Assembly (NCBI RefSeq): GCF_902459745.1
Contig: NZ_CABPSJ010000001.1
Location: 310,001-374,000 of the forward strand
Direction: 5' to 3'
Source of the DNA: Pandoraea communis
GTDB taxonomy: Bacteria > Pseudomonadota > Gammaproteobacteria > Burkholderiales > Burkholderiaceae
Length of the DNA: 64,000 nt
Shown here: positions 1 through 64,000 of the stretch, piece after piece
Layout: each line of letters begins with the position of its first letter
Position numbering within the stretch: position 1 is the stretch's first letter
Translations under genes and position numbers: made by a program
The notes under the pieces: generated by a model
What the model saw: the letters and a program-made list of their open reading frames with translations, nothing else
Told to the model about the DNA's origin: nothing
Database searches by the model: none

Positions 1-1254
1 ACGCCAGGCACGCCCGACGCGAGCGTCACACTCACGGTCGAGACCCCCGACGGGGAGTATCAAACGCGCGCCCGCTATGTCGTGGCCGCCGATGGGGCTC
101 GCAGTCCCCTGCGCAAGTTGATCGGTGTGGACAGCCACGGCCGCACGTTCAAGGATCGCTTCCTGATCGCCGACGTCAAGATGAGCGCGGACTTCCCTGC
201 GGAGCGCTGGTTCTGGTTCGACCCGCCCTTCCACCCGAATCAGTCCGTTCTGCTGCATCGCCAACCCGACGACGTGTGGCGCATCGACTTCCAATTGGGA
301 TGGGACGCCGATCCGGCGCTCGAGAAGACCCCCGAGCGAGTGATCCCGCGGGTGCAGGCCCTGCTTGGCCCGGACGCGAAGTTCACGCTGGAGTGGGTCA
401 GCGTCTATACCTTCTCCTGCTTGCGCATGGACGACTTCCGTCATGGTCACGTGCTGTTCGCCGGCGACGCGGCACACGGGGTGTCGCCATTCGGTGCGCG
501 CGGCGCGAATAGCGGCGTGCAGGATGCCGAGAACCTCGCGTGGAAACTCGCACTGGTGCTCGCCGGTCATGCCCCCGATACGCTGCTCGATACCTATGCG
601 CGCGAGCGCGAATTCGCCGCCGACGAGAACATCCGCAATTCCACTCGCTCGACGGATTTCATCACGCCCAAGAGCCCTGTCTCGCGCGTGTTCCGCGATG
701 CTGTGCTGACCCTGGCCCGCGACCATGCGTTTGCGCGGCAGTTGGTCAACAGCGGACGGCTGTCGGTGCCCGCGGTACTTCACGAGTCGACACTCAACAC
801 GACCGGACAAGATACGTTCGCCGGACGCATGGTGCCGGGGGCGGCTTGCGTCGATGCACCGCTCACTCGTCAAGGACAGGATGGTTGGCTGCTGCCGCGT
901 CTGGGTGGACGTTTCGTCGCGCTCGTGTTCGGGGCGCCGGGCTCACTCGACACCGCAGCGCTCACGGCCCTCGATGCCCTTGCGAACGACAGCGTGCCGG
1001 TCGTGCCGGTGTTCGTGACGCCCGATGCTGAAGTCGCACAGGATGCGCACCACGGACACAGCGTCTGGCACGACGTGCAAGGTCTTGCCGCCCAACGGTA
1101 CGACGCCGCACCTGGCACGGTGTATCTGATTCGTCCGGATCAGCATGTGTGCGCACGCTGGCGCACCATCGACGCCACGGCGATTGCCGCCGCGCGCGAG
1201 CGCGCGCTCGGCCGAACGGCACCGGAAGTCGCGCCGATGCAATGTGCGGCCTGA
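1..1254 (+). CDS. FAD-dependent aromatic monooxygenase, 5' end cut by window
   Basis: The reading frame is open from base 1 to the TGA at 1252-1254, so the N-terminus with the first FAD-binding GxGxxG lies upstream of the window. About 417 residues are visible. The class A flavoprotein hydroxylase motifs are present: the mid-domain DG motif (VVAADGARSPLR, near base 85) and the second FAD motif (FAGDAAHGVSPFGARG, near base 459), followed by SGVQDAENLAWKLALVL. The thioredoxin-like C-terminal domain of PheA/MhpA-type enzymes follows. Such enzymes hydroxylate an aromatic ring with NAD(P)H and O2 in the cytoplasm. The substrate cannot be told from this fragment. The small DUF2783 gene 67 bases downstream is a common partner of this subgroup. 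Confidence 0.88.
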   Translation, partial: TPGTPDASVTLTVETPDGEYQTRARYVVAADGARSPLRKLIGVDSHGRTFKDRFLIADVKMSADFPAERWFWFDPPFHPNQSVLLHRQPDDVWRIDFQLGWDADPALEKTPERVIPRVQALLGPDAKFTLEWVSVYTFSCLRMDDFRHGHVLFAGDAAHGVSPFGARGANSGVQDAENLAWKLALVLAGHAPDTLLDTYAREREFAADENIRNSTRSTDFITPKSPVSRVFRDAVLTLARDHAFARQLVNSGRLSVPAVLHESTLNTTGQDTFAGRMVPGAACVDAPLTRQGQDGWLLPRLGGRFVALVFGAPGSLDTAALTALDALANDSVPVVPVFVTPDAEVAQDAHHGHSVWHDVQGLAAQRYDAAPGTVYLIRPDQHVCARWRTIDATAIAAARERALGRTAPEVAPMQCAA

Positions 1255-1321
1255 CGCCGCCCCGGCCGATCCCGCCGATCGACGCTCAGCGCCCACCGAT
1301 TTCGCAGGAAGGAGACACTTC

Positions 1322-1531
1322 ATGGCACTCGATACACAACCGCGTCTGACACGTCCGGACGATTTCTACGAAGCCTTGATCGATATGCATCGCGACCTCG
1401 ACGAGACACAGAGTCAGGCCGCCAACGCGCAACTGATCCTGTTGCTCGCCAACCAGATCGGCGATCACGACACGCTGCTCTCGGCGCTTCGTCTCGCACG
1501 CGCGGGCGCACTGGGCAACGCGGCGCGCTGA
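1322..1531 (+). CDS. DUF2783-family small protein
   Basis: This gene encodes 69 residues. The ATG at 1322 follows a GGAAGGAGA ribosome site about 8 bases upstream, so earlier in-frame starts are not used. The protein is acidic and mostly helical, with no signal peptide or membrane segment, and ends in a leucine/alanine-rich helix. It resembles the DUF2783 family, short proteins encoded directly after FAD-dependent monooxygenases. Its biochemical role is unknown; co-transcription with the monooxygenase suggests an accessory or stability function. A strong terminator follows 40 bases downstream, so it is the last gene of that operon. The family call is from memory of the pattern. Confidence 0.75.
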   Translation: MALDTQPRLTRPDDFYEALIDMHRDLDETQSQAANAQLILLLANQIGDHDTLLSALRLARAGALGNAAR

Positions 1532-1571
1532 TCGCCGGGCAACCTTCCCTGTATCACGCTCCCTGACGAAA

Positions 1572-1608
1572 GCGGGGCGCCCGATCACCGGGCGCCCCGC
1601 TTTTTTTT
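1572..1608 (+). terminator. Rho-independent terminator after the monooxygenase operon
   Basis: A perfect 12-bp GC stem (GCGGGGCGCCCG, loop ATCA, CCGGGCGCCCCGC) is followed by eight T residues on the plus strand. It closes the monooxygenase/DUF2783 operon and separates it from the convergent IclR-type gene. Confidence 0.95.
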
Positions 1609-1656
1609 GGTGCGACGAGTTCTTGTCTTGTATCGCGTGCCGTCGCTCTGCCGGCG

Positions 1657-2457
1657 TTACACCACCACCATCTGTGAAATCTTCTGCGCCGCCTGCTGAA
1701 GGGGCGCGAGGAACTTCGCTTCCATCTCGGCAGCCGACGTCCGGTTGGCCTGACCGCTGACGTTCATCGCCGCAATCACCTGCCCCGCGCGATTACGGAT
1801 CGGGGCAGCAATCGAAATCAACCCCTCTTCCAGTTCCTGATCGACCAGCGCCCATCCCTTGGCGCGCACGTCGAGAATCCGTTCGCGCAGCGCGTCGATG
1901 TCCGTCACCGTGCGGCGAGTGTGCTGGCGGATGTCGGCGCGGCGCAATGCGGCGTCGAGTTCGTCGTCGGGCAACGCCGAGAGCATGACGCGCCCCATTG
2001 ACGTGCACCACGCCGGCAGGCGGCTGCCGATCGACAGGTTGATCGACATGACCTTGCGCACCGGCACGCGCAGCACGTAGACAATGTCGTCACCGTCGAG
2101 CACCGAGGCGGAACTGCTCTCCTGTACCTGCTGCACGAGCGCCTCCATGAACGGCTCGGCAAGATTCCACAACGGCATCGACGTGAGATAGGAAAAACCG
2201 AGGTCGAGAATTCTCGGGGTGAGCCGGAACAGCCGCCCCTCGCTTCGTACGTAGCCCAGCGCCTCGAGCGTGAGCAGAATGCGGCGGGCCCCGGCGCGTG
2301 TCAGCCCGGAGGCGTGCGCCACTTCCGAGAGCGTCTGCGCGGGGCGCGCGGCGTTGAACGCCTTGACGACCGCCAGCCCGCGCGCGAACGACTGCACATA
2401 GGAGTCGCCCGGCTTCTTGCCGGTCGGTTCGGTTGCGTCGTTCGGCACAGGTGTCAT
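1657..2457 (-). CDS. pcaR: IclR-family regulator, PcaR/PobR type
   Basis: This 266-residue protein has an N-terminal winged helix-turn-helix (about residues 22-85, including the motif TLSEVAHASGLTRAGARRIL) and a C-terminal IclR effector-binding domain. It belongs to the PcaR/PcaU/PobR branch, which regulates protocatechuate and beta-ketoadipate genes in response to pathway intermediates. The gene is divergent from pcaIJF, the classical target. The ATG at 2457 was chosen over an in-frame start 33 codons upstream because the extra peptide is basic and low in family character. A perfect palindrome between the two promoters is the likely operator. The specific effector (beta-ketoadipate by analogy with PcaR) is inferred from context. 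Confidence 0.85.
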   Translation of the reverse strand: MTPVPNDATEPTGKKPGDSYVQSFARGLAVVKAFNAARPAQTLSEVAHASGLTRAGARRILLTLEALGYVRSEGRLFRLTPRILDLGFSYLTSMPLWNLAEPFMEALVQQVQESSSASVLDGDDIVYVLRVPVRKVMSINLSIGSRLPAWCTSMGRVMLSALPDDELDAALRRADIRQHTRRTVTDIDALRERILDVRAKGWALVDQELEEGLISIAAPIRNRAGQVIAAMNVSGQANRTSAAEMEAKFLAPLQQAAQKISQMVVV

Positions 2458-2761
2458 GTAGGGGGAGATCGAGTGTCTTCGCGTGAACGGCAAGCGTAAT
2501 GGATTTGCGTCGCGTGTTCCACCGCGCGACACACGCCACTTCATGGCCGGTGTCACGACGGCATGGCCCGCGTCTCAGGCGGGCACTCGCTTGACGCCCG
2601 ACACGGGAAGGCTTAGGCTGTTCTTATAGCGAATATTTGTTCGCTATAAGAACATTGTGAACCAGACGAGGCCATTGGACAAGAGGCCATCGCCGGGAGA
2701 CACCGAACCGGGGCGAGGGGCGCGAGCCCGTCAGCCCGATGGAACTGCCCAGGAGGCACGT
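2458..2761. promoter_or_regulatory. Divergent pcaR / pcaI promoter region
   Basis: This 304-base stretch separates the divergent pcaR and pcaI starts. I see no gene in it. Its main feature is the long palindrome at 2619-2654, in an AT-rich patch unlike the GC-rich surroundings. The pcaI ribosome site AGGAGG lies at 2751-2756. An in-frame ATG at 2657 exists upstream of pcaI but begins inside the palindrome region and has no ribosome site. Confidence 0.7.
2619..2654. promoter_or_regulatory. Perfect 15-bp-arm palindrome, probable PcaR operator
   Basis: The left arm TGTTCTTATAGCGAA (2619-2633) and the right arm TTCGCTATAAGAACA (2640-2654) are exact reverse complements separated by six bases. IclR-type regulators of the PcaR/PcaU group bind inverted repeats of this kind between their own gene and the pca operon. 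The position, about 110 bases before pcaI and 160 before pcaR, fits joint control of both promoters. Confidence 0.75.
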
Positions 2762-3439
2762 GTGATCAACAAGATTTACGACTCGCTCGCCAGCGCGGTC
2801 GCCGGCGTTCACGACGGCGCGACCATCATGATTGGCGGCTTCGGCAACGCCGGGATGCCCTCGGCGCTCATCGACGCCCTGATCGATCAGGGCGCGCGCG
2901 ATCTCACCATCGTCAACAACAATGCCGGCAACGGCGAGACGGGCCTCGCTGCCCTGCTTAAAGCCGGGCGCGTACGCAAGATCATTTGCTCGTTCCCGCG
3001 TCAGACCGACTCGCAGGTGTTCGACGCGCTCTATCGCGCAGGCAAGATCGAACTGGAACTGGTGCCGCAGGGTAATCTCGCCGAGCGCATTCGTGCCGCT
3101 GGGGCGGGCATCGGCGGCTTCTTCACGCCCACCGGCTACGGCACGCTGCTCGCCGAAGGCAAGGAAACGCGCGTGATCGACGGCAAGCCGTACGTATTCG
3201 AACTGCCAATCCATGCCGACTTCGCCCTCATCAAGGCACTCAAGGGCGACCGCTGGGGCAACCTCGTGTATCGCAAGACCGCCCGCAACTTCGGCCCGAT
3301 CATGGCCACGGCGGCGAAATGCGCCATCGTTCAGGTGAACGAAATCGTCGAACTGGGCGACCTCGATCCGGAAGCCGTGGTCACGCCCGGCATTTTCGTT
3401 CAACGCATCGTCGCGGTGCCAAGCGCCGCACGCGCCTGA
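2762..3439 (+). CDS. pcaI: 3-oxoadipate CoA-transferase subunit A
   Basis: This gene encodes 225 residues of the family I CoA-transferase alpha subunit. It transfers CoA from succinyl-CoA to beta-ketoadipate, the penultimate step of the beta-ketoadipate pathway, as a heteromer with PcaJ. The family signature GGFGNAGMPS lies near residues 25-34. The GTG at 2762 is chosen because AGGAGG at 2751-2756 sits five bases upstream and the protein then begins at the usual position (VINKIYDS). pcaJ follows after 25 bases, and pcaF completes the operon. The order IJF next to an IclR regulator supports beta-ketoadipate over acetoacetate as substrate. Confidence 0.93.
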   Translation: MINKIYDSLASAVAGVHDGATIMIGGFGNAGMPSALIDALIDQGARDLTIVNNNAGNGETGLAALLKAGRVRKIICSFPRQTDSQVFDALYRAGKIELELVPQGNLAERIRAAGAGIGGFFTPTGYGTLLAEGKETRVIDGKPYVFELPIHADFALIKALKGDRWGNLVYRKTARNFGPIMATAAKCAIVQVNEIVELGDLDPEAVVTPGIFVQRIVAVPSAARA

Positions 3440-3464
3440 TCCCCATCTGAACCCGGAGCACGAC

Positions 3465-4115
3465 ATGAACCGACTGACCCGCGACCAGATGGCCGCCCGC
3501 GTCGCCCAGGATATTCCCGACGGCGCTTATGTGAACCTCGGCATCGGTCTGCCGACGGCCGTGGCCAATCACTTGCCTGCCGAAAAGGAGATCATTCTCC
3601 AGAGCGAAAACGGCGTGATCGGCATGGGCCCGGCCCCCGCAAAGGGCGAAGAGGACGAAGACCTCATCAACGCCGGCAAGCAACCCGTCACGCTCAAGCC
3701 GGGCGGCGCCTTCTTCCATCACGCCGATTCGTTCGCGATGATGCGCGGCGGCCACCTGGACTTCTGTGTGCTGGGCGCCTTCCAGGTCTCGATCACGGGC
3801 GACCTCGCCAACTGGCACACCGGCGCCCCCGACGCCATCCCGGCCGTAGGCGGCGCGATGGATCTCGCAAGCGGCGCCAAACAAGTGTTCGTGATGATGG
3901 AACACCAGACCAAGCAGGGCGAGAGCAAGATCGTCGAGCAGTGCACGTATCCGCTCACCGGGGTGGGCTGCGTCACGCGCATCTACACCGATCTGGCGGT
4001 GCTCGATGTCACGCCCGAAGGTCTGCGCGTGATCGACATGGTCGACGGCCTCTCGTTCGACGAACTACAACGCCTGACCGGTGTGGCGCTGCTGCCGTCG
4101 CCGGCCGTGGCCTAA
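3465..4115 (+). CDS. pcaJ: 3-oxoadipate CoA-transferase subunit B
   Basis: This 216-residue protein is the beta subunit of the family I CoA-transferase. The SENG motif at residues 47-50 carries the catalytic glutamate (E48), which forms the CoA thioester intermediate. The glycine-rich segment GIGLPT near residue 26 is also typical. It lies 25 bases after pcaI and is followed by an 83-base gap containing a hairpin before pcaF. Length and motifs match the family, with no damage seen. Confidence 0.94.
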   Translation: MNRLTRDQMAARVAQDIPDGAYVNLGIGLPTAVANHLPAEKEIILQSENGVIGMGPAPAKGEEDEDLINAGKQPVTLKPGGAFFHHADSFAMMRGGHLDFCVLGAFQVSITGDLANWHTGAPDAIPAVGGAMDLASGAKQVFVMMEHQTKQGESKIVEQCTYPLTGVGCVTRIYTDLAVLDVTPEGLRVIDMVDGLSFDELQRLTGVALLPSPAVA

Positions 4116-4145
4116 CCCGTCGTACGACACCATCGCACGCCACCA

Positions 4146-4182
4146 TCGCCGGGACATCATCGAATGTGGCCCGGCGATTTTC
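4146..4182 (+). terminator. Intra-operon hairpin between pcaJ and pcaF
   Basis: ATCGCCGGG (4146-4154) pairs with CCCGGCGAT (4171-4179) and is followed by a short T-run (TTT). The 16-base loop and short T-tract make it a weak or partial terminator that could reduce pcaF expression relative to pcaIJ, or a processing/stability element. Confidence 0.4.
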
Positions 4183-4198
4183 ATTGTGAGGTAGACAA

Positions 4199-5401
<1,203 letters not shown>

Positions 5402-5475
5402 TCCCACTACCCCGCCGGTGTTTTCAGGCCGGCGGCGGTCGTGCGGGACTGGGTAAGTTCCGCTACGCCGCACCG

Positions 5476-5511
5476 GGGTCCCGCGGGCACGATCAGTGCC
5501 GGGCGGGACCC
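5476..5511. terminator. Long hairpin between convergent pcaF and leuA
   Basis: GGGTCCCGC (5476-5484) pairs with GCGGGACCC (5503-5511), and an inner GGCAC/GTGCC extends the stem with a GATCA loop. It lies between the stop codons of two convergent genes. There is no long T-run on either side, so it may act as a bidirectional transcript end or 3' stabilising hairpin. Confidence 0.5.
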
Positions 5512-5575
5512 GTCTGCCCCTTGTCTCCTTCCGTCCTTCTGTCCTTCCTGCTGTTCCGCTAGTGCCGCCGGCCGT

Positions 5576-7471
<1,896 letters not shown>

Positions 7472-7627
7472 AGTAGTCGTAGCGAGAGGGAGAATTGCGC
7501 GGTGATCATGTGACGCATGAGATCACAGATTTTCCAACGCTGTCAACCATGATGTGTTGCCTCGCAAGATTCCCATAATGGGTAGCATGGGTTGTCGAAC
7601 GGCGGGGTCTCCCCCTCCCTCTGGGAC

Positions 7628-8101
7628 TCAGGCCGAGAGCGGAACGGCCGAGGTGCACTTGATCTCGTCGAGACAAACGCTCGACTTGACGGCGCTCACC
7701 CCCGGAATGCGCATCAGCGTATCGAGCAGAAAGTCGGACAACGCCTTCAGGTCGCGGGCGACGACCTTGAGCACATAGTCGATATCCCCCGTCACGGAGA
7801 AGCACTCCTGAATCTGCGCCAGCTCCGCGACCAGTCCCTTGAAGTTCGACAGGTCGCGGATATGCCCGCGCTCCATCGTGACGTGGACGAACGCGACTAC
7901 GCCGAATCCGAGCCGTTGCGCGTCGAGCCGGGTGTCGTACCCCTTGATCACCCCCATCTCTTCGAGCCGCCGGTGACGACGCAGTGTCTGCGCCGGCGAT
8001 AGCTTGATGGCTTCGGCCAGTTCCAGATTCGAAATTCGCCCGTTCGACTGCAAAATCCCCAGCAGCCGGACGTCGATTCGGTCGATCTCGATGTGATGCA
8101 C
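7628..8101 (-). CDS. Lrp/AsnC-family regulator, probable regulator of hpd
   Basis: This 157-residue protein has an N-terminal AsnC-type helix-turn-helix (ISNLELAEAIKLSPAQTLRRHRRL, shown here only as a landmark near residues 23-46) and a C-terminal RAM ligand-binding domain. It is divergent from hpd across a 324-base AT-rich spacer. Regulators of this branch next to hpd control tyrosine degradation, often with an aromatic amino acid or keto acid as effector. Target and effector are inferred from position only. The ATG at 8101 gives the normal family length. Confidence 0.85.
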   Translation of the reverse strand: MHHIEIDRIDVRLLGILQSNGRISNLELAEAIKLSPAQTLRRHRRLEEMGVIKGYDTRLDAQRLGFGVVAFVHVTMERGHIRDLSNFKGLVAELAQIQECFSVTGDIDYVLKVVARDLKALSDFLLDTLMRIPGVSAVKSSVCLDEIKCTSAVPLSA

Positions 8102-8425
8102 TTTTATTTCCCCTCACAGTTCCCTGGCGAAATATTAATTCATAACCTAGGGTTTCCCTACCTCAGTTACGAAATCCTATTTTGCGGCACCCCACTTACA
8201 CTGAGCGCCGTAAAACGTCGAAATGCACGCAAGATCCTTGTCATTTCAAGGGTTCCGGCGAATGGAACGGACGGGGCACCCTATCCCGACCGCACGGTCA
8301 ACAAATCACAATTTTGTTGCATCTTCCCGCACCGCCGATATGGGTAACGGATGACAACCACCGGGCAGTGCACACGTCCAACGAATCAGTCACCTCACAA
8401 ATCACCTCACCAAGCCGAGACGATC
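8102..8425. promoter_or_regulatory. Divergent lrp-type / hpd promoter region
   Basis: This 324-base spacer contains no convincing gene. The part nearest the regulator (8120-8190) is unusually AT-rich for this window, as expected for Lrp-type binding and DNA bending. I cannot name exact -35/-10 hexamers with confidence. The hpd start at 8426 has a GCCGAGACG stretch upstream rather than a strong ribosome site. Confidence 0.5.
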
Positions 8426-9499
8426 ATGGCCGACCTCTTTGACAACCCGATGCAATTGATGGGCTTCGAATTCGTGGAATTCGCGTCGCCCACACCGAAC
8501 GTCCTCGAACCGATTTTCGAACAGATGGGCTTCACGCTCGTGGCACGTCACCGCTCGAAAGACGTGGTGCTGTACCGCCAGGGCGACATCAACTTCGTCG
8601 TGAATCGCGAGCCGAACAGCGAGGCCGCCTACTTCGCCGCCGAACATGGCCCGAGCGCCTGCGGCATGGCATTCCGGGTGAAAGACTCGCACAAGGCTTA
8701 CGCCCGCGCGCTGGAACTCGGCGCCCAGCCGGTCGAGATCTCGACTGGCCCGATGGAGCTGCGTCTGCCGGCGATCAAGGGCATCGGCGGCGCGCCGCTG
8801 TATCTCATCGACCGTTTCGAAGAAGGCAAGTCGATATATGACATCGACTTCGAATACATCGAAGGCGTCGACCGTCATCCGGTGGGCCACGGCCTGCGTC
8901 TGATCGATCACCTGACGCACAACGTATATCGCGGTCGCATGGCGTACTGGGCCAACTTCTACGAGAAACTGTTCAACTTCCGCGAGATCCGCTACTTCGA
9001 CATCTCGGGCGAATACACGGGCCTGACGTCCAAGGCCATGACGGCCCCCGATGGTAAAATCCGCATTCCCCTGAACGAGGAATCGGCCAAGGGTAGCGGC
9101 CAGATCGAAGAATTCCTGATGGCCTTCAACGGCGAGGGCATTCAGCACATTGCGTTCCTCACCGACAACCTGATCGACGTCATCGACCGCCTGCAAATGG
9201 CGGGTGTCGACCTGATGACCGCGCCTAACGACTTCTACTACGATGCGCTCGAAACCCGTCTGCCGGGTCACGGTCAGCCGGTTGGCGAACTGAAGTCGCG
9301 GGGCATCCTGCTCGACGGCACGACCGAAGGCGGCAAGCCGCGACTGCTGTTGCAGATCTTCTCGAAGACCCTGCTCGGCCCGGTGTTCTTCGAGTTCATC
9401 CAGCGTCAGGGCGACGACGGCTTCGGCGAAGGCAACTTCAAGGCGCTGTTCGAATCGCTCGAGCGCGACCAGATCGAGCGGGGCACGCTCAAGGTCTGA
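8426..9499 (+). CDS. hpd: 4-hydroxyphenylpyruvate dioxygenase
   Basis: This 357-residue non-haem Fe(II) enzyme converts 4-hydroxyphenylpyruvate and O2 to homogentisate. The three iron ligands are visible: H162 in DHLTHNV, H241 in GIQHIAF and E323 in FFEFIQR. The length equals the bacterial HPPD norm. The ATG at 8426 ([10 protein letters not shown]) replaces an in-frame upstream ATG at 8351, because the upstream 25 residues are not family-like. The permease and tyrB downstream suggest import and transamination of tyrosine/phenylalanine to feed this enzyme. Homogentisate dioxygenase genes are not in this window. Confidence 0.95.
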
Positions 9500-9539
9500 G
9501 TCCAGGGGAGACACCCGGCGGTATATGCCCCGGGCTCGC

Positions 9540-9562
9540 GATCATCGTTCGCCACGATGATC
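9540..9562. repeat. Perfect hairpin between hpd and the permease gene
   Basis: GATCATCGT (9540-9548) and ACGATGATC (9554-9562) are perfect inverted repeats with a five-base loop. No T-run follows, so a terminator is unlikely; it could be an operator or a stabilising hairpin in the hpd 3' region. Confidence 0.45.
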
Positions 9563-9687
9563 CCAAAGGACACGGCGACGGTGCCATAAGCGCCGCGCCG
9601 TGGCGGCTCAACGGTTCCGGTTCGTTCCCACAGAACGAAAACAGAGAAGCGCGCCGCTTGGTAACGAAGGTAGGGTAAGGAACAGAC

Positions 9688-11073
9688 ATGTCCGGCAACG
9701 CAGCAAATGAAGGCTCGCTCCACCGCGGCCTGAAGAATCGTCACATCCAATTGATCGCGCTGGGTGGCGCGATCGGCACCGGCCTCTTTCTGGGCATCGC
9801 ACAAACCATCAAGACCGCGGGCCCATCCGTTCTGCTGGGCTACGCCATCGCGGGCGTCGTCGCGTTTTTCATCATGCGACAGCTCGGTGAAATGGTCGTC
9901 GACGAGCCCGTCGCCGGCTCGTTCAGCTACTTCGCCAACAAGTATTGCGGCCAGTTCGCCGGCTTCGTCTCGGGCTGGAACTACTGGGTGCTCTACGTGC
10001 TGGTCTCGATGGCCGAACTCTCGGCCGTCGGCATCTACGTGCAGTACTGGTGGCCCGCCATTCCCACCTGGGTCTCGGCCCTCGTGTGCTTTGGCATCAT
10101 CAACGCCGTCAATCTCTCCAGCGTGAAGTCGTACGGCGAGACGGAGTTCTGGTTCGCCATCATCAAGGTCGCCGCCATCGTCGGCATGATCGGGTTCGGC
10201 GCCTACCTGCTCTTCTCCGGCAACGCGGGCCCCGACGCCAGCGTGACCAACCTGTGGCGGCACGGCGGCTTCTTCCCGAACGGCGTGTCGGGCCTCGTCA
10301 TGGCGATGGCCGTCATCATGTTCTCGTTCGGCGGACTGGAGCTGGTCGGCATCACCGCGGCCGAAGCCGACAATCCTTCGCGCACCATCCCGCGCGCGAC
10401 CAATCAGGTCATCTACCGCATTCTGATTTTCTACGTCGGCGCCCTCGGTGTGCTGCTCTCGCTGTACCCGTGGGAAAAGGTCGTGACCGGCGGCAGCCCG
10501 TTCGTGCTGATCTTCCACGAGTTGAACAGCGACGTCGTTGCCCATGTGCTCAATGCCGTGGTGCTCACGGCTGCGCTGTCGGTCTACAACAGTTGCGTGT
10601 ACTGCAACAGCCGCATGCTGTACGGTCTGGCCGGTCAGGGCAACGCGCCGCGCGCCCTGCTCAAGGTGAACGCCCGCGGTATCCCGCTCGCAGCGCTCGG
10701 CGTCTCGGCAGCCGCAACCGCCGTGTGTGTGGTGATCAACTACTTCATGCCGGGCAAGGCGTTCCAACTGTTGATGGGGCTGGTCGTGTCGGCACTCATC
10801 ATCAACTGGGCGATGATCAGCGTGATTCATCTGGCCTTCCGCCGTGCCAAGGCGCGTGCAGGCGAAACCACGTTGTTCAAGAGCCTCGGCTATCCGCTCA
10901 CCAATTATGTGTGCCTCGTGTTCCTCGGCGGCATTCTGGTCGTGATGTACCTGATCCCGGATCTGCGCATTTCGGTCTACCTGATCCCGGTGTGGCTGGT
11001 CGTGCTCGGCATCGGCTATCGCTTGCGTCAGAAGAACAGCGCCGCCCCGGTTCCCGTCAACACAACGCGCTAA
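9688..11073 (+). CDS. aroP: Aromatic amino acid permease (AAT family)
   Basis: This 461-residue inner-membrane protein has about 12 hydrophobic segments and belongs to the amino acid transporter family of the APC superfamily. The N-terminal signature LKNRHIQLIALGGAIGTGLF (residues 15-34) and the conserved GELMV-like stretch (LGEMVVDEPVAGSFS) are typical of AroP/PheP/ProY-type proton symporters. The position between hpd and tyrB points to tyrosine, phenylalanine or tryptophan as substrate; this is inference. The ATG at 9688 follows GGTAAGGAAC. Confidence 0.82.
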   Translation: MSGNAANEGSLHRGLKNRHIQLIALGGAIGTGLFLGIAQTIKTAGPSVLLGYAIAGVVAFFIMRQLGEMVVDEPVAGSFSYFANKYCGQFAGFVSGWNYWVLYVLVSMAELSAVGIYVQYWWPAIPTWVSALVCFGIINAVNLSSVKSYGETEFWFAIIKVAAIVGMIGFGAYLLFSGNAGPDASVTNLWRHGGFFPNGVSGLVMAMAVIMFSFGGLELVGITAAEADNPSRTIPRATNQVIYRILIFYVGALGVLLSLYPWEKVVTGGSPFVLIFHELNSDVVAHVLNAVVLTAALSVYNSCVYCNSRMLYGLAGQGNAPRALLKVNARGIPLAALGVSAAATAVCVVINYFMPGKAFQLLMGLVVSALIINWAMISVIHLAFRRAKARAGETTLFKSLGYPLTNYVCLVFLGGILVVMYLIPDLRISVYLIPVWLVVLGIGYRLRQKNSAAPVPVNTTR

Positions 11074-11128
11074 ACCGCACTGCGCCGGGCCGATCTGCCC
11101 CGGCAGCCGCCGGTCTCAAGAAAACGCC

Positions 11129-11163
11129 GTATGCCCCGGGCGCCAGCCGCCCCGGGGGCATAC
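11129..11163 (+). terminator. Hairpin between permease and tyrB
   Basis: TATGCCCCGG and CCGGGGGCATA form a long GC-rich stem with one extra G, 56 bases after the permease stop. No T-run follows, so it may be a Rho-independent-like structure of low efficiency or a transcript-stabilising hairpin. Confidence 0.4.
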
Positions 11164-11287
11164 CCGGCGACACCTCACTAGCGGTATCATCGGTGGTTTG
11201 CGTCGCCGGGGCCGCCAGAGCCGCCCGGCCGGCCCGGCGCTCTCTCAGCGCGCGTTACCGACTTTCTTTCGTTTTCCAGGAACTGCC

Positions 11288-12487
11288 ATGTTCGAACATA
11301 TCGATGCCTACCCCGGTGACCCGATCCTGTCGCTCAATGAGAATTTCGCGAAAGATCCCCGTACCGACAAGGTCAACCTGAGCATCGGCATCTATTACGA
11401 CGACGATGGCCGTCTGCCGGTTATGCAGGCCGTGCGTCAGGCTGAAGCGCTGCTGCTCGCCGAAGTCGGTCCGAAGCCGTACCTGCCGATGGCGGGCTTC
11501 GCCGGCTATCGCGACGTCGTGCAAGCCCTCGTGTTCGGTGAAGACTCGCCAGCCCGCAAGGCCGGCAGCATCGCCACGGTGCAGACGCTGGGCGGCTCGG
11601 GCGCACTCAAAGTCGGCGCAGACTTCATCAAGCGCTACTTCCCCAGCTCGCAGGTATGGGTGAGCGATCCGACGTGGGACAACCATCGCTTCATCTTCGA
11701 GCGCGCCGGTTTCACCGTGAATACGTATCCGTATTACGACGAAGCCACCGGCGGCCTGCAATTCGAAGCGATGGTCGATGCCATCGACAAACTGCCTGCG
11801 CGCAGCGTGGTGCTGCTGCACGCGTGCTGTCACAACCCGACCGGCGTCGATCTGAACGACGCACAGTGGGTGCAACTGATCGACGTGCTCAAGAAGCGCG
11901 AACTGCTGCCCTTCGTGGACATGGCGTATCAGGGCTTCGGCTCGGGCATCGACGCCGACGCCTTTGTGATCCGCGAGCTGGCCCGTCAGAGCGTGCCGGC
12001 CTTCGTCGCCAATTCGTTCTCGAAGAACTTCTCGCTGTACGGCGAGCGCTGCGGCGGGCTGTCGGTCATTTGCGAGTCGGCGGAAGCGGCCGATCGCGTG
12101 CTGGGGCAACTGACGAGCGCGGTGCGCTCGAACTACAGCAACCCGCCGACACACGGCGCGAAGATCGTTGCCAAGGTGCTGAGCACGCCGGAACTGCGCA
12201 AGTCGTGGGAAGCCGAACTCGCCGAGATGTGCCAGCGCATCACGCGCATGCGCGGTGCGATTCACGAAGGCCTGCGCGGCCACGTGCCCGACAACATGCT
12301 CTCGCGCTATCTCGAGCAGCGCGGCATGTTCACGTACACGGGACTGTCGGCGGCACAAGTCGACGTGCTGCGTGATCAGTATGGCGTCTATCTGATTCGC
12401 TCGGGCCGCATGTGCGTGGCCGGCCTGAACGAGAAGAACGTCGGTGTGGTAGCCGACAGCATTGCCAAGGTGCTGAACAACGGCTGA
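11288..12487 (+). CDS. tyrB: Aromatic amino acid aminotransferase
   Basis: This 399-residue class I PLP aminotransferase carries CHNPTG (181-186) and the Schiff-base lysine K246 in NSFSKNF, followed by the phosphate-binding YGERCG. It interconverts tyrosine/phenylalanine and their 2-oxo acids with 2-oxoglutarate, so it supplies 4-hydroxyphenylpyruvate to Hpd. The ATG at 11288 (MFEHIDAYPG) is the family start and follows a CAGGAAC ribosome site. A strong terminator follows. Broad aspartate aminotransferase activity is also possible. Confidence 0.92.
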   Translation: MFEHIDAYPGDPILSLNENFAKDPRTDKVNLSIGIYYDDDGRLPVMQAVRQAEALLLAEVGPKPYLPMAGFAGYRDVVQALVFGEDSPARKAGSIATVQTLGGSGALKVGADFIKRYFPSSQVWVSDPTWDNHRFIFERAGFTVNTYPYYDEATGGLQFEAMVDAIDKLPARSVVLLHACCHNPTGVDLNDAQWVQLIDVLKKRELLPFVDMAYQGFGSGIDADAFVIRELARQSVPAFVANSFSKNFSLYGERCGGLSVICESAEAADRVLGQLTSAVRSNYSNPPTHGAKIVAKVLSTPELRKSWEAELAEMCQRITRMRGAIHEGLRGHVPDNMLSRYLEQRGMFTYTGLSAAQVDVLRDQYGVYLIRSGRMCVAGLNEKNVGVVADSIAKVLNNG

Positions 12488-12512
12488 GCGTCGGTCGACA
12501 CATGAAGCAGGT

Positions 12513-12540
12513 AAGGGACGGCACATGCCGTCCCTTTTTT
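12513..12540 (+). terminator. Rho-independent terminator after tyrB
   Basis: AAGGGACGGC and GCCGTCCCTT pair around an ACAT loop, with a T-run (six T in total) immediately after on the plus strand. It also lies near the 3' end of the convergent hydrolase gene. Confidence 0.92.
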
Positions 12541-12556
12541 CATGTCTCGCAACGCC

Positions 12557-13384
12557 TCAGGACGCCTTGCGCAGGAACTCGAGCAAATCGGCGTTCACCT
12601 TGTCGGCCTCGACGACGCACATGCCGTGCGCACCGCCCGGATAGACCTTCAGCGTCGCGTGCTTGACGATCTGCGCGGTGAGTTTGCCCGAGTCGTCGAT
12701 GGGCACGATCTGATCGTCGTCGCCATGCAGCACAAGCGTTGGCACGTCGATCTTCTTCAGATCTGCGGTGTAGTCCACTTCCGAGAATTCCTTGATGCAA
12801 AGGTACTGGCCCAGATGCGAGCCCCACATCCCTTGCAGCCAGAAGGCATCGATCACCCCCTGCGACGCCTTGGCATTCGGCCGGTTGTACCCGAAAAACG
12901 GCACGGCCAGATCCCGATAGAACTGTGAGCGATTGCCCACCACATTCGCGCGAATTTCGTCGAACACGCCGATGGGCAGACCGTTCGGATTCTTGTCCGA
13001 CTTGACCATGATGGGCGGCACCGCACCGATCAGCACCGCCTGCGCAGCGCGGCGCGTGCCATGACGGCCGAGATAGTGCGCCACTTCGCCGCCTCCCGTG
13101 GAGTGCCCCACGAACGTGGCATCGTGCAGATCGAGCGATTCGACCAACGCCGCCAGATCGTCGGCGTAAGTGTCCATGTCGTTACCGGTGCCGGGCTGAT
13201 CCGAGCGCCCATGCCCGCGACGGTCATGGGCGATAACGCGAAACCCGTGCTGCACGAGAAACAGCATCTGGGCGTCCCACGCGTCGGCGCTCAGCGGCCA
13301 CCCGTGCGAGAACACCACTGGGCGGCCCTTGCCCCAGTCTTTGTAGAAAATCGAGGTGCCATCCTTCGTCTTGAAAGTGCTCAT
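12557..13384 (-). CDS. Alpha/beta hydrolase, non-haem chloroperoxidase type
   Basis: This 275-residue alpha/beta hydrolase has the nucleophile S95 in GHSTGGGE, an acid in the [10 protein letters not shown] loop and the catalytic histidine H253 (GAHGM). The N-terminal [10 protein letters not shown] oxyanion region is typical of cofactor-free chloroperoxidases and aryl esterases. These enzymes hydrolyse esters and show perhydrolase activity in vitro; the natural substrate is unknown. The ATG at 13384 is chosen because upstream codons in frame are not family-like, and it follows a CAAGGAT ribosome site. It stands alone in its transcription unit. Confidence 0.88.
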
Positions 13385-13791
13385 GATGCGATCCTTGCGC
13401 AATGCGCGATATGAACGACAACGAGGAGGTGCCGGCCGGGGCGTCTGTAGAGACGAGATGCCACGTCGCGACACGGAAGGCAGCGCGGCAGGGTTTGCCG
13501 GCCATCGAGACAGGACTTCACGTGTCGGAGTGCCATGCAACCGTCGTGAAGGTCTTCAATTTAAGACCGCGATGAGCCTGCATGCAAGGTGAAAATGCTT
13601 GACGATTTCGTGAGCGAGATTCACGAAACCTGCCGCATGAGTGTCATGAACGGCAAACCGGCAACACGATGCCCATTGCTGGTGCACACATGGCGCCGCC
13701 GTGCATCCGTCGTCAGCACATCTGCGCGCTTGGCGTTATATTGGCTGTCCCGCGGCTCTGCTGGCCGCTTATCACGAATGCGCCGATCCCC
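13385..13791. promoter_or_regulatory. Intergenic region between divergent hydrolase and GST genes
   Basis: This 407-base stretch has no supported gene. It contains a palindrome, TTTCGTGA (13606-13613) and TCACGAAA (13621-13628) separated by seven bases, a candidate operator for one of the divergent promoters. No regulator gene is adjacent. The rest shows no clear promoter hexamers. Confidence 0.45.
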
Positions 13792-14511
13792 ATGTCCGAT
13801 CAGTCCGCCGATTTGTCCCAGTTTCCCATCACGCGCAAGTGGCCTGCTGCGCACCCCGACCGTCTGCAACTGTATTCGCTGCCCACGCCCAACGGCGTGA
13901 AAGTGTCGATCATGCTTGAGGAGATCGGGCTGCCGTACGAAGTGCATCTGGTGAACTTCCAGACCGACGACCAGCTCTCGCCCGAGTTTCTCTCGCTCAA
14001 CCCCAACAACAAGATTCCCGCGATCCTCGATCCGAACGGTCCCGGCGGTAAGCCGCTGCCGCTGTTCGAGTCGGGCGCGATCCTCTGGTACCTCGCCGAG
14101 AAGACCGGCAAGTTGCTACCCGCCGACCCGGCCGCACGCTATGAAACGCTGCAATGGGTGATGTTCCAGATGGGCGGTGTCGGGCCGATGTTCGGTCAGG
14201 TGGGCTTCTTCCACAAATTCGCGGGCAAAGACTTCGAAGACAAGCGTCCGCGCGAGCGCTATGTGAACGAATCGAAGCGTTTGCTCGGCGTGCTCGATGC
14301 GCGTCTGGCGAATCGCCGGTGGATCATGGGCGACGACTACACGATTGCCGACATTGCGACGTTCCCGTGGATCAGAAATCTGGTCGGCTTCTACGAGGCA
14401 GGCGAGCTGGTCGATTTCGCCCAGTTCAAGAACGTGCAACGTGCACTCGCGGCATTCGTCGAGCGCCCCGCCGTCGTTCGCGGACTCGACATCCCGAAGC
14501 GCCCTGCATAA
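13792..14511 (+). CDS. Glutathione S-transferase, Nu-class / YfcG-like
   Basis: This 239-residue protein has an N-terminal thioredoxin-fold GST domain (about 24-110), with the conserved NPNNKIPAI and ESGAILWYLAE segments, and a C-terminal helical domain ending in IADIATFPWIRN. The TPNGVKVS stretch is typical of YfcG/YghU proteins, which use two glutathiones for disulfide-bond reduction. The ATG at 13792 starts a protein of normal size. The neighbouring hydrolase is divergent and gives no functional hint. Substrate unknown. Confidence 0.87.
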   Translation: MSDQSADLSQFPITRKWPAAHPDRLQLYSLPTPNGVKVSIMLEEIGLPYEVHLVNFQTDDQLSPEFLSLNPNNKIPAILDPNGPGGKPLPLFESGAILWYLAEKTGKLLPADPAARYETLQWVMFQMGGVGPMFGQVGFFHKFAGKDFEDKRPRERYVNESKRLLGVLDARLANRRWIMGDDYTIADIATFPWIRNLVGFYEAGELVDFAQFKNVQRALAAFVERPAVVRGLDIPKRPA

Positions 14512-14578
14512 GCGCGGATGAGCGCAAACGAGCGCAAAAAAACCGGCGCATCGATGAGATGGCCGGCTGAGAACGTGA

Positions 14579-14603
14579 CGAGGCACGAGGAGGTTGTGCC
14601 TCG
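14579..14603. terminator. Hairpin between convergent GST and fdh genes
   Basis: CGAGGCAC (14579-14586) and GTGCCTCG (14596-14603) are perfect arms around a nine-base loop. It sits between two convergent stop codons; no long T-run is present. Confidence 0.45.
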
Positions 14604-14618
14604 CCACACGTTGGGCCG

Positions 14619-15824
14619 TCAGGCCGACTTCCTGAAGCGAGCCGCCTCTTCCGAGCCGCCCGTGGCGTTACCGGCGCTGTACGAGTGAGCGCCCACCCCG
14701 GCGAGCTTGCCGTCCTGCACGATGAGGTACTCGTTGCGAATCGGACGATTCTCGAAGTAGCACTCCAGAATCTCGCGCGTGCCTGCGGCGTAACGTGTCT
14801 GTGCCGAGAGGCTCGTCCCGGAGATATGCGGCGTCATGCCGTGGTGCGGCATGCTGCGCCACGGATGATCGGCCGGTGCCGGTTGCGGGAACCACACGTC
14901 GCCGCCATAGCCGGCCAGCTGACCGCTCTCTAGGGCGGCCGCCACCGCGTCGCGGTCGCACAACTTGCCGCGCGCCGTGTTGATCAGATACGCACCGCGC
15001 TTGAAGTGCTTCAGGCTGTCGGCGTTGATCATGTGCTCCGTTTCCGGGTGCAGCGGGCAGTTCAGCGTAACCACGTCGCAAACCTTCGCCAGACTCTCAA
15101 GACTTGTGTGGTGCGTGAGGTTCAGTTCCTTCTCGACAGACGCCGGCAGACGGTGGCGATCGAGATAGTGCAGATGCGTGCCGAACGGCTTCATCAGGCG
15201 CAGCACGCGCAGACCGATCCGCCCCGCGGCGACCGTGCCGACATGCATACCTTCCAGATCGTACGAACGCTCAACGCAATCGGCAATGTTCCAGCCGCCC
15301 TTGAGTACCCAGTTGTACGACGGCAGATAGTTACGCACGAGCGCGAGCGTGGTCATCATCACGTGTTCGGCAACGCTGTTGCTGTTGCAGTACGTCACTT
15401 CCGCGACCGTGATGCCGTGCTCCATCGCAGCTTGCAGATCGGTGTGATCCGAGCCGATGCCCGCGGTCACGATCATCTTCAGTCGCTTCGCGCGCCTGAT
15501 GCGCTCGGCCGTCATGTAGGCGGGCCAGAACGGTTGCGAGATCACGATTTCGGCGTCGGCCAGTTCGCGGTCGAGCACGCTGTCGTCGCCATCCTTGCTC
15601 GACGTCACCACGAGTTGGTGACCGTTCGATTCGAGGTACTTGCGCAGGCCCAGTTCACCCGACACGCTGCCGAGCAGTGCCCCCGGCTGGAAGTCAATGG
15701 CACGCGGCGTCGGCAGCGACTGACCGTCGGGATACGATTCGATCTTGGGCAGATCGTCGCGGGCGTAGGTCTTCGGGTATCCGGTGACGGGGTCGTCGTA
15801 CAGCACACATACAATCTTTGCCAT
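14619..15824 (-). CDS. fdh: NAD-dependent formate dehydrogenase
   Basis: This 401-residue cytoplasmic D-2-hydroxyacid dehydrogenase-family enzyme oxidises formate to CO2 with NAD+. The length and sequence match single-subunit formate dehydrogenases of the Pseudomonas sp. 101 type. The nucleotide-binding segment GTVAAGRIG is at residues 196-204, the substrate arginine at R285 (NTARG) and the catalytic histidine at H333 (TPHISGTS). The formate-site residues around N147 and the PFWPAYMT loop (98-105) are also present. The ATG at 15824 follows a CAGGAGCGAGACACC ribosome site. The LysR gene upstream on the same strand is a likely regulator. Confidence 0.95.
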   Translation of the reverse strand: MAKIVCVLYDDPVTGYPKTYARDDLPKIESYPDGQSLPTPRAIDFQPGALLGSVSGELGLRKYLESNGHQLVVTSSKDGDDSVLDRELADAEIVISQPFWPAYMTAERIRRAKRLKMIVTAGIGSDHTDLQAAMEHGITVAEVTYCNSNSVAEHVMMTTLALVRNYLPSYNWVLKGGWNIADCVERSYDLEGMHVGTVAAGRIGLRVLRLMKPFGTHLHYLDRHRLPASVEKELNLTHHTSLESLAKVCDVVTLNCPLHPETEHMINADSLKHFKRGAYLINTARGKLCDRDAVAAALESGQLAGYGGDVWFPQPAPADHPWRSMPHHGMTPHISGTSLSAQTRYAAGTREILECYFENRPIRNEYLIVQDGKLAGVGAHSYSAGNATGGSEEAARFRKSA

Positions 15825-16150
15825 GGTGTCTCGCTCCTGAAATGATGATCTACACGATGTCTGCGTTGGCGACGCATCACAGCGTCGCTGCATTGCGACC
15901 AATGATCGATGCCACAGACGCGCTTGGAAAATCGTTCCGGCCGATCGATTGATCGGTGAGACCTATCAACTCGCAGGGCGATGGCTCAGACCCCGGCCGA
16001 TCCCCGTGATGTCCTGCGATCCCCCGGGCTTGGCACATGTCATGAAGTGTGCCAACTCAAGTCGACTCCAGGTCAAGGGATTGGCTGCGGGAATGGAGGG
16101 CGATCCCGGCCAGTGACGTCAAGCAGTAGCGTCGAAGAGAACGATCCGGA
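15825..16150. promoter_or_regulatory. Promoter region of fdh with an inverted repeat
   Basis: This 326-base gap lies between fdh and the upstream LysR gene on the same strand. It holds a perfect inverted repeat, TTGGCACA (16030-16037) and TGTGCCAA (16048-16055), with a ten-base spacer, about 210 bases upstream of fdh. It could be a LysR binding site or the 3' hairpin of the LysR transcript (no T-run). No gene is seen. Confidence 0.5.
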
Positions 16151-17062
16151 TTACGCTGGCAAGAGCGCGTCCAGCCGTGTCTGCAAATCGACCGAGCGAA
16201 ACGAAGCCACTGCCGCGTCGAGCAACGGCGGGCGTGGTTGCCGCTCACGCAAAATCAGACCGATCTCGCGGTGCAGCGCGGGTTGTAACGGCACGGCATG
16301 CAATTCGTCGCGCATCTCTGCGAGACACAGCACGCTGTGCGGCACGATGCTGAAGAGCCCGGCGCACCGCACATGCGCATACAGCGCCATGAGCGAATCC
16401 GTCTCCACGCGCGGCAACGCCGACGTGCCCGCCCGCGCCAGCGCCGCATCGATCCCCTGACGGCATTGCATGTTGCTCGTGAGCAGGCACAGCGGCAGCC
16501 TCGCCGCCTCATGCCACGACAACGACGTGCGTCCGGCCAGTGCGGTTTCGTCGCGCGCAATCAGCACATATCGTTCACGGAACAGCGAGATCGTTTCGAA
16601 TTCGCGTAGACGCGGATCGTCGAGATAGCTCAAACCGACATCCAGATCGAGTTCGGAAAGCTGACGCAGCGCCTGCGTCGCGGAAAGCGTATAGACCTCG
16701 TGACGCATACCGGGGAACTCGCGCAGACAGGCGTCGGTAAGCAGCGGTACGAGCGGCAGTGCGGTGGGGATCGCGCCGATGCGCAGGCAACCGGTGACTT
16801 CTCGACGGCTCGCGCTCGCCTCCTGTCGCAAGCCCTCGCAATCGGCCAGCACCTGTCGCGCCCACGCCAGCACGCGCTCGCCTTCCGGAGTGAAGCCTTC
16901 GAAGCGGCGTCCGCGACGCACGATCGGCAGGCCGAACTCTTCTTCGATACTACGGATCGCACCGGACAGCGTCGGCTGCGACACGTTGCACAGTTCCGCC
17001 GCGCGGCGAAAGTGCTGCGCCTGCGAAAGCGCCACGAGATAACTCAACTGCCGAATGAACAT
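16151..17062 (-). CDS. LysR-family regulator, probably of formate dehydrogenase
   Basis: This 303-residue protein has the N-terminal LysR helix-turn-helix (LSYLVALSQAQHFRRAAELC is at about 6-25; the recognition helix is QPTLSGAIRSIEEEFG, 29-44) and a periplasmic-binding-like effector domain from about 90. Genes of this subgroup often sit beside formate dehydrogenase operons (FdsR-like). The order and shared orientation with fdh support that role, but the effector is not known. The ATG at 17062 gives the standard length. AT-rich promoter sequence lies near 17100-17125. Confidence 0.83.
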   Translation of the reverse strand: MFIRQLSYLVALSQAQHFRRAAELCNVSQPTLSGAIRSIEEEFGLPIVRRGRRFEGFTPEGERVLAWARQVLADCEGLRQEASASRREVTGCLRIGAIPTALPLVPLLTDACLREFPGMRHEVYTLSATQALRQLSELDLDVGLSYLDDPRLREFETISLFRERYVLIARDETALAGRTSLSWHEAARLPLCLLTSNMQCRQGIDAALARAGTSALPRVETDSLMALYAHVRCAGLFSIVPHSVLCLAEMRDELHAVPLQPALHREIGLILRERQPRPPLLDAAVASFRSVDLQTRLDALLPA

Positions 17063-17225
17063 GGCCTGGGCCCTCCCCGGTGTCGCGGCAGACGCCTCCG
17101 CGCTACGTTATATCCTTTCAAATATAGCGCAAGGCATGACGGGCCAGTCATGAGAATACTGCATAACTGTGATGGCAAACCCGCCCGGCGGGCGCCGGGC
17201 GGTCGGCTTGCCCGATGGCCGCCGC

Positions 17226-19775
17226 TTATTGCGCGGGAACGGGCGAGGCGGGATTGGTTGTCGCGGGTGACGGGGAGACAGGCATCACGGGCGGCGCCGA
17301 CGATGCGCCGCTTCCCGCTGGGGACGACGGCGATCCGCCGTTCGGCGACGAAGCACCCGGCCCGTTCCACTCGCCCGGTACCCCCGGAATCGTGTTGCCG
17401 CGCGGCGCGCTTGCGGGCAACGCGGCATCTGGCTGCGTCAGCACGGCCGACGCGACCGGCACGGGCAACGGCCCACCGTCGCTGGCCGCATCGGGCGTCG
17501 GGACGGGCGGAGCCGGTACCGGTGCCGCCGGGCGCGTCACCGGTGCCTTCGGTTTGGTTTCCGGCGATGTCTTCGTGAAAAGGCCCGTCACCCAATCGGA
17601 GGCGCGTGTCCACCAGTCGCTGTACCAATGATGGTTGTCCGGGGCTTCGAACTTCGCATTCGCATCGATCACCTTCGCACGCAACGCCCGCGAGAATACG
17701 TCGCCGACGATCGGCAGCGCGCTATGAGCGCCCTGCCCCCAGTAATCGCTGCGCAGCGTGATACGGCTGTCGTTGAAGCCGACCCACGCGCCCGCCACCA
17801 ACTGCGGTTGCATGAGGATGAACCAGCCGTCGGCGTTGTCCTGTGTCGTGCCCGTCTTGCCCGCCACGTCGGCGCGAATGCCGAAGCGCGTACGAATCGC
17901 ATTTCCCGTACCGCGATTGATGACGCCGCGCATGGTGTCGAGCAGCGTGTAATCGTCGTTCACGGAGAGCGCCCGCTCGGGACGCGCCGGCGAGAACGTC
18001 GCCAGCACATCGCCTTCGCCGTTCGTGATCTCGGTGACCATTGTCGGCTCGCGATACTCGCCACCGTCCGCGATGGTGCCGTATGCGACGACCATTTCCT
18101 TGAGCGAAACAGGGCTCGTGCCCAGCGCCAGCGACGGCACCGGGTCGAGCTTGCTTTCGCGCACGCCCATCGCCCGCGCCAGCCCGGCCACGCGCGATGG
18201 CCCGACGTCCTGCATGAGTTGTGCCGTGACGGTGTTGCGCGACTGCGCCAGCGCGTCGCGCAACGTCATGGGTTTGTTGGTCGGCGCGCTGTCGTCGCTG
18301 GGCCGCCAGATCTCGCCGCCCGCGAGCGGGATCTCGACAATCTGGTCGACGATGGTGTCGTCCGGCGTTCTGCCTTTGACGAAGGCCGCGCCGTAGACGA
18401 ACGGCTTGAAGGTCGAGCCCGGCTGACGGCGTGCCTGCTGCACGTGATCGAACGGGTCGATCGTGAAATCGCGGCTGCCGACCCACGCGCGGATTTCCCC
18501 CGTGCGCGGATCGATGGCCAGAAAACCCGCCTGCACGCGAGTCTTCGTCGTGCGCAGATTCTGCATGAACGTCTTGTCCGCGAGCAGACGCTTCATCGCC
18601 GCCTCAGGCGCTTCGCCCCCCGCTACCGCATTGCGATACTCCGCCGATTCGCGCACGAACGACTGCACCAGCGCCGTACTGTCGCGCCAGCCTCCGCGTG
18701 CCGACCAGTTGGCGTCGGCAATGCCTTGCAACTGATTGGCCTGACGCGCCAGCGCCTGCGTCGCCATCGTCTGCAAACGCGAGTCGATGGTGGTGTGCAC
18801 GACGAGGCCGTCGGAATAGATGTTGTAGCCGTTCCGGTCTGCCCAACCGATCAGCCACTTGCGCAATTGCTGCGCGAAGTGCGGCGCGGGCCCCGGCGCT
18901 TCGGTCTGCCGCTCGAAGTCGATGCGCAACGGCCGCTTCTGCAGCGCGGCGAGCTTCGACGCGTCGAGGTCGCCGAACTTGACCATCTGGGCGAGCACGG
19001 TGTTGCGACGCTGCAATGCTCGCTCGGGGTTGATCACAGGGTTGTAATAGCTGTTGCCCTTGAGCATGCCGACGAGCGTGGCGGCTTCAACGACGTCGAG
19101 CTGATCGGCCGACTTGTCGAAGTACGTGCGCGCGGCCATCTCGATGCCGTACGCGTTGTACAGGAACGGCACAGTGTTCAGATACGTCTCGAGAATCTCG
19201 GGCTTCGTGTAAAGCGCTTCGATCTTGAGTGCGGTGATCGCTTCCTTGAGCTTGCGTGTGAGCGTGGGCGCGCGGCCGATCTCGTCGGGATACAGATTGC
19301 GCGCGAGCTGCTGCGTGATGGTCGAGCCGCCTTGCCGGTCGCCGGAGAACGTGTGCAGCGCCGCCGATGCCGTGCGCTTCAGGTCGATGCCGTGGTGCTC
19401 GTAGAAGCGGTGGTCTTCCGTCGCGATCAGCGCCTTGACGACATTCGGCGACACGTCCTTGAGCGCCACCCATTCCCGGTTCGAGGGCCGGAATTCGGCC
19501 AGCAGCTTGCCGTCCACCGACAACACTTGTGCCGGCTGGTCGATCTTCGCCCGCCGGATGTCGCGAATGCCCGGCGTGAACGGAATCAGGATCAGCGTGT
19601 AGGCGACGAGCAGGCATGGCACGGCCGCGATGGCGACGAGCACGCTGCGGCGCGTTGGATGGCGCAGGTGATACCACGCACGGGCCGCATATGGCTGCAA
19701 GGGTTGCACAAGGCGGAGACCATGCCGGCCAGCTTGGGCGGCGGCATGCAACAGCGACGAAATCGGGCGCTTCAC
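17226..19775 (-). CDS. Class A penicillin-binding protein (PBP1A type)
   Basis: This 849-residue bifunctional peptidoglycan synthase has a single N-terminal membrane anchor (about 44-66). The glycosyltransferase GT51 domain carries EDHRFYEHHG (120-129) and GGSTITQQ (149-156). The transpeptidase domain has the serine motif STFK (454-457), SRN (512-514) and KTGTT (640-644). All key residues are present. From about residue 755 the tail is rich in Pro, Ala and Ser with no recognised fold, probably a disordered periplasmic extension. It polymerises and cross-links murein in the periplasm. It is monocistronic and unrelated to its catabolic neighbours. Confidence 0.93.
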   Translation of the reverse strand: MKRPISSLLHAAAQAGRHGLRLVQPLQPYAARAWYHLRHPTRRSVLVAIAAVPCLLVAYTLILIPFTPGIRDIRRAKIDQPAQVLSVDGKLLAEFRPSNREWVALKDVSPNVVKALIATEDHRFYEHHGIDLKRTASAALHTFSGDRQGGSTITQQLARNLYPDEIGRAPTLTRKLKEAITALKIEALYTKPEILETYLNTVPFLYNAYGIEMAARTYFDKSADQLDVVEAATLVGMLKGNSYYNPVINPERALQRRNTVLAQMVKFGDLDASKLAALQKRPLRIDFERQTEAPGPAPHFAQQLRKWLIGWADRNGYNIYSDGLVVHTTIDSRLQTMATQALARQANQLQGIADANWSARGGWRDSTALVQSFVRESAEYRNAVAGGEAPEAAMKRLLADKTFMQNLRTTKTRVQAGFLAIDPRTGEIRAWVGSRDFTIDPFDHVQQARRQPGSTFKPFVYGAAFVKGRTPDDTIVDQIVEIPLAGGEIWRPSDDSAPTNKPMTLRDALAQSRNTVTAQLMQDVGPSRVAGLARAMGVRESKLDPVPSLALGTSPVSLKEMVVAYGTIADGGEYREPTMVTEITNGEGDVLATFSPARPERALSVNDDYTLLDTMRGVINRGTGNAIRTRFGIRADVAGKTGTTQDNADGWFILMQPQLVAGAWVGFNDSRITLRSDYWGQGAHSALPIVGDVFSRALRAKVIDANAKFEAPDNHHWYSDWWTRASDWVTGLFTKTSPETKPKAPVTRPAAPVPAPPVPTPDAASDGGPLPVPVASAVLTQPDAALPASAPRGNTIPGVPGEWNGPGASSPNGGSPSSPAGSGASSAPPVMPVSPSPATTNPASPVPAQ

Positions 19776-19836
19776 GATAGGGGAAAGCGTAGCAAAGTCC
19801 GCATCCTACCAAAACCGGCAGGCGAACCCTGCAAGC

Positions 19837-20553
19837 TCAGGGCACGATAGGTGCCGGCGAGTCGGGCTCGAGCTTGCGCCAAACGAAGCCAATGTGCTCG
19901 CGCATGATGCGGCGCGCCTCCTCCGGCTGACGTGTGCGAATCGCCTCCCAAAGCGCGAGATGCTGCGCGAGGATGATCTCCGACGCCTGTTCGCGCAACT
20001 CGAACAGCCCCGCGTTGTTCAGCGAGATGTGCTCGTAGAGCATCTTGACCACGCTGCCTTGCAGGTGACGGAGCATGGCGTTGTGAGACGCGTTGGCGAG
20101 CGCTGTGTGAAAGTCGCCGTCCAGCCGCGATTCGAGCACGGTGTCGCCTTGCTCGTGTGCGGCTACCAGCCCGTCGACCAGTTCCGCCATGCGGGCGAGA
20201 TCCTCGTCGGTCGCCCGCACGGCAGCCAGATATGCCGTGGTGCCCTCCAGCATCAGACGGAATTCCAGCATGTCAGGACGCAGTTCCGGATGGTCGCCCA
20301 CCAATTGTCGCCACGGTGAAATCAGCCCTGTCTGCAAACGATCCGAAACATAGACGCCCGAGGCGGCGCGCGTCTTGAGCAGCCCGCGAGCCACGAGGCG
20401 CTGAAGCGCCGCGCGAACCGTCGAGCGCGCCACCCCCAGCGACGCAGCCAACGCACGCTCGGACGGAATGCGCTCGCCTGGCGACCACACGCCTTCGATC
20501 AGTCGGGTTTCGAGTTCGCGCGTGATGCGCTCGGTCAGATTGGGACCGCTCAC
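19837..20553 (-). CDS. lldR: GntR/FadR-family regulator of lactate genes
   Basis: This 238-residue protein has an N-terminal GntR winged helix (SERALAASLGVARSTVRAAL near 31-50) and an all-helical FCD effector domain. It is divergent from the lldPEFG operon, so it most likely responds to lactate. The GTG at 20553 is chosen over an ATG 37 codons upstream because GGCAGGAGA sits seven bases upstream and the protein then begins at the family position. The operator-like palindrome at 20719-20735 matches the FadR-subfamily pattern TGGT-N3-ACCA, bound by LldR and PdhR in enterobacteria. Confidence 0.87.
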   Translation of the reverse strand: MSGPNLTERITRELETRLIEGVWSPGERIPSERALAASLGVARSTVRAALQRLVARGLLKTRAASGVYVSDRLQTGLISPWRQLVGDHPELRPDMLEFRLMLEGTTAYLAAVRATDEDLARMAELVDGLVAAHEQGDTVLESRLDGDFHTALANASHNAMLRHLQGSVVKMLYEHISLNNAGLFELREQASEIILAQHLALWEAIRTRQPEEARRIMREHIGFVWRKLEPDSPAPIVP

Positions 20554-20889
20554 GGTGATGTCTCCTGCCGCATGCCGGATGCGTTCGGTTGAATGCGTGC
20601 GATGGTGGCCACGCGGCGATCGAATTGCACCGCGCGAGCCTCGCATGCTCTGCGCGTGCACCATTGACGCATGTTCTCAGTTTGCCGCGATTCTGCGCCA
20701 CTCACCGCCGATCACGGCAACTGGTACGACCAGTTTGCCCGAACGCTTCTCGGGTGTCGATCATCGCGGCAGCCGGACGCTACGTCCGCGCGAACCGTCG
20801 TGCCATCCGCATCAAACGCGGCCGCACGCACGGCAATACGGCCAGAAACAGGCCTTAAAGCAATCGATCACCAAATCGAGGAGACGTAA
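20554..20889. promoter_or_regulatory. Divergent lldR / lldP control region
   Basis: This 336-base stretch holds no gene. It contains the palindrome at 20719-20735 and, just before lldP, the ribosome site GAGGAGA at 20878-20884. No second copy of the palindrome was found within it. Confidence 0.6.
20719..20735. promoter_or_regulatory. Probable LldR operator
   Basis: AACTGGT and ACCAGTT flank ACG in a perfect 7-3-7 palindrome. The core TGGTNNNACCA is the GntR/FadR-subfamily consensus for LldR/PdhR-like proteins. It lies about 165 bases from both divergent genes. Confidence 0.75.
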
Positions 20890-22596
20890 GTGGAAGTGTG
20901 GGTACAGAACTACGTGCCGGGTGGCACGCTATGGATGGCGGCACTCATGGCCGCGTTACCGATTGTCGTATTCTTCGTAGCCTTGGCCGGACTGCGCATG
21001 AAGGCGCATACCGCCGGCGCATTGACCGTCGCGCTTTCCCTCGTCATTGCGGTCACCTACTTCGGCATGCCCGCCAGGATGGCAGCCATGTCGGCGGTTT
21101 ACGGCTTTGCTTATGGCCTGTGGCCCATCGCGTGGATCATCATCACGGCGGTGTTTCTCTATCGCGTGGTGGTCGAGACCGGGCAGTTCGACATCATTCG
21201 CAGCTCGGTGGTGTCGCTGACCGACGATCAGCGTCTGCAAATGCTGCTGATCGGCTTCTCGTTCGGCGCATTTCTTGAAGGCGCTGCGGGCTTCGGTGCG
21301 CCGGTCGCCATCACTGCCGCGCTGCTTGTGGGACTCGGCTTCGAGCCGCTCCGCGCAGCGGGGCTTTGCCTGATCGCCAACACCGCGCCTGTCGCGTTTG
21401 GCGCGATGGGCATTCCGATTATCGTGGCGGGTCAGGTGAGCGGCATCGATCCGTTCCATATCGGTGCGATGGCGGGGCGTCAGTTGCCGCTGCTCTCCGC
21501 TTTCGTGCCGTTCTGGCTGGTGTTCATCATGGACGGCAAGCGTGGCGTCAAAGAGACGTGGCCTGCCGCGCTGGTCGCCGGTGGCAGCTTCGCCGTCGCG
21601 CAGTACTTCTCGTCGAACCACATCGGGCCGGAACTGCCCGACATCATCTCGTCTCTGTTCTCGCTCGTGTGTCTGGCCGGCTTCCTGAAGGTTTGGCAGC
21701 CGAAGACGTCGGCCGCGCGCGGCCATGCAGGCGTGAGTGCCTCGGGCGGCGCCGCCGCGCTGGGCGGGTTCGGCGGCCTCAATGGCGGATCGGCGCGCAG
21801 CACCAAGCCGTCGCCTTATACGGCCGGCCAGATCCTGCGCGCCTGGGCGCCGTTCCTGATCCTCACCGGCATGGTCACGATCTGGAGCCTGCCGGGCTTC
21901 AAGGCGCTGTTCGCGAAGACCGGCCCGCTCGCGTGGACCGTACCGTCGCTGCATGTGCCGGGACTGGATCGTCTCGTGGCAAAAGCCGCCCCGATCGTGG
22001 CCACGCCCACGCCGATGGACGCCATCTTCAAGTGGGACGCCCTCTCGGCTACCGGCACGGCGATCTTCATCGCGGCACTGCTCTCGATGGCATTGCTTCG
22101 CATGAAGCCGGCCGCCGGCGCGACGAACTTCTTCAAGACCGTTGCGGAACTGCGAAAGCCGGTGCTGGCCATCGGCCTCGTGCTGGCGTTCGCCTTCGTC
22201 ATGAACTACTCGGGCATGTCGACGACGCTGGCGTTGCTGCTCGCCCACACCGGCGCGGCATTCCCGTTCTTCTCGCCGCTGCTCGGCTGGCTGGGCGTGT
22301 TCCTGACCGGTTCGGACACGTCGTCCAACGCCCTCTTCTCCGGTTTGCAGAGCACCACGGCGCAGCAGATCGGCGTGTCGAACACGTTGCTCGTCGCCGC
22401 GAACACGACTGGCGGCGTGACCGGAAAGATGATTTCCCCGCAGTCGATCGCCGTGGCGTGCGCGGCCACCGGCCTGATCGGCAAGGAAGCCGATCTGTTC
22501 CGCTTCACCGTGTGGCACAGCCTGATGTTCGTCGTGCTCGCCGGTCTGATCACTCTGATTCAGGCGTACTGGCTCACGGGGATGCTGGTGCATTGA
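20890..22596 (+). CDS. lldP: L-lactate permease
   Basis: This 568-residue inner-membrane protein of the lactate permease (LctP) family has about 12-14 hydrophobic helices. The family segment [20 protein letters not shown] begins near residue 125, and the C-terminal part carries [14 protein letters not shown]. It imports lactate, and possibly glycolate, by proton symport. The start is the GTG at 20890 with GAGGAGA at 20878-20884. A region around residues 280-310 is Gly/Ala/Ser-rich and looks like a cytoplasmic loop. It heads the lldPEFG operon. Confidence 0.94.
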
Positions 22597-22613
22597 GTCT
22601 GTCTTCGTTATCG

Positions 22614-22652
22614 ACACTCGCCGCCGCGCTGCCGATGCGCGGCGGCGAGTGT
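22614..22652 (+). repeat. Perfect 16-bp stem hairpin between lldP and lldE
   Basis: ACACTCGCCGCCGCGC (22614-22629) is exactly complementary to GCGCGGCGGCGAGTGT (22637-22652), with a seven-base loop. It ends 23 bases before the lldE ATG and has no T-run. It could uncouple permease and dehydrogenase expression by RNA stabilisation, processing or partial termination. Confidence 0.7.
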
Positions 22653-22675
22653 GTCGTCCCCTGCCGGAGAACCCC

Positions 22676-23458
22676 ATGAAAGTGGCCCTGTTCGTCCCCT
22701 GTTTCATCGATGCACTGTTTCCCGAAGTGGCCATCGCCACCCTGGAGCTGCTGGAGAAACTCGGTGTGACGGTCGATTACCCGCGTCGTCAGACCTGTTG
22801 CGGGCAACCGCTGGCCAACAATGGTTGCGAGGCCGACGCCACCGGCACCGAAACGCTCTTCGTCGAGAATTTCGCCGGTTACGACTACATCGTCTCGCCC
22901 TCGTCGAGTTGCGTGCATCATGTGCGCAAGCATCTGACGGCCGCAGGCGAGTCGGAACGCGTGGCCGCCGTTCGCGCCAATACGTACGAACTCACCGAAT
23001 TCCTTCACGACGTGCTGAAGGTTCGCGATTTTCCGTGGGCAGCGTTTTCGCATACCGTCGGCCTGCACAACAGTTGCAGCGCCATCCGTCATCTGCATGC
23101 GGCGTCGGCCAGCGAGATTCCCGGAGAACCGTGGTCGAAAGCCCGCACGCTGCTCGAGGGGGTGCGCGGCATCCGCTTCGCCGCCCCTCGCCGTCCCGAC
23201 GAATGCTGCGGCTTCGGGGGCACCTTTTCGGTGTCTGAACAGGCGGTGTCCGTGAAGATGGGACAGGACAAGGTGCGCGACCATCTCGACGCTGGCGCGC
23301 AGTTCATCGTCTCGGCCGACATGTCATGCCTGATGCACCAGAAAGGATGTGCGGCACGCACGCAAACCCCGATGCGGTTCCTTCACATTGCGCAGGTACT
23401 CAATGGCGTGGACGTCGGCGCACCGGCGGCCGCGACGCCCAACGAGGTGACGGCATGA
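22676..23458 (+). CDS. lldE: L-lactate utilisation protein LldE/LutA
   Basis: This 260-residue protein has two CCG domains: YPRRQTCCGQPL near residue 43 and DECCGFGG near residue 180, each with partner cysteines (PCF near residue 8; SSSCVHH near 80). These ligate iron-sulfur clusters. With LldF and LldG it forms the iron-sulfur L-lactate dehydrogenase of the LutABC type that converts L-lactate to pyruvate. The ATG at 22676 follows CCGGAGAACCCC. Its stop overlaps the lldF start (ATGA), which points to translational coupling. Confidence 0.92.
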   Translation: MKVALFVPCFIDALFPEVAIATLELLEKLGVTVDYPRRQTCCGQPLANNGCEADATGTETLFVENFAGYDYIVSPSSSCVHHVRKHLTAAGESERVAAVRANTYELTEFLHDVLKVRDFPWAAFSHTVGLHNSCSAIRHLHAASASEIPGEPWSKARTLLEGVRGIRFAAPRRPDECCGFGGTFSVSEQAVSVKMGQDKVRDHLDAGAQFIVSADMSCLMHQKGCAARTQTPMRFLHIAQVLNGVDVGAPAAATPNEVTA

Positions 23459-24864
23459 GCACGGGGCAGCGCGTCGATCACGCGAAGAACGCCGAGGCGT
23501 TTCTCGCGAAAACGGAACACGTGGCGTTTCACGACAAACGCCTCTGGGACCTGCGGATGAAACGCGATGCGCAAGCGGCGTCCATCGGCGAATGGGAGAC
23601 CCTGCGCACGCTCGCGTCGCAAATCAAGGAACACACCCTGTCGCGGCTCGGCGACTATCTCGACCAGTTCGCCACGCAAGCCGAAGCGAACGGCGTGAAA
23701 GTGCACTGGGCGCTCGACGCTGCTGCGCACAATGCCATCGTTCACGGCATTCTCGCGGCGCACGGCGTCAGAACACTCGTCAAGAGCAAGTCGATGCTGA
23801 CAGACGAATGCGAGTTACGCGAGTATCTCGAACCGCGCGGCATCCATGTCATGGAGACCGATCTCGGCGAGCGCATTCAGCAACTCGACAAGCAGCCGCC
23901 GTCGCACGTGGTCGTGCCCGCCGTGCACAAACTGCGGGGAGATGTCGCACAGTTGTTCGGCCGCACGCTCGGCACCGATCCGGCTAACGACGACGTTCGC
24001 TATCTGGCCGAGAGTCAGCGGCAGACCACGCGCCCGGCATTTCTCGAAGCGGGGGCGGGCATGACCGGGTGCAACTTTGCCGTCGCGGAAACGGGCACGG
24101 TCGTGGTCTGCACCAACGAAGGCAATGCCGATTTGTCCGCCAACGTGCCGCCGGTGCACATCGTGTCCATCGGCATCGAGAAGCTGATTCCGCGCATAGC
24201 CGATCTCGGCGTATTCGTGCGCTTGTTATCACGTAGCGCACTCGGGTCGCCGATCACGCAATACACCTCGCATTTTCGCGTGCCGCGCCCGGGCACGGAG
24301 ATGCACTTCGTCATCGTAGACAACGGCCGTTCGGCGCGGCTGGCGATGGACGACTTCTGGTACTCGCTCAAGTGCATCCGCTGCGGCGCTTGCATGAACA
24401 CCTGTCCGGTCTACCGGCGCAGCAGCGGCCTGTCGTATGGCAGCACCTACGCGGGGCCCATCGGCGCGATCCTCAATCCGGCCTACGATCTCAAACGCTA
24501 CAGCGCGCTGCCGTTCGCCTCGACAATGAACGGCAGTTGCACCAACGTCTGCCCCGTGCGCATCAACATTCACGAGCAGTTGTACAAGTGGCGCCAGATC
24601 GTGGCCGAGGAAGGCGAACTGCCGCGCGTCAAGCGCAGCCTGATCAAAGTCGCTGGCAAACTGCTCGCCAATCCGGTGCTGTATCGCACATCGGTCAAGT
24701 CGATGAACACCGCGCTGCATCGGCTGCCCAATATGGTGCTCTACAACCCGCTCAACACGTGGGGCAAAGGCCGCGATCTGCCCGACGCGCCCAAGCAGAC
24801 ATTCCGTGACTGGTATGACGCCAACCGGAAGTCGCCCGACACCGGACGCAAGGACCCATCATGA
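23455..24864 (+). CDS. lldF: L-lactate utilisation iron-sulfur protein LldF/LutB
   Basis: This 469-residue protein combines an N-terminal LUD domain (about 70-295) with a ferredoxin-like module, CIRCGACMNTCPVY (near 308-321) and the later CTNVCPVRI (near 363), which bind two [4Fe-4S] clusters. A C-terminal LutB domain follows. It is the middle subunit of the LutABC-type L-lactate oxidation complex. The ATG at 23455 overlaps the lldE stop, and its own stop overlaps the lldG start, so the three are translationally coupled. Confidence 0.93.
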   Translation: MSTGQRVDHAKNAEAFLAKTEHVAFHDKRLWDLRMKRDAQAASIGEWETLRTLASQIKEHTLSRLGDYLDQFATQAEANGVKVHWALDAAAHNAIVHGILAAHGVRTLVKSKSMLTDECELREYLEPRGIHVMETDLGERIQQLDKQPPSHVVVPAVHKLRGDVAQLFGRTLGTDPANDDVRYLAESQRQTTRPAFLEAGAGMTGCNFAVAETGTVVVCTNEGNADLSANVPPVHIVSIGIEKLIPRIADLGVFVRLLSRSALGSPITQYTSHFRVPRPGTEMHFVIVDNGRSARLAMDDFWYSLKCIRCGACMNTCPVYRRSSGLSYGSTYAGPIGAILNPAYDLKRYSALPFASTMNGSCTNVCPVRINIHEQLYKWRQIVAEEGELPRVKRSLIKVAGKLLANPVLYRTSVKSMNTALHRLPNMVLYNPLNTWGKGRDLPDAPKQTFRDWYDANRKSPDTGRKDPS

Positions 24865-25490
24865 GCACTTCCCGCGAAGCATTTCTCGTGCGCGTGCGCG
24901 CCGCACAACGCGTGGCGCTGCGCGACGACGATCATCCGGCCGAAGGCGCGCGTGAGCCGTTTCCCTTGCCTGCGCTGCCTGTCTTCGAGACACCGGGCGG
25001 CGATCGGTGCGAGCGGTTTGGCAACAACCTCGTCACCATGGGCGGCAAGCTCGCAACGCTCGACAATGCGCAGGCGCTGGCTGCCTGGCTCGCCGAACGC
25101 TTCCCCGGCGTTACGCCAGTGACAGCAACATCGGAAGCCGTGTCGGCGCAACCGCTCGATGTCTTGCGCGCACCTGCGTCGCTGCATGACGTCGACGTCG
25201 GTATCGTGCGCGCCCGCTTCGGCGTTGCGGAGACGGGGTCCGTCTGGCTCTCCGAACGGGAGTACGGCGTCAACGCACTCGGCTATCTGGTACAGCATCT
25301 CGTGGTATTGCTCGATCCGCGCGATATCGTCGACGGCTTGCAAGACATATACCGTCGGCCCGACTTCGCGCTGGCGCGCTATGCGGTGCTCGTTACGGGC
25401 CCATCGGCGACAGCCGATATCGAAGGCGTGCTGATTCAAGGCGCCCAGGGCGTGCGCTCGCTGACCGTCGTGTTGCTCCCTCGCGACTGA
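24861..25490 (+). CDS. lldG: L-lactate utilisation protein LldG/LutC
   Basis: This 209-residue LUD-domain protein is the third subunit of the LutABC-type lactate oxidation system. The conserved ARFGVAETGSVWLSE segment, which is shared with LldF, lies near residues 118-132. The ATG at 24861 overlaps the lldF stop. No cysteine cluster motif is present, as usual for LutC. It ends the operon. Confidence 0.9.
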   Translation: MSTSREAFLVRVRAAQRVALRDDDHPAEGAREPFPLPALPVFETPGGDRCERFGNNLVTMGGKLATLDNAQALAAWLAERFPGVTPVTATSEAVSAQPLDVLRAPASLHDVDVGIVRARFGVAETGSVWLSEREYGVNALGYLVQHLVVLLDPRDIVDGLQDIYRRPDFALARYAVLVTGPSATADIEGVLIQGAQGVRSLTVVLLPRD

Positions 25491-25554
25491 CCGTCGCGAA
25501 AACAACACGAACGCGCGACAGTTTGTCGCACAACGCCCCCACGTTTCCCCGCGC

Positions 25555-25568
25555 TTGACGCGCGTCAA
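25555..25568. promoter_or_regulatory. FNR/ANR-type box of ompW
   Basis: TTGAC-GCGC-GTCAA is a perfect 5-4-5 palindrome matching the FNR/ANR/DNR consensus TTGAY-N4-RTCAA. A possible -10, TACCAT, lies at 25591-25596. If transcription starts near 25603, the box is centred at -41.5, the class II activator position. Confidence 0.75.
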
Positions 25569-25629
25569 GTTCGCCGAAGGAACCTGCTTCTACCATCGAT
25601 CGTGCTCACTCACGACTTTGGACATCATC

Positions 25630-26349
25630 ATGAAGCACTCCCTCGGCGCTGCGGCCATCGCAGCCGCGCTCGTTACCGGTGCCGCCTTCTTCAGCGCATC
25701 CGCCTCGGCACAAGCCAATTCGCAAGCCCCGTCACAGGCCGCAGACAACGCGGCCCCCGCGCCGGAGAAGACCTTCGGCTTCATCAAGGACAGTTCGCAA
25801 GGCATCTACGCCGGCGACATCCTCGCGCGCGTGCGCGCCATCGGCATCTTGCCCGACTCGCATGCGAGCGGCAGCGTGCTGCCGACGCTGGGCGTGACCG
25901 TGAATAACGCGATCGTGCCGGAACTCGACTTCACGTACATGATTCTCGATAACGTCGGCGTCGAACTCATTCTCGGGATGTCGCGTCATCAACTCACGTC
26001 GAACATCGGCCATCTGGGCGGTGTGAACGTGCTGCCGCCGACGCTGCTGCTGCAATACCACTTTAACCATGCGGGCAAGGTGCGTCCGTATGTCGGTGCG
26101 GGTATCAACTACACGCGCTTCTGGAACAGCAGCCTGAACGCGGGTGGCACCCCGATCTCGATCAAGAACCACAGCGTCGGTCCGGCACTGCAAGCCGGGG
26201 TGGACATTCAGATGACGAAGAATCTGTTCTTCAACATCGACATCAAGAAAGTCTGGATGAAGACCGACACTTCGCTCGCAGGCACCGACCTCGGCACACT
26301 GCACATCGATCCGCTCATCGTCGGCGTCGGTGTCGGCCTGAAGTTCTGA
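25630..26349 (+). CDS. ompW: OmpW-family outer membrane protein
   Basis: This 239-residue protein has a Sec signal peptide with likely cleavage after SASA near residue 26, then a short Ala/Gln/Pro-rich linker, and an eight-stranded beta-barrel of the OmpW family. Family landmarks are VPELDFTYM, GGVNVLPPTLLLQYHF, RPYVGAGINYT and the C-terminal GVGVGLKF ending in phenylalanine. OmpW is a small hydrophobic-channel porin, induced by low oxygen in several bacteria. Here an FNR-type box and aligned -10 lie upstream. The ATG at 25630 was chosen because it starts the signal peptide. A terminator follows. Confidence 0.93.
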   Translation: MKHSLGAAAIAAALVTGAAFFSASASAQANSQAPSQAADNAAPAPEKTFGFIKDSSQGIYAGDILARVRAIGILPDSHASGSVLPTLGVTVNNAIVPELDFTYMILDNVGVELILGMSRHQLTSNIGHLGGVNVLPPTLLLQYHFNHAGKVRPYVGAGINYTRFWNSSLNAGGTPISIKNHSVGPALQAGVDIQMTKNLFFNIDIKKVWMKTDTSLAGTDLGTLHIDPLIVGVGVGLKF

Positions 26350-26359
26350 TATCCGGTGT

Positions 26360-26401
26360 GGAGCGCCATACGCCTGGGGGGGCGGTGGCGCTCCTTTTTT
26401 T
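26360..26401 (+). terminator. Rho-independent terminator after ompW
   Basis: GGAGCGCCA (26360-26368) pairs with TGGCGCTCC (26386-26394), directly followed by seven T residues (26395-26401). Confidence 0.93.
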
Positions 26402-26532
26402 ACCCGGACGCCCGATGCGGCAAATTGTCGCGCACTCCCTACATGAGAACGCAAGGCATTTACGCCGCTCGGCGACAGCACCTACAATGCTTGGTTCCCT
26501 GATTTTTTCCCATTTCTTCATCCGGCCCGGGC

Positions 26533-27030
26533 ATGCGCAAGCTTCGTCAGCATCGCGTCGCAATCGGGATCGCCTTGCTGGCGATCCTGCTGGCAGCGCT
26601 CATGCCGGCGATTGCGCAATGGCGCGCCGCAACGCAGCAAGACCCATTCGCGGTCTATTGCACGGTGCAGGGCACGCAGGCCGCACTGGGCACGAACACC
26701 ACGGAGCGCGCCAACGCCCAGCGTGAAGCGGCCCACGACGGACACACCGGTCACGACGACGCGCAAGCACCGCCCGCACAGCCGCAGGCCACGAGCCTGC
26801 ACAGCAGCCACGGCGGCACGGATCACTCGCTCGCCTCGGCAGACCATTGGGAAAAGTGCGGCTACTGCACGCTCTGGGCCCATCAACCCCTTGTCACCAC
26901 CCACCTTCTCTCCCTCCCGCCTGCCGCACCGGCAGGGGTCGCCACCGCCCCCCGGGTGCTGGTGCCGTACTACCCGCGCGCCCGTTTCTCCGCCGCCCTC
27001 GCGCGCGCACCGCCCGTCCCCGCCGCCTGA
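26533..27030 (+). CDS. DUF2946-family membrane-anchored protein, His-rich
   Basis: This 165-residue protein has one N-terminal hydrophobic segment (about 9-28), then a hydrophilic periplasmic part with many histidines (AHDGHTGHDD; SLHSSHGGTDHS) and the conserved DHWEKCGYCTLWAHQP motif (near 105-120). These are features of DUF2946 proteins, which are repeatedly found beside TonB-dependent receptors, often copper-linked ones. The His/Cys content suggests metal binding, but no function is proven. It lies 313 bases upstream of the receptor gene on the same strand. A second DUF2946-receptor set occurs at 54-58 kb. Confidence 0.82.
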   Translation: MRKLRQHRVAIGIALLAILLAALMPAIAQWRAATQQDPFAVYCTVQGTQAALGTNTTERANAQREAAHDGHTGHDDAQAPPAQPQATSLHSSHGGTDHSLASADHWEKCGYCTLWAHQPLVTTHLLSLPPAAPAGVATAPRVLVPYYPRARFSAALARAPPVPAA

Positions 27031-27343
27031 TTCTTCCGACTTCCGGCCAATACCGGAATGCCCTGCCGAACGCGTCGAGCCTCGTTAGCGCGTCTTGCCG
27101 TGATCTGCACTCGCTGTGAACACACCGTTCGCGCAGCGCGTTTGATCCGTGTCGTGCGCACCGCCCGCTTTGGAGAACACCGCGCGGCCGCACGCGTCAT
27201 CGCGCACGTATGCGAAACGACATCGAGTTGTCACCACGACGCGCGGGGCATTGTCATTCCCGTGTGTCGCAGCAAGGCACGGCACACGTTCGGCACCCAC
27301 ACGATCATCAGGCGACCGCGACGCGGTCGCGAGAGAGACTCTC
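27031..27343. other. Gap between DUF2946 gene and TonB receptor gene
   Basis: This 313-base stretch contains no gene I can support. I found no Fur box, hairpin terminator or clear promoter hexamers. An in-frame start for the receptor at 27149 exists but would add 65 basic, non-signal residues. Confidence 0.5.
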
Positions 27344-29611
27344 ATGTCACGTCCCATGACACAGAAGCCGCTGCAAACGGCCATCGCACTTGCCCTTGCC
27401 TCGCTGGGCAGCACGGCACACGCACTCACTAACGACCCCGAGACGACTGGCCTGAGCGTTGCGATCGACGCGACACACGCGGCAACGCGCACGGGCCACC
27501 ACCCTGACACCCTCGTTGCTTCGTCAACGCCCAGCACGCAGTCCCCGGCACACGCACCCGCGATGTCTCTCGCGCAGGCGGTTGTGCCTTCGACGGCGTC
27601 CGCAGCGCCGGTTCCCACGGCCACGCTGCCGCTCACGACCGTGACCGCACCGGCAGAGTCGCTCACCTCGCCGAGCGTCGACGACCAGAAGGCCAACCTG
27701 TTCCAGACAGCAGGGTCTGTCGCCTTCGTCGACGCCGATTCATACCAGAACACCTATGCCTTCAACCTGCGCGATATCCTCAAGGACACCCCCGGTGTAT
27801 ACGTGCAGAACCGGTACGGTCAGGAACTGCGCGTGTCGATTCGCGGCTCAGGCATCGCACGCGGCTATCACGTTCGCGGGCTCGACATCCTTCAGGACGG
27901 CATTCCGACCAACTCGGCCGATGGCAGCGGAGACTACTACCAGATCGACCCGATGGGCTTGCGTTCGACCGAGATCTACAAGGGCGGCAATGGCCTCACA
28001 TACGGCTCGACCACGCTTGGCGGGGCCCTGAACTTCGTCACCCCGACAGCCTATACGGCTGACGCGCCCAACCAGTTCCGTCTCGAGGGCGGCAGTTTAG
28101 GCACCGTGCGCGCCAGTGCTCAGATGTCGCGCATCTTCGGCCCATTGGATGCACTCGCGACCGTCACCCTGAATCGCGCCGACGGTTATCGCGACCACGA
28201 CAAGGGCAATTACGCGCAGATCAACGCCAACATCGGCTACAAGTTCTCGCCGAACTTGGAGACCCGGTTCTTCTTCGGCGCCTATATCGTCGACCAGAAG
28301 CTACCCGGCACGCTGTCGCTGTTCGACGCGCTCAACAATCCGACGAAAGCCTCTGCGTCCGCCGTCTCCGGCGATCAGGCACGCAACACACGTACCGAGC
28401 GACTGGGCAACCTGACGACGATTCGCTTCGCCACCGGCCAGCTCGACATCGCGTCGTGGGTCATCCACAAGAGCCTTTATCACCCGATCTTTCAGGTCAT
28501 CGATCAGGACGGCTGGACCTACGGCGTGGCGCCGCGCTACACGGCCAACCTGACGCTCGCCGGCATGCGCAACGACCTGATCGTCGGTGCACGCTTCTTT
28601 GGTGGCAACACGCAGGCCGACCAGTACGTCAACGTGAACGGCAATCGCGGCGCGCGAACGCTCGACGCCCGCCAAAGCGCCTACAACTACGAGGCGTACT
28701 TCGAGAACCGTCTGTTTTTCCTGCCCACGGTCGGCCTGATGATCGGCGCAAAAGCGTACCGCGACGTTCGTCAATACATCGATTACGGCGGCCTGCCGGG
28801 CGACCCGAGCTACCGCTCGACAAGCGCCGCCTACTCGGGCGTCAATCCGAAGATCGGGCTGTTGTGGGAGCCTCGCAAGGACATGCAGGCCTTCATCGAC
28901 GTCACGCGCAGCGCCGACGTGCCCGACTTCACCGATCTGTCGCAGACCTTCGGCGCCACGTCCCGCTTCGTTCCGCTGGCATCGCAACACGCCTGGACGA
29001 TTGAAGCCGGTACGCGTGGCAAACTCGAGCGCGTGGCGTGGGACGTGACTGCGTATCGTTCGCTGGTGCGCGATCAGTTGCTTCAGTACACAACATCGCC
29101 CGACATTCCCGCCGCGACCTTCAACGCGAACAAGACGGTGCTGCAAGGTCTGGAAGTGGGCGCTGCGGTGGACGTGTTCAAGAATGTGGTGGCGACCGGG
29201 GATCGAATCACACTGTCGCAAATCTGGAACTACAGCGATTTCCGTTTCCGCGACGACCCGCAGTACGGCAATAACCGCATCGCCGGTGTGCCGACGAATG
29301 TGCTGCGCACGACGCTCGGCTACGCGTTGTCGAACCGCTTCCAGATCTCGGCGTCGCTCGACTGGGTGCCGACCGGCGCCTGGGTCGACTATGCCAACAC
29401 AATGCGCGTGCCCGGCTACACGCTGCTCGGCGTACAGGCGTCGTACCTGATTCAGCGCGGCGTGACGTTCTATGTCGACGCCCGCAACCTGACCGACAAG
29501 CGCTACGTCACCGACTTCAGCACAGTGACCGATGCCCGCATGACCAATACCGCCGTGTTCTATCCGGGCGATGGAAGAAGCGTGTTCGCCGGCGTGCGCT
29601 TCGCGTTCTGA
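27344..29611 (+). CDS. TonB-dependent outer membrane receptor
   Basis: This 755-residue receptor has a signal peptide (MTQKPLQTAIALALASLGST region, cleavage near AHA) and an unusual 70-80-residue Ala/Thr/Pro/Ser-rich linker. The plug domain follows (NLRDILKDTPGVYVQNRYG near 145; RGSGIARGYHVRGLDILQDG near 167) and then the beta-barrel. The barrel ends in VFAGVRFAF with a terminal phenylalanine. The plug is of the FecA/Fiu-like iron receptor type. The ligand is unknown; the upstream His-rich DUF2946 protein raises copper as an alternative to a ferric siderophore. An ATG four codons later (27356) is an alternative start. Confidence 0.88.
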   Translation: MSRPMTQKPLQTAIALALASLGSTAHALTNDPETTGLSVAIDATHAATRTGHHPDTLVASSTPSTQSPAHAPAMSLAQAVVPSTASAAPVPTATLPLTTVTAPAESLTSPSVDDQKANLFQTAGSVAFVDADSYQNTYAFNLRDILKDTPGVYVQNRYGQELRVSIRGSGIARGYHVRGLDILQDGIPTNSADGSGDYYQIDPMGLRSTEIYKGGNGLTYGSTTLGGALNFVTPTAYTADAPNQFRLEGGSLGTVRASAQMSRIFGPLDALATVTLNRADGYRDHDKGNYAQINANIGYKFSPNLETRFFFGAYIVDQKLPGTLSLFDALNNPTKASASAVSGDQARNTRTERLGNLTTIRFATGQLDIASWVIHKSLYHPIFQVIDQDGWTYGVAPRYTANLTLAGMRNDLIVGARFFGGNTQADQYVNVNGNRGARTLDARQSAYNYEAYFENRLFFLPTVGLMIGAKAYRDVRQYIDYGGLPGDPSYRSTSAAYSGVNPKIGLLWEPRKDMQAFIDVTRSADVPDFTDLSQTFGATSRFVPLASQHAWTIEAGTRGKLERVAWDVTAYRSLVRDQLLQYTTSPDIPAATFNANKTVLQGLEVGAAVDVFKNVVATGDRITLSQIWNYSDFRFRDDPQYGNNRIAGVPTNVLRTTLGYALSNRFQISASLDWVPTGAWVDYANTMRVPGYTLLGVQASYLIQRGVTFYVDARNLTDKRYVTDFSTVTDARMTNTAVFYPGDGRSVFAGVRFAF

Positions 29612-29697
29612 GTCTCAACGGATTGCACCACCCGGCGTGCGCGGCGCAGGAAAGATGCCGCGCACCGCCCGGCAGCAGGTCGTGTGGCGAACCTCGT

Positions 29698-30270
29698 TCA
29701 CAGCATGCGCCGCAACGTATCGTCCCGACGGAAGTAGTGATGCCACAGCGCCGCCAGTGCGTGCACGCCAATCACCCAATAGAACGCGCTGCCGATCGTC
29801 TCGTGAATGTCCTTGATCGACCGGCCCACTTCAGCGTCTTTCCCGATGAATTGCGGCAGCGCGGCATCCAGCCCTGGAATCGTGAGCACATGTCCCCCGG
29901 CATTGAGCGTGAGGTATCCCAGCACCGGCTGCGCAAACAGGAACAGATAGAGCAACAGATGCACCACGGCGGACGATGCCCGCACCAGCCCCCCCTGGCC
30001 GGGTAACGGCGCCGGCGCCCCCTTGATCATTCGCCAGAGCAAACGCGGCACTGCCAGTACCAGCACCACAACCCCGGCCCACTCGTGAATCGTCATGGAC
30101 AACGCACGCGGCGCGCTGCCTTTCGGCAAATACCCTTTCGCGATGACAGCCGCATAGGCAATCACGACCAGCAACGCGATTGCCCAATGAAAGAAGATGG
30201 CGGCCGGCGCGTAGCGCTCGGCCAAGGAGAGCCGCGAGCCGCTCGGGCGGAACTTAATTGCGTTACCCAT
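29698..30270 (-). CDS. Cytochrome b561
   Basis: This 190-residue inner-membrane protein has four transmembrane helices and the histidines expected to ligate two b-type haems: FFHWAIALLV (helix 1), MTIHEWAGVVVLVLAVPRL (helix 2), VVHLLLYLFLFAQP (helix 3), and DIHETIGSAFYWVIGVHALAALWHH (helix 4). Bacterial b561 proteins move electrons between quinol and periplasmic partners, including superoxide. The ATG at 30270 is chosen; an upstream TTG at 30297 is in frame but weaker. It is convergent with the receptor gene. A palindrome lies in front of it at 30300-30316. Confidence 0.9.
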   Translation of the reverse strand: MGNAIKFRPSGSRLSLAERYAPAAIFFHWAIALLVVIAYAAVIAKGYLPKGSAPRALSMTIHEWAGVVVLVLAVPRLLWRMIKGAPAPLPGQGGLVRASSAVVHLLLYLFLFAQPVLGYLTLNAGGHVLTIPGLDAALPQFIGKDAEVGRSIKDIHETIGSAFYWVIGVHALAALWHHYFRRDDTLRRML

Positions 30271-30299
30271 CTGGGGGAGTCCTTTTCTGTCTTGCAAGT

Positions 30300-30316
30300 G
30301 ACGTCATTATGACGTC
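30300..30316. promoter_or_regulatory. 17-bp palindrome upstream of cytochrome b561
   Basis: GACGTCAT and ATGACGTC flank one T in a perfect 8-1-8 palindrome 30 bases before the b561 ATG. The minus strand reads CATAAT at its centre, a possible -10 hexamer, so a bound protein would block the promoter. Confidence 0.55.
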
Positions 30317-30388
30317 GGTTCCGTTACGCGAAAAGGTCTCGAATCGTCGCAGTTGTTACTTCAAGTTTCCTCTTGGTATTCGGATTCC

Positions 30389-30524
30389 TCCTCCCCACGG
30401 ACGCTCTTGCTATGCCGACAATACGTCTCAAGCGCGCACGGCCCCATAGATGCGCCCCCGACGAACCTCCTTGGCCGACCGTTGCTTGGTCGGCCTTTCA
30501 GCCCCGCTCGCGGGGCTTTTTTTT
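30389..30524 (+). ncRNA. Candidate small RNA
   Basis: A plus-strand Rho-independent terminator stands between two minus-strand genes, so it implies a separate plus-strand transcript. Weak promoter hexamers TTGTTA (30353-30358) and TATTCG (30377-30382), 18 bases apart, would give a start near 30389 and an RNA of about 136 nt. It would begin with a CCTCCTCCCC stretch and carry a second CCTCC near 30466, sequences complementary to ribosome-binding sites. The 3' half folds as GGCCGACC/GGTCGGCC plus the terminator stem. No start codon with a ribosome site is evident. The 5' end is approximate. Confidence 0.5.
30473..30524 (+). terminator. Two-hairpin Rho-independent terminator
   Basis: GGCCGACC (30473-30480) pairs with GGTCGGCC (30488-30495). 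Then AGCCCCG-CTCG-CGGGGCT (30500-30517) is followed by a run of eight T (30517-30524). The T-run exists only on the plus strand, so it does not serve the neighbouring minus-strand genes. Confidence 0.85.
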
Positions 30525-30594
30525 GGTTCATCGTGGAAAATCGTGGGGGTTTTCGACAGGAAATGCGGTATGGCGCCCGGTGTCAGGCGCCTCG

Positions 30595-31461
30595 CTACGT
30601 TCGAGCGACGGCTTCCGCCGGAACGACGTGCCGCGCGAGACCGAGCGCCGCCGCATCGATGCCCAGCGCCAAACCAACGAGCTGAGGCAAATGCAGCACG
30701 GGGAGATCCAGCGTAGTACCGAGATCGCGTGCCATGTCGTCCTGATACGTGTCGAGCACTGTATGGCACAAGGGGCACGGCGTCACCATGGCGTGCGCAC
30801 CGGCCGCTTTCGCCGACGCGACGTGCCGACCACTGAGTTTGATGGGAATGACATCACTTTGCGCGGAACAATGAAAACCGCAACACGATGTCCGGCCGGA
30901 ATATTCCACGGTCGTGCAGCCCAGAATCTGCGCCAGCGTCTCGATCGACCGGACGCTCTGCGCGTCCGTGCCCCCGAAGGTGGAGGGTGGCCGAACGATG
31001 TGACAGCCGTAGAACGCCGCGATCCGGTGCGACGACAGCGGCACCTTCACCAGCGAACGCAACCGCACCTCCCCCACCTCCTCAAGCAGATACCACAATA
31101 GGTGCGTCACGCGCGACGTCCCACTGTAGACAAGGCCTTCCTCGGCCAACTGGCTATTCACGCGAGCACGCAAGTCCGAATCGCTTTCCACACGTTGCTT
31201 GGCCTCGATCAGGTTCAACGTACAGGTATTGCAGATCGTCATGAGATCGAGGCCTTTCGCCTCAGCCAACGCAATGATGCGAATGTTCAGCGCAACGAAG
31301 CGCGCTGCATCGGCCGCACGAATCTCACGACTCCCGGTGCAAGTCGCAGAACTCAGCGTCTCCAGTTCGACGCCCAGCCGATCTGCCACGGCGTGCGTGG
31401 CCACCAACAACTCGCTACACGTCGTGCGTGCGCTGCACCCGGGGTAGAAAGCAATCCGCAT
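30595..31461 (-). CDS. HdrB/SdhE-like CCG-domain subunit of an SDH-type complex
   Basis: This 288-residue protein has two cysteine-rich CCG regions. The second is complete: C153, C193-C194-G, C229-x2-C232. The first is reduced: C9, single C41 (in ATCTGS, not CCG), C77-x2-C80. This is the fold of heterodisulfide reductase HdrB and of the SdhE/MfrE subunit of type-E succinate dehydrogenases and methylmenaquinol:fumarate reductases, where it binds noncubane iron-sulfur clusters and contacts the quinone or membrane. The ATG at 31461 is chosen because GAGGAGG sits seven bases upstream; one at 31467 is too close to it. It is the last gene of a three-gene operon. Confidence 0.85.
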   Translation of the reverse strand: MRIAFYPGCSARTTCSELLVATHAVADRLGVELETLSSATCTGSREIRAADAARFVALNIRIIALAEAKGLDLMTICNTCTLNLIEAKQRVESDSDLRARVNSQLAEEGLVYSGTSRVTHLLWYLLEEVGEVRLRSLVKVPLSSHRIAAFYGCHIVRPPSTFGGTDAQSVRSIETLAQILGCTTVEYSGRTSCCGFHCSAQSDVIPIKLSGRHVASAKAAGAHAMVTPCPLCHTVLDTYQDDMARDLGTTLDLPVLHLPQLVGLALGIDAAALGLARHVVPAEAVART

Positions 31462-31484
31462 GCTCATGCCTCCTCGAAAGACAT

Positions 31485-32444
31485 CTATCGGAAGAAAATA
31501 CGTCGGATCGTCTTGATGCCGGGCACCGGTCGACGCAACAACGCGGCCAACGGCTTGACCTTGCCCCGCAGCATCAGCTTGAGCGTGCGCCCGGGTCGTT
31601 GTAGCACCGCGCGCCATCCGCGCGTACCCAGAACGAGCAACATGGGTTCGATCCGCCCTCGCCGCGCCACGATATCCATGAACGTGCGCGCATGCGGCGA
31701 CGCCTCGCGTGCCTGCGCATAGGCGAGTTGCTTGAGCGGTTCGATGGCGGCACTCACGATCGGAATGCCCGCAGGGCAGACGGCTTCGCACTGGTAACAA
31801 GACACGCAATGGTGAACTTGCGCTTCGTCCAGAATGGCCTGCAGACGCGCTCCATCGTCGCGCGCATCCAGCGCAACGCGAGCCAGATGCACGAGTGGCG
31901 CTGGCCCGGCGAACGCGATATCGTCGGGAAAATCGAGCACAGGGCATGCCGAGTAGCAGGCGAGGCAACTCAGGCAGTCCATCGTCGCGCGTAACGACGC
32001 GGCGTTTGCCGCATCGATCGCTTCCGGGAACCCACCGTAAGGACGTGAGCGCTGAAGCCAGGTTTGCAGCGACACCAGCTTCGCTTCGACGGGCGAGCGA
32101 TCGACCGCGAGATCGCGGATTCGCGGCAGGTGGCGCAGCGGCTCGATATGCATCTCCGCTTCGGCCGCCTCCCAGCACATTAGCACCTCCCGTCCATTGA
32201 CCCGCGCGGCGCAGGTGCCACATTTTTTCGTGCCGCAGTACCACCGGTAACCGATGTCCACAGCGAGCGTTTCCTGCACGTAGTTCAGCGCATCGATGAT
32301 GCGCATGTGCCGCACGTGCGGCACCACGTAGGTCTCCACGTATGGCGCCGCGTCCGTTTCCGGATCGAAACGCGAGATGTGCAAGGTCACCGCCGCCAAC
32401 TCACTGGCCGCGTCCTCCCGAAATTGCCCGACGTCCGAATGCAT
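31485..32444 (-). CDS. SdhB/FrdB-like iron-sulfur subunit with two [4Fe-4S] motifs
   Basis: This 319-residue protein has an N-terminal plant-type [2Fe-2S] domain (C70, C75, C78, C90) and two full CxxCxxCxxxCP motifs (C157-C160-C163-C167 and C213-C216-C219-C223). Ordinary SdhB/FrdB lack one cysteine in the last motif and hold a [3Fe-4S] cluster; an extra cysteine is a mark of the type-E (SdhABE/MfrABE/TfrB) group. The basic C-terminal tail of about 75 residues is longer than in classical SdhB. It relays electrons between the flavoprotein and the CCG subunit. The ATG at 32444 follows GAGGGGACAC. Confidence 0.87.
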   Translation of the reverse strand: MHSDVGQFREDAASELAAVTLHISRFDPETDAAPYVETYVVPHVRHMRIIDALNYVQETLAVDIGYRWYCGTKKCGTCAARVNGREVLMCWEAAEAEMHIEPLRHLPRIRDLAVDRSPVEAKLVSLQTWLQRSRPYGGFPEAIDAANAASLRATMDCLSCLACYSACPVLDFPDDIAFAGPAPLVHLARVALDARDDGARLQAILDEAQVHHCVSCYQCEAVCPAGIPIVSAAIEPLKQLAYAQAREASPHARTFMDIVARRGRIEPMLLVLGTRGWRAVLQRPGRTLKLMLRGKVKPLAALLRRPVPGIKTIRRIFFR

Positions 32445-32505
32445 GTGTCCCCTCAGCGCAAATGGTCTTTTTGACGACGGATCCTTAGCGTCGAGATGCC
32501 CCGGA

Positions 32506-34248
32506 TCACCACGGCACACTGAAATACGCTTGCCGATCGAATCCCGGAGCGATGGCGCCCTCCGGATATCGCTCTTGCCTGAACCGGTAGCCGCTGCCAT
32601 CGCGCGCGATGATGTTCTTGCATTGCCATACGGTGTTGTCGACGTAGGGAAAGTCAGTGCGATAGAAGCTGCCCCGGCTCTCTTCACGCCGCAATGCACT
32701 TTGCAATGTGGCTTCGCACACATCGACCAGGTTATGAACATCGAGAGCGTCGAGCCATGCCGTGTTGAAGCGCCGCGACGCACTCGGCGGTTTCATACGC
32801 GGCAGTTCGCGCGCGCGCAGTCCGGCAAGCCGTGTCAGACCGTCGCGCATCGCCTTCCCGTGCTTGATGATTCCGTAGGCCTCGTCCATCACATCCCAAA
32901 TGCCGGTCTTGATGTGCATGGGTGCGAGACACTGTCGACCGGCACCGCTGTCCGTCAGGCCGCCTCCGACACGAAGCGCCTCCACCCGTTGCGCCTCCTC
33001 CCGAATCTGCTGCGCCGTGTGATCGTCGTGGCGATGGCGCTCGGACAAACTCCCGGCGACTGACTCTGCCGCAAGCCCCCCGTCATAAATCGCGACCGCC
33101 AGACTTCCCGTCACGTGAGCCCCGACCCCGCCGGCCACCCACAATCCGGCCACACTGGTGCGCATCGAGTGCGGGTCCGACTCGATGCCGCCCTGCCGGT
33201 AATGCATCGTGGTGCGCGCTTCGACCTTGTCCCGCGTGATGTCGAGCCCCAGCTTCTCGAACGCCGAAGCGGCGTACTGGTAGCGACGCAGCACCTCCGC
33301 GTCGACATGGCGGTAAGACGTGTAGTAGCCGCCGCTGAAGCGCGCCTTTCCCGCAAGCACTTGTTGCGTGAGCCGCTTGACCTGAAGCGAATAGGGCGCG
33401 AGCGCGGCAGGTGCGTCGCGCGACTGCTCGAAGAAACACTCGCCCTGCGCGTTGTACACACGTGAGCTCTGGTCGGTGCCCACCAGCGGATTCGGATAGA
33501 TATGCAGACGCTGCCATGTCGGCGGATTCGCAAAATCGCTGATGTGCCAGAACTGCATTTCCAGATTGGTCATCTCGGCGCCGGCGCGTAGGGCCAGCGC
33601 AATGCCGTCGCCGGTTTGTTCACGCGTGCCCGTGGAGCGACGCACCAGCCGGTCGGCGTGTCCCGTCGCCATGACGACTGCCTTCGCATACACCGCAAAC
33701 ATCTCGCCGCGCACATAGTCCAGCGCGGTCAGGCCGCAGACTTCACCGTTCGCGTTGCGCAAGAGTGCGGTCACGACACACTCCTCATGCATCGGAATGC
33801 CCCCGGCTTGCAGTTGCTTGCGCCGAATGTCCATCAGGAGGATGCCGGTCTGCCCCTGCATGGGAGCGACCGCCCAGCGCACGGGAGAATGGCTCATCGC
33901 GATGCCGCCGTCGGCGTCGCGCGTGAACAGCAATCCCAGCGATTCCATCTCCGGATAAAAAATGTTCTCGATCCAGTTTCCGGCAGCCGCCAGATACGAC
34001 TGATCCACCAGGAAATGGCTGTAGTACTTAGCGAAGAACTCCAGCGAACTGGCAGCGTTCTGCTCGGTGCCGCCGAGCATCTTCGAGCCGACGATCACGG
34101 CGCCCGCCATGATCGATGCGCCGCTCTTGCCGACCAATCCCTTGGAGATCAGCATCGGCTTCAGGCCCAGATGGTGCAGACGCAAGGCGGCGTAGGTGCC
34201 CGCGCCGCCTCCGCCGACGACCACGACATCGCAATGGATCACCCTCAT
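32506..34248 (-). CDS. SdhA/FrdA-like flavoprotein of unknown substrate
   Basis: This 580-residue flavoprotein belongs to the succinate dehydrogenase/fumarate reductase family. FAD-binding GGGGAG is at residues 12-17. The position of the usual covalent-flavin histidine is S42-G43 (GKSGAS), so FAD is probably bound non-covalently. The active-site segment TTMHYRQGGI resembles the HYTMGGI of FrdA, so reduction or oxidation of a C4-dicarboxylate-like compound remains plausible. The C-terminal helical domain ends in VPW. It begins the operon flavoprotein - iron-sulfur - CCG subunit and is divergent from an MFS carrier. No membrane-anchor gene is present. Confidence 0.87.
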   Translation of the reverse strand: MRVIHCDVVVVGGGGAGTYAALRLHHLGLKPMLISKGLVGKSGASIMAGAVIVGSKMLGGTEQNAASSLEFFAKYYSHFLVDQSYLAAAGNWIENIFYPEMESLGLLFTRDADGGIAMSHSPVRWAVAPMQGQTGILLMDIRRKQLQAGGIPMHEECVVTALLRNANGEVCGLTALDYVRGEMFAVYAKAVVMATGHADRLVRRSTGTREQTGDGIALALRAGAEMTNLEMQFWHISDFANPPTWQRLHIYPNPLVGTDQSSRVYNAQGECFFEQSRDAPAALAPYSLQVKRLTQQVLAGKARFSGGYYTSYRHVDAEVLRRYQYAASAFEKLGLDITRDKVEARTTMHYRQGGIESDPHSMRTSVAGLWVAGGVGAHVTGSLAVAIYDGGLAAESVAGSLSERHRHDDHTAQQIREEAQRVEALRVGGGLTDSGAGRQCLAPMHIKTGIWDVMDEAYGIIKHGKAMRDGLTRLAGLRARELPRMKPPSASRRFNTAWLDALDVHNLVDVCEATLQSALRREESRGSFYRTDFPYVDNTVWQCKNIIARDGSGYRFRQERYPEGAIAPGFDRQAYFSVPW

Positions 34249-34580
34249 CGCAGCAGTGCCCTCCTCGGGTCAGTTGTGGGTCTGTGAGACCGCGGAATGC
34301 CATGGGTTCATTGTGGGCAGCGCGCCGGGCGCCGATGCAGCGATCGCGACACGCCATCCAGCAAAGCAGCCAAAGTGGTGGGCGGGCTGCGCGGTCAAGC
34401 CGGGCGAGCAGCGAAGACCGGCAAATGGATCGGAAGCCGCACGCGCCACCCGAGTGAAATTTTGTCCGCTTTGCGATATGTGTTGTCCCTTGCGCGGTGT
34501 GCGCAAGGGGAAGAGAGGCGCTAAGGTGAGTTGGGCCGTCAATCAAACAACAACGACCATCAGCTATCAGGAGACACACC
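34249..34580. promoter_or_regulatory. Divergent control region of the SDH-like operon and MFS gene
   Basis: This 332-base region holds no gene. It contains two direct TTGTCC repeats exactly 21 bp apart (34462-34467 and 34483-34488), as expected for an AraC dimer. A perfect 9-bp inverted repeat, CCCTTGCGC (34487-34495) and GCGCAAGGG (34501-34509), overlaps the second. The MFS ribosome site CAGGAGAC is near 34568. Confidence 0.6.
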
Positions 34581-35882
34581 ATGGATGCGACCCTGCAAGC
34601 CGTCGCCCGCAACGAGCGCGGTTCGCCCGCAAAGTCGGTCATCTTGGGCGCGGGTATCGGCAACGCGCTGGAGTGGTACGACTTTGCCTCGTTCGTGCTC
34701 TTTTCCCGCTACTTCTCGACTCAGTTCTTCCACGCCGAAGATCCGACCGCCGCCTTTCTGTCGACGCTTGCCGTCTTTGCCGTCGGCTTTTTGTTGCGCC
34801 CCATCGGCGGGGTCTATTTCGGTTGGCTTTCCGATCGCCGAGGCCGCCGCAGTGCGATGGTGACCTCGATGGCTGTCACGGCAGCGGGTTGCCTCGTCAT
34901 TGCGGTGTCGCCCACGTATGCGTCAATCGGGTTGATGGCCCCGGTGCTGCTCGTGTTCGGACGCTTGTTGCAGGGCTTCGGTCTGGGCGGCGAGATCGGT
35001 GCGTCGTTCACCTTCCTCGTGGAAAGCGCCCCTGTCCATCGCCGCGGCCTGTGGTCGAGTAGCATGTTCATCGCCATTACAGGTGGCTCGCTGCTCGCCA
35101 CGGCCGTCGGATTGGTATTGACGCAAGTATTCTCGACCGAAGAGATGACACGCTACGGCTGGCGCATCCCGTTCTTCTTCGGCACCGCCCTTGGCGTGTA
35201 CGCGCTGTTTCTGCGCGGCAGGCTCAAAGAAACGTCGGCATTCGAACAGGAACAAAGCGAAGCGCGCACCAGTGTGTCCCCACAACCGATGGCCCGGGCC
35301 ATCTGGGAGCACCGCGCCTCGGTGCTGCGCATCATCGCGCTCACGGCCGGGCCGACTCTGACGTTCAACACCTGGATGTCCGGCGCGATCACGTTCGCCA
35401 CGCACTTCAAAGGCGTCGATGCGCGAGACGGGCTTCTGGCGCTATGCATCGGCTGTCTGGTGTACATGGCGATACAGCCGGTCTGGGGCGCGCTCTCGGA
35501 CCGCATCGGCCGCAAGCCCAACCTACTGATGGGAGCGGGTGGATCGGCGCTGGTCATCGTGCCGTTGCTCATGATCATCGATGCGTCCTTCGTGCGGCTA
35601 ACGCTGGCGATCTGTCTCGGTCTGGCGGTCCTTGCCGCCTGGACTGCCATCGCGCCAGCGGTTTACGCTGAGTTGTTCCCCACACGCATTCGCGCCAGCG
35701 GCGTCGCCATTCCCTACTCGCTGACGGTGGCGATTTTCGGCGGCACGGCCCCCTACTTGCAGAACTGGCTGGCCGATCACGGGCATCTCGGGTGGTTCGC
35801 TGCCTATCTGATTGCGCTGAATCTGTTGACGGTTCTCGCTGTCATCTGGATGCCCGAAACGCGCGGTCGTGCGCTGGAATGA
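34581..35882 (+). CDS. MFS transporter, metabolite:H+ symporter type
   Basis: This 433-residue protein has 12 predicted membrane helices and the MHS-family signatures: GNALEWYDFASF near residue 29, the loop 2-3 motif GWLSDRRGRRSAMV near 80, and a second-half copy GALSDRIGRKPN. MHS carriers import organic acids such as citrate, dicarboxylates, shikimate or proline betaine by proton symport. Because it is divergent from the SDH-like operon and followed by an AraC regulator, it probably brings in the substrate oxidised by that complex. The substrate itself cannot be named. Confidence 0.88.
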   Translation: MDATLQAVARNERGSPAKSVILGAGIGNALEWYDFASFVLFSRYFSTQFFHAEDPTAAFLSTLAVFAVGFLLRPIGGVYFGWLSDRRGRRSAMVTSMAVTAAGCLVIAVSPTYASIGLMAPVLLVFGRLLQGFGLGGEIGASFTFLVESAPVHRRGLWSSSMFIAITGGSLLATAVGLVLTQVFSTEEMTRYGWRIPFFFGTALGVYALFLRGRLKETSAFEQEQSEARTSVSPQPMARAIWEHRASVLRIIALTAGPTLTFNTWMSGAITFATHFKGVDARDGLLALCIGCLVYMAIQPVWGALSDRIGRKPNLLMGAGGSALVIVPLLMIIDASFVRLTLAICLGLAVLAAWTAIAPAVYAELFPTRIRASGVAIPYSLTVAIFGGTAPYLQNWLADHGHLGWFAAYLIALNLLTVLAVIWMPETRGRALE

Positions 35883-35906
35883 GACGCCTGAATGAGAACC
35901 CGGCGC

Positions 35907-35933
35907 CGGGGCGAGGCAACACAAATCGCCCCG
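35907..35933 (+). repeat. Hairpin after the MFS gene
   Basis: CGGGGCGA (35907-35914) and TCGCCCCG (35926-35933) form a perfect 8-bp stem 25 bases after the MFS stop. No T-run follows. It may reduce read-through into the AraC gene. Confidence 0.4.
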
Positions 35934-36019
35934 AGCGTCGCCCTCTGGCCATCACAGGGCATTTTGTCCTGCCATACCCGAGTTAACCCCCATGTCGTGC
36001 ATCTGAGGTTGAGGAAAGA

Positions 36020-36847
36020 ATGAAACGGGCATTTCTTTCCCTTAGCGCCAAGGGGCACGTCATGCAGACACGGATCATCACCGCTCAGGATGTCGCGTTT
36101 TTCGAGTCGCGAATCTCGCCGGCCCCCATGGTCGGGCTAGCCTTCGCGTTTCCATCGGGCGGCGGTGTCGAACCCCATGTCCATCCCTATGGGCAGGTGT
36201 TGTTCGGTGGCGAAGGCATCATGTGCGTCGACACACCGCGCGGCACCTGGGTCGTGCCTCCACAGCGCGCCGTCTGGATTCCGCCAATGACACTGCATGC
36301 GGTGCGGCTGCGAGCCTCGTTTGGCATGCACAACCTGCTGATTTCGCCGCACGCCGTGGCGAACCTGCCCAAGACCTGCGAGCCGCTCGTCGTCTCCAAT
36401 CTCATGCGCGAACTGATTCTGCGTGCGGCAAGCACCGAAGAGCCGCTGCAGCGCAAGCGTCACGTCGACAAGTTCTTCGAGATCATTCTCGACGAGCTCG
36501 AATTCAGCGACGAGATGCCGGTTAAGCTCGAAATCCCGCGTGAGCGACGCCTCGCGCGTCTATGTACCGAGTTTTCGCGCGAACCGTCCGATAACCGGAC
36601 GCTGCAGGAATGGGGCGAACACGTCGGAGCCAGTGCGCGCACCCTGTCGCGACTCTTCACCCGCGAACTGAATCTCACCTTCGACGAATGGCGGCGCCAT
36701 GTGCGCCTGCAAGAGGCGCTCTACCGCCTCGCGGAAGGCAGGGCTGTCTCCGCAGTGGCCAACGAACTGGGCTACGAAAGCACGACGGGCTTCATCGAAA
36801 TGTTCCGTAAATCCCTGGGACGCACGCCCGGTCAGTATTTCGCCTAA
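36020..36847 (+). CDS. AraC-family regulator with cupin sensor domain
   Basis: This 275-residue protein has an N-terminal cupin effector domain (GGGVEPHVHPYGQVLFGGEG begins near 51) and a C-terminal AraC double helix-turn-helix (SARTLSRLFTRELNLTFDEW near 209-228; AVSAVANELGYESTTGFIEMFRKSLG near 246-270, given here as position only). It follows the MFS gene on the same strand. The 9-mer ATTTTGTCC occurs both before this gene (35961-35969) and before the divergent SDH-like promoter (34459-34467), suggesting self-regulation and control of that operon. The ATG at 36020 has GAGGAAAG upstream; 36062 is an alternative start. Confidence 0.85.
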   Translation: MKRAFLSLSAKGHVMQTRIITAQDVAFFESRISPAPMVGLAFAFPSGGGVEPHVHPYGQVLFGGEGIMCVDTPRGTWVVPPQRAVWIPPMTLHAVRLRASFGMHNLLISPHAVANLPKTCEPLVVSNLMRELILRAASTEEPLQRKRHVDKFFEIILDELEFSDEMPVKLEIPRERRLARLCTEFSREPSDNRTLQEWGEHVGASARTLSRLFTRELNLTFDEWRRHVRLQEALYRLAEGRAVSAVANELGYESTTGFIEMFRKSLGRTPGQYFA

Positions 36848-37214
36848 GCCTAAGCCTGAGCCCGGTATTCCCCAATGAACTTTTCGTGCGCGCCACAACA
36901 AACCCTCCCGTTACCGATCTCCACGGGCCCGATACACACGGCCTGAGCCATCACCGAGCCGTCTCGCTGCGGAGCAACATTCGCCGTGTGCATCGGTGAG
37001 GCCAGCTTATCGCGGCAGTGCGGCAAAAGGTCTGTGAACTATCCGAGAGAATCGAGGCACGAATGCAATAGCGGGCACGTCCGAGCCATGCTTAAGACGA
37101 ATACGATGCAAAAGATAGGACGACACCGTGAAATGTTGCGCGAAGCCCTCACAGCGCTGGTCACAGCTCGGCGTGCGGGCCGATAATGGTCACCAAATAC
37201 ATGGAGGACAAACT
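36848..37214. other. Gap between AraC gene and aldo/keto reductase gene
   Basis: This 367-base stretch shows no supported gene, terminator hairpin or operator. Base composition is slightly more AT-rich in 37040-37120. The ribosome site GGAGGAC for the next gene lies near 37203-37209. Confidence 0.45.
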
Positions 37215-38048
37215 ATGCGAGACATCACATTTCCCGGAGGCGAGGCCGTACCGGTGCTGGGTCAGGGCACATGGATGATGGGCGAGAAGCCGGAGCGGCG
37301 GCGCGAGGAAATCGATGCGTTGCGCCTGGGTGTCTCGCTGGGCATGACGCTTGTCGATACGGCCGAAATGTACGGCGAGGGCGCTACCGAACGTCTCGTG
37401 GGCGAAGCACTGGACGGGTTGCGCGACGAGGTGTTTCTCGTGAGCAAGGTCTACCCGCACAACGCCTCGCAACGTGGTGTGATCGCGGCTTGCGAGCGCA
37501 GCCTGGAACGCCTGGGCACCGATCGTCTCGATCTTTACCTGCTGCACTGGCGTGGCGAAGTACCACTCAGGGAAACGATTGCGGGCTTCGAAACCTTACG
37601 CCAGGCAGGCAAGATCCGGCATTGGGGCGTCAGCAACTTCGATACGGACGACATGGAAGAGTTGTTCGACACACCGGGTGGCAACGCATGTGCAACCGAT
37701 CAGGTGTTGTACAACCTTTCGCGCCGCGGCCCCGAATATGACCTCGCGCCGTGGCTCGCCGAGCGCGGCATGCCGATGATGGCATATTCCCCCATCGAAC
37801 AGGGACGGCTTCGGACCACGGGTGTACTGGCCGATATTGCGCGTGCACGTCACGTCGAGCCATTGCAGATTGCGCTTGCCTGGGTGCTGCACCGACCGGG
37901 CGTCATCGCGATTCCCAAGGCAAGCTCGCAAGCGCACGTGCGCGCCAACTATGCAGCGCACGACATCGATCTGACCGGAGAGGAACTCACGCAGCTCGAT
38001 CACCACTTCGAAGCGCCCTGGCGAAAACGTCCGCTAGAGATGATCTAA
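37215..38048 (+). CDS. Aldo/keto reductase
   Basis: This 277-residue (alpha/beta)8 NADPH-dependent reductase has the catalytic tetrad context: D and Y in VDTAEMYGEG (near residues 49-58), K in LVSKVYPHN (near 77), H in LLHWRGEVP (near 111). The C-terminal cofactor-binding AIPKASSQAHVRAN segment is present. It resembles the YeaE-type methylglyoxal/2,5-diketogluconate reductase branch. The physiological aldehyde is unknown. The ATG at 37215 follows GGAGGACAAACT; an earlier in-frame ATG lacks a ribosome site. It is a single gene. Confidence 0.9.
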   Translation: MRDITFPGGEAVPVLGQGTWMMGEKPERRREEIDALRLGVSLGMTLVDTAEMYGEGATERLVGEALDGLRDEVFLVSKVYPHNASQRGVIAACERSLERLGTDRLDLYLLHWRGEVPLRETIAGFETLRQAGKIRHWGVSNFDTDDMEELFDTPGGNACATDQVLYNLSRRGPEYDLAPWLAERGMPMMAYSPIEQGRLRTTGVLADIARARHVEPLQIALAWVLHRPGVIAIPKASSQAHVRANYAAHDIDLTGEELTQLDHHFEAPWRKRPLEMI

Positions 38049-38133
38049 GAACGTTCGCGAATTTTGAAGGTGCCCGGTCCCGCGCCTCCAACAAAGTACA
38101 CTAGGCGCTTTCGCGCTTTTGCAGGACGGATTC

Positions 38134-39402
38134 ATGAACGATTCACGTCCCGTCGTCGTTATCGGGGGCGGTTTGGTCGGCGTATGTACCGCCGCATATC
38201 TTCAACGTGCCGGGCATTCGGTAGTGATCGTCGACCGGCAGTCGGCGCGTCAGGCGGCATCGCTTGGCAATGCGGGCTGCATCAATGGCTCGTCGGTCGT
38301 CCCGATTGCGATGCCCGGCGTGCTCTGGCAAGTCCCCGGCTGGCTGATGCAACCGGATGGCCCGCTAGTGTTGCGATGGCGCTATCTCCCGCGCATGGTG
38401 CCATGGCTCATGCGCTTCGTCGCGGCGAGCCAACCCGCTCGGGTTGCCGCACAAGCCCACGCGTTGCGCGCGCTGCTCGGCCCCGCGCTCGACGCCTATC
38501 AGCCCCTGCTTGACGATGCGGGAGCGAACGATCTGGTCAAGCGCCGCGGTTATCTCATCGCGTACTCCAGCCCGAACGGCATGGCGGGCGACGAAGGCGG
38601 CATGGCGCTTCGCCGTGACAACGGCGTGCATATCGAGACGCTCGATGCGGCTGCGCTTCGTGAGTTCGAGCCGACGCTATCGCATGACTTCATCGGCGCA
38701 CGATACATCAGCGAGACGGGGCATACCGGCGATCCGGGCGCACTTCTGGCGCGTCTGACCGCACAGGTGGTCGCACGAGGGGGGCGTGTCGTCGATGCGG
38801 CAGCCACGGCCATCGAGACCAATGGCGCACAGGCCGTCGCCGTGCACACCGACAAAGGACGTGAAGCTGCCAGTGCCGTGGTTATTGCGGCGGGGGCGTG
38901 GTCGGCACCCTTCGTGCGCCAGTTGGGAGACCGCATCGTCTTCGACACCGAACGCGGCTATCACGTGGAGATTCCGGCACCGGAAGAAATGCCGTCACGC
39001 CCCGTCATGTGGGCTGAGGGCAAGCTGTTCGCCACACCGATGAACGGCCGCCTTCGCGGCGCGGGTACGGTGGAATTGGCGGGGCTGCAAGCGCCGCCGA
39101 ACTGGCGGCGTGCCGATCTGCTATTGGGTCAACTGCACAAGATGTTTCCGCGCGCCATGCAAGGCACGAAGCCGACGCGATCGGTCGACGGTGCGCGCTG
39201 GCAGGGCTTTCGCCCCAGCACCCCCGACTCGCTACCGGTGCTGGGCGCGGCGTCGAAAGTGCCGAATGCGTTTTATGCGTTCGGCCACGGTCACGTCGGC
39301 CTGACCGCCGCAGCGTCGACAGGTCGTACGATTGCCGGGCTGGTGGCTGGCGAACGGCCTGCTATCGACCTTTCGCCATTCTCGATCGGACGCTTTCGCT
39401 GA
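38134..39402 (+). CDS. D-amino acid dehydrogenase-like FAD oxidoreductase (DadA family)
   Basis: This 422-residue protein of the DAO superfamily has the FAD-binding motif VVVIGGGLVGVCTAAYL at residues 7-23, EGKLFATPMNGRLRGAGT in the substrate domain and the C-terminal FGHGHVGLTAAASTGR motif near 388-403 that closes the FAD site. DadA-like enzymes deaminate D-amino acids at the inner membrane and pass electrons to quinone. Other substrates (hydroxyproline, glycine betaine derivatives) are possible in this broad family. The ATG at 38134 is preceded by CAGGACGG. No partner alanine racemase is adjacent. Confidence 0.85.
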   Translation: MNDSRPVVVIGGGLVGVCTAAYLQRAGHSVVIVDRQSARQAASLGNAGCINGSSVVPIAMPGVLWQVPGWLMQPDGPLVLRWRYLPRMVPWLMRFVAASQPARVAAQAHALRALLGPALDAYQPLLDDAGANDLVKRRGYLIAYSSPNGMAGDEGGMALRRDNGVHIETLDAAALREFEPTLSHDFIGARYISETGHTGDPGALLARLTAQVVARGGRVVDAAATAIETNGAQAVAVHTDKGREAASAVVIAAGAWSAPFVRQLGDRIVFDTERGYHVEIPAPEEMPSRPVMWAEGKLFATPMNGRLRGAGTVELAGLQAPPNWRRADLLLGQLHKMFPRAMQGTKPTRSVDGARWQGFRPSTPDSLPVLGAASKVPNAFYAFGHGHVGLTAAASTGRTIAGLVAGERPAIDLSPFSIGRFR

Positions 39403-39490
39403 AGCACGCGAATGCGGCACGGCGCGCGCGGCGAGGAGTTGTCCGAGCGCGCCGTCATGCCGCCTCGCAAGCGCAACGCCCCTCAAGCCG

Positions 39491-40492
39491 TCAGGACCTG
39501 GCGACCGATGCAACGATGTCGCACGAGCGCAGTCGCAACGCGGGATCGTAGACATCGGTCACGAGCATCAACTCATCGGCCTGCGTGCGTTCGACCAGAT
39601 CGGACAACCCTGCTTTCACTCGCTCAGGGCCACCCACGACGGACACGCCGAGGAAGGCTTCCACCGAATGCTGTTCGGCCGGGTCCCAACGCTCGTCCAT
39701 ATCGTTCACGGGGGGTTGCAGCTTCAGGCTTTGTCCGCGCATGAGCGCCAGAATCTTCTGTTGCGCCGACGTCGCGAGGAATGCCGCTTCCTCATCGGTC
39801 GGTGCGGCCACGACCGGCACACCGACCATCACGTAAGGCTTATCCAATACCGCAGACGGACGGAACAGCTCGCGGTACAGGCGTAGCGCATCGAACAGGA
39901 ATCGCGGCGCGAAGTGCGACGCAAACGCGTACGGCAGCCCCAGATGCGCCGCGAGTTGCGCCGAAAACAGCGACGACCCCAACAACCACACGGGAATATC
40001 GCTGCCCGCACCGGGCGTGGCGACAAGCCGCTGCCCCGGCTGCGCCGGGGCGAGCAATGCGCGCAATTCGGCGACCTGCTCCGGGAAATCGTCGCCATTG
40101 GACAACCGATCGCGGCGCAGGGCGCGCATCGTCGCCTGATCGGCGCCGGGAGCACGTCCCAACCCCAGATCGATGCGTCCCGGATACAGCGCGGCAAGCG
40201 TACCGAAGTTCTCGGCAACGACCAGCGGCGGATGGTTCGGCAGCATCACACCGCCCGATCCCACGCGAATACGCGAGGTCTTGTCCGCAATGTGACCGAT
40301 CAGCAGGGCAGTCGCCGAACTCGCGATGCCATCCATGTTGTGGTGTTCCGCCAGCCAGAAACGCTCGAAGCCTAGGCGCTCGACGTGCTGGGCCAGTTCC
40401 GTGGACTGTTTCAGGGCTTCGGCCACCGTGCCGCCGGCGCGTATCGGCACCAGATCCAGCATCGAGAGGGCCGTCTTCGACAAACTGCTCAT
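39491..40492 (-). CDS. LLM-class flavin-dependent oxidoreductase
   Basis: This 333-residue protein is a luciferase-like monooxygenase of the group that starts LSMLDLVPI and contains [19 protein letters not shown] (near 43-61) and [22 protein letters not shown] (near 78; given by position). These TIM-barrel enzymes use FMNH2, usually supplied by a separate reductase. The substrate is unknown. It is divergent from an HxlR-type regulator, which is likely to control it. The ATG at 40492 has GGAG six bases upstream; one four codons earlier (40504) is an alternative. Confidence 0.88.
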
Positions 40493-40630
40493 GGGATTCT
40501 CCATTGTCCTGCGCGCACCTTTCCGGCTGTCGGGACCGCAAGGCCCTCTCACATCGGATGACGCGCACTACCGGCACAAAGTATAGTGACGAAGGGAAAA
40601 AATCCCCAGTAGGCACTCTTTAGTTGAATA

Positions 40631-40647
40631 GTTACCAATTGGTTACC
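40631..40647. promoter_or_regulatory. Probable HxlR operator
   Basis: The palindrome ACCAATTGGT (40634-40643) lies inside a direct repeat of GTTACC (40631-40636 and 40642-40647), immediately before the HxlR-type ATG. Placement over the regulator's start region suggests autoregulation and control of the divergent flavin enzyme gene. Confidence 0.5.
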
Positions 40648-41085
40648 ATGAGCAAACCCGAACCGTTCGTTTTCGAAGAAACCTGCGTGCCGCGTCGCGT
40701 ACTGGAACTCTTCAGCGTGAAGTGGACGAGCATGGTGCTGTACGCGTTGCAGTGTGGCACCACGCGCACGGGGGAGTTGCAGCGCCGCTTGCCGGGAATC
40801 TCCAAGAAGATGCTCACGCAGACGTTGCGCGAACTCGAGCGCGACGGACTGATTCATCGCGAGGTCTACGCCGTCGTACCGCCCAAGGTGGAGTATTCGC
40901 TCACGCCGCTCGGCGAGTTGTTCATCGAGCCCATCGAAATGCTTTACCGCTGGGGCAATCAACACGCTGATGTGCTTGCTCAACTGAGTCTTCGCCGCGG
41001 CAAACCCGTGCAGGTTGACTACGCCGACGCCGACATCGACATGACGCACGCCCCGGCCCCCGCAGGCACAACGCGCGCTGTCTGA
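40648..41085 (+). CDS. HxlR-family regulator
   Basis: This 145-residue protein has one HxlR winged-helix domain (residues 8-110). Landmarks are SVKWTSMVLYALQCG, TGELQRRLPGISKKMLTQTLRELERDG and the wing YAVVPPKVEYSLTPLG. The cysteine C13 near the N-terminus is at the position used for redox or aldehyde sensing in some HxlR proteins (inference). It is divergent from the LLM flavin enzyme. The ATG at 40648 is the first in frame with family alignment; an upstream TTG is unlikely. Confidence 0.9.
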   Translation: MSKPEPFVFEETCVPRRVLELFSVKWTSMVLYALQCGTTRTGELQRRLPGISKKMLTQTLRELERDGLIHREVYAVVPPKVEYSLTPLGELFIEPIEMLYRWGNQHADVLAQLSLRRGKPVQVDYADADIDMTHAPAPAGTTRAV

Positions 41086-41164
41086 ACCGGCACGAACGTT
41101 CGCCCCGTCGGCTCGCCGGCCGACACGTTCTGACGGCCGCGACGCAGACCACCCGCAAACGAAA

Positions 41165-41187
41165 CGGGCCGGCAAATTGCCGGCCCG
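41165..41187. terminator. Hairpin between convergent HxlR and aspartoacylase genes
   Basis: CGGGCCGGCAA (41165-41175) and TTGCCGGCCCG (41177-41187) are perfect arms. It is nearly symmetrical and lies between two convergent stop codons, so it could end both transcripts; no T-run follows. Confidence 0.55.
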
Positions 41188-41226
41188 CTGCCTAACCTCG
41201 GTGTCCCCGACGCTATCGTTGCGTCA

Positions 41227-42210
41227 TCAGCGATCGAGCAAACGTCCCAGACGCATCATCGTGACGTTCACACCGAGATGGCGCATCGACGGCTGCACGA
41301 TCACGCAGTTGTCGTAGGGCGTGACAATGACTTCGTCGCCATCGCGGGCAATCTCCGTCCCGGCCTTCTCGATCACTTCCAGGCCGGTGAACGGCTGTGA
41401 GAAGCGGAAGTCCATCGAGCGCGCCACGACCGGCTGCGTGATCTCCACAAACTTCTGACGTGCGGGCAACGCTTGCGTGAGGAACGGCGCCACATCGGCC
41501 TCGGCCACGACACCCGCGTGCAACAGGAACCGAGCGGCACTGTCGAGCGCCACGTCGCGCGCGCTCTTGGCGAAGTGCTGACCGGTTTCGATGAGCAGAG
41601 CGTTCTTCGGGCTGGCCGGATCGCCGAAGCCGCCGTAGTCGCGCATACGTGTGCCGTTCGCATGGCCCTTGTCGATGATGACGTGCTCCGGCGTGCCGAG
41701 TTCGGCGGCCAGTGCAATCGCCTTCTCGAGTGGCCCGGTCATCATCAACGGCGCGGAGGCTTCGTGCATCGAGTGGATGTCGAGCAGCAGATCGACCGTA
41801 TCGATGAACGGGCGCATGGCGCGCGCACGCGACAACTCGCGGCTCTGGCGCTCGCCGTCGAGCGTCGACGGCGTCCAGACGCGGTTCATATCTTCGTCGA
41901 GGAAGCGAGTGGCATCGGCATTCTCGGCGCTGAATTGCTCGTACGCACCGATATTGCCGAAGCCCAGCGACAGGCGTCCTGCCGTGGGGCGCACACCGGC
42001 GGCGAGCAGCGCGTCGACGGCGATGGCGCCGCTCACTTCGTTGCCGTGCGTGAGTGCAAGAATCATCACATGTTTGCCGGGCTTGCCGCTATCGAACGAG
42101 TGCAGAAAGTCGATGCCGGTATTGCCTTCGCGCCAGCGGTTGATGTCGGGAAACGAGACTTCGATGGGGTACGCCGGCAGGGCGGCGCGAATCGCTTCGA
42201 GCGTGGTCAT
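41227..42210 (-). CDS. Succinylglutamate desuccinylase/aspartoacylase-family zinc hydrolase
   Basis: This 327-residue M14-type zinc amidohydrolase has the metal-binding H-x2-E (LTHGNEVSG near 54-62) and the later histidine in LLDIHSMHE (near 142). The catalytic glutamate is probably in LLIETGQHF (near 208). The family removes acyl groups from N-acyl amino acids or similar amides. The substrate is unknown. The upstream MFS carrier on the same strand, 135 bases away, may import it. The start ATG at 42210 gives normal length. Confidence 0.87.
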   Translation of the reverse strand: MTTLEAIRAALPAYPIEVSFPDINRWREGNTGIDFLHSFDSGKPGKHVMILALTHGNEVSGAIAVDALLAAGVRPTAGRLSLGFGNIGAYEQFSAENADATRFLDEDMNRVWTPSTLDGERQSRELSRARAMRPFIDTVDLLLDIHSMHEASAPLMMTGPLEKAIALAAELGTPEHVIIDKGHANGTRMRDYGGFGDPASPKNALLIETGQHFAKSARDVALDSAARFLLHAGVVAEADVAPFLTQALPARQKFVEITQPVVARSMDFRFSQPFTGLEVIEKAGTEIARDGDEVIVTPYDNCVIVQPSMRHLGVNVTMMRLGRLLDR

Positions 42211-42345
42211 GAAAAATGCTCCGCAAGGGATGCCGAAAAAAGTGACGACGCCGCTGTAGGGGACAGCAGACGTCGTCGTTACGGCGAAAATCAGGTCATC
42301 GGATGAGGATGAGGTGCATTGTTGGCGGTTCGCCGTCGGCGCCGC

Positions 42346-43665
42346 TCAGGCGTTCGATGCGTGGGTCGAGCCATGCGCGATACCGGCAATCTTGCCGGCG
42401 CGCACACGGCGGCCCAGCGAAATCACGGCGGAAACACTGAGCACGGCGGTCGCCATCACGTAGAAGCTCGGTGCGAGCTTGTTTTGCGTGGCGTCGATGA
42501 GCCAGGTCACGATAAGCGGCGCGAACCCGCCGAAGACCGTCACCGAGAAGTTGTACGACAGTGCCAGCCCCGTGCCACGGGTGCTCGTCGGGAAAATGTC
42601 CGCCAGCAGGGCAGGCAGCGGCGCAAGGCTCACGGCGATGAGCAGCCCCACGAGCGCTTGCACCATGAGCAGCGTCTGGAAGGTCGGATAGCGGTTGAGC
42701 AGCACGAACAGCGGGTAGGTTGTCACGCCCACGAGAATCAGCGCCCAGAGCATCACGCGAATACGGCCGAACTTGTCTGAGAGATGGCCGACGACAGGCG
42801 CGGCGATCATCAGCATCACGCCGGTGACAACAGCGCCGATGAACGACGACGTCGCCGGAATATGCAGTTGCTTGACGGCATACGTCGGCATGTACAGCTT
42901 GTGAACGTAGTTGAATGCGGTCGCTGCGGCAACGACGCCGGCACCGAGCAGCATATTGGCGCGATCGCGGCCGAAGACTTCGCGCAGCGGCGACTTTTCG
43001 CGTTGCTTTTCGCCGAGCTTCTTGAAGTCGGCCGTTTCGTCGATGTTGCGGCGAATGTAAAGACCGACCGGGCCGATGAGCAGCCCCACGGCGAACGCGA
43101 CACGCCATCCCCATGCGCTCAGTTGATCGGCCGTGAGCAGCATGCTCAGCAAGGCGGAAACGCCGGCGGCGAGCACCGTGGCGAGGCCTTGCGTGGACAT
43201 TTGCCAGCTTGCGAAAAACCCGCGGCGCTTGGCATCGGCGTGCTCGACCATGAAGGCCGTGGCGGCACCGAACTCGCCGCCCGTCGAGAAGCCTTGCAGC
43301 ATACGCGCGACGATGATGATGAGCGGCGAGGCAATGCCGATCTGTGCATAGGTCGGGGCGAACGCGATCATGGCGGTGCCGAGCATCATCAGGGCGATGG
43401 ACACCGTGAGCGACGCTTTGCGGCCCGCGCGGTCGGCGTAGCTGCCGAGGACGATCGAGCCCAGCGGGCGCGTAACGAACGAGATACCGAAGGTGCCGAC
43501 GGAGAGCAGCAGCGACGTGGTCGCGTCATGCGACGGGAAGAACAACTGGCCGATCACGATGGCGAAGTAGCCATAGATCAGCAGATCGTAGAACTCGAGT
43601 GCGTTGCCGATACTCGCGGCGCAGATTTCGCGCCACGGGTTGTGGGGTTTGGTGTTACTGGTCAT
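42346..43665 (-). CDS. MFS transporter, ProP/MHS type
   Basis: This 439-residue 12-helix carrier has GNALEFYDLLIYGYFA near residue 20, the loop motif GSYADRAGRKASLT near 72 and the second-half GHLSDKFGRIRVM. It belongs to the metabolite:H+ symporter group. The likely partner is the zinc hydrolase downstream, so an N-acyl amino acid or similar compound is a plausible substrate; this is inference from adjacency. The ATG at 43665 follows CAGAGGAGCAGGGC on the minus strand. Confidence 0.87.
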   Translation of the reverse strand: MTSNTKPHNPWREICAASIGNALEFYDLLIYGYFAIVIGQLFFPSHDATTSLLLSVGTFGISFVTRPLGSIVLGSYADRAGRKASLTVSIALMMLGTAMIAFAPTYAQIGIASPLIIIVARMLQGFSTGGEFGAATAFMVEHADAKRRGFFASWQMSTQGLATVLAAGVSALLSMLLTADQLSAWGWRVAFAVGLLIGPVGLYIRRNIDETADFKKLGEKQREKSPLREVFGRDRANMLLGAGVVAAATAFNYVHKLYMPTYAVKQLHIPATSSFIGAVVTGVMLMIAAPVVGHLSDKFGRIRVMLWALILVGVTTYPLFVLLNRYPTFQTLLMVQALVGLLIAVSLAPLPALLADIFPTSTRGTGLALSYNFSVTVFGGFAPLIVTWLIDATQNKLAPSFYVMATAVLSVSAVISLGRRVRAGKIAGIAHGSTHASNA

Positions 43666-43878
43666 GCCCTGCTCCTCTGGATCGCTGGCGTTGGGGATCA
43701 ATGTGTGGCGGCCACGCGATACGCGCCCAAAGCGCGCCGAGGCCACCGGCCAGTCTCAGGAAGCGGAGTGTAGGCGGGAGAAAATCGAGCTTCGTGCCGA
43801 TTCGGCACGCAAAGGTGCTGATTGAGGGAGGGGTGTCGCAAACGGTGATGCAAAACAATGAACTCCGTCACGGAACAA

Positions 43879-44643
43879 TTAACTTCGTAACGGGAAGCCC
43901 GCTACGGCGTTCGCGGCCCGATTCATTGCAACGATATCGTCATGGCTGGGGTTCGGGCCGAGCTTCGCGAAAAGCTCGGGCATCCGATCTCGTTTCACGG
44001 AGGCCTCGCCCTTGATCGCAGCAGCGAGGCCTTTGCGCATCATCTCCGCACCGTAATCGCAGCAGTAGGCAGGTGTCGACGGCTCTTGTCTCCACGAATC
44101 TTCCAGCGAACCACCATTGACGGGATCGAAGCCGATTTGATTGACCAATTCCATGACGGTTTGCTTGCCATCGTCGTCATCGCCCGCAACAGCAACTGCC
44201 AAACGGTCGGGCGATCCTTCGGGCAGACCGAGATGCGCGAGTGAATACGCGAGAAGATTGTTGAAGGCCTTGATAACTGACCGGTCGAGTTGTCGGGATA
44301 CCCACACACTCTCAGGCATCCCTTCGTCGATTTCGGGGATGCGCGAGTCACGCAGGCCGGGATAGTAGTTGCTGGTATCGATTACCGGAACATGTGAAGG
44401 AATCGAGTCGAACATGCCGGCCGGCAGTTTCGCCATTCCCGGTAGCGGGATCGCCAGGACGATCACGTCCGCGCCGGAAATCGCGCCCTTAACATCGGCC
44501 GCCGTCGCGCCGATTTCGTCCGCAAAATTCTCGACCGCTGCCAGCCCCTTCGAATTCGCGACGCGGATGCTGTGACCCGCGGCCTTCAGACGACGCGCAA
44601 GCGTGCCGCCGATATTGCCGGTGCCGATGATGCCGACTTCCAT
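43879..44643 (-). CDS. F420-type NADP oxidoreductase family protein
   Basis: This 254-residue Rossmann protein begins MEVGIIGTGNIGGTLARRL, with GTGNIGGT at residues 7-14. It aligns in pattern with NADPH-dependent F420 reductases and with the ProC/6PGDH-like NAD(P)-binding group. The central DVIVLAIPLPGMAKL and VIDTSNYYP segments are typical. F420 is not made by this lineage as far as known, so the real substrate is probably something else. It is divergent from an HxlR-type gene with an inverted repeat between them. Confidence 0.83.
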   Translation of the reverse strand: MEVGIIGTGNIGGTLARRLKAAGHSIRVANSKGLAAVENFADEIGATAADVKGAISGADVIVLAIPLPGMAKLPAGMFDSIPSHVPVIDTSNYYPGLRDSRIPEIDEGMPESVWVSRQLDRSVIKAFNNLLAYSLAHLGLPEGSPDRLAVAVAGDDDDGKQTVMELVNQIGFDPVNGGSLEDSWRQEPSTPAYCCDYGAEMMRKGLAAAIKGEASVKRDRMPELFAKLGPNPSHDDIVAMNRAANAVAGFPLRS

Positions 44644-44691
44644 GATGTTGACCTCGTTTGTGAACTGGCTGTGCTTTCGAGTTTTATACTA

Positions 44692-44733
44692 AGGATTACC
44701 CCCCACATTGACAAGAACCTACCGAAAAGTGGG
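44692..44733. promoter_or_regulatory. Divergent promoter with imperfect inverted repeat
   Basis: GATTACCCCCCAC on one side and GTGGGTAAC on the other form an imperfect inverted repeat with TTACCC/GGGTAA ends, in the 110-base gap between the F420-type gene and the HxlR gene. It is a candidate HxlR operator. Confidence 0.45.
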
Positions 44734-44753
44734 TAACACACCAAAAGGTATGT

Positions 44754-45131
44754 ATGGGAAAAGTCCGGCAATGGAACTGCGACGATCCACAGCAACGCCT
44801 CGTATGGGCGAACGCGACCACGGAGGCGTTACAAGTGCTCGATGGGAAGTGGAAGATAATCATCCTCTGCCAGCTTTTTGCAGCCAAGGGCCCGATCCGC
44901 TTTTCCGAGCTGGAGCGGCTGATTGAGGGAGTCAATCAAAAGATGCTGATTCAACAGCTTCGCCAGCTAGAGAGAGACGGTATCGTCGAACGTACCGTCT
45001 ATCCTCAGGTGCCCCCGAAGGTTGAATATGCGCTGAGCGAGATGGGGGTTGCGCTCGGACCATCAATGGAGGCGCTCATCGACTGGGCCGAGCTGAGGCG
45101 ACAACGCTTGAGGAACGCTGGGACAAGGTAA
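44754..45131 (+). CDS. HxlR-family regulator
   Basis: This 125-residue single-domain HxlR protein has LDGKWKIIILCQLFAAKG (near 29-46), FSELERLIEGVNQKMLIQQL (near 50-69) and the wing VYPQVPPKVEYALSEMG. C9 near the N-terminus (WNCDD) is in the region used for sensing in some HxlR members. It is divergent from the F420-type NADP oxidoreductase, the probable target. The ATG at 44754 gives the family length. Confidence 0.88.
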   Translation: MGKVRQWNCDDPQQRLVWANATTEALQVLDGKWKIIILCQLFAAKGPIRFSELERLIEGVNQKMLIQQLRQLERDGIVERTVYPQVPPKVEYALSEMGVALGPSMEALIDWAELRRQRLRNAGTR

Positions 45132-45578
45132 TGACGCGCCCGGGACCCCGATCACTCCGTACGGAGCCGCGCAGAAGCGCCTACCCGAGCCGGAATTTTT
45201 TCTGAGGCTTGCATCGGCCGCCCGCGATGCAGACACTGTCGAAAATGAGGCGGTAGATCGATTCGCTCACGTAGCGACCTCAGATCGAGGCAACGGACAG
45301 AACGTCCGAAATTGGCCGTTTGCTGTCGCTCATTACAGTCGACTTCCAACCCAAAGGGGCCGTTCTTTAGCAATAGATGGCAAGCGCATTCTTTCAACAA
45401 GTCTGGTCACCCCGCAGGATTGTCGCCATCATGCGCCTCACCTTGAACGGCTATGTACATGCACTTGAACAGCGCTCGTTCTGCGTTGCAGAGTCCGTCT
45501 TGCACCGGTGGGTCGACCACGACATCTTGACCTGATAGTCGAGTAGCGCGCGTGATGCCGAGCAGACCCGCAGGCTGG
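45132..45578. other. Gene-poor stretch with a degenerate element
   Basis: This 447-base stretch lies between the HxlR gene and mhpR. I see no intact gene. It is less GC-rich and contains several broken short frames. The minus strand at about 45290-45365 matches a second element at 53021-53095. The stretch may be the remnant of an insertion or a decayed gene at the edge of the mhp cluster. Confidence 0.55.
45290..45365 (-). repeat. Diverged dispersed element, copy 1
   Basis: Read on the minus strand, it contains GAACGG, a TGGGT-GG core, TGA-CGAC-GCAA-CGGCCA-TTT and GACGTTC in the same order and spacing as the plus-strand copy at 53021-53095. The two copies share roughly two thirds of positions by eye. 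It is not a coding sequence. Confidence 0.5.
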
Positions 45579-46433
45579 TCAAGGCGTTCCAGGATCGGTC
45601 GACGGTGCAGGCGGTGGCGTATCCGGTGACGGCGACAGCGAGGAGGATGCTTTCGTCGATATCGCCGCCGCGATTTGCGCGGCCGCGTCTTGCAGGGGCG
45701 GCACGAAGCGTCGCACGGCCTCTGCGGGACTCACGGCCTGATCGAGATAGATCACGTTCAGACTGGCGAGCACACGGCCTTCGGATGGGATAGCGACTGC
45801 CACGGCGCCGATCTTGCGCTGGTCGAGCCAGTCGCCGTGATTCGAGCCAAAGCCGTTGTCGCGCGTTTGTCGTACGAGGTTGCGGATAAAGGCGTCGTCG
45901 CAGGCGAAGCGCTGCTGCAACTCGCCACCAGCGCCTGTGCGCAGCAAGTCGAGAATGTCTTCGCGTTCCGTGTCGGGACACATGCCGAAGTATGCGCGTC
46001 CGGCGGCAGTGAACAGCATCGGCAGGCGACGGCCGACCATCGCACGATGAAACGACAGCGGGCTGAAGCGATGTGTTGTCTCGCGAATGATCATGGCGTC
46101 GCCATCGGGTGTGGTCAGGTCCGATGGCCATACGACGCGCTGCATTAACTGCCCCATGATCGGGGGAGCGACGGTCGCGACACGCTCGTCGTCGGTGAAG
46201 CCTTCGCTGAGTGAGCGCACGGCGAGTGCCAGCCGAAAGGTGTCGTCCGACGTGCTGCGTCTCACGAACCCGTCCTCCAGCAGGGTCTCGAGCAAACGCC
46301 GCACGGTCGTGCGATGCAGGCCGGTGGCTTCGCTCAGTTGCGCAGGCGTTGCGCGCCCCCGTTCCATGACGTTCATTGCTCGCAACACCAATAACCCGCG
46401 CGACAGTCCCCGCACATTCGAATACTTGTTCAT
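45579..46433 (-). CDS. mhpR: IclR-family activator of the mhp operon
   Basis: This 284-residue protein has an IclR winged helix (RATPAQLSEATGLHRTTVRR at about 27-46) and an IclR effector domain. The last 30 residues are Ser/Pro-rich and probably disordered. It is divergent from mhpA and resembles E. coli MhpR, which activates the operon in response to 3-(3-hydroxyphenyl)propionate. The start is the ATG at 46433; an upstream TTG is unlikely. A perfect 17-bp palindrome lies 25 bases upstream of its ATG and about 275 bases before mhpA. Confidence 0.87.
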   Translation of the reverse strand: MNKYSNVRGLSRGLLVLRAMNVMERGRATPAQLSEATGLHRTTVRRLLETLLEDGFVRRSTSDDTFRLALAVRSLSEGFTDDERVATVAPPIMGQLMQRVVWPSDLTTPDGDAMIIRETTHRFSPLSFHRAMVGRRLPMLFTAAGRAYFGMCPDTEREDILDLLRTGAGGELQQRFACDDAFIRNLVRQTRDNGFGSNHGDWLDQRKIGAVAVAIPSEGRVLASLNVIYLDQAVSPAEAVRRFVPPLQDAAAQIAAAISTKASSSLSPSPDTPPPAPSTDPGTP

Positions 46434-46747
46434 CGAAAAATCCAATTAAATCAATGTTGTGCATTCTATGCACATTTTGGTGAAATTGTTGAGCGCATTT
46501 CGTGACCTGCCTAGACTCCACAGAAAATCAGAGCGCTAACGGAGACACCGTCCCAATCCGTCCGAACGACATTTGCCGAAGGCAAGTCGTTTGACAGCGG
46601 ATCCCGCGGCCCGACCCGAGCCAACGAAGCGAAGACAAGCGGACACCACGATCCGCCGTCGATTGACCTACAGCAGCACGCCATCAGAACGCGCGAGACA
46701 GGCGCGGGGGCGCGCTTGTGCCCAAGAAAAGTAAAGGAGCGAGACAC
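46434..46747. promoter_or_regulatory. mhpR / mhpA control region
   Basis: This 314-base region contains the 17-bp palindrome at 46458-46474 and a possible mhpA -10 (TAGACT, 46512-46517). The AT-rich part is nearest mhpR. An untranslated leader of about 220 bases before mhpA would follow; I see no gene in it. The mhpA ribosome site AAAGGAGCG is at about 46734-46742. Confidence 0.6.
46458..46474. promoter_or_regulatory. Probable MhpR operator
   Basis: TGTGCAT and ATGCACA flank TCT in a perfect 7-3-7 palindrome of 17 bp. The E. coli MhpR operator, as I recall it, is also a 17-bp palindrome, centred near -58. With the -10 suggested here (46512-46517) this one would also be centred near -58. Confidence 0.7.
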
Positions 46748-48595
46748 ATGACTGTATCCGCCAATGCGTCCAATGCCGTGGCCGACATCACGACCGACGT
46801 CGCCATCGTTGGCGCCGGCCCCGTCGGGCTGATGATCGCCAACATCCTCGGCCTGCAAGGCGTGCGCGTCACAATCATCGAGAAGCTCGATCAGCTCATC
46901 GACTATCCGCGCGCTATCGGTCTCGACGACGAAGCGCTGCGCGTGTTTCAGGCGGTGGGCCTCACCGATGCCTTGCTCCCGCACACCACACCCGATCACT
47001 GGATGCGCTTTCTCACGCGCGACGGCCATTGCTTTGCGTCGATCGAGCCTCGCACCGACGAGTTCGGCTGGTCGCGTCGCAATGCGTTCATCCAGCCGCT
47101 GGCCGACCGCGTACTGTTCGACGGCCTGGCGCGCTTCGCGCACGTCCAGGTGCTGTTCGGTCATGGCGTGGAGGCCTGCACACAGGACGAGCGCGGCGTC
47201 ACGCTGACCACGCGCATCAGTGATGGCGAAACGCGCACGGTTCGCGCGGCTTACGTCGTGGGCGCAGACGGCGGTAACAGCCTGATTCGCCGCCTGCTGC
47301 AAGTGCCGTTCGAAGGGCGCACCAAGCCGAACCAGTGGATCGTAGTCGACGTGCGTAACGACCCGGTTGGCTCGCCACACATATACATGCATTGCGACCA
47401 CGAGCGCCCGTATGTATCGGCCGCGCTGCCGCACGGCATTCGTCGGTTCGAATTCATGGTGATGCCGGGTGAGACGGAAGAGGAATTGTCGAAGCCGGAA
47501 AATCTGGCGGCGCTGATCCGCAAGGTAGTCGCGTATCCCGACAAGGTCGACTACATCCGCAAACGGGTCTACACGCACAACGCGCGGCTGGCCGGAACGT
47601 TCCGTGTCGAGCGGGTGCTGCTCGCGGGCGACGCCGCGCACATCATGCCGGTGTGGCAGGGGCAGGGCTACAACAGTGGCATTCGCGATGCCAACAATCT
47701 CGGATGGAAGTTGGCGATGGTCGTGAAGGGCCAGTGCCACGGAGCGTTGCTCGACACCTACACGGCCGAGCGTCGTGCGCATGCCCGCGCCATGATCCAT
47801 CTGTCCGAAGTGGCGGGAGACATCTTCGCACCGACCACGCGCTTCGGCGTGCGCTTTCGCGACGCCTTCGTACACAGCTTCAATTGGTTTCCGTCCGTCA
47901 AACGTTACTTCGTTGAGATGCGCTTCAAGCCGATGCCGCGCTACGAAGAGGGCGTGGTCCTGCTCCCGCCACCCACGAGCACCGGCGGATGGCTCGCGAG
48001 GCGGCTTGAGCGTTCGGGCAATTCTGCGCCGGGCCGCCTGCTCGGCCTGATGAGCCAGAAGCGCGAGTCCTGGCTCGGCAGGTGGGTGTACGGCCGAGAT
48101 CCATCTGCCAACTCCCCGGCGGGGCGTCTCTTCATTCAGCCGCGAGTGCGAACCATCGACGGGGAAACTCAGCGACTCGACGACGTGATCGGCAATCACT
48201 TCGCCGTGATCGGCTGGGGGACCGATCCCACATTCGGTCTGACGCCGGAAGCACGCGCCGTCGCACAGAAGCTCGGCGTTCGTTTCGTGCTCGCCAAGCC
48301 GGACACCCAGCTCGGCTATATGGACGACGTGCCGGAAGGTGTCATCACGATCGGTGACGCGCAGGGTCGTCTCAAGGAATGGTTCAGTGCGCGCGCCCAG
48401 TCGGTGGTGTTGATGCGCCCGGACCGGTTCATTGCGGGGGTATGCGCGCCGCAGGAAGTCTCCGACTCGCTTGTGCAACTCGCCCGCAAGGCGGCGCTCG
48501 TCGACGACCCGATCCGTCTCGTGACGAGCGGACTCTCGCCGATGCCCCAGCGCGTCCAAAACGACATTGCCTTCGCCAAAGTTGCCGGAGCCTGA
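46748..48595 (+). CDS. mhpA: 3-(3-hydroxyphenyl)propionate hydroxylase
   Basis: This 615-residue class A flavin monooxygenase hydroxylates 3-(3-hydroxyphenyl)propionate to the 2,3-dihydroxy compound with NADH and O2. GAGPVG is at residues 22-27, the DG motif ([15 protein letters not shown]) near 174, and the GD motif [18 protein letters not shown] near 293. A C-terminal thioredoxin-like domain with [11 protein letters not shown] follows. The length is slightly above E. coli MhpA (about 554). mhpB starts three bases after its stop. The ATG at 46748 has a strong AAAGGAG ribosome site. Confidence 0.92.
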
Positions 48596-48597
48596 GA

Positions 48598-49557
48598 ATG
48601 CCGATTCATCTCGAATGCCTGTCCCACACGCCGCTGCATGGCTATTTCGACCCTGCCGATGACGTGGTGTCGGAAGTGGGTCGCGTACAGGCGGCTGCGC
48701 GAGAGCGTGTGCGCCAGTTCGACCCGGAGCTCGTCGTCGTGTTCGCGCCCGACCACTTCAACGGCTTTTTCTATGATGTCATGCCGCCGTTCTGTATTGG
48801 CGCGCAGGCCACTGCTATTGGTGACTTCAAGAGCCTCGCAGGCACACTGCCCGTGCCGTCGAACACCGCGCACGCACTCACGGAGCACGTGTTGTCGGGC
48901 GATATCGACATTGCGCTGTCGTACCGCATGCAGGTCGACCACGGTTTCGCCTATGCACTGGAAGTCCTAACCGGCGGTCTCGATACCTATCCCGTCGTGC
49001 CGGTATTCATCAACTCGGTGGCGCCCCCGATGGCAACGCTTCGCCGCTCGCGGTTGCTTGGCGATGCGATCGGCCGCTTCTTCGCGCAAACGGACAAGCG
49101 CGTGCTCGTGGTCGGCTCGGGCGGCATTTCGCATGAGCCTCCCGTGCCCGAGCTCATCGGCGCAACCGAAGAAGTCGCCGAGCGTCTGATTGCCGGACGC
49201 AATCCGTCGGCCGAATTTCGTGCAGCGCGTCAGGCGCGCACCGTTGCCGCGGCGAAGGCCTTCACGGCGGGAGACAGCCATATGCACCCGCTCAATCCGC
49301 AATGGGACCGCGATTTCCTGCAAACCCTGACAGACGGCGACTGGCGCGCCGTCGACGCGATGAGCAACGACACCATTACGCGAGACGGCGGCAAGTCCGC
49401 GCACGAGATCCGCACGTGGGTTGCTGCATTCGCGATGCTCGCGGCCTACGGCGAGTACCGCGCGAGCGTCGACTACTACCGTCCGATTCCCGAATGGATC
49501 GCGGGTTTTGCTGCCATGCACGCGGTGCCGAAACCTGCGTTGGCCGCAGCGGCCTGA
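48598..49557 (+). CDS. mhpB: 2,3-dihydroxyphenylpropionate 1,2-dioxygenase
   Basis: This 319-residue class III extradiol ring-cleavage dioxygenase opens 2,3-dihydroxyphenylpropionate in the meta position with Fe(II). The family segments CLSHTPLHGYF (near 7-17, with an active-site histidine), FAPDHFNGFFYDVMPPFCIG (near 49-68) and VVGSGGISHEPP (near 174) are present. The length matches E. coli MhpB. It begins three bases after mhpA, indicating coupling, and the ring-cleavage product feeds MhpC. Confidence 0.93.
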   Translation: MPIHLECLSHTPLHGYFDPADDVVSEVGRVQAAARERVRQFDPELVVVFAPDHFNGFFYDVMPPFCIGAQATAIGDFKSLAGTLPVPSNTAHALTEHVLSGDIDIALSYRMQVDHGFAYALEVLTGGLDTYPVVPVFINSVAPPMATLRRSRLLGDAIGRFFAQTDKRVLVVGSGGISHEPPVPELIGATEEVAERLIAGRNPSAEFRAARQARTVAAAKAFTAGDSHMHPLNPQWDRDFLQTLTDGDWRAVDAMSNDTITRDGGKSAHEIRTWVAAFAMLAAYGEYRASVDYYRPIPEWIAGFAAMHAVPKPALAAAA

Positions 49558-49593
49558 TCACGAGAAACGGGACCAAACAAGAGGATTTCCCCG

Positions 49594-50379
49594 ATGTCGA
49601 ATGCCCAACTGATTCAAACGCTTGCTGACCGTCTTCGTCAGGCGGAAGCCTCACGTCAAGCCATTGCGCCCGTGCGCGGCGAGATCGCACTCGACGACAT
49701 GGCCACCGCCTATGCGGTGCAGCAGCGCAATGTCGACGCACGAGTGGCCAATGGCGAGCGCATTGTCGGTCGCAAGATCGGCCTGACGTCGCTGGCCGTG
49801 CAAAAGCAACTTGGCGTGGACCAGCCCGACTTCGGCGCGCTGTTCGCGAGCATGGCATACGGCGATGCGCAGCCGATGCCGCTTACCAGCCTTATCCAGC
49901 CGAAGGTCGAAGCTGAAATCGCGCTTGTCCTTGAGCGTGACCTGACGTACGAGAAGCACACATTCGCTGACATTCTTCGCGCGAGCGCCTACGCCGTGGC
50001 GGCCGTGGAAGTCGTCGACAGTCGCATCGAGCAGTGGAATATCCGCTTCGTCGATACCGTGGCCGACAACGCGTCGAGCGCGCTGTTCGTACTCGGCAGC
50101 CGCCCCGTGAAGCTCTCGGACGTAGATCTCACGGCCTGCGCGATGACCGTGTCGCGCGACGGCGAGGTGTTCTCGCGCGGCAACGGCGCGGCGTGCCTCG
50201 GCAATCCGCTCAATGCCGCCGTCTGGCTCGCGGATCGCATGGCACAGCTCGGCACGCCACTGCGTGCGGGCGAAGTCGTGCTCACCGGTGCGCTTGGGCC
50301 GATGGTCCCCGTCACGGAAGCCGGCACGTTCGTCGCCGAGATCGAGGGACTGGGCAGCGTGCGTGCCGTCTTTGCGTGA
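49594..50379 (+). CDS. mhpD: 2-oxopent-4-enoate (2-hydroxypentadienoate) hydratase
   Basis: This 261-residue fumarylacetoacetase-fold enzyme hydrates 2-hydroxypenta-2,4-dienoate to 4-hydroxy-2-oxopentanoate. Landmarks are GRKIGLTSLAVQKQLGVDQP near 58-77 and the metal-binding PKVEAEIALVLERD near 105. It is downstream of mhpB by 36 bases with AGAGGATTTCCCC before the ATG. The next pathway enzymes, MhpE aldolase and MhpF acetaldehyde dehydrogenase, are absent from the window. Confidence 0.92.
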   Translation: MSNAQLIQTLADRLRQAEASRQAIAPVRGEIALDDMATAYAVQQRNVDARVANGERIVGRKIGLTSLAVQKQLGVDQPDFGALFASMAYGDAQPMPLTSLIQPKVEAEIALVLERDLTYEKHTFADILRASAYAVAAVEVVDSRIEQWNIRFVDTVADNASSALFVLGSRPVKLSDVDLTACAMTVSRDGEVFSRGNGAACLGNPLNAAVWLADRMAQLGTPLRAGEVVLTGALGPMVPVTEAGTFVAEIEGLGSVRAVFA

Positions 50380-50511
50380 GGCAGGTCGCGTCAGATATCC
50401 GATCCATCAGCGTTACAGGGCAACACCGGCATCACCCGCAATCAGGGTGATGTCGCCATCGACACCACGACCGCCATCAAGAGCGGACTTTGTGAATCTG
50501 GAGACTTAGCA

Positions 50512-51759
50512 ATGAACGCATCATCCCAAGGCGTCGCGGCCTCGAAAGGAAGCCTCGCGACGATCGGTTTGTGTCTGGCCATCGCATTGCTCGAAGGCCT
50601 CGATCTGCAATCGGCCGGCGTGGCAGCACCGCGCATCGCAAAGGAGTTCGGTCTGAGCGTGGCGCAGATGGGGTGGGCGTTCAGCGCCGGCGCCATCGGA
50701 CTGCTGCCGGGCGCGGCGCTAGGCGGACGGCTGGCCGATCGCTGGGGCCGCAAACGCGTGCTGATGTTGTCTGTCGCGTTGTTCGGCATCTTTTCGCTCC
50801 TCACGGCACACGTGTGGAATTTCGAATCGCTGCTGACAGCGCGCTTTCTCACCGGTCTGGGCCTTGGCGCTGCCATGCCCAACCTCATCGCGCTGTGTGC
50901 CGAAGCGGCGCCGCAGGGGCATCGCAACAGCGCCGTGGGCGCGATGTATTGCGGTATGCCGTTCGGTGCGGCACTCGCGGCCGTCATCGGCATCGTCAGC
51001 CCGAGCGAGGAGGGATGGCGTCATGTGTTCTACGTCGGCGGCTTCGGTCCGTTGCTGATGGTGCCGCTGCTCGGCCTGTGCCTGCGCGAGTCCGCGCAAT
51101 TCGTCGAAACGCGACTCACACGGACATCGAGCGCCACACCCGGTGTAACGCACGCGCTGTGGAAGGAAGGCCGCATGCGCAGGACCATCGCGCTGTGGGT
51201 CAGCTATCTCGGCACGCTGATCGTGCTGTATTTCCTGATGAACTGGCTGCCGTCGATGGTCGTGGCCAACGGGTTGTCCCGCGAACAAGCGGGCGTGGCG
51301 ATCATGATGTTCAACATCGGTGGCGGCCTCGGTGCCATCGGCATTTCGAACGTGATGGACCGCTTTTCGCCGCGCTTGACGGTGATCGGCATGTATCTCG
51401 GCATTGCGTTGTCGCTGGCTGGCCTGTCGAGCGCCATCGGTGCGTTGACGATGGCTTGCGGTGCGTTCTTCTGCGGCCTGTTTCTCGTGGGCGGACAGTC
51501 GGTGCTGTACTCGATGGCGGGACAGGCGTATCCCACAGAAGTTCGCGGAACGGGTGTCGGCGCAGCCGTTGCGATCGGCCGGCTCGGCTCGATTCTCGGG
51601 CCGCTGATCGCGGGGCAATTGTTTGCGTTGGGGCAGAGTGCGTCGATGCTCGTGTCGTCGAGCATTCCACTGATCGTGATCGCCGCCATCTCCGCGTTGA
51701 CCGTCGTGGGCACGTTCGAGCCGCGCATCGTGGCGGGCGCAGTTCAGCCGGGACGTTAA
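50512..51759 (+). CDS. mhpT: MFS aromatic acid:H+ symporter
   Basis: This 415-residue 12-helix protein of the aromatic acid:H+ symporter family has ALLEGLDLQSAGVAAPRIAKE near 23-43 (an E-D pair in helix 1 typical of AAHS carriers), the loop motif GGRLADRWGRKRVLM near 74, and the second-half signature FLVGGQSVLYSMAGQAYP. Located inside the mhp operon, it most likely imports 3-(3-hydroxyphenyl)propionate or a similar phenylpropionate, as MhpT does in E. coli. The symbol rests on context. A 132-base gap precedes it. Confidence 0.85.
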   Translation: MNASSQGVAASKGSLATIGLCLAIALLEGLDLQSAGVAAPRIAKEFGLSVAQMGWAFSAGAIGLLPGAALGGRLADRWGRKRVLMLSVALFGIFSLLTAHVWNFESLLTARFLTGLGLGAAMPNLIALCAEAAPQGHRNSAVGAMYCGMPFGAALAAVIGIVSPSEEGWRHVFYVGGFGPLLMVPLLGLCLRESAQFVETRLTRTSSATPGVTHALWKEGRMRRTIALWVSYLGTLIVLYFLMNWLPSMVVANGLSREQAGVAIMMFNIGGGLGAIGISNVMDRFSPRLTVIGMYLGIALSLAGLSSAIGALTMACGAFFCGLFLVGGQSVLYSMAGQAYPTEVRGTGVGAAVAIGRLGSILGPLIAGQLFALGQSASMLVSSSIPLIVIAAISALTVVGTFEPRIVAGAVQPGR

Positions 51760-51849
51760 ATACGCGTTCCCGAAGTTTGCAATTTACAGGTTTTGAATTC
51801 TTGAATTTCTGAGTCTCGGATTCTCAGATTCTGATAAGGAAAGGTCATC

Positions 51850-52707
51850 ATGACGGCAATCACTGAAGCGTCGACGAGTCGCTTCGTCACCATTCGCGAC
51901 GCGGACACCGTGTTTCGCATTCATTACAACGACGCCGGCAGCGGTACGGAGACGGTCGTGATGCTGCACGGCTCGGGGCCCGGTGCCACGGGCTGGGCCA
52001 ATTTCAACCGCAACGTCGAACCGTTGGTCGACGCCGGTTATCGCGTGCTGCTCGTCGACTGCCCTGGCTGGGGCAAGAGCGATCCCGTGGTCAACAGCGG
52101 ATCGCGTTCGGAGCTCAATGCCCGTGTGCTTAAGGCCGTGCTCGACGAGTTGGACATCCAGCGAGTGCACATCATCGGCAATTCGATGGGCGGTCACAGC
52201 ACGGTGGCATTTGCGTTGTCGAACCCGGCGCGCGTCGGCAAGCTGATTCTGATGGGCGGCGGCACTGGCGGTCCGAGCCAGTTCGTGGCAATGCCGACCG
52301 AAGGCATCAAGCTGCTCAACGGCTTGTACAAGGAGCCGACCATTGAGAATCTGAAGCGCATGATGAATGTGTTCGTCTTCGATGCCAGCGCGATCACCGA
52401 CGATCTGATGCAGGCGCGGCTAGACAACATGCTCGCGTCTCGCGAACATCTCGAGAACTTCGTGAAGAGCCTCGCGGCGAACCCGAAGCAGTTCACGGAC
52501 TACGGCGCACGTCTTGGCGAAATCGCTGCGCCGACGTTGATCGTCTGGGGACGCGAAGACCGCTTCGTTCCGATGGACGTCGGTCTGCGCCTGCTGGCGG
52601 GGCTGCCCAACGCCCAGTTGCACGTGTTCAATCGCTGCGGTCACTGGGTGCAGTGGGAGCACGCCGACGCGTTCAATCGCATGGTCCTCGATTTCCTGAC
52701 GCATTGA
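51850..52707 (+). CDS. mhpC: 2-hydroxy-6-ketonona-2,4-dienedioate hydrolase
   Basis: This 285-residue alpha/beta hydrolase cleaves the C-C bond of the meta ring-cleavage product, releasing succinate and 2-hydroxypentadienoate. The nucleophile is S112 in GNSMGG, with D237 (GREDRFVP) and H265 ([10 protein letters not shown]) completing the triad. The oxyanion region [10 protein letters not shown] (40-49) is typical of meta-cleavage hydrolases. The length matches E. coli MhpC. It ends the cluster. The ATG at 51850 follows AAGGAAAGGTCATC. Confidence 0.93.
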
Positions 52708-52760
52708 AGTTGAGACGGTCAGCGCGGGCGCGATGCCCGCTTTTCGTCTCATATAACGCC

Positions 52761-52980
52761 GTGAAATTTCTGTGCCGCGACGCGCGACGGATCGTTACCG
52801 GAGTTCATTGGCAGCAGGGAGGACACTGGCAATGACATCCCCGGTGGGGACGAAAAATTGGCGATTCTGAAATGGCTCGCGACACCGGCCACGCATCTGT
52901 CGAAGATTCATGTGCGGATCGCGTCCAGGGACGACGGTACGTATGCAGGCCATATTCGCACGCTTAAGCCGAAATGGTGA
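52761..52980 (+). pseudogene. Possible 3' gene fragment
   Basis: The frame is open for about 70 codons after an in-frame TGA and ends with the TGA at 52978-52980. It lacks a usable start codon with a ribosome site. The peptide is protein-like (EKLAILKWLATPATHLSKIH, then DDGTYAGHIRTLKPKW at the end), with mostly GC third positions, so it may be the tail of a truncated gene. I do not recognise the family. Confidence 0.35.
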
Positions 52981-53020
52981 CCCTGCCACTCCGCTACCTG
53001 CCATTGAACCCGCGACAGCC

Positions 53021-53095
53021 GATCGGCGGCAATGGGTCGGGGCGGACGCTAGTGATCGACCGCAATCGGCCAGTTTGAGACGTTCGACGGTCGCG
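53021..53095 (+). repeat. Diverged dispersed element, copy 2
   Basis: GATCGGCGGC, TGGGTCGG, GATCGACCGCAATCGGCCA and GAGACGTTC occur in the same order and spacing as on the minus strand at 45290-45365. It is non-coding and lies in decayed sequence. Confidence 0.5.
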
Positions 53096-53380
53096 GCCAG
53101 ACTGACAAGAGTCGTGGCATACGCAACCGCGAACCGGTCGATTGGACTGACAGCCGGAAGCACGCCTATTCGCCGACTGGCGGTTCTGACGAAGCGTTCC
53201 ACTTCGCGCGTTATCTTGAAAATTTCCGATTCCTTTCCGAACGAACCGCTGGCTCGGATGCCAGTACTGGCCATACCAGTATCGGCCGTTGCCTTGTTCG
53301 CCGAGGTAAGCGTTGCGACAATCCTGATTCAATTCAAATATCAATGTTGCTCGCTATCCTTATTCTGAAAGGCATCCTCG

Positions 53381-53929
53381 ATGAAAATTGGTAAATTCAT
53401 CTTCACGTTTTTTGCCGGGCTGTTTGTCGTGAGCAATGCGATAGCAGGCGGTTTTGCAATCCAGAGCGATGACATTGCTGGCGGACACTTTGATAATGCT
53501 CAGATATCCGATGGCTTTGGGTGCCACGGCGGGAATATTTCGCCGGCTATCAGTTGGTCCGGTGAGCCGGCAGGAACCCAGAGCTTTCTTGTTACGATGT
53601 ACGACCCCGATGCGCCTACCGGCTCGGGGTTCTGGCACTGGGTCGTAGCAAATTTGCCTGCGAGTGTCCACACTCTCGACCTTGGTGCCGGGAGCGAGGT
53701 CGGCAGACTTCCCAAAGGGGCAATGGCGGTCCGAAACGATACCGGCAAGGCAGCGTACCTGGGTCCCTGTCCTCCTGAAGGCGAGAGTCATCGCTACATC
53801 ATCACGGTCGCGGCGCTCAAAGTTCCCAGTTTGCCCGTTGATAGCACTGCGACGCCGGCAGTGGTCGGCTTTGTCGCTCACTACCAGGAACTGGCAAAAG
53901 CGACAATTACGATCCAATACGCTCGCTAG
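53381..53929 (+). CDS. Secreted YbhB/YbcL-type PEBP-family protein
   Basis: This 182-residue protein has a signal peptide (residues 1-22, cleavage after AIA) and a phosphatidylethanolamine-binding (Raf kinase inhibitor-like) fold. Family landmarks are NISPAISWSGEPAGTQSFLV (52-71), MYDPDAP (73-79), HWVVANLP (86-93) and the C-terminal GESHRYIITVAAL. Bacterial members are of uncertain function. The codon use is visibly less GC-rich than the neighbours, which suggests recent acquisition or relaxed selection. It is alone in its transcription unit. Confidence 0.88.
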   Translation: MKIGKFIFTFFAGLFVVSNAIAGGFAIQSDDIAGGHFDNAQISDGFGCHGGNISPAISWSGEPAGTQSFLVTMYDPDAPTGSGFWHWVVANLPASVHTLDLGAGSEVGRLPKGAMAVRNDTGKAAYLGPCPPEGESHRYIITVAALKVPSLPVDSTATPAVVGFVAHYQELAKATITIQYAR

Positions 53930-54300
53930 CTCTCAGTCTGGAATGGCCGCTTCCGAGAGGAGCGAGGGGCCGGTTTGGGTTGTGGCTTCAACCGGTCGAA
54001 AGCTCAGCGGCGTTCACGGCGAACTTTTCGTTCGACATCCAAACTCACGCATCACCTCCACCACGGAAGCAAGTCGCGCACGTCAACAGTGACGGAGTTC
54101 ATTGCTCCGTATCACACGAATGCGAGGCAGTCAGGTGCCGTCGCCAGCATCGACCAAGAGGCCTGCGCTGCCGCCAGCCGCCGCTTGGGTACCGGTTCGC
54201 CCTCCCATTCGTGGCCTTGCGCATGGTTGTCCGCAAAGCACCCGCGCCGTTTCGCATCGAGTTCGTGTGCGGCGCTCCCCGTTCAGTCGTTGACAGAGGG
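53930..54300. other. Gap between PEBP gene and TonB receptor gene
   Basis: This 371-base stretch lies between the convergent PEBP and receptor genes. I found no intact gene, clear terminator with a T-run, or known repeat. Several short frames exist, none with family-like sequence. Confidence 0.4.
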
Positions 54301-56469
54301 TCAAAACGAAAACGCTGCGGTGACGCTCACCGTCCTCGGCAAAGCCGGGATGACCTGGCCTCCCAGGAAGTAGGTGGAGGGCACGAAGGACTTCTTGTTT
54401 GTCAGATTGAAAATGTTCAGCCCGTAGCGCGCCCTTCCAATGGTGTAGGACGCCTGCGCGTCCCACACGGTGGTTGCCGGTGTAAAGAACGTGTTGGTCG
54501 AGTTGCCAGGAAGCTCCGAGTTGAACGTCATGCCGAGCCCCAGACCGAGACCAGCGAGCCACCCCGAGCGAAACTCGTAACGCGTTGCCAGTCGCGCCGT
54601 TTGCTTCGGCACATTGAACAACTGCTTGTCGACCAGTGCCGCAATGCCGTCGTCAACGATCTTCGCGGTTTGCTGGGAATACGCGGCAATCCACGTCCAC
54701 GACGGCGTGGCTTGCCATCTCACGTCGATATCGATGCCTCGCGAGCGCTGCTTGCCTGCCTGGATGTAATAGCCTGCGTTGGCTGGATCGGCCACGGCAA
54801 CGTTCTTGCGATTCAGGTCGAAGAGGGCCACTGTTGCGGTAATCCCGGCAAGATCCTTAAGACGCAGCCCAATTTCCTTCTGGTTGTACTCTTCGGGCTT
54901 CGGTGGCGACGCGAATAGATAGAACGCCGGCACTCTGATGCCTTCGCCGTAGCCTGCGAACGCCGATATCTTCGGTGTGATTTCGTAGACGGCGCCAACG
55001 CGCGGTGAGACCTTCGAATTGCGGCTCACGTTGTAGATCCCGTAAGCATAGTTGTTGTCGGTAATTCTGATGTCGGAATAGCGAACGCTACCCAGGAAGT
55101 GCCAGCGGCCTACGTCGATCTGGTCCTGCAGGTAGGCGACCGTCGAGATGTAACGGTTTTGCTGATCCGGTGTTAAAGGCGCAATGGGCTCGGACCAGGC
55201 CGGGTATACCGGATTGGTGAGATTTACGTTGTCGATCGACACAGGGCCGAGCCCGTTCGAATACGCCATGAATTCATCGTCGCGCGTGTACTCGTAATCC
55301 ACCCCGAGATTCAACGTGTGCTTCAACGCGCCTGTCGCGAACTTGCCCGTGAGGCTTGGCGAGAGTGTGGTTGTCTTCAGATTTGCCCACATTCGCACGC
55401 CGCACATTGTGTTGTTGTACGGTGTCGCACTTCCGAAGGCGCCACAGCCCATCGGACTTCCCGAGTCCACCAGCCAAGTCCCTCGCTGATCGAGCCGCAC
55501 TTCGTTATAAGCGCTCAACAGCGAGAAGCTCCAGACATCGGTCAGTCGCTGGGTCCATTGCAAATTGAGCCCCTTCGACATGCTGGTCGTATCCGGCTGC
55601 CCGGCGGCCGCAATATTGGTCTGCCTTGGCAGCGTGAAGATCGACGTATTCAGCGTGCCGTTCACCGGCAGCCCGCTATAGTCGAGCGTGCTGACATCGA
55701 GATAGCGGGCCCTGAGTACGACTTTGGTGTCGGCGCTCGGCGTCCACGACAGACTTGGGAATAGCGCTCGCTTCCTGAAGAAGACTCGGTCCGTCTCGCT
55801 GTCGCTGTTCGACGCCTCCCCCGTAATCCGAAGCGCCCAGACGGAATTCAGTGCCTGATTGATGTCGAAATCGATGGCCTTCTCGCCGTAAGAACCCGCT
55901 TTGAAGCCGACCTTTCGCACCGTCTCCAGCGTCGTCGGCTCGAGCGTGGTGATGGCGATGGTTCCTCCAGCGGTGTCGAACGCCCCCACCCCCTGCGCAC
56001 CGAAGAGCGCGCCCGCCGGGCCTTTGACGACATCGATCCGGTCGACATTGACCAGACTTTCCTGATCCGTGAAATTCCCCTTCATCGCGACACCGTCAAC
56101 GACCGTTCCCGAATGAAAGCCACGAATATTGAAGACCGTATTGTTGGCGTCGCGCGAGTCGATCGCATTCACGTTGCTGACGTTGCGCAGGGCATCGGAA
56201 AGCGTTCTCGCCCCCTGATCTTCGATCATCGTGCGAGGCACGGTCACAATTGACTGCGGAATATTCTCGATCGGCGTATCCGTGCGCGTCGCCGCGTTGC
56301 TCGACTCCACGTTGTAGCCATCGTCTCGCGCAGCGCTGACTTCGGTCGGCGCCAGTTGGACAACCTCTTCTGCTGACGCAATCGCAGAACATCCTGCCAT
56401 CAGGGCGACGGCCAGCGTTGATTGCATCGCGATTCGAAACGCCGATGGATTGCTTCTTGCTCTTTCCAC
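54301..56469 (-). CDS. TonB-dependent siderophore-type receptor
   Basis: This 722-residue outer-membrane receptor has a signal peptide (cleavage near SAIASA, residue 33), then APTEVSAARDDGYNV (a TonB-box-like start), the plug domain with PQSIVTVPRTMIEDQG, RNVSNVNAIDSRDANN and FNIRGFHSG, and a 22-stranded barrel ending in VSVTAAFSF with a terminal phenylalanine. The plug pattern is that of ferric-siderophore receptors (FhuA/FpvA-like). The ligand is unknown. Genes upstream on the same strand encode an unknown protein and a DUF2946 protein, and the Feo operon is next door. Confidence 0.9.
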   Translation of the reverse strand: MERARSNPSAFRIAMQSTLAVALMAGCSAIASAEEVVQLAPTEVSAARDDGYNVESSNAATRTDTPIENIPQSIVTVPRTMIEDQGARTLSDALRNVSNVNAIDSRDANNTVFNIRGFHSGTVVDGVAMKGNFTDQESLVNVDRIDVVKGPAGALFGAQGVGAFDTAGGTIAITTLEPTTLETVRKVGFKAGSYGEKAIDFDINQALNSVWALRITGEASNSDSETDRVFFRKRALFPSLSWTPSADTKVVLRARYLDVSTLDYSGLPVNGTLNTSIFTLPRQTNIAAAGQPDTTSMSKGLNLQWTQRLTDVWSFSLLSAYNEVRLDQRGTWLVDSGSPMGCGAFGSATPYNNTMCGVRMWANLKTTTLSPSLTGKFATGALKHTLNLGVDYEYTRDDEFMAYSNGLGPVSIDNVNLTNPVYPAWSEPIAPLTPDQQNRYISTVAYLQDQIDVGRWHFLGSVRYSDIRITDNNYAYGIYNVSRNSKVSPRVGAVYEITPKISAFAGYGEGIRVPAFYLFASPPKPEEYNQKEIGLRLKDLAGITATVALFDLNRKNVAVADPANAGYYIQAGKQRSRGIDIDVRWQATPSWTWIAAYSQQTAKIVDDGIAALVDKQLFNVPKQTARLATRYEFRSGWLAGLGLGLGMTFNSELPGNSTNTFFTPATTVWDAQASYTIGRARYGLNIFNLTNKKSFVPSTYFLGGQVIPALPRTVSVTAAFSF

Positions 56470-56513
56470 AGTATTCCCCGGTAGTTGACATTGAGCGCCA
56501 CAACCAATTTCTA

Positions 56514-57233
56514 TTAGGCTGACTTCCTATCTGGCCGCCGCTTGCGTCTCACCGGCTCCCTTGGCGCAGGCCGGTATAGCGCGTCGAACGCGTTGCGCAA
56601 CCGGTGCATCTGACGTTCGTTTTTTCCGCTGTCGACGATCTCCCGGCAGGACAGAAGAGAAAGATAGGCAGCCACGCGAACGAGTTTTGCGATGTTCGGC
56701 AGCAAATGCGCGCCATCGAGCCGATCGGCCTTGATGCGCGCGAGTACCTCCTGGCGCCCGCCGTGACTGACATCGCACAGACCCGCCTGAAACGACGTGA
56801 TCGCAGACTTTGCTGCCTTGCCGCCCCACACGCCGCTGCCGCCCAGATCACGGGAGATGACTGTGAACGCAGGCGGGCGCTGCTCGGCGCGCAGAAATCC
56901 GAGAACCTGCGCATCCGTGGCACAGCGCCGATACCACGCGCCCCGAGTGAAGGCGTCGAACTGCGCCTTGTAGATTGAGCATGCCGGGGCATAAGCCGCG
57001 TCCGATACCAGAGCCAGCAATCCCGAGAAGTGCTCAAGCGAAAGCCGCTGAAACGTTCCGAAGACACGTTTGCGCGCTGTGGCCCGCAGGTCGATATCCT
57101 GCAGCACCCCCTCACGTTGGGCGGTCCAGCGCAGGGCGAGCAACAACTCGTCATGCAGCGGCTGTGGGATCAATAACTGCGCGCCTGTGGCGTCGGCGCA
57201 AGCCGGCGTGGGCCGATGGCTTCGCACGTTCAT
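56514..57233 (-). CDS. Protein of unknown function between DUF2946 and TonB receptor
   Basis: This 239-residue protein has no signal peptide and no membrane segment. It is helical, with a conserved-looking core (SLEHFSGLLALVSDAAYAPA near 64-83 and AQFDAFTRGAWYRRCATDAQ near 89-108) and a very basic C-terminus (PVRRKRRPDRKSA). I cannot name the family with certainty; it may belong to one of the unnamed DUF families of cytoplasmic helical proteins. The ATG at 57233 has GGAG seven bases upstream; earlier in-frame starts lack a ribosome site. The gene ends 44 bases before the receptor, so they are probably co-transcribed. Confidence 0.65.
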   Translation of the reverse strand: MNVRSHRPTPACADATGAQLLIPQPLHDELLLALRWTAQREGVLQDIDLRATARKRVFGTFQRLSLEHFSGLLALVSDAAYAPACSIYKAQFDAFTRGAWYRRCATDAQVLGFLRAEQRPPAFTVISRDLGGSGVWGGKAAKSAITSFQAGLCDVSHGGRQEVLARIKADRLDGAHLLPNIAKLVRVAAYLSLLSCREIVDSGKNERQMHRLRNAFDALYRPAPREPVRRKRRPDRKSA

Positions 57234-57366
57234 CGCCATGCTCCGCCGCGCACGCCAGGGTGCATGCGGCGTCGCAAAAGGAAGCCTGTTGTCGAGTTCA
57301 TGAGCGTTTCGATAAACAACCATGACGCCCGGCGCCAAACGCTGGGCCGGGAGTGAAAGCGGTCGA

Positions 57367-57744
57367 TCAATCGAAACGCGGGGGCGCCCTGGGAAGCGGC
57401 GATGGCGGAAGGGCTTCGGCCAGTAATGTCGCCGGTGCTACGGAGAGCGAGCGTCGAAGCAAAAACCGCGCGGGTGAAATCGGGTCCGTGGTGCCCGGGA
57501 CCGGCGAGAGATGGGTGGCAACCCAGCAATATCCGCAAGCCGGCGAAAGCAACCCATGATCTTGCGAACGACTATGTGCAGGCGAGAGCGAAACGTCCGC
57601 AACGCAAATCGCCGACGCCAATGCGTCGTCGAGCCCCGTTCGCTGCGCCTGACGCCATTGGCTAATACTTGGCGCAATCAGCACCAAAGCCATGGCGAAC
57701 AACCCAAGCCAAGCGAGAAGACGGCGATGCCGCGAGCGGAGCAT
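57367..57744 (-). CDS. DUF2946-family membrane-anchored protein
   Basis: This 125-residue protein has one N-terminal hydrophobic segment (about 9-26) and a periplasmic part with ACGYCWVATHLSP, the shortened form of the DUF2946 motif seen as KCGYCTLWAHQP in the homologous gene at 26533. The His-rich stretch of that gene is missing here. It heads the set with the unknown protein and the TonB receptor. A role in metal handling is inferred only from repeated association with TonB receptors. Confidence 0.7.
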   Translation of the reverse strand: MLRSRHRRLLAWLGLFAMALVLIAPSISQWRQAQRTGLDDALASAICVADVSLSPAHSRSQDHGLLSPACGYCWVATHLSPVPGTTDPISPARFLLRRSLSVAPATLLAEALPPSPLPRAPPRFD

Positions 57745-57991
57745 GCGAGACAGAGGAAATTAAGGGATGACCTGCTTACGGCCCGATGCAAATGGCAATT
57801 GCGACTGGGAAAACGCAAATTTACGGGCTATCCGGCAATGTTTGCATACTGATAAGTGCGGCATTTGGACGCAGGGTCTGGCACGCGTCAAAGCGTGAAC
57901 GCCCCGGCGCGATTGAGATCCCGAGATACCCGAGCCCCAAATCCTCCAGGAATTGCAGGCCCGCCCCCTGGGGAGATATTCCCCGCCCACG

Positions 57992-58010
57992 TATAATGAA
58001 ACTCATTATC
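57992..58010. promoter_or_regulatory. Fur box of the feo operon
   Basis: TATAATGAAACTCATTATC matches 16 of 19 positions of the Fur consensus GATAATGATAATCATTATC. It lies 19 bases before the feoA ATG, so it probably overlaps the promoter or leader start. It could also affect the divergent DUF2946-receptor set. Confidence 0.88.
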
Positions 58011-58029
58011 GTTACCGTCATTGATCTCC

Positions 58030-58266
58030 ATGCAATTGTCGGAATTGAAGAAGGGCGGCACCGCGACAGTCGTCGCTGTCGTCGACCGCGCGCCACCCGA
58101 TGCTGTCGCTCGTCGTCTGCGCGAATTAGGTTTCGTGGCTGGCGAGCCGGTTCGTGTAGTCGCTCTCGCCCCGTGGGGAGGGAATCCGATGGTCGTGCAG
58201 ATTGGCGCCACCCGCTTTGCGCTCCGACGCGACGAAGCCGCGCGTGTTCAGGTGCAACAGGGGTGA
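58030..58266 (+). CDS. feoA: Ferrous iron transport protein A
   Basis: This 78-residue SH3-like protein is the cytosolic regulator of FeoB. The family pattern MQLSELKKGGTATVV at the start and RRLRELGFVAGEPVRVV in the middle are clear. The ATG at 58030 (MQLSEL) is chosen; an earlier in-frame TTG has no ribosome site. feoB follows five bases after its stop. A Fur box precedes it, so the operon is induced by iron limitation. Confidence 0.93.
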   Translation: MQLSELKKGGTATVVAVVDRAPPDAVARRLRELGFVAGEPVRVVALAPWGGNPMVVQIGATRFALRRDEAARVQVQQG

Positions 58267-58271
58267 ATCGA

Positions 58272-60128
58272 ATGGCATCCACGTCGATGAGAATTGCGCT
58301 GATCGGCAACCCGAACTGCGGCAAAACGGCACTTTTCAATCAATTGACCGGTGCTCGTCAAAAAGTGGCGAACTATGCGGGGGTGACGGTCGAGCGCAAA
58401 GAAGGCGCCTTTGTCACCCCGGCCGGCAAGACGATCCGTGTGCTTGACCTGCCCGGCACCTATAGCCTTGCCCCGACCAGCCTGGACGAGAAGGTCACGC
58501 ATGACGTGCTCCATGGCATCTACTCCGGGGAGTTGGCGCCCGAGTTGATTGTCTGCGTGGTGGACGCAACCAATCTGCGTCTGCATTTGCGTTTCGTACT
58601 CGAGATTCTTGCGCTGGGACGCCCAACGGTGCTCGCGCTGAACATGATGGATTCGGCTCGTCGCCGGGGCATCGAAGTCGATGTTCCCGCACTGGCGCGC
58701 GAGTTGGGCGTCCCCGTAGTCGAGACGGTGGCCATCGCGCGCCCGGGCGTGCGAGCGCTGACCGACACACTTGATGCCATTGCACAGGCTCGCGGCAGCT
58801 CGGATCATGCCGCCGTCCATAACACGACGCCTGACACACACGATCTGCATGCCGAAGTGCGACGCATCATGGGGATTGCGGTGCGGGTGCCCGACATGAC
58901 CAACGGGCTCGACGAGCGGCTCGACAGAGTGGCTCTGCATCCAGTGATCGGGACGGTGCTGCTCGCCATCGTGATGTTCCTGATCTTTCAGGCCGTATAT
59001 TTCATTGGCAAGCCAATGACCGACGCCATCGGTGACGGTTTCGGCTGGCTCGGCGAGCAAGCCGGTATTTATCTGCCCGATGGCCCCCTGCGCAGTCTGG
59101 TCGTCGACGGCATCTTCGGCGGTCTGGGCACGGTGCTTGGTTTCCTGCCGGAAATTCTGGTGTTGTTCTTCTTCATCCTCGTGTTGGAAGAGTCCGGCTA
59201 TTTGCCGCGAGCCGCATTTCTGCTCGACCGAATGATGGTCGAAGTTGGTCTCACCGGGCGCTCCTTCATTCCCCTGCTTTCGAGCTTTGCGTGCGCGATT
59301 CCGGGCATTATGGGCACGCGCAGCATCGCCGACCCGCGACAGCGTCTCACCACGATCCTCGTCGCCCCCCTCATGACTTGCTCGGCACGTCTGCCAGTCT
59401 ATGCACTGCTTATCGGTGCCTTCATTCCAAGTCGCCCGGTGCTCGGTGTCTTCAAGCTTCCCGGTCTGGTTCTCTTTGCGATGTACATCGCCGGCATTGC
59501 GGGGGCGATGGCGGTCGGCTGGGTCTCGAAGCGCCTGCGCGGCGCACGCTCGCAACCGCCGCTGCTTATGGAGCTGCCGTCCTACCGCATGCCGAAGGTG
59601 CGCAACCTGGCACTCGGCCTCTGGGAGCGGGGCTGGATGTTCGTGCGGCGACTCACGGGCGTCATTCTCGCGCTCACGGTCATCATGTGGTTTATCTCGA
59701 CATTCCCATCTGCGCCCCCAGGGGCGACCGGCCCCGCGATCGACTATTCGTTCGCTGGTTACATCGGTCGCGCATTGCAAGTGATCTTCGGCACGCTTGG
59801 CTTCAACTGGCAAATCAGTATTTCGCTGGTACCCGCATTTGCCGCACGCGAAACGGCGGTCACCGCGCTTGCGACGGTCTATGCGGTGGCAGGCGGTGCC
59901 GACGACACAGCAGGACTGGCAGCGGCGTTGTCGTCGAACTTCTCCGTTGCAACGGCCCTCTCACTGCTGGCATGGTTTGCCTTCGCCCCGCAATGCATGT
60001 CGACGCTTGCCGTCATTCGGCGCGAAACGCGCTCCTGGCGCTACGTTCTGATCTCGTTCAGTTACATGTTTGGCTTGGCCTACTTCGTATCTTTCGTGAC
60101 TTACCGTCTGGCGTCGTGGCTTCTATAG
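58272..60128 (+). CDS. feoB: Ferrous iron transporter B
   Basis: This 618-residue inner-membrane Fe(II) transporter has the N-terminal GTPase domain: G1 GNPNCGKT (12-19), G3 DLPG (59-62), G4 NMMD (124-127). The two gate motifs include SSFACAIPGIMGTR and PAFAARETAVTAL, with a late PQCMSTLAVIRRET segment. It is shorter than E. coli FeoB (773) mainly after the GTPase domain, as in many betaproteobacteria. The ATG at 58272 is chosen because of the AGGGGTGA ribosome site; a second ATG at 58287 is in frame. Confidence 0.94.
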   Translation: MASTSMRIALIGNPNCGKTALFNQLTGARQKVANYAGVTVERKEGAFVTPAGKTIRVLDLPGTYSLAPTSLDEKVTHDVLHGIYSGELAPELIVCVVDATNLRLHLRFVLEILALGRPTVLALNMMDSARRRGIEVDVPALARELGVPVVETVAIARPGVRALTDTLDAIAQARGSSDHAAVHNTTPDTHDLHAEVRRIMGIAVRVPDMTNGLDERLDRVALHPVIGTVLLAIVMFLIFQAVYFIGKPMTDAIGDGFGWLGEQAGIYLPDGPLRSLVVDGIFGGLGTVLGFLPEILVLFFFILVLEESGYLPRAAFLLDRMMVEVGLTGRSFIPLLSSFACAIPGIMGTRSIADPRQRLTTILVAPLMTCSARLPVYALLIGAFIPSRPVLGVFKLPGLVLFAMYIAGIAGAMAVGWVSKRLRGARSQPPLLMELPSYRMPKVRNLALGLWERGWMFVRRLTGVILALTVIMWFISTFPSAPPGATGPAIDYSFAGYIGRALQVIFGTLGFNWQISISLVPAFAARETAVTALATVYAVAGGADDTAGLAAALSSNFSVATALSLLAWFAFAPQCMSTLAVIRRETRSWRYVLISFSYMFGLAYFVSFVTYRLASWLL

Positions 60129-60137
60129 CGCCATGAG

Positions 60138-60434
60138 ATGAATGCAATGTCACACGTCATTCAAAACGTTGTCATCGGTGCAATCGTCGCGGCGAGCGCG
60201 CTCAGCATCGTCAAACACCTGTTACCGAGACAGACGCGCCTGGTCACACAACGATCTTGGGACTGGCTCGCGCGGCGAGGCGTCGCACCTGCGCGTCGGA
60301 TGCGCGACATCGCACCGCGCGCATCCGGTTGTGAAACCGGATGCGGATCGTGCGCATCGTCGCGCTGTGAAAGTCCAGCACGGGAGTCGCCTATCAGCAT
60401 TCACAGACGAAATGCGAGCAAATCTCCTCGATGA
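60138..60434 (+). CDS. Small Cys-rich membrane protein of the feo operon
   Basis: This 98-residue protein starts nine bases after feoB. It has one N-terminal transmembrane segment (VIQNVVIGAIVAASALSIV, near 7-25), a basic region and a cysteine cluster GCETGCGSCASSRCESP near 64-80, then a short tail SIHRR. Small proteins with this layout (membrane helix plus GC..CGSC motif) follow FeoB in many betaproteobacteria and occupy the place of FeoC; I recall them under DUF6587. A role in Fe(II) transport or redox sensing is inferred. Confidence 0.75.
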   Translation: MNAMSHVIQNVVIGAIVAASALSIVKHLLPRQTRLVTQRSWDWLARRGVAPARRMRDIAPRASGCETGCGSCASSRCESPARESPISIHRRNASKSPR

Positions 60435-60508
60435 GATCGGAAACGTTGCATCCATGCGTGCCTGAATGAGCGCCGGGAACACACCGAGCCATGGCTCGCC
60501 TCGCGGCA

Positions 60509-60700
60509 TCAATGCGACGAAACATAGGTGGCACCGGCAAATGCCTCCGGAATGGCGAAGCTCTCGCGCATGCGCTTCGTCTCGGCACCAGGCGTCGAGC
60601 CGAAAAGGCGCTTGAACTCTCTGCTGGGCAGCGACGCGCTCAAACTCGTGCGGGAAAAGTGGTCGTTCATGGACGGAGATGTTGCACCGCGACTCAGTCG
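60509..60700 (-). pseudogene. Remnant of an AraC-family regulator C-terminus
   Basis: The minus-strand frame ending at the TGA at 60509-60511 reads SREFKRLFGSTPGAETKRMR and then EAFAGATYVSSH, which looks like the end of an AraC/XylS second helix-turn-helix (normally SQFSREFKRLFG). The preceding residues (NDHFSRTSLSASLP) no longer match, and no N-terminal domain exists, so it is probably a truncated and mutated remnant. The left boundary is approximate. It lies in a 259-base gap with no other feature. Confidence 0.55.
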
Positions 60701-61053
60701 GACTTCTCGTGATCGGCCGCCTCGAACCCGGTCAAGTCTCGCGCGGCCCACTCCTGGGCCCATCCCTGTAGCGGCTGCAACGCGGTCCTCAGCCGTTTGC
60801 CCTCGGCACTCAGGCGATAACCGCCTTCGCCATGCTCGACCAGCCCCGACGCCTTAAGCTCAGTCAGTCGTGTATTGAGCAAGCGCGCATTCGTCTCGCA
60901 TACGTCTTGCAGCGCCCGAAACGTCATCGGCGCACCGCGCAACTCCCACAGGATTCGCAACGCCGTGCGCCGCCCAAGCAAATCCAGCACGACCATGATA
61001 GGTCGTCCGGTCTTCGATCCGCGTACGGGCTTTCCGATTTTTGGCGTCGTCAT
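60694..61053 (-). CDS. HxlR-type winged-helix regulator
   Basis: This 119-residue protein has an HxlR/MarR-like winged helix: LLGRRTALRILWELRGAPMT (near 25-44), FRALQDVCETNARLLNTRLTELKASGLVEH and the wing GGYRLSAEGKRL. The basic N-terminus (KIGKPVRGSKTGRP) is longer than usual. The perfect palindrome at 61054-61070 abuts its ATG and is the likely operator. It is divergent from the Dabb-domain gene, its probable target together with the ABC transporter genes. Confidence 0.82.
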   Translation of the reverse strand: MTTPKIGKPVRGSKTGRPIMVVLDLLGRRTALRILWELRGAPMTFRALQDVCETNARLLNTRLTELKASGLVEHGEGGYRLSAEGKRLRTALQPLQGWAQEWAARDLTGFEAADHEKSD

Positions 61054-61070
61054 GCTTTACAAAGTAAAGC
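61054..61070. promoter_or_regulatory. Perfect palindrome at the HxlR start codon
   Basis: GCTTTAC and GTAAAGC flank AAA in a 7-3-7 palindrome directly next to the ATG at 61053. ACTTTAC-type half sites are common in HxlR-family operators, so autorepression is likely. Confidence 0.75.
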
Positions 61071-61242
61071 GCTTTGCCTAAGCTGTCAATCGTTGGCACT
61101 CGCCAGTCCCCGTGCCGCTTCGTTCTGAAACAACGAAATTCATGCGCATCACTCATCGACGCCCAACGGCGGCACTTCAGCCGACCATCGACGGCATCCC
61201 GTTCGATACCGGGTGCCCTCTTCCCACAAACGAAGTTCGACG

Positions 61243-61749
61243 ATGAACGCCACGCCGCTCACTGCCAGCCAAACCGCCGACAAAACCGCCGCACCGGTCG
61301 AATGCGCTTTGCCGCCCGCCAGCGAGCGCCTTGCGTATCGTTGTGCACAAATCGGCGAGCGCGCCTTTACCGCGGGAGACTACGGTGCCACCCCCATACG
61401 GCACATTGTGCTGCTGCGTTTTTCGAACGACGTGTCAATCGCTGCGCGGGAGCATATGATTGAGCGCTTTCTTCGCTTGAAGGACGAGTGCCTGCGCGAT
61501 GGACGACCGTATATTCGCAGCGTCGAGCATGGCCGGCAGGAGAGCGGAGAAGGCAATGGGCTCGGTTTCGAACATGCGTTCCTCATGACGTTCGAATCCG
61601 AAGGGGATCGCAACTTCTATGTCGGCGAGCCGATCGTGCGCGACGCCACCTGCTTTGACCCCGTCCATCACGCCTTCAAGGCGGAGATTGGCCCGATGCT
61701 TGCGCCGCAGGGCGCACTCGTTTTCGACTTTTTTCCCGGCGTGCGGTGA
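61243..61749 (+). CDS. Dabb-domain protein (stress-responsive A/B barrel)
   Basis: This 168-residue protein has an N-terminal extension of about 50 residues and one Dabb ferredoxin-like domain: IRHIVLLRFSNDVSIAAREH (52-71), FLMTFESEGDRNFYVGEPIV and HHAFKAEIGP. Dabb domains occur in small oxidative enzymes, cyclases and stress proteins; a substrate is not evident. It lies 30 bases upstream of the ABC transporter genes on the same strand and may be co-transcribed with them. The ATG at 61243 is preceded by a weak ribosome site. Confidence 0.82.
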   Translation: MNATPLTASQTADKTAAPVECALPPASERLAYRCAQIGERAFTAGDYGATPIRHIVLLRFSNDVSIAAREHMIERFLRLKDECLRDGRPYIRSVEHGRQESGEGNGLGFEHAFLMTFESEGDRNFYVGEPIVRDATCFDPVHHAFKAEIGPMLAPQGALVFDFFPGVR

Positions 61750-61779
61750 TGCGCCGGCTTGCCCGACCCGGAGTGGATG

Positions 61780-62766
61780 ATGATCAGGCTGTTCCAACTC
61801 GCTCACTTGTTCGCACTGGCGAGCGCCCTTTTTCTGTCGACGGCGAGGGTCGCACACGCCGAAGAGATTTCCGTCACCCAATGGGGCAGCAGCCTATACG
61901 GACTGCCCTATGCGGTGGCCATGGACAAGGGCCTGTTCAAGAAGGCAGGCGTCGACATCACGGGCATCCTCAGCTCCGGCGGCGGCGGCACCACCGTGCG
62001 CAACATCCTGGCGAGCAAGACACCCTACGGTGAAGTTGCCGTCTCTGCTGCGTTGGCGGCCGCACGGCAGGGGCTGGACATCGTCATCGTGAACGTAGGC
62101 ACGCGCAGCGTTGCCGAAGCGTCGATGGTCACGATGCCCGGCAGCGCCGTGCGCACACTCGACGATCTCGTTGGCAAGAAGGTCGCCATCACCTCGCCGA
62201 AGAGCGTGTCGGAAATGCTCTTTCTGATGGTCTTGCGCGAGAAGGGTATCGACGCATCGAAGGTCACGCGCGTGGCCTCCGGCGGCTATGTCAACGGCAT
62301 GACCATGCTCGAACAAGGCGCGGTCGCCGGTGCGGTCGCCATCGAACCGCTGTCGATTCTGCGCAGGTCGCGATATCACACGCTCTATCGTGCCGGCGAC
62401 GTACTCAAGCCGATGACCACGTCGGTCGGCATTACCACGCGTGCGTTCGCTCAATCGCATCCCGATACCCTGCGCGCGATCATTGCCGGGCGCCGCGCAG
62501 GCGTCGACGCCACCTACGCCGATCCGGCCGGGGCGGCCAAACGGCTTGCCGCACAGTTCAAACTCTCGCCGGAAGTCGCCACGGAAGCGGTCGACAACAT
62601 GGTGCGCGCCCACATGTGGAGCCCCGGACAATTCGACCGCGCTGAACTGGACCGCGTCGCGAGCGGACTCAAACTGATCGGTGAACTCAAGGACGATGTC
62701 GACTGGGCGAAGCTGATCGATTCGCGTTTCCTGCCTGCCGACATTCGTGCGAAGGGTCAGCTATGA
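61780..62766 (+). CDS. ABC transporter substrate-binding protein (NitT/TauT type)
   Basis: This 328-residue periplasmic protein has a signal peptide (residues 1-26, cleavage near AHA) and the SsuA/TauA-type fold: YGLPYAVAMDKGLFKKAGVD (about 38-57), GKKVAITSPKSVSEML and an AVAIEPLSIL segment. It delivers a small sulfonate, nitrate, taurine or aromatic solute to the permease; the ligand is unknown. ATG 61780 has GGAG six bases upstream; the ATG three bases earlier is an alternative. Its stop overlaps the ATPase gene start. Confidence 0.88.
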   Translation: MIRLFQLAHLFALASALFLSTARVAHAEEISVTQWGSSLYGLPYAVAMDKGLFKKAGVDITGILSSGGGGTTVRNILASKTPYGEVAVSAALAAARQGLDIVIVNVGTRSVAEASMVTMPGSAVRTLDDLVGKKVAITSPKSVSEMLFLMVLREKGIDASKVTRVASGGYVNGMTMLEQGAVAGAVAIEPLSILRRSRYHTLYRAGDVLKPMTTSVGITTRAFAQSHPDTLRAIIAGRRAGVDATYADPAGAAKRLAAQFKLSPEVATEAVDNMVRAHMWSPGQFDRAELDRVASGLKLIGELKDDVDWAKLIDSRFLPADIRAKGQL

Positions 62767-63680
62767 CCTCCCATTGCCCGAGCCCGCATCTGCACCTGGT
62801 CGATGGCACCGAGACACCGCCTGCCGGTCGTGAGCCGCACGTCGTGCTCACAGGCGTGACGAAGGATTTCGACACGCCTGACGAAAAGACGACCGGAAAG
62901 ACACGATTGCAGGCGCTCGGGCCCGTCGATCTGACGCTGCGCAAGGGTGAATTCTTCTCGGTGGTGGGGCCGTCCGGCTGTGGCAAATCGACGTTGCTCG
63001 AGCTGATCGCGGGACTCAGCGCACCGACTGCGGGGAACGTCAGTTTTGAAGGGCGAGCGGTCAGCGGCGTGCCCGAGGGCGTCGGCGTGGTCTTTCAGGA
63101 AGACGCCTCGTTCCCGTGGCTCACCGTGCGCGAGAATATCGGCTTCGGTCTTCGGATGGCGGGCGTCGACGGCGCAGAGATCGCACGCCGCGTCGGTTAT
63201 GCCCTCGGCTTCATGGGGCTGCGCGATTTTGCCAATGCGCGTCCGGCACAACTCTCCGGGGGCATGCGCCAGCGCATGTGTATCGCACGCACACTGGTCA
63301 TTGCGCCGCGTCTGATCCTGCTCGACGAGCCGTTCGGTGCGCTTGACCAGCAAACCCGCCTGCTGATGGGCGACGAGTTGCTGCGGCTTTGGCGAGAAAC
63401 GTCCGCGACCGTGCTGCTGATTACCCACGCGCTCGACGAGGCGGCCGTACTGTCGGATCGCGTGGGCGTGATGTCGTCGCGTCCGGGCCGCTTCATCGAC
63501 GTCATCGAGACGGGCTGGGAGCGTGAGCGTAACAGCCAGAGCGTTACCACACCCCGCTTCGGTGAAATCACCGCTCGCCTATGGGAGACGTTGCGTGCCG
63601 AGTCGCTCAAGGCCATGCAGGCCGACGAACGGCCCGGCGACCGTGACGACACGCGTTACCCGCGCGCTCGCGGCCGCTGA
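62763..63680 (+). CDS. ABC transporter ATP-binding protein (NitT/TauT type)
   Basis: This 305-residue ATPase has Walker A GPSGCGKST (near 69-77), the Q-loop VFQEDASFPWLT, the signature LSGGMRQRMCIARTL and Walker B LILLDEPFGALDQ. The N-terminal 30 residues are extra and carry histidines; the last 40 form a tail without motifs. It energises the uptake system with the preceding binding protein and the permease that follows. The ATGA overlap with the binding-protein stop shows translational coupling. Confidence 0.92.
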   Translation: MTSHCPSPHLHLVDGTETPPAGREPHVVLTGVTKDFDTPDEKTTGKTRLQALGPVDLTLRKGEFFSVVGPSGCGKSTLLELIAGLSAPTAGNVSFEGRAVSGVPEGVGVVFQEDASFPWLTVRENIGFGLRMAGVDGAEIARRVGYALGFMGLRDFANARPAQLSGGMRQRMCIARTLVIAPRLILLDEPFGALDQQTRLLMGDELLRLWRETSATVLLITHALDEAAVLSDRVGVMSSRPGRFIDVIETGWERERNSQSVTTPRFGEITARLWETLRAESLKAMQADERPGDRDDTRYPRARGR

Positions 63681-63702
63681 TCGGGTGGTGAAAGACATCG
63701 TG

Positions 63703-64000
63703 ATGATTCGCACCGAACGCTATCTGCGCCTGGCCATTGTCGCTGGCCTCGTGCTGCTCGTCGAAGGGCTGTGCCGGGCCGGCACGATTCCCGCTTCGGT
63801 CATGATGGCGCCCAGCGCGATGGCCGTCCACGCCATCGAAATCCTGCGGGAAGGGCGCTTCACAAACGATCTCGTCACGAGCTTCTCCAGCATCGTTATC
63901 GCCGCTGTGGGCGCCGTGGGACTGGGTTTCGCCGCCGGACTCGCGATACACGCCATGCCAGGGGTGCGCCGGGCGCTGGAGCCGCTCATTGCCAGCTACT
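63703..64000 (+). CDS. ABC transporter permease (NitT/TauT type), 3' end cut by window
   Basis: The frame is open from 63703 to the window end (99 codons), continuing past 64000. The N-terminus has one hydrophobic segment (LRLAIVAGLVLLVEG), then the conserved MAPSAMAVHAIEILREGRFTNDLVTSFSSI region typical of the binding-protein-dependent permease family, and a second hydrophobic helix. The EAA loop lies outside the window. In-frame GTG codons at 63688 and 63700 are alternative starts. It is the third gene of the uptake operon. Confidence 0.85.
   Translation, partial: MIRTERYLRLAIVAGLVLLVEGLCRAGTIPASVMMAPSAMAVHAIEILREGRFTNDLVTSFSSIVIAAVGAVGLGFAAGLAIHAMPGVRRALEPLIASY

Follow-up and report, generated by a model that had tools for sequence, protein, structure and literature searches.

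Related systems

The complexes most like the one described here are the type-E SQR and MFR enzymes (SdhABE, MfrABE), which share with it separate A, B and E genes, the cluster set of the B subunit and a third subunit with CCG domains. According to the excerpted text of PMC2680327, the MFR flavoprotein lacks covalent FAD, is exported by the Tat pathway with an N-terminal extension, and belongs to an enzyme that only reduces. The TfrAB enzymes of methanogens provide the top equivalog model for our flavoprotein and the top model for our iron-sulfur subunit; the TfrB model (488 positions) spans both the B part and the CCG part as a single chain, whereas here they are two genes. TcuABC is similar in outline, comprising a flavin dehydrogenase, a quinone-linked partner and a transporter (excerpt of PMC10468695). 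HdrB has CCG domains that match the third subunit over most of its length. In complex II, the residue roles given in the excerpt of PMC10238741 assign the binding and protonation of fumarate to a pair of arginines.

Gene content and conservation of the locus

The locus lies in a window of a Pandoraea genome (the window being the whole 64,000-nucleotide stretch of DNA analysed), where an A-B-C unit is divergent from genes for an MHS-type carrier and an AraC-family regulator (Table 1). On re-reading, the coordinates and strands previously assigned to this gene set were correct; the likely start of B is the ATG at 32444, and C starts at the ATG at 31467.

Table 1. Features of the cassette, in window positions
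Feature	Position	Strand	Length	Remark
A, SdhA-like flavoprotein	32506..34248	-	580 aa	
B, SdhB-like subunit	31485..32444	-	319 aa	one [2Fe-2S] and two [4Fe-4S] cysteine sets
C, SdhE/HdrB-like subunit	30595..31467	-	290 aa	9/10 motif cysteines
MHS-type (metabolite:H+ symporter) carrier	34581..35882	+	433 aa	
AraC-family regulator	36020..36847	+	275 aa	
Conserved block between A and carrier, putative AraC operator	34460..34488	+		TTGTCC direct repeat

All 10 further Pandoraea loci retrieved have the five genes in the same order as the window (matches covering at least 40% of the query were reported), so that both the three-gene order and its association with the carrier and regulator, as supposed in the preliminary description, are conserved. 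The best Pfam E-value per protein ranges from 3e-21 to 7e-35 across all five, and dN/dS values of 0.05-0.13 in 19 pairwise comparisons reveal purifying selection on the cassette genes. Together with the order kept in the 10 other loci, these values indicate that the set is not a chance assembly. An A homologue accompanied all 11 of the strong C regions taken, among matches covering at least 30% of the query. No second copy of the complex was seen in the plasmid outgroup regions H1, H2, H4 and H16-H20, which were judged by annotation and otherwise by alignment. The housekeeping SDH was expected elsewhere, and an ordinary sdhCDAB set is indeed found outside the locus in the same genome.

C is closely followed, on the same strand, by a cytochrome b561 gene (29698-30297) in this strain; no such gene was found beside the cassette at the other 10 Pandoraea loci. 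Its product could be a further partner of the complex.

The nearest homologue of A, about 40% identical, occurs in a genome of another genus (G516). There, A-B-C is surrounded by genes for a Rieske oxygenase, TctC receptors, a Rid-like protein and an M20 hydrolase, unlike the surroundings in Pandoraea, and this neighbourhood does not point to a single substrate.

The flavoprotein

The best equivalog model for A is TfrA (179 bits, cut-off 718), and the MFR model gives 107 bits (cut-off 1100). In the phylogenetic tree, which carries long-branch warnings, A groups neither with SdhA/FrdA nor with L-aspartate oxidase, the latter represented by the Ec_NadB/own_C4 branch (100/100). This position, together with the retention of both arginines in NadB, speaks against L-aspartate oxidase as the identity of A. 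The preliminary description had named a placement of A inside ordinary SdhA or L-aspartate oxidase, or a lack of conserved gene order, as findings that would count against it; the tree and the order in related loci gave the opposite in each case.

The residues of the fumarate/succinate site were examined at the positions of FrdA H232, T244, R287, H355 and R390. By alignment, A retains both active-site histidines (H235 and H349), carries Y286 at the position of the catalytic arginine (FrdA R287), and has no arginine at that of the substrate arginine (FrdA R390). The Thr-Glu loop is replaced by a clade-specific loop, W245-x-R247-L-H249-x-Y251-P-N-P. The motifs ALAPY, GAHVTGS and TMHYRQGG are present in all 11 Pandoraea loci, and the G516 homologue exhibits the same residue losses while keeping both histidines. 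By comparison, 26 of the 27 other flavoproteins aligned with A keep both arginines (L094, cut by a contig end, was left out of alignment and tree). Loss of the arginine pair makes it very probable that A is inactive on succinate and fumarate. The arginine losses and the loop replacement do not appear in the preliminary reading of this DNA.

The alignment also places G43 of A at the position of E. coli SdhA H45, confirming the reported absence of the covalent-FAD histidine, and the FAD of A is accordingly predicted to be non-covalent, like that of MFR in the excerpt of PMC2680327. As read by eye, the translation opens directly with the FAD-binding motif and has no N-terminal extension. Unlike the Tat-exported MFR, A would therefore depend on uptake of its substrate, and the locus does encode a carrier. 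The structure predicted for A from eight Pandoraea rows had a mean pLDDT of 34, and for this reason the pocket was read from the alignment alone. A literature search for KstD-like chemistry at Tyr286 found no paper.

The iron-sulfur and CCG subunits

B contains the 12 cysteines of type-E proteins, at positions 70/75/78/90, 157/160/163/167 and 213/216/219/223; the last two sets are the two complete [4Fe-4S] motifs noted earlier, the second of them in place of a [3Fe-4S] set. Cys219 is shared with the 11 type-E-like B proteins aligned, whereas E. coli SdhB and FrdB and the SdhB of the window's own genome have Ile or Val at this position. The best model for B is TfrB, at 180 bits against a cut-off of 385, compared with 77 bits for the MFR model (cut-off 600).

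The C-terminal site of C is complete (C155, C195-C196, C231 and C234). In the N-terminal site (C11, C43, T44, C79 and C82) CTG replaces CCG, so that C indeed combines one complete and one reduced CCG region; the segment CTGSRE occurs in 11 of 11 Pandoraea loci. C thus has nine of the ten cysteines of the SdhE motif, with Thr44 in the window protein, and therefore one cluster may be altered or absent. In the G516 homologue, the position of residue 231 is occupied instead by Ser. The best model for C is the MFR/SdhE anchor, at 222 bits (cut-off 500), followed by HdrB at 182 bits; the solved HdrB chain 8rvu_b matches residues 3-282 (E 9e-45). Against SdhE-like proteins encoded beside canonical SdhA genes C scores 188-213 bits, and against six other CCG proteins 115-131 bits, so that the scores favour SdhE. 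In an unrooted tree, one branch (100/97) separates the six weaker CCG homologues from C, its G516 homologue and 11 SdhE-like rows, and another (98/98) separates the 11 SdhE-like rows from the rest; C is thus placed between the SdhE group and the other CCG proteins, at a point where long branches meet.

The architecture of a type-E/MFR-like complex, as first described, is thus borne out by the cysteines of B and the scores of C, but the supposed closeness to known MFR or TfrA is not, the curated scores of A and C being far below the cut-offs. Compared with type-E SQR and MFR, A is without the arginine pair and the Thr-Glu loop and carries no export extension, C is one cysteine short of the ten, and A, B and C all score far under the MFR cut-offs. 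The TfrAB models are likewise below their cut-offs (718 and 385), and A lacks the fumarate site. C differs from HdrB in that the SdhE/MFR-anchor model gives it the higher score, and the unit contains no HdrA or HdrC gene. Relative to TcuABC, A is not TcuA, B and C are of complex-II type, and the regulator is of AraC type; NF006130 (TcuA) gave 16 matches in the window genome at E 0.001, none of them at the A gene and none over the cut-off.

Carrier, regulator and intergenic region

The carrier scores 244 bits with the TcuC model (cut-off 445). Its relatives occur on 668 plasmid records, with 39-45% identity among the 20 matches listed. Four of these plasmid regions were read: one contains an aconitase-family gene and two contain tripartite tricarboxylate receptors, and no common substrate was shared across the four. 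The N-terminal cupin match of the AraC regulator is weak, below the Pfam cut-off. Between A and the carrier lies a conserved TTGTCC direct repeat, at 34462 and 34483 (21 bases apart), which is an addition to the earlier description; no sigma-70-like promoter was found in this interval.

Proposed function and alternatives

Our best reading is a cytoplasmic quinone-linked dehydrogenase of an imported carboxylic acid, for which we infer both substrate and direction; a dehydrogenase feeding quinone had also been proposed in the preliminary description. A, B and C would form a cytoplasmic, membrane-peripheral type-E-like complex. The MHS carrier would import a carboxylic acid other than succinate or fumarate, in whose presence the AraC protein would bind the TGTCC direct repeat and turn on both divergent units. 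A would dehydrogenate this acid through non-covalent FAD in a rebuilt pocket, where the two histidines may still grip a carboxylate and either Tyr286 or the new Arg247/His249 loop may substitute for the lost arginines. Electrons would pass from A through the [2Fe-2S] and two [4Fe-4S] clusters of B to the CCG cluster(s) of C, and presumably on to quinone. We assign this full model, from type-E-like complex and AraC control to quinone as the electron end, a probability of just under 0.6.

Electrons might instead run in reverse, from quinol through C and B to A, with an imported unsaturated acid reduced as an electron sink, as by MFR or the soluble enoate reductases. In the excerpt of PMC2680327, MFR and mutants of covalent enzymes, both with non-covalent FAD, have lost the ability to oxidise succinate. 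The MFR anchor is also the top family model for C (222 bits, cut-off 500), but A lacks the fumarate-protonating arginine, and the carrier and regulator resemble a catabolic unit. L-aspartate oxidase has the same fold and non-covalent FAD, yet oxidises, and Pandoraea are mainly aerobes; we consider the reverse direction rather unlikely. At the other extreme, an ordinary type-E succinate dehydrogenase/fumarate reductase with sequence drift would fit the overall architecture, but it is very improbable given the strong constraint (dN/dS), the complete sdhCDAB set elsewhere, and the disappearance from A of both catalytic arginines, the Thr-Glu loop and the FAD histidine.

Two further possibilities concern the substrate. 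As a special case of the proposed dehydrogenase, the acid could be a tricarboxylate, e.g., tricarballylate, converted to cis-aconitate and passed to the TCA cycle via aconitase B, making the cassette an analogue, not a homologue, of TcuABC, which likewise consists of a dehydrogenase, a quinone oxidoreductase and a transporter (excerpt of PMC10468695). The match of the carrier to the TcuC model (244 bits, below the cut-off of 445) would fit, and in 8 of the 11 cassette loci the gene immediately following araC, on the same strand, is acnB, which hints weakly at a tricarboxylate; yet acnB is present with the cassette (11/11) and without it (8/10), its neighbours vary, and in the window's own genome it is on another contig. 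The presence table is suggestive of the cassette replacing tcuA (NF006130 over cut-off), found in 1 of 11 cassette genomes against 10 of 20 other Pandoraea (two-sided Fisher 0.047, ignoring relatedness), but one genome (G413) has both. Loss of the carboxylate-binding arginines would be odd for a tricarboxylate enzyme, and the two TcuA rows aligned have Arg at the catalytic position and not at the second (the row Tcu_L140, in a wrong reading frame, is left out). We therefore regard a tricarboxylate as an unlikely substrate. It is improbable that A forms an imine from an amine or amino acid, like L-aspartate oxidase of the same fold, with electrons passing to quinone. The G516 island with A-B-C does include a Rid-like protein (three Ribonuc_L-PSP stretches), and proteins of this family are known to deaminate imines and enamines. 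It also includes the M20 hydrolase and a Rieske oxygenase that scores best with the model of glycine betaine monooxygenase GbcA (132 bits, cut-off 670). These genes may belong to another pathway, however; no such genes recur beside the Pandoraea cassette (neighbour clusters identified by eye), and A is separate from NadB in the tree.

Implications

The enzyme has the build of a type-E complex II, yet, to judge from its residues, succinate and fumarate are very probably not its substrates. There is about an even chance that a respiratory enzyme of complex-II type has here been turned to a new class of substrate, keeping the type-E electron wire and having a carrier and regulator of its own; it would then dehydrogenate a compound not known as a substrate in the superfamily and hand the electrons to quinone. 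The best family models would label the enzyme a succinate dehydrogenase/fumarate reductase, and this label is probably wrong. Pandoraea occur in soil and are also encountered in cystic fibrosis patients, and the cassette is a likely, as yet unassigned, catabolic step in these bacteria. The arginine pair is central to complex II chemistry, and a conserved clade under selection that lacks both yet retains a type-E electron chain offers a natural experiment on substrate change in this fold.

Organization and conservation of the cassette

The three-gene unit encoding the SdhA-like flavoprotein (A), the SdhB-like iron-sulfur subunit (B) and the SdhE/HdrB-like CCG subunit (C) forms a five-gene cassette with a divergent carrier and regulator. 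The gaps are 61 bases between A and B and 17 bases between B and C, and purine-rich, ribosome-binding-like sequence is visible by eye upstream.

Features of the cassette and related operons
Feature	Position or region	Strand or orientation	Basis
A	32506-34248	-	Pfam FAD_binding_2 and Succ_DH_flav_C
B	31485-32444	-	Pfam Fer2_3 and 4Fe-4S models
C	30595-31467	-	Pfam CCG domain, two stretches
MHS-type carrier	34581-35882	divergent from A-B-C	domain/family models
AraC-family regulator	36020-36847	divergent from A-B-C	domain/family models
A-B-C operons with SdhE-like C	L081-L089, L094, L097		

A scan of named genomes with the A profile yielded seven loci, all in Pandoraea (P. bronchicola, P. anapnoica, P. 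commovens, P. iniqua, P. capi, P. aquatica and sp. PE-S2T-3). When 398 genomes from the GTDB family of the window were searched, 12 matched A at E 1e-60 or better, and these fall into two of 25 genera. Eleven share the genus of the window, its own genome included, the ten others being 87-95% identical to A; the twelfth is G516, a genome of another genus (about 40% identity). At least 20 same-genus genomes in this sample have no A match, and G516 is the sole match at 1e-80 among 60 genomes searched in its own genus. The class sample gave matches at 1e-40 in 4 of 274 genomes (its own and three at 28-31% identity), the order sample, searched with the profile, matches at 1e-60 in 3 of 349 (its own and two near 1e-61), and 72,556 plasmid records gave 18 matches at 1e-20, all at 24-27% identity. 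With so few matches in the family, class, order and plasmid searches, the A clade is rare.

The preliminary description named a lack of conservation of the three-gene order in relatives as a refutation; the order of all five genes is the same in the ten other Pandoraea loci. The remaining eight of the 13 window proteins tested were not found beside these ten cassettes (19 kb stretches). The dN/dS values of the cassette genes against four other species (three for AraC) range from 0.05 to 0.13 in 19 comparisons, and the genes are thus maintained.

A cytochrome b561 gene lies directly 3' of C on the same strand, and the region 27149-30297 that holds it also contains a TonB-dependent receptor gene; neither was found next to the cassette in the ten other Pandoraea loci. 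The window also carries a lactate utilisation set (20890-25490), comprising an LctP-type permease over the cut-off, a 209 aa protein, a CCG protein (matches at 22682-23338) and a LutB/LldF-like 512 aa protein under the cut-off. Genes of a 3-(3-hydroxyphenyl)propionate pathway (46718-52707) include an MhpA-like hydroxylase, a 2-keto-4-pentenoate hydratase and an MhpT-like carrier, all over the cut-off, and a ring-cleavage-type hydrolase under it.

Substrate site of the flavoprotein

A was aligned among 33 flavoproteins with E. coli SdhA, FrdA and NadB; five Pandoraea proteins and G516 make up six of the rows. G43 occupies the FAD-histidine position, as first proposed from the sequence. According to PMC10238741, H232, H355 and R390 of FrdA bind substrate, R287 is the proton donor and T244 supports the transition state. 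Both active-site histidines are retained in A (H235 and H349). The position of R287 is occupied by Tyr286 in both Pandoraea and G516, and arginine is absent from the R390 region in Pandoraea (GAHVTGSLAV) and G516 (GSHGVGSITF). The T-E loop of FrdA is replaced by another, common to Pandoraea and G516, containing W245, R247, H249, Y251-P-N-P and T258-D259. All 11 Pandoraea loci carry exact strings at Y286, at H349 and in the R390 region; the stretch from H235 to H249 is matched by its exact 20-letter string in eight of them.

Both arginines are kept in 26 of the 27 other rows, including nine without the FAD histidine and each of the ten beside SdhE-like genes; the exception is own_C8, a further superfamily member in the same genome. 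Because MFR, lacking the FAD histidine, still reduces fumarate (PMC2680327), the loss of the arginines is a stronger statement than that of the histidine. In an SdhA-like protein of genome G014 (L035:5574-7262) both arginines are present, but Leu replaces the first of the active-site histidines and Ser stands in place of the FAD histidine.

Electron-transfer subunits and phylogeny

All four [2Fe-2S] cysteines are present in B, as are two complete [4Fe-4S] sets, and C has nine of ten motif cysteines, in agreement with the two complete motifs and the one complete and one reduced CCG region originally read in them. B carries a Cys where E. coli SdhB, FrdB and the SdhB of the same genome have Ile or Val, and this Cys is present in all 11 type-E-like B proteins aligned. 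In C, position 44 lacks its cysteine (CTG) in 11 of 11 Pandoraea loci; G516 keeps Cys44 and lacks the cysteine at position 231, so a different ligand was lost in each lineage. C was taken as falling short of the ten cysteines of SdhE. The scores nevertheless show clearly that B and C resemble type-E subunits.

With NadB as the root, the A tree unites Pandoraea and G516 in a single branch (100/100, length 4.1), which lies outside both the SdhA/FrdA/type-E group (98/98) and NadB (100/100). Placement in ordinary SdhA or NadB, the test set beforehand, was thus not observed; among the remaining long branches this branch is placed only loosely, and the tree program warns of long branches meeting. 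Four genes of the genome encode a Succ_DH_flav_C domain, namely A and one each on contigs C3, C4 and C8. The expected housekeeping SDH is on C3, where consecutive open reading frames were interpreted as sdhC-sdhD-sdhA-sdhB and gltA; its SdhA and SdhB rows align as canonical. The C4 protein groups with NadB. That on C8 (L110:7209-8945) adjoins a gene read as a transport receptor, lacks both arginines and both histidines in the alignment, and forms a very long branch.

Homologues of C at 1e-40 or better occur in 57 of 349 phylum genomes, its own included, and complexes resembling type E may therefore be widespread in the phylum. Seventeen homologue regions were taken, 11 strong (from ten genomes) and six weak; an A homologue lies beside C in all 11 strong regions and was found in none of the six weak ones. 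The FAD histidine is present, together with both arginines, in the ten complete A rows from the strong regions. In the unrooted C tree, C and G516 (90/82) fall between 11 SdhE-like rows and the six weaker homologues, separated from the former by a branch of 98/98 and from the latter by one of 100/97. The complex thus has the look of a type-E complex II with a rebuilt or exchanged flavoprotein.

Regulatory region and clues to the substrate

When the 11 loci are aligned, the 332 bases between A and the carrier show several conserved stretches; the longest, at 34460-34488, has few variable positions. It includes TTGTCC at 34462 and 34483, a putative AraC operator; the 21-base spacing is that expected of an AraC-type direct repeat. 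The exact repeat is present in seven of the 11 loci, the other four having CTGTCC as the first half, and occurs three times in the genome versus once for the reversed control. A search of this space found no sigma-70-like site.

A has no N-terminal export extension; a cytoplasmic location is therefore expected and an importer needed, a role that the predicted MHS carrier fits. An acnB gene lies directly 3' of araC on the same strand in eight of the 11 cassette loci (gap 220-229 bases in three loci measured). This is a hint only, since acnB is found in all 11 cassette genomes and also in 8 of 10 without the cassette, its neighbours vary, and in the genome of the window it is on another contig. 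One Pandoraea genome has a partial second acnB match (G365:C10:90818-91684, residues 17-305, 94% identical). A tcuA match occurs in 1 of 11 cassette genomes versus 10 of 20 other Pandoraea (two-sided Fisher 0.047, relatedness ignored). In G516, A-B-C belong to a stretch with a third-position G+C of 0.62-0.76, versus 0.86-0.90 in the seven preceding genes, and this stretch also encodes two TctC receptors, a GntR regulator, a Rieske oxygenase, a 2-hydroxyacid dehydrogenase, a reductase, a Rid-like protein and an M20 hydrolase. These clues point to no single common substrate.

No complex of this kind is described in the titles or abstract openings of the open-licence PMC papers searched; a Pandoraea genome and proteome paper (PMC5987411) among them names fumarate reductase once. 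The five genes of the cassette are thus conserved and under selection; the unit is built like type E, and its substrate site lacks the known succinate/fumarate residues. At a rough probability of 0.58, A-B-C would be a quinone-linked dehydrogenase of an imported acid.
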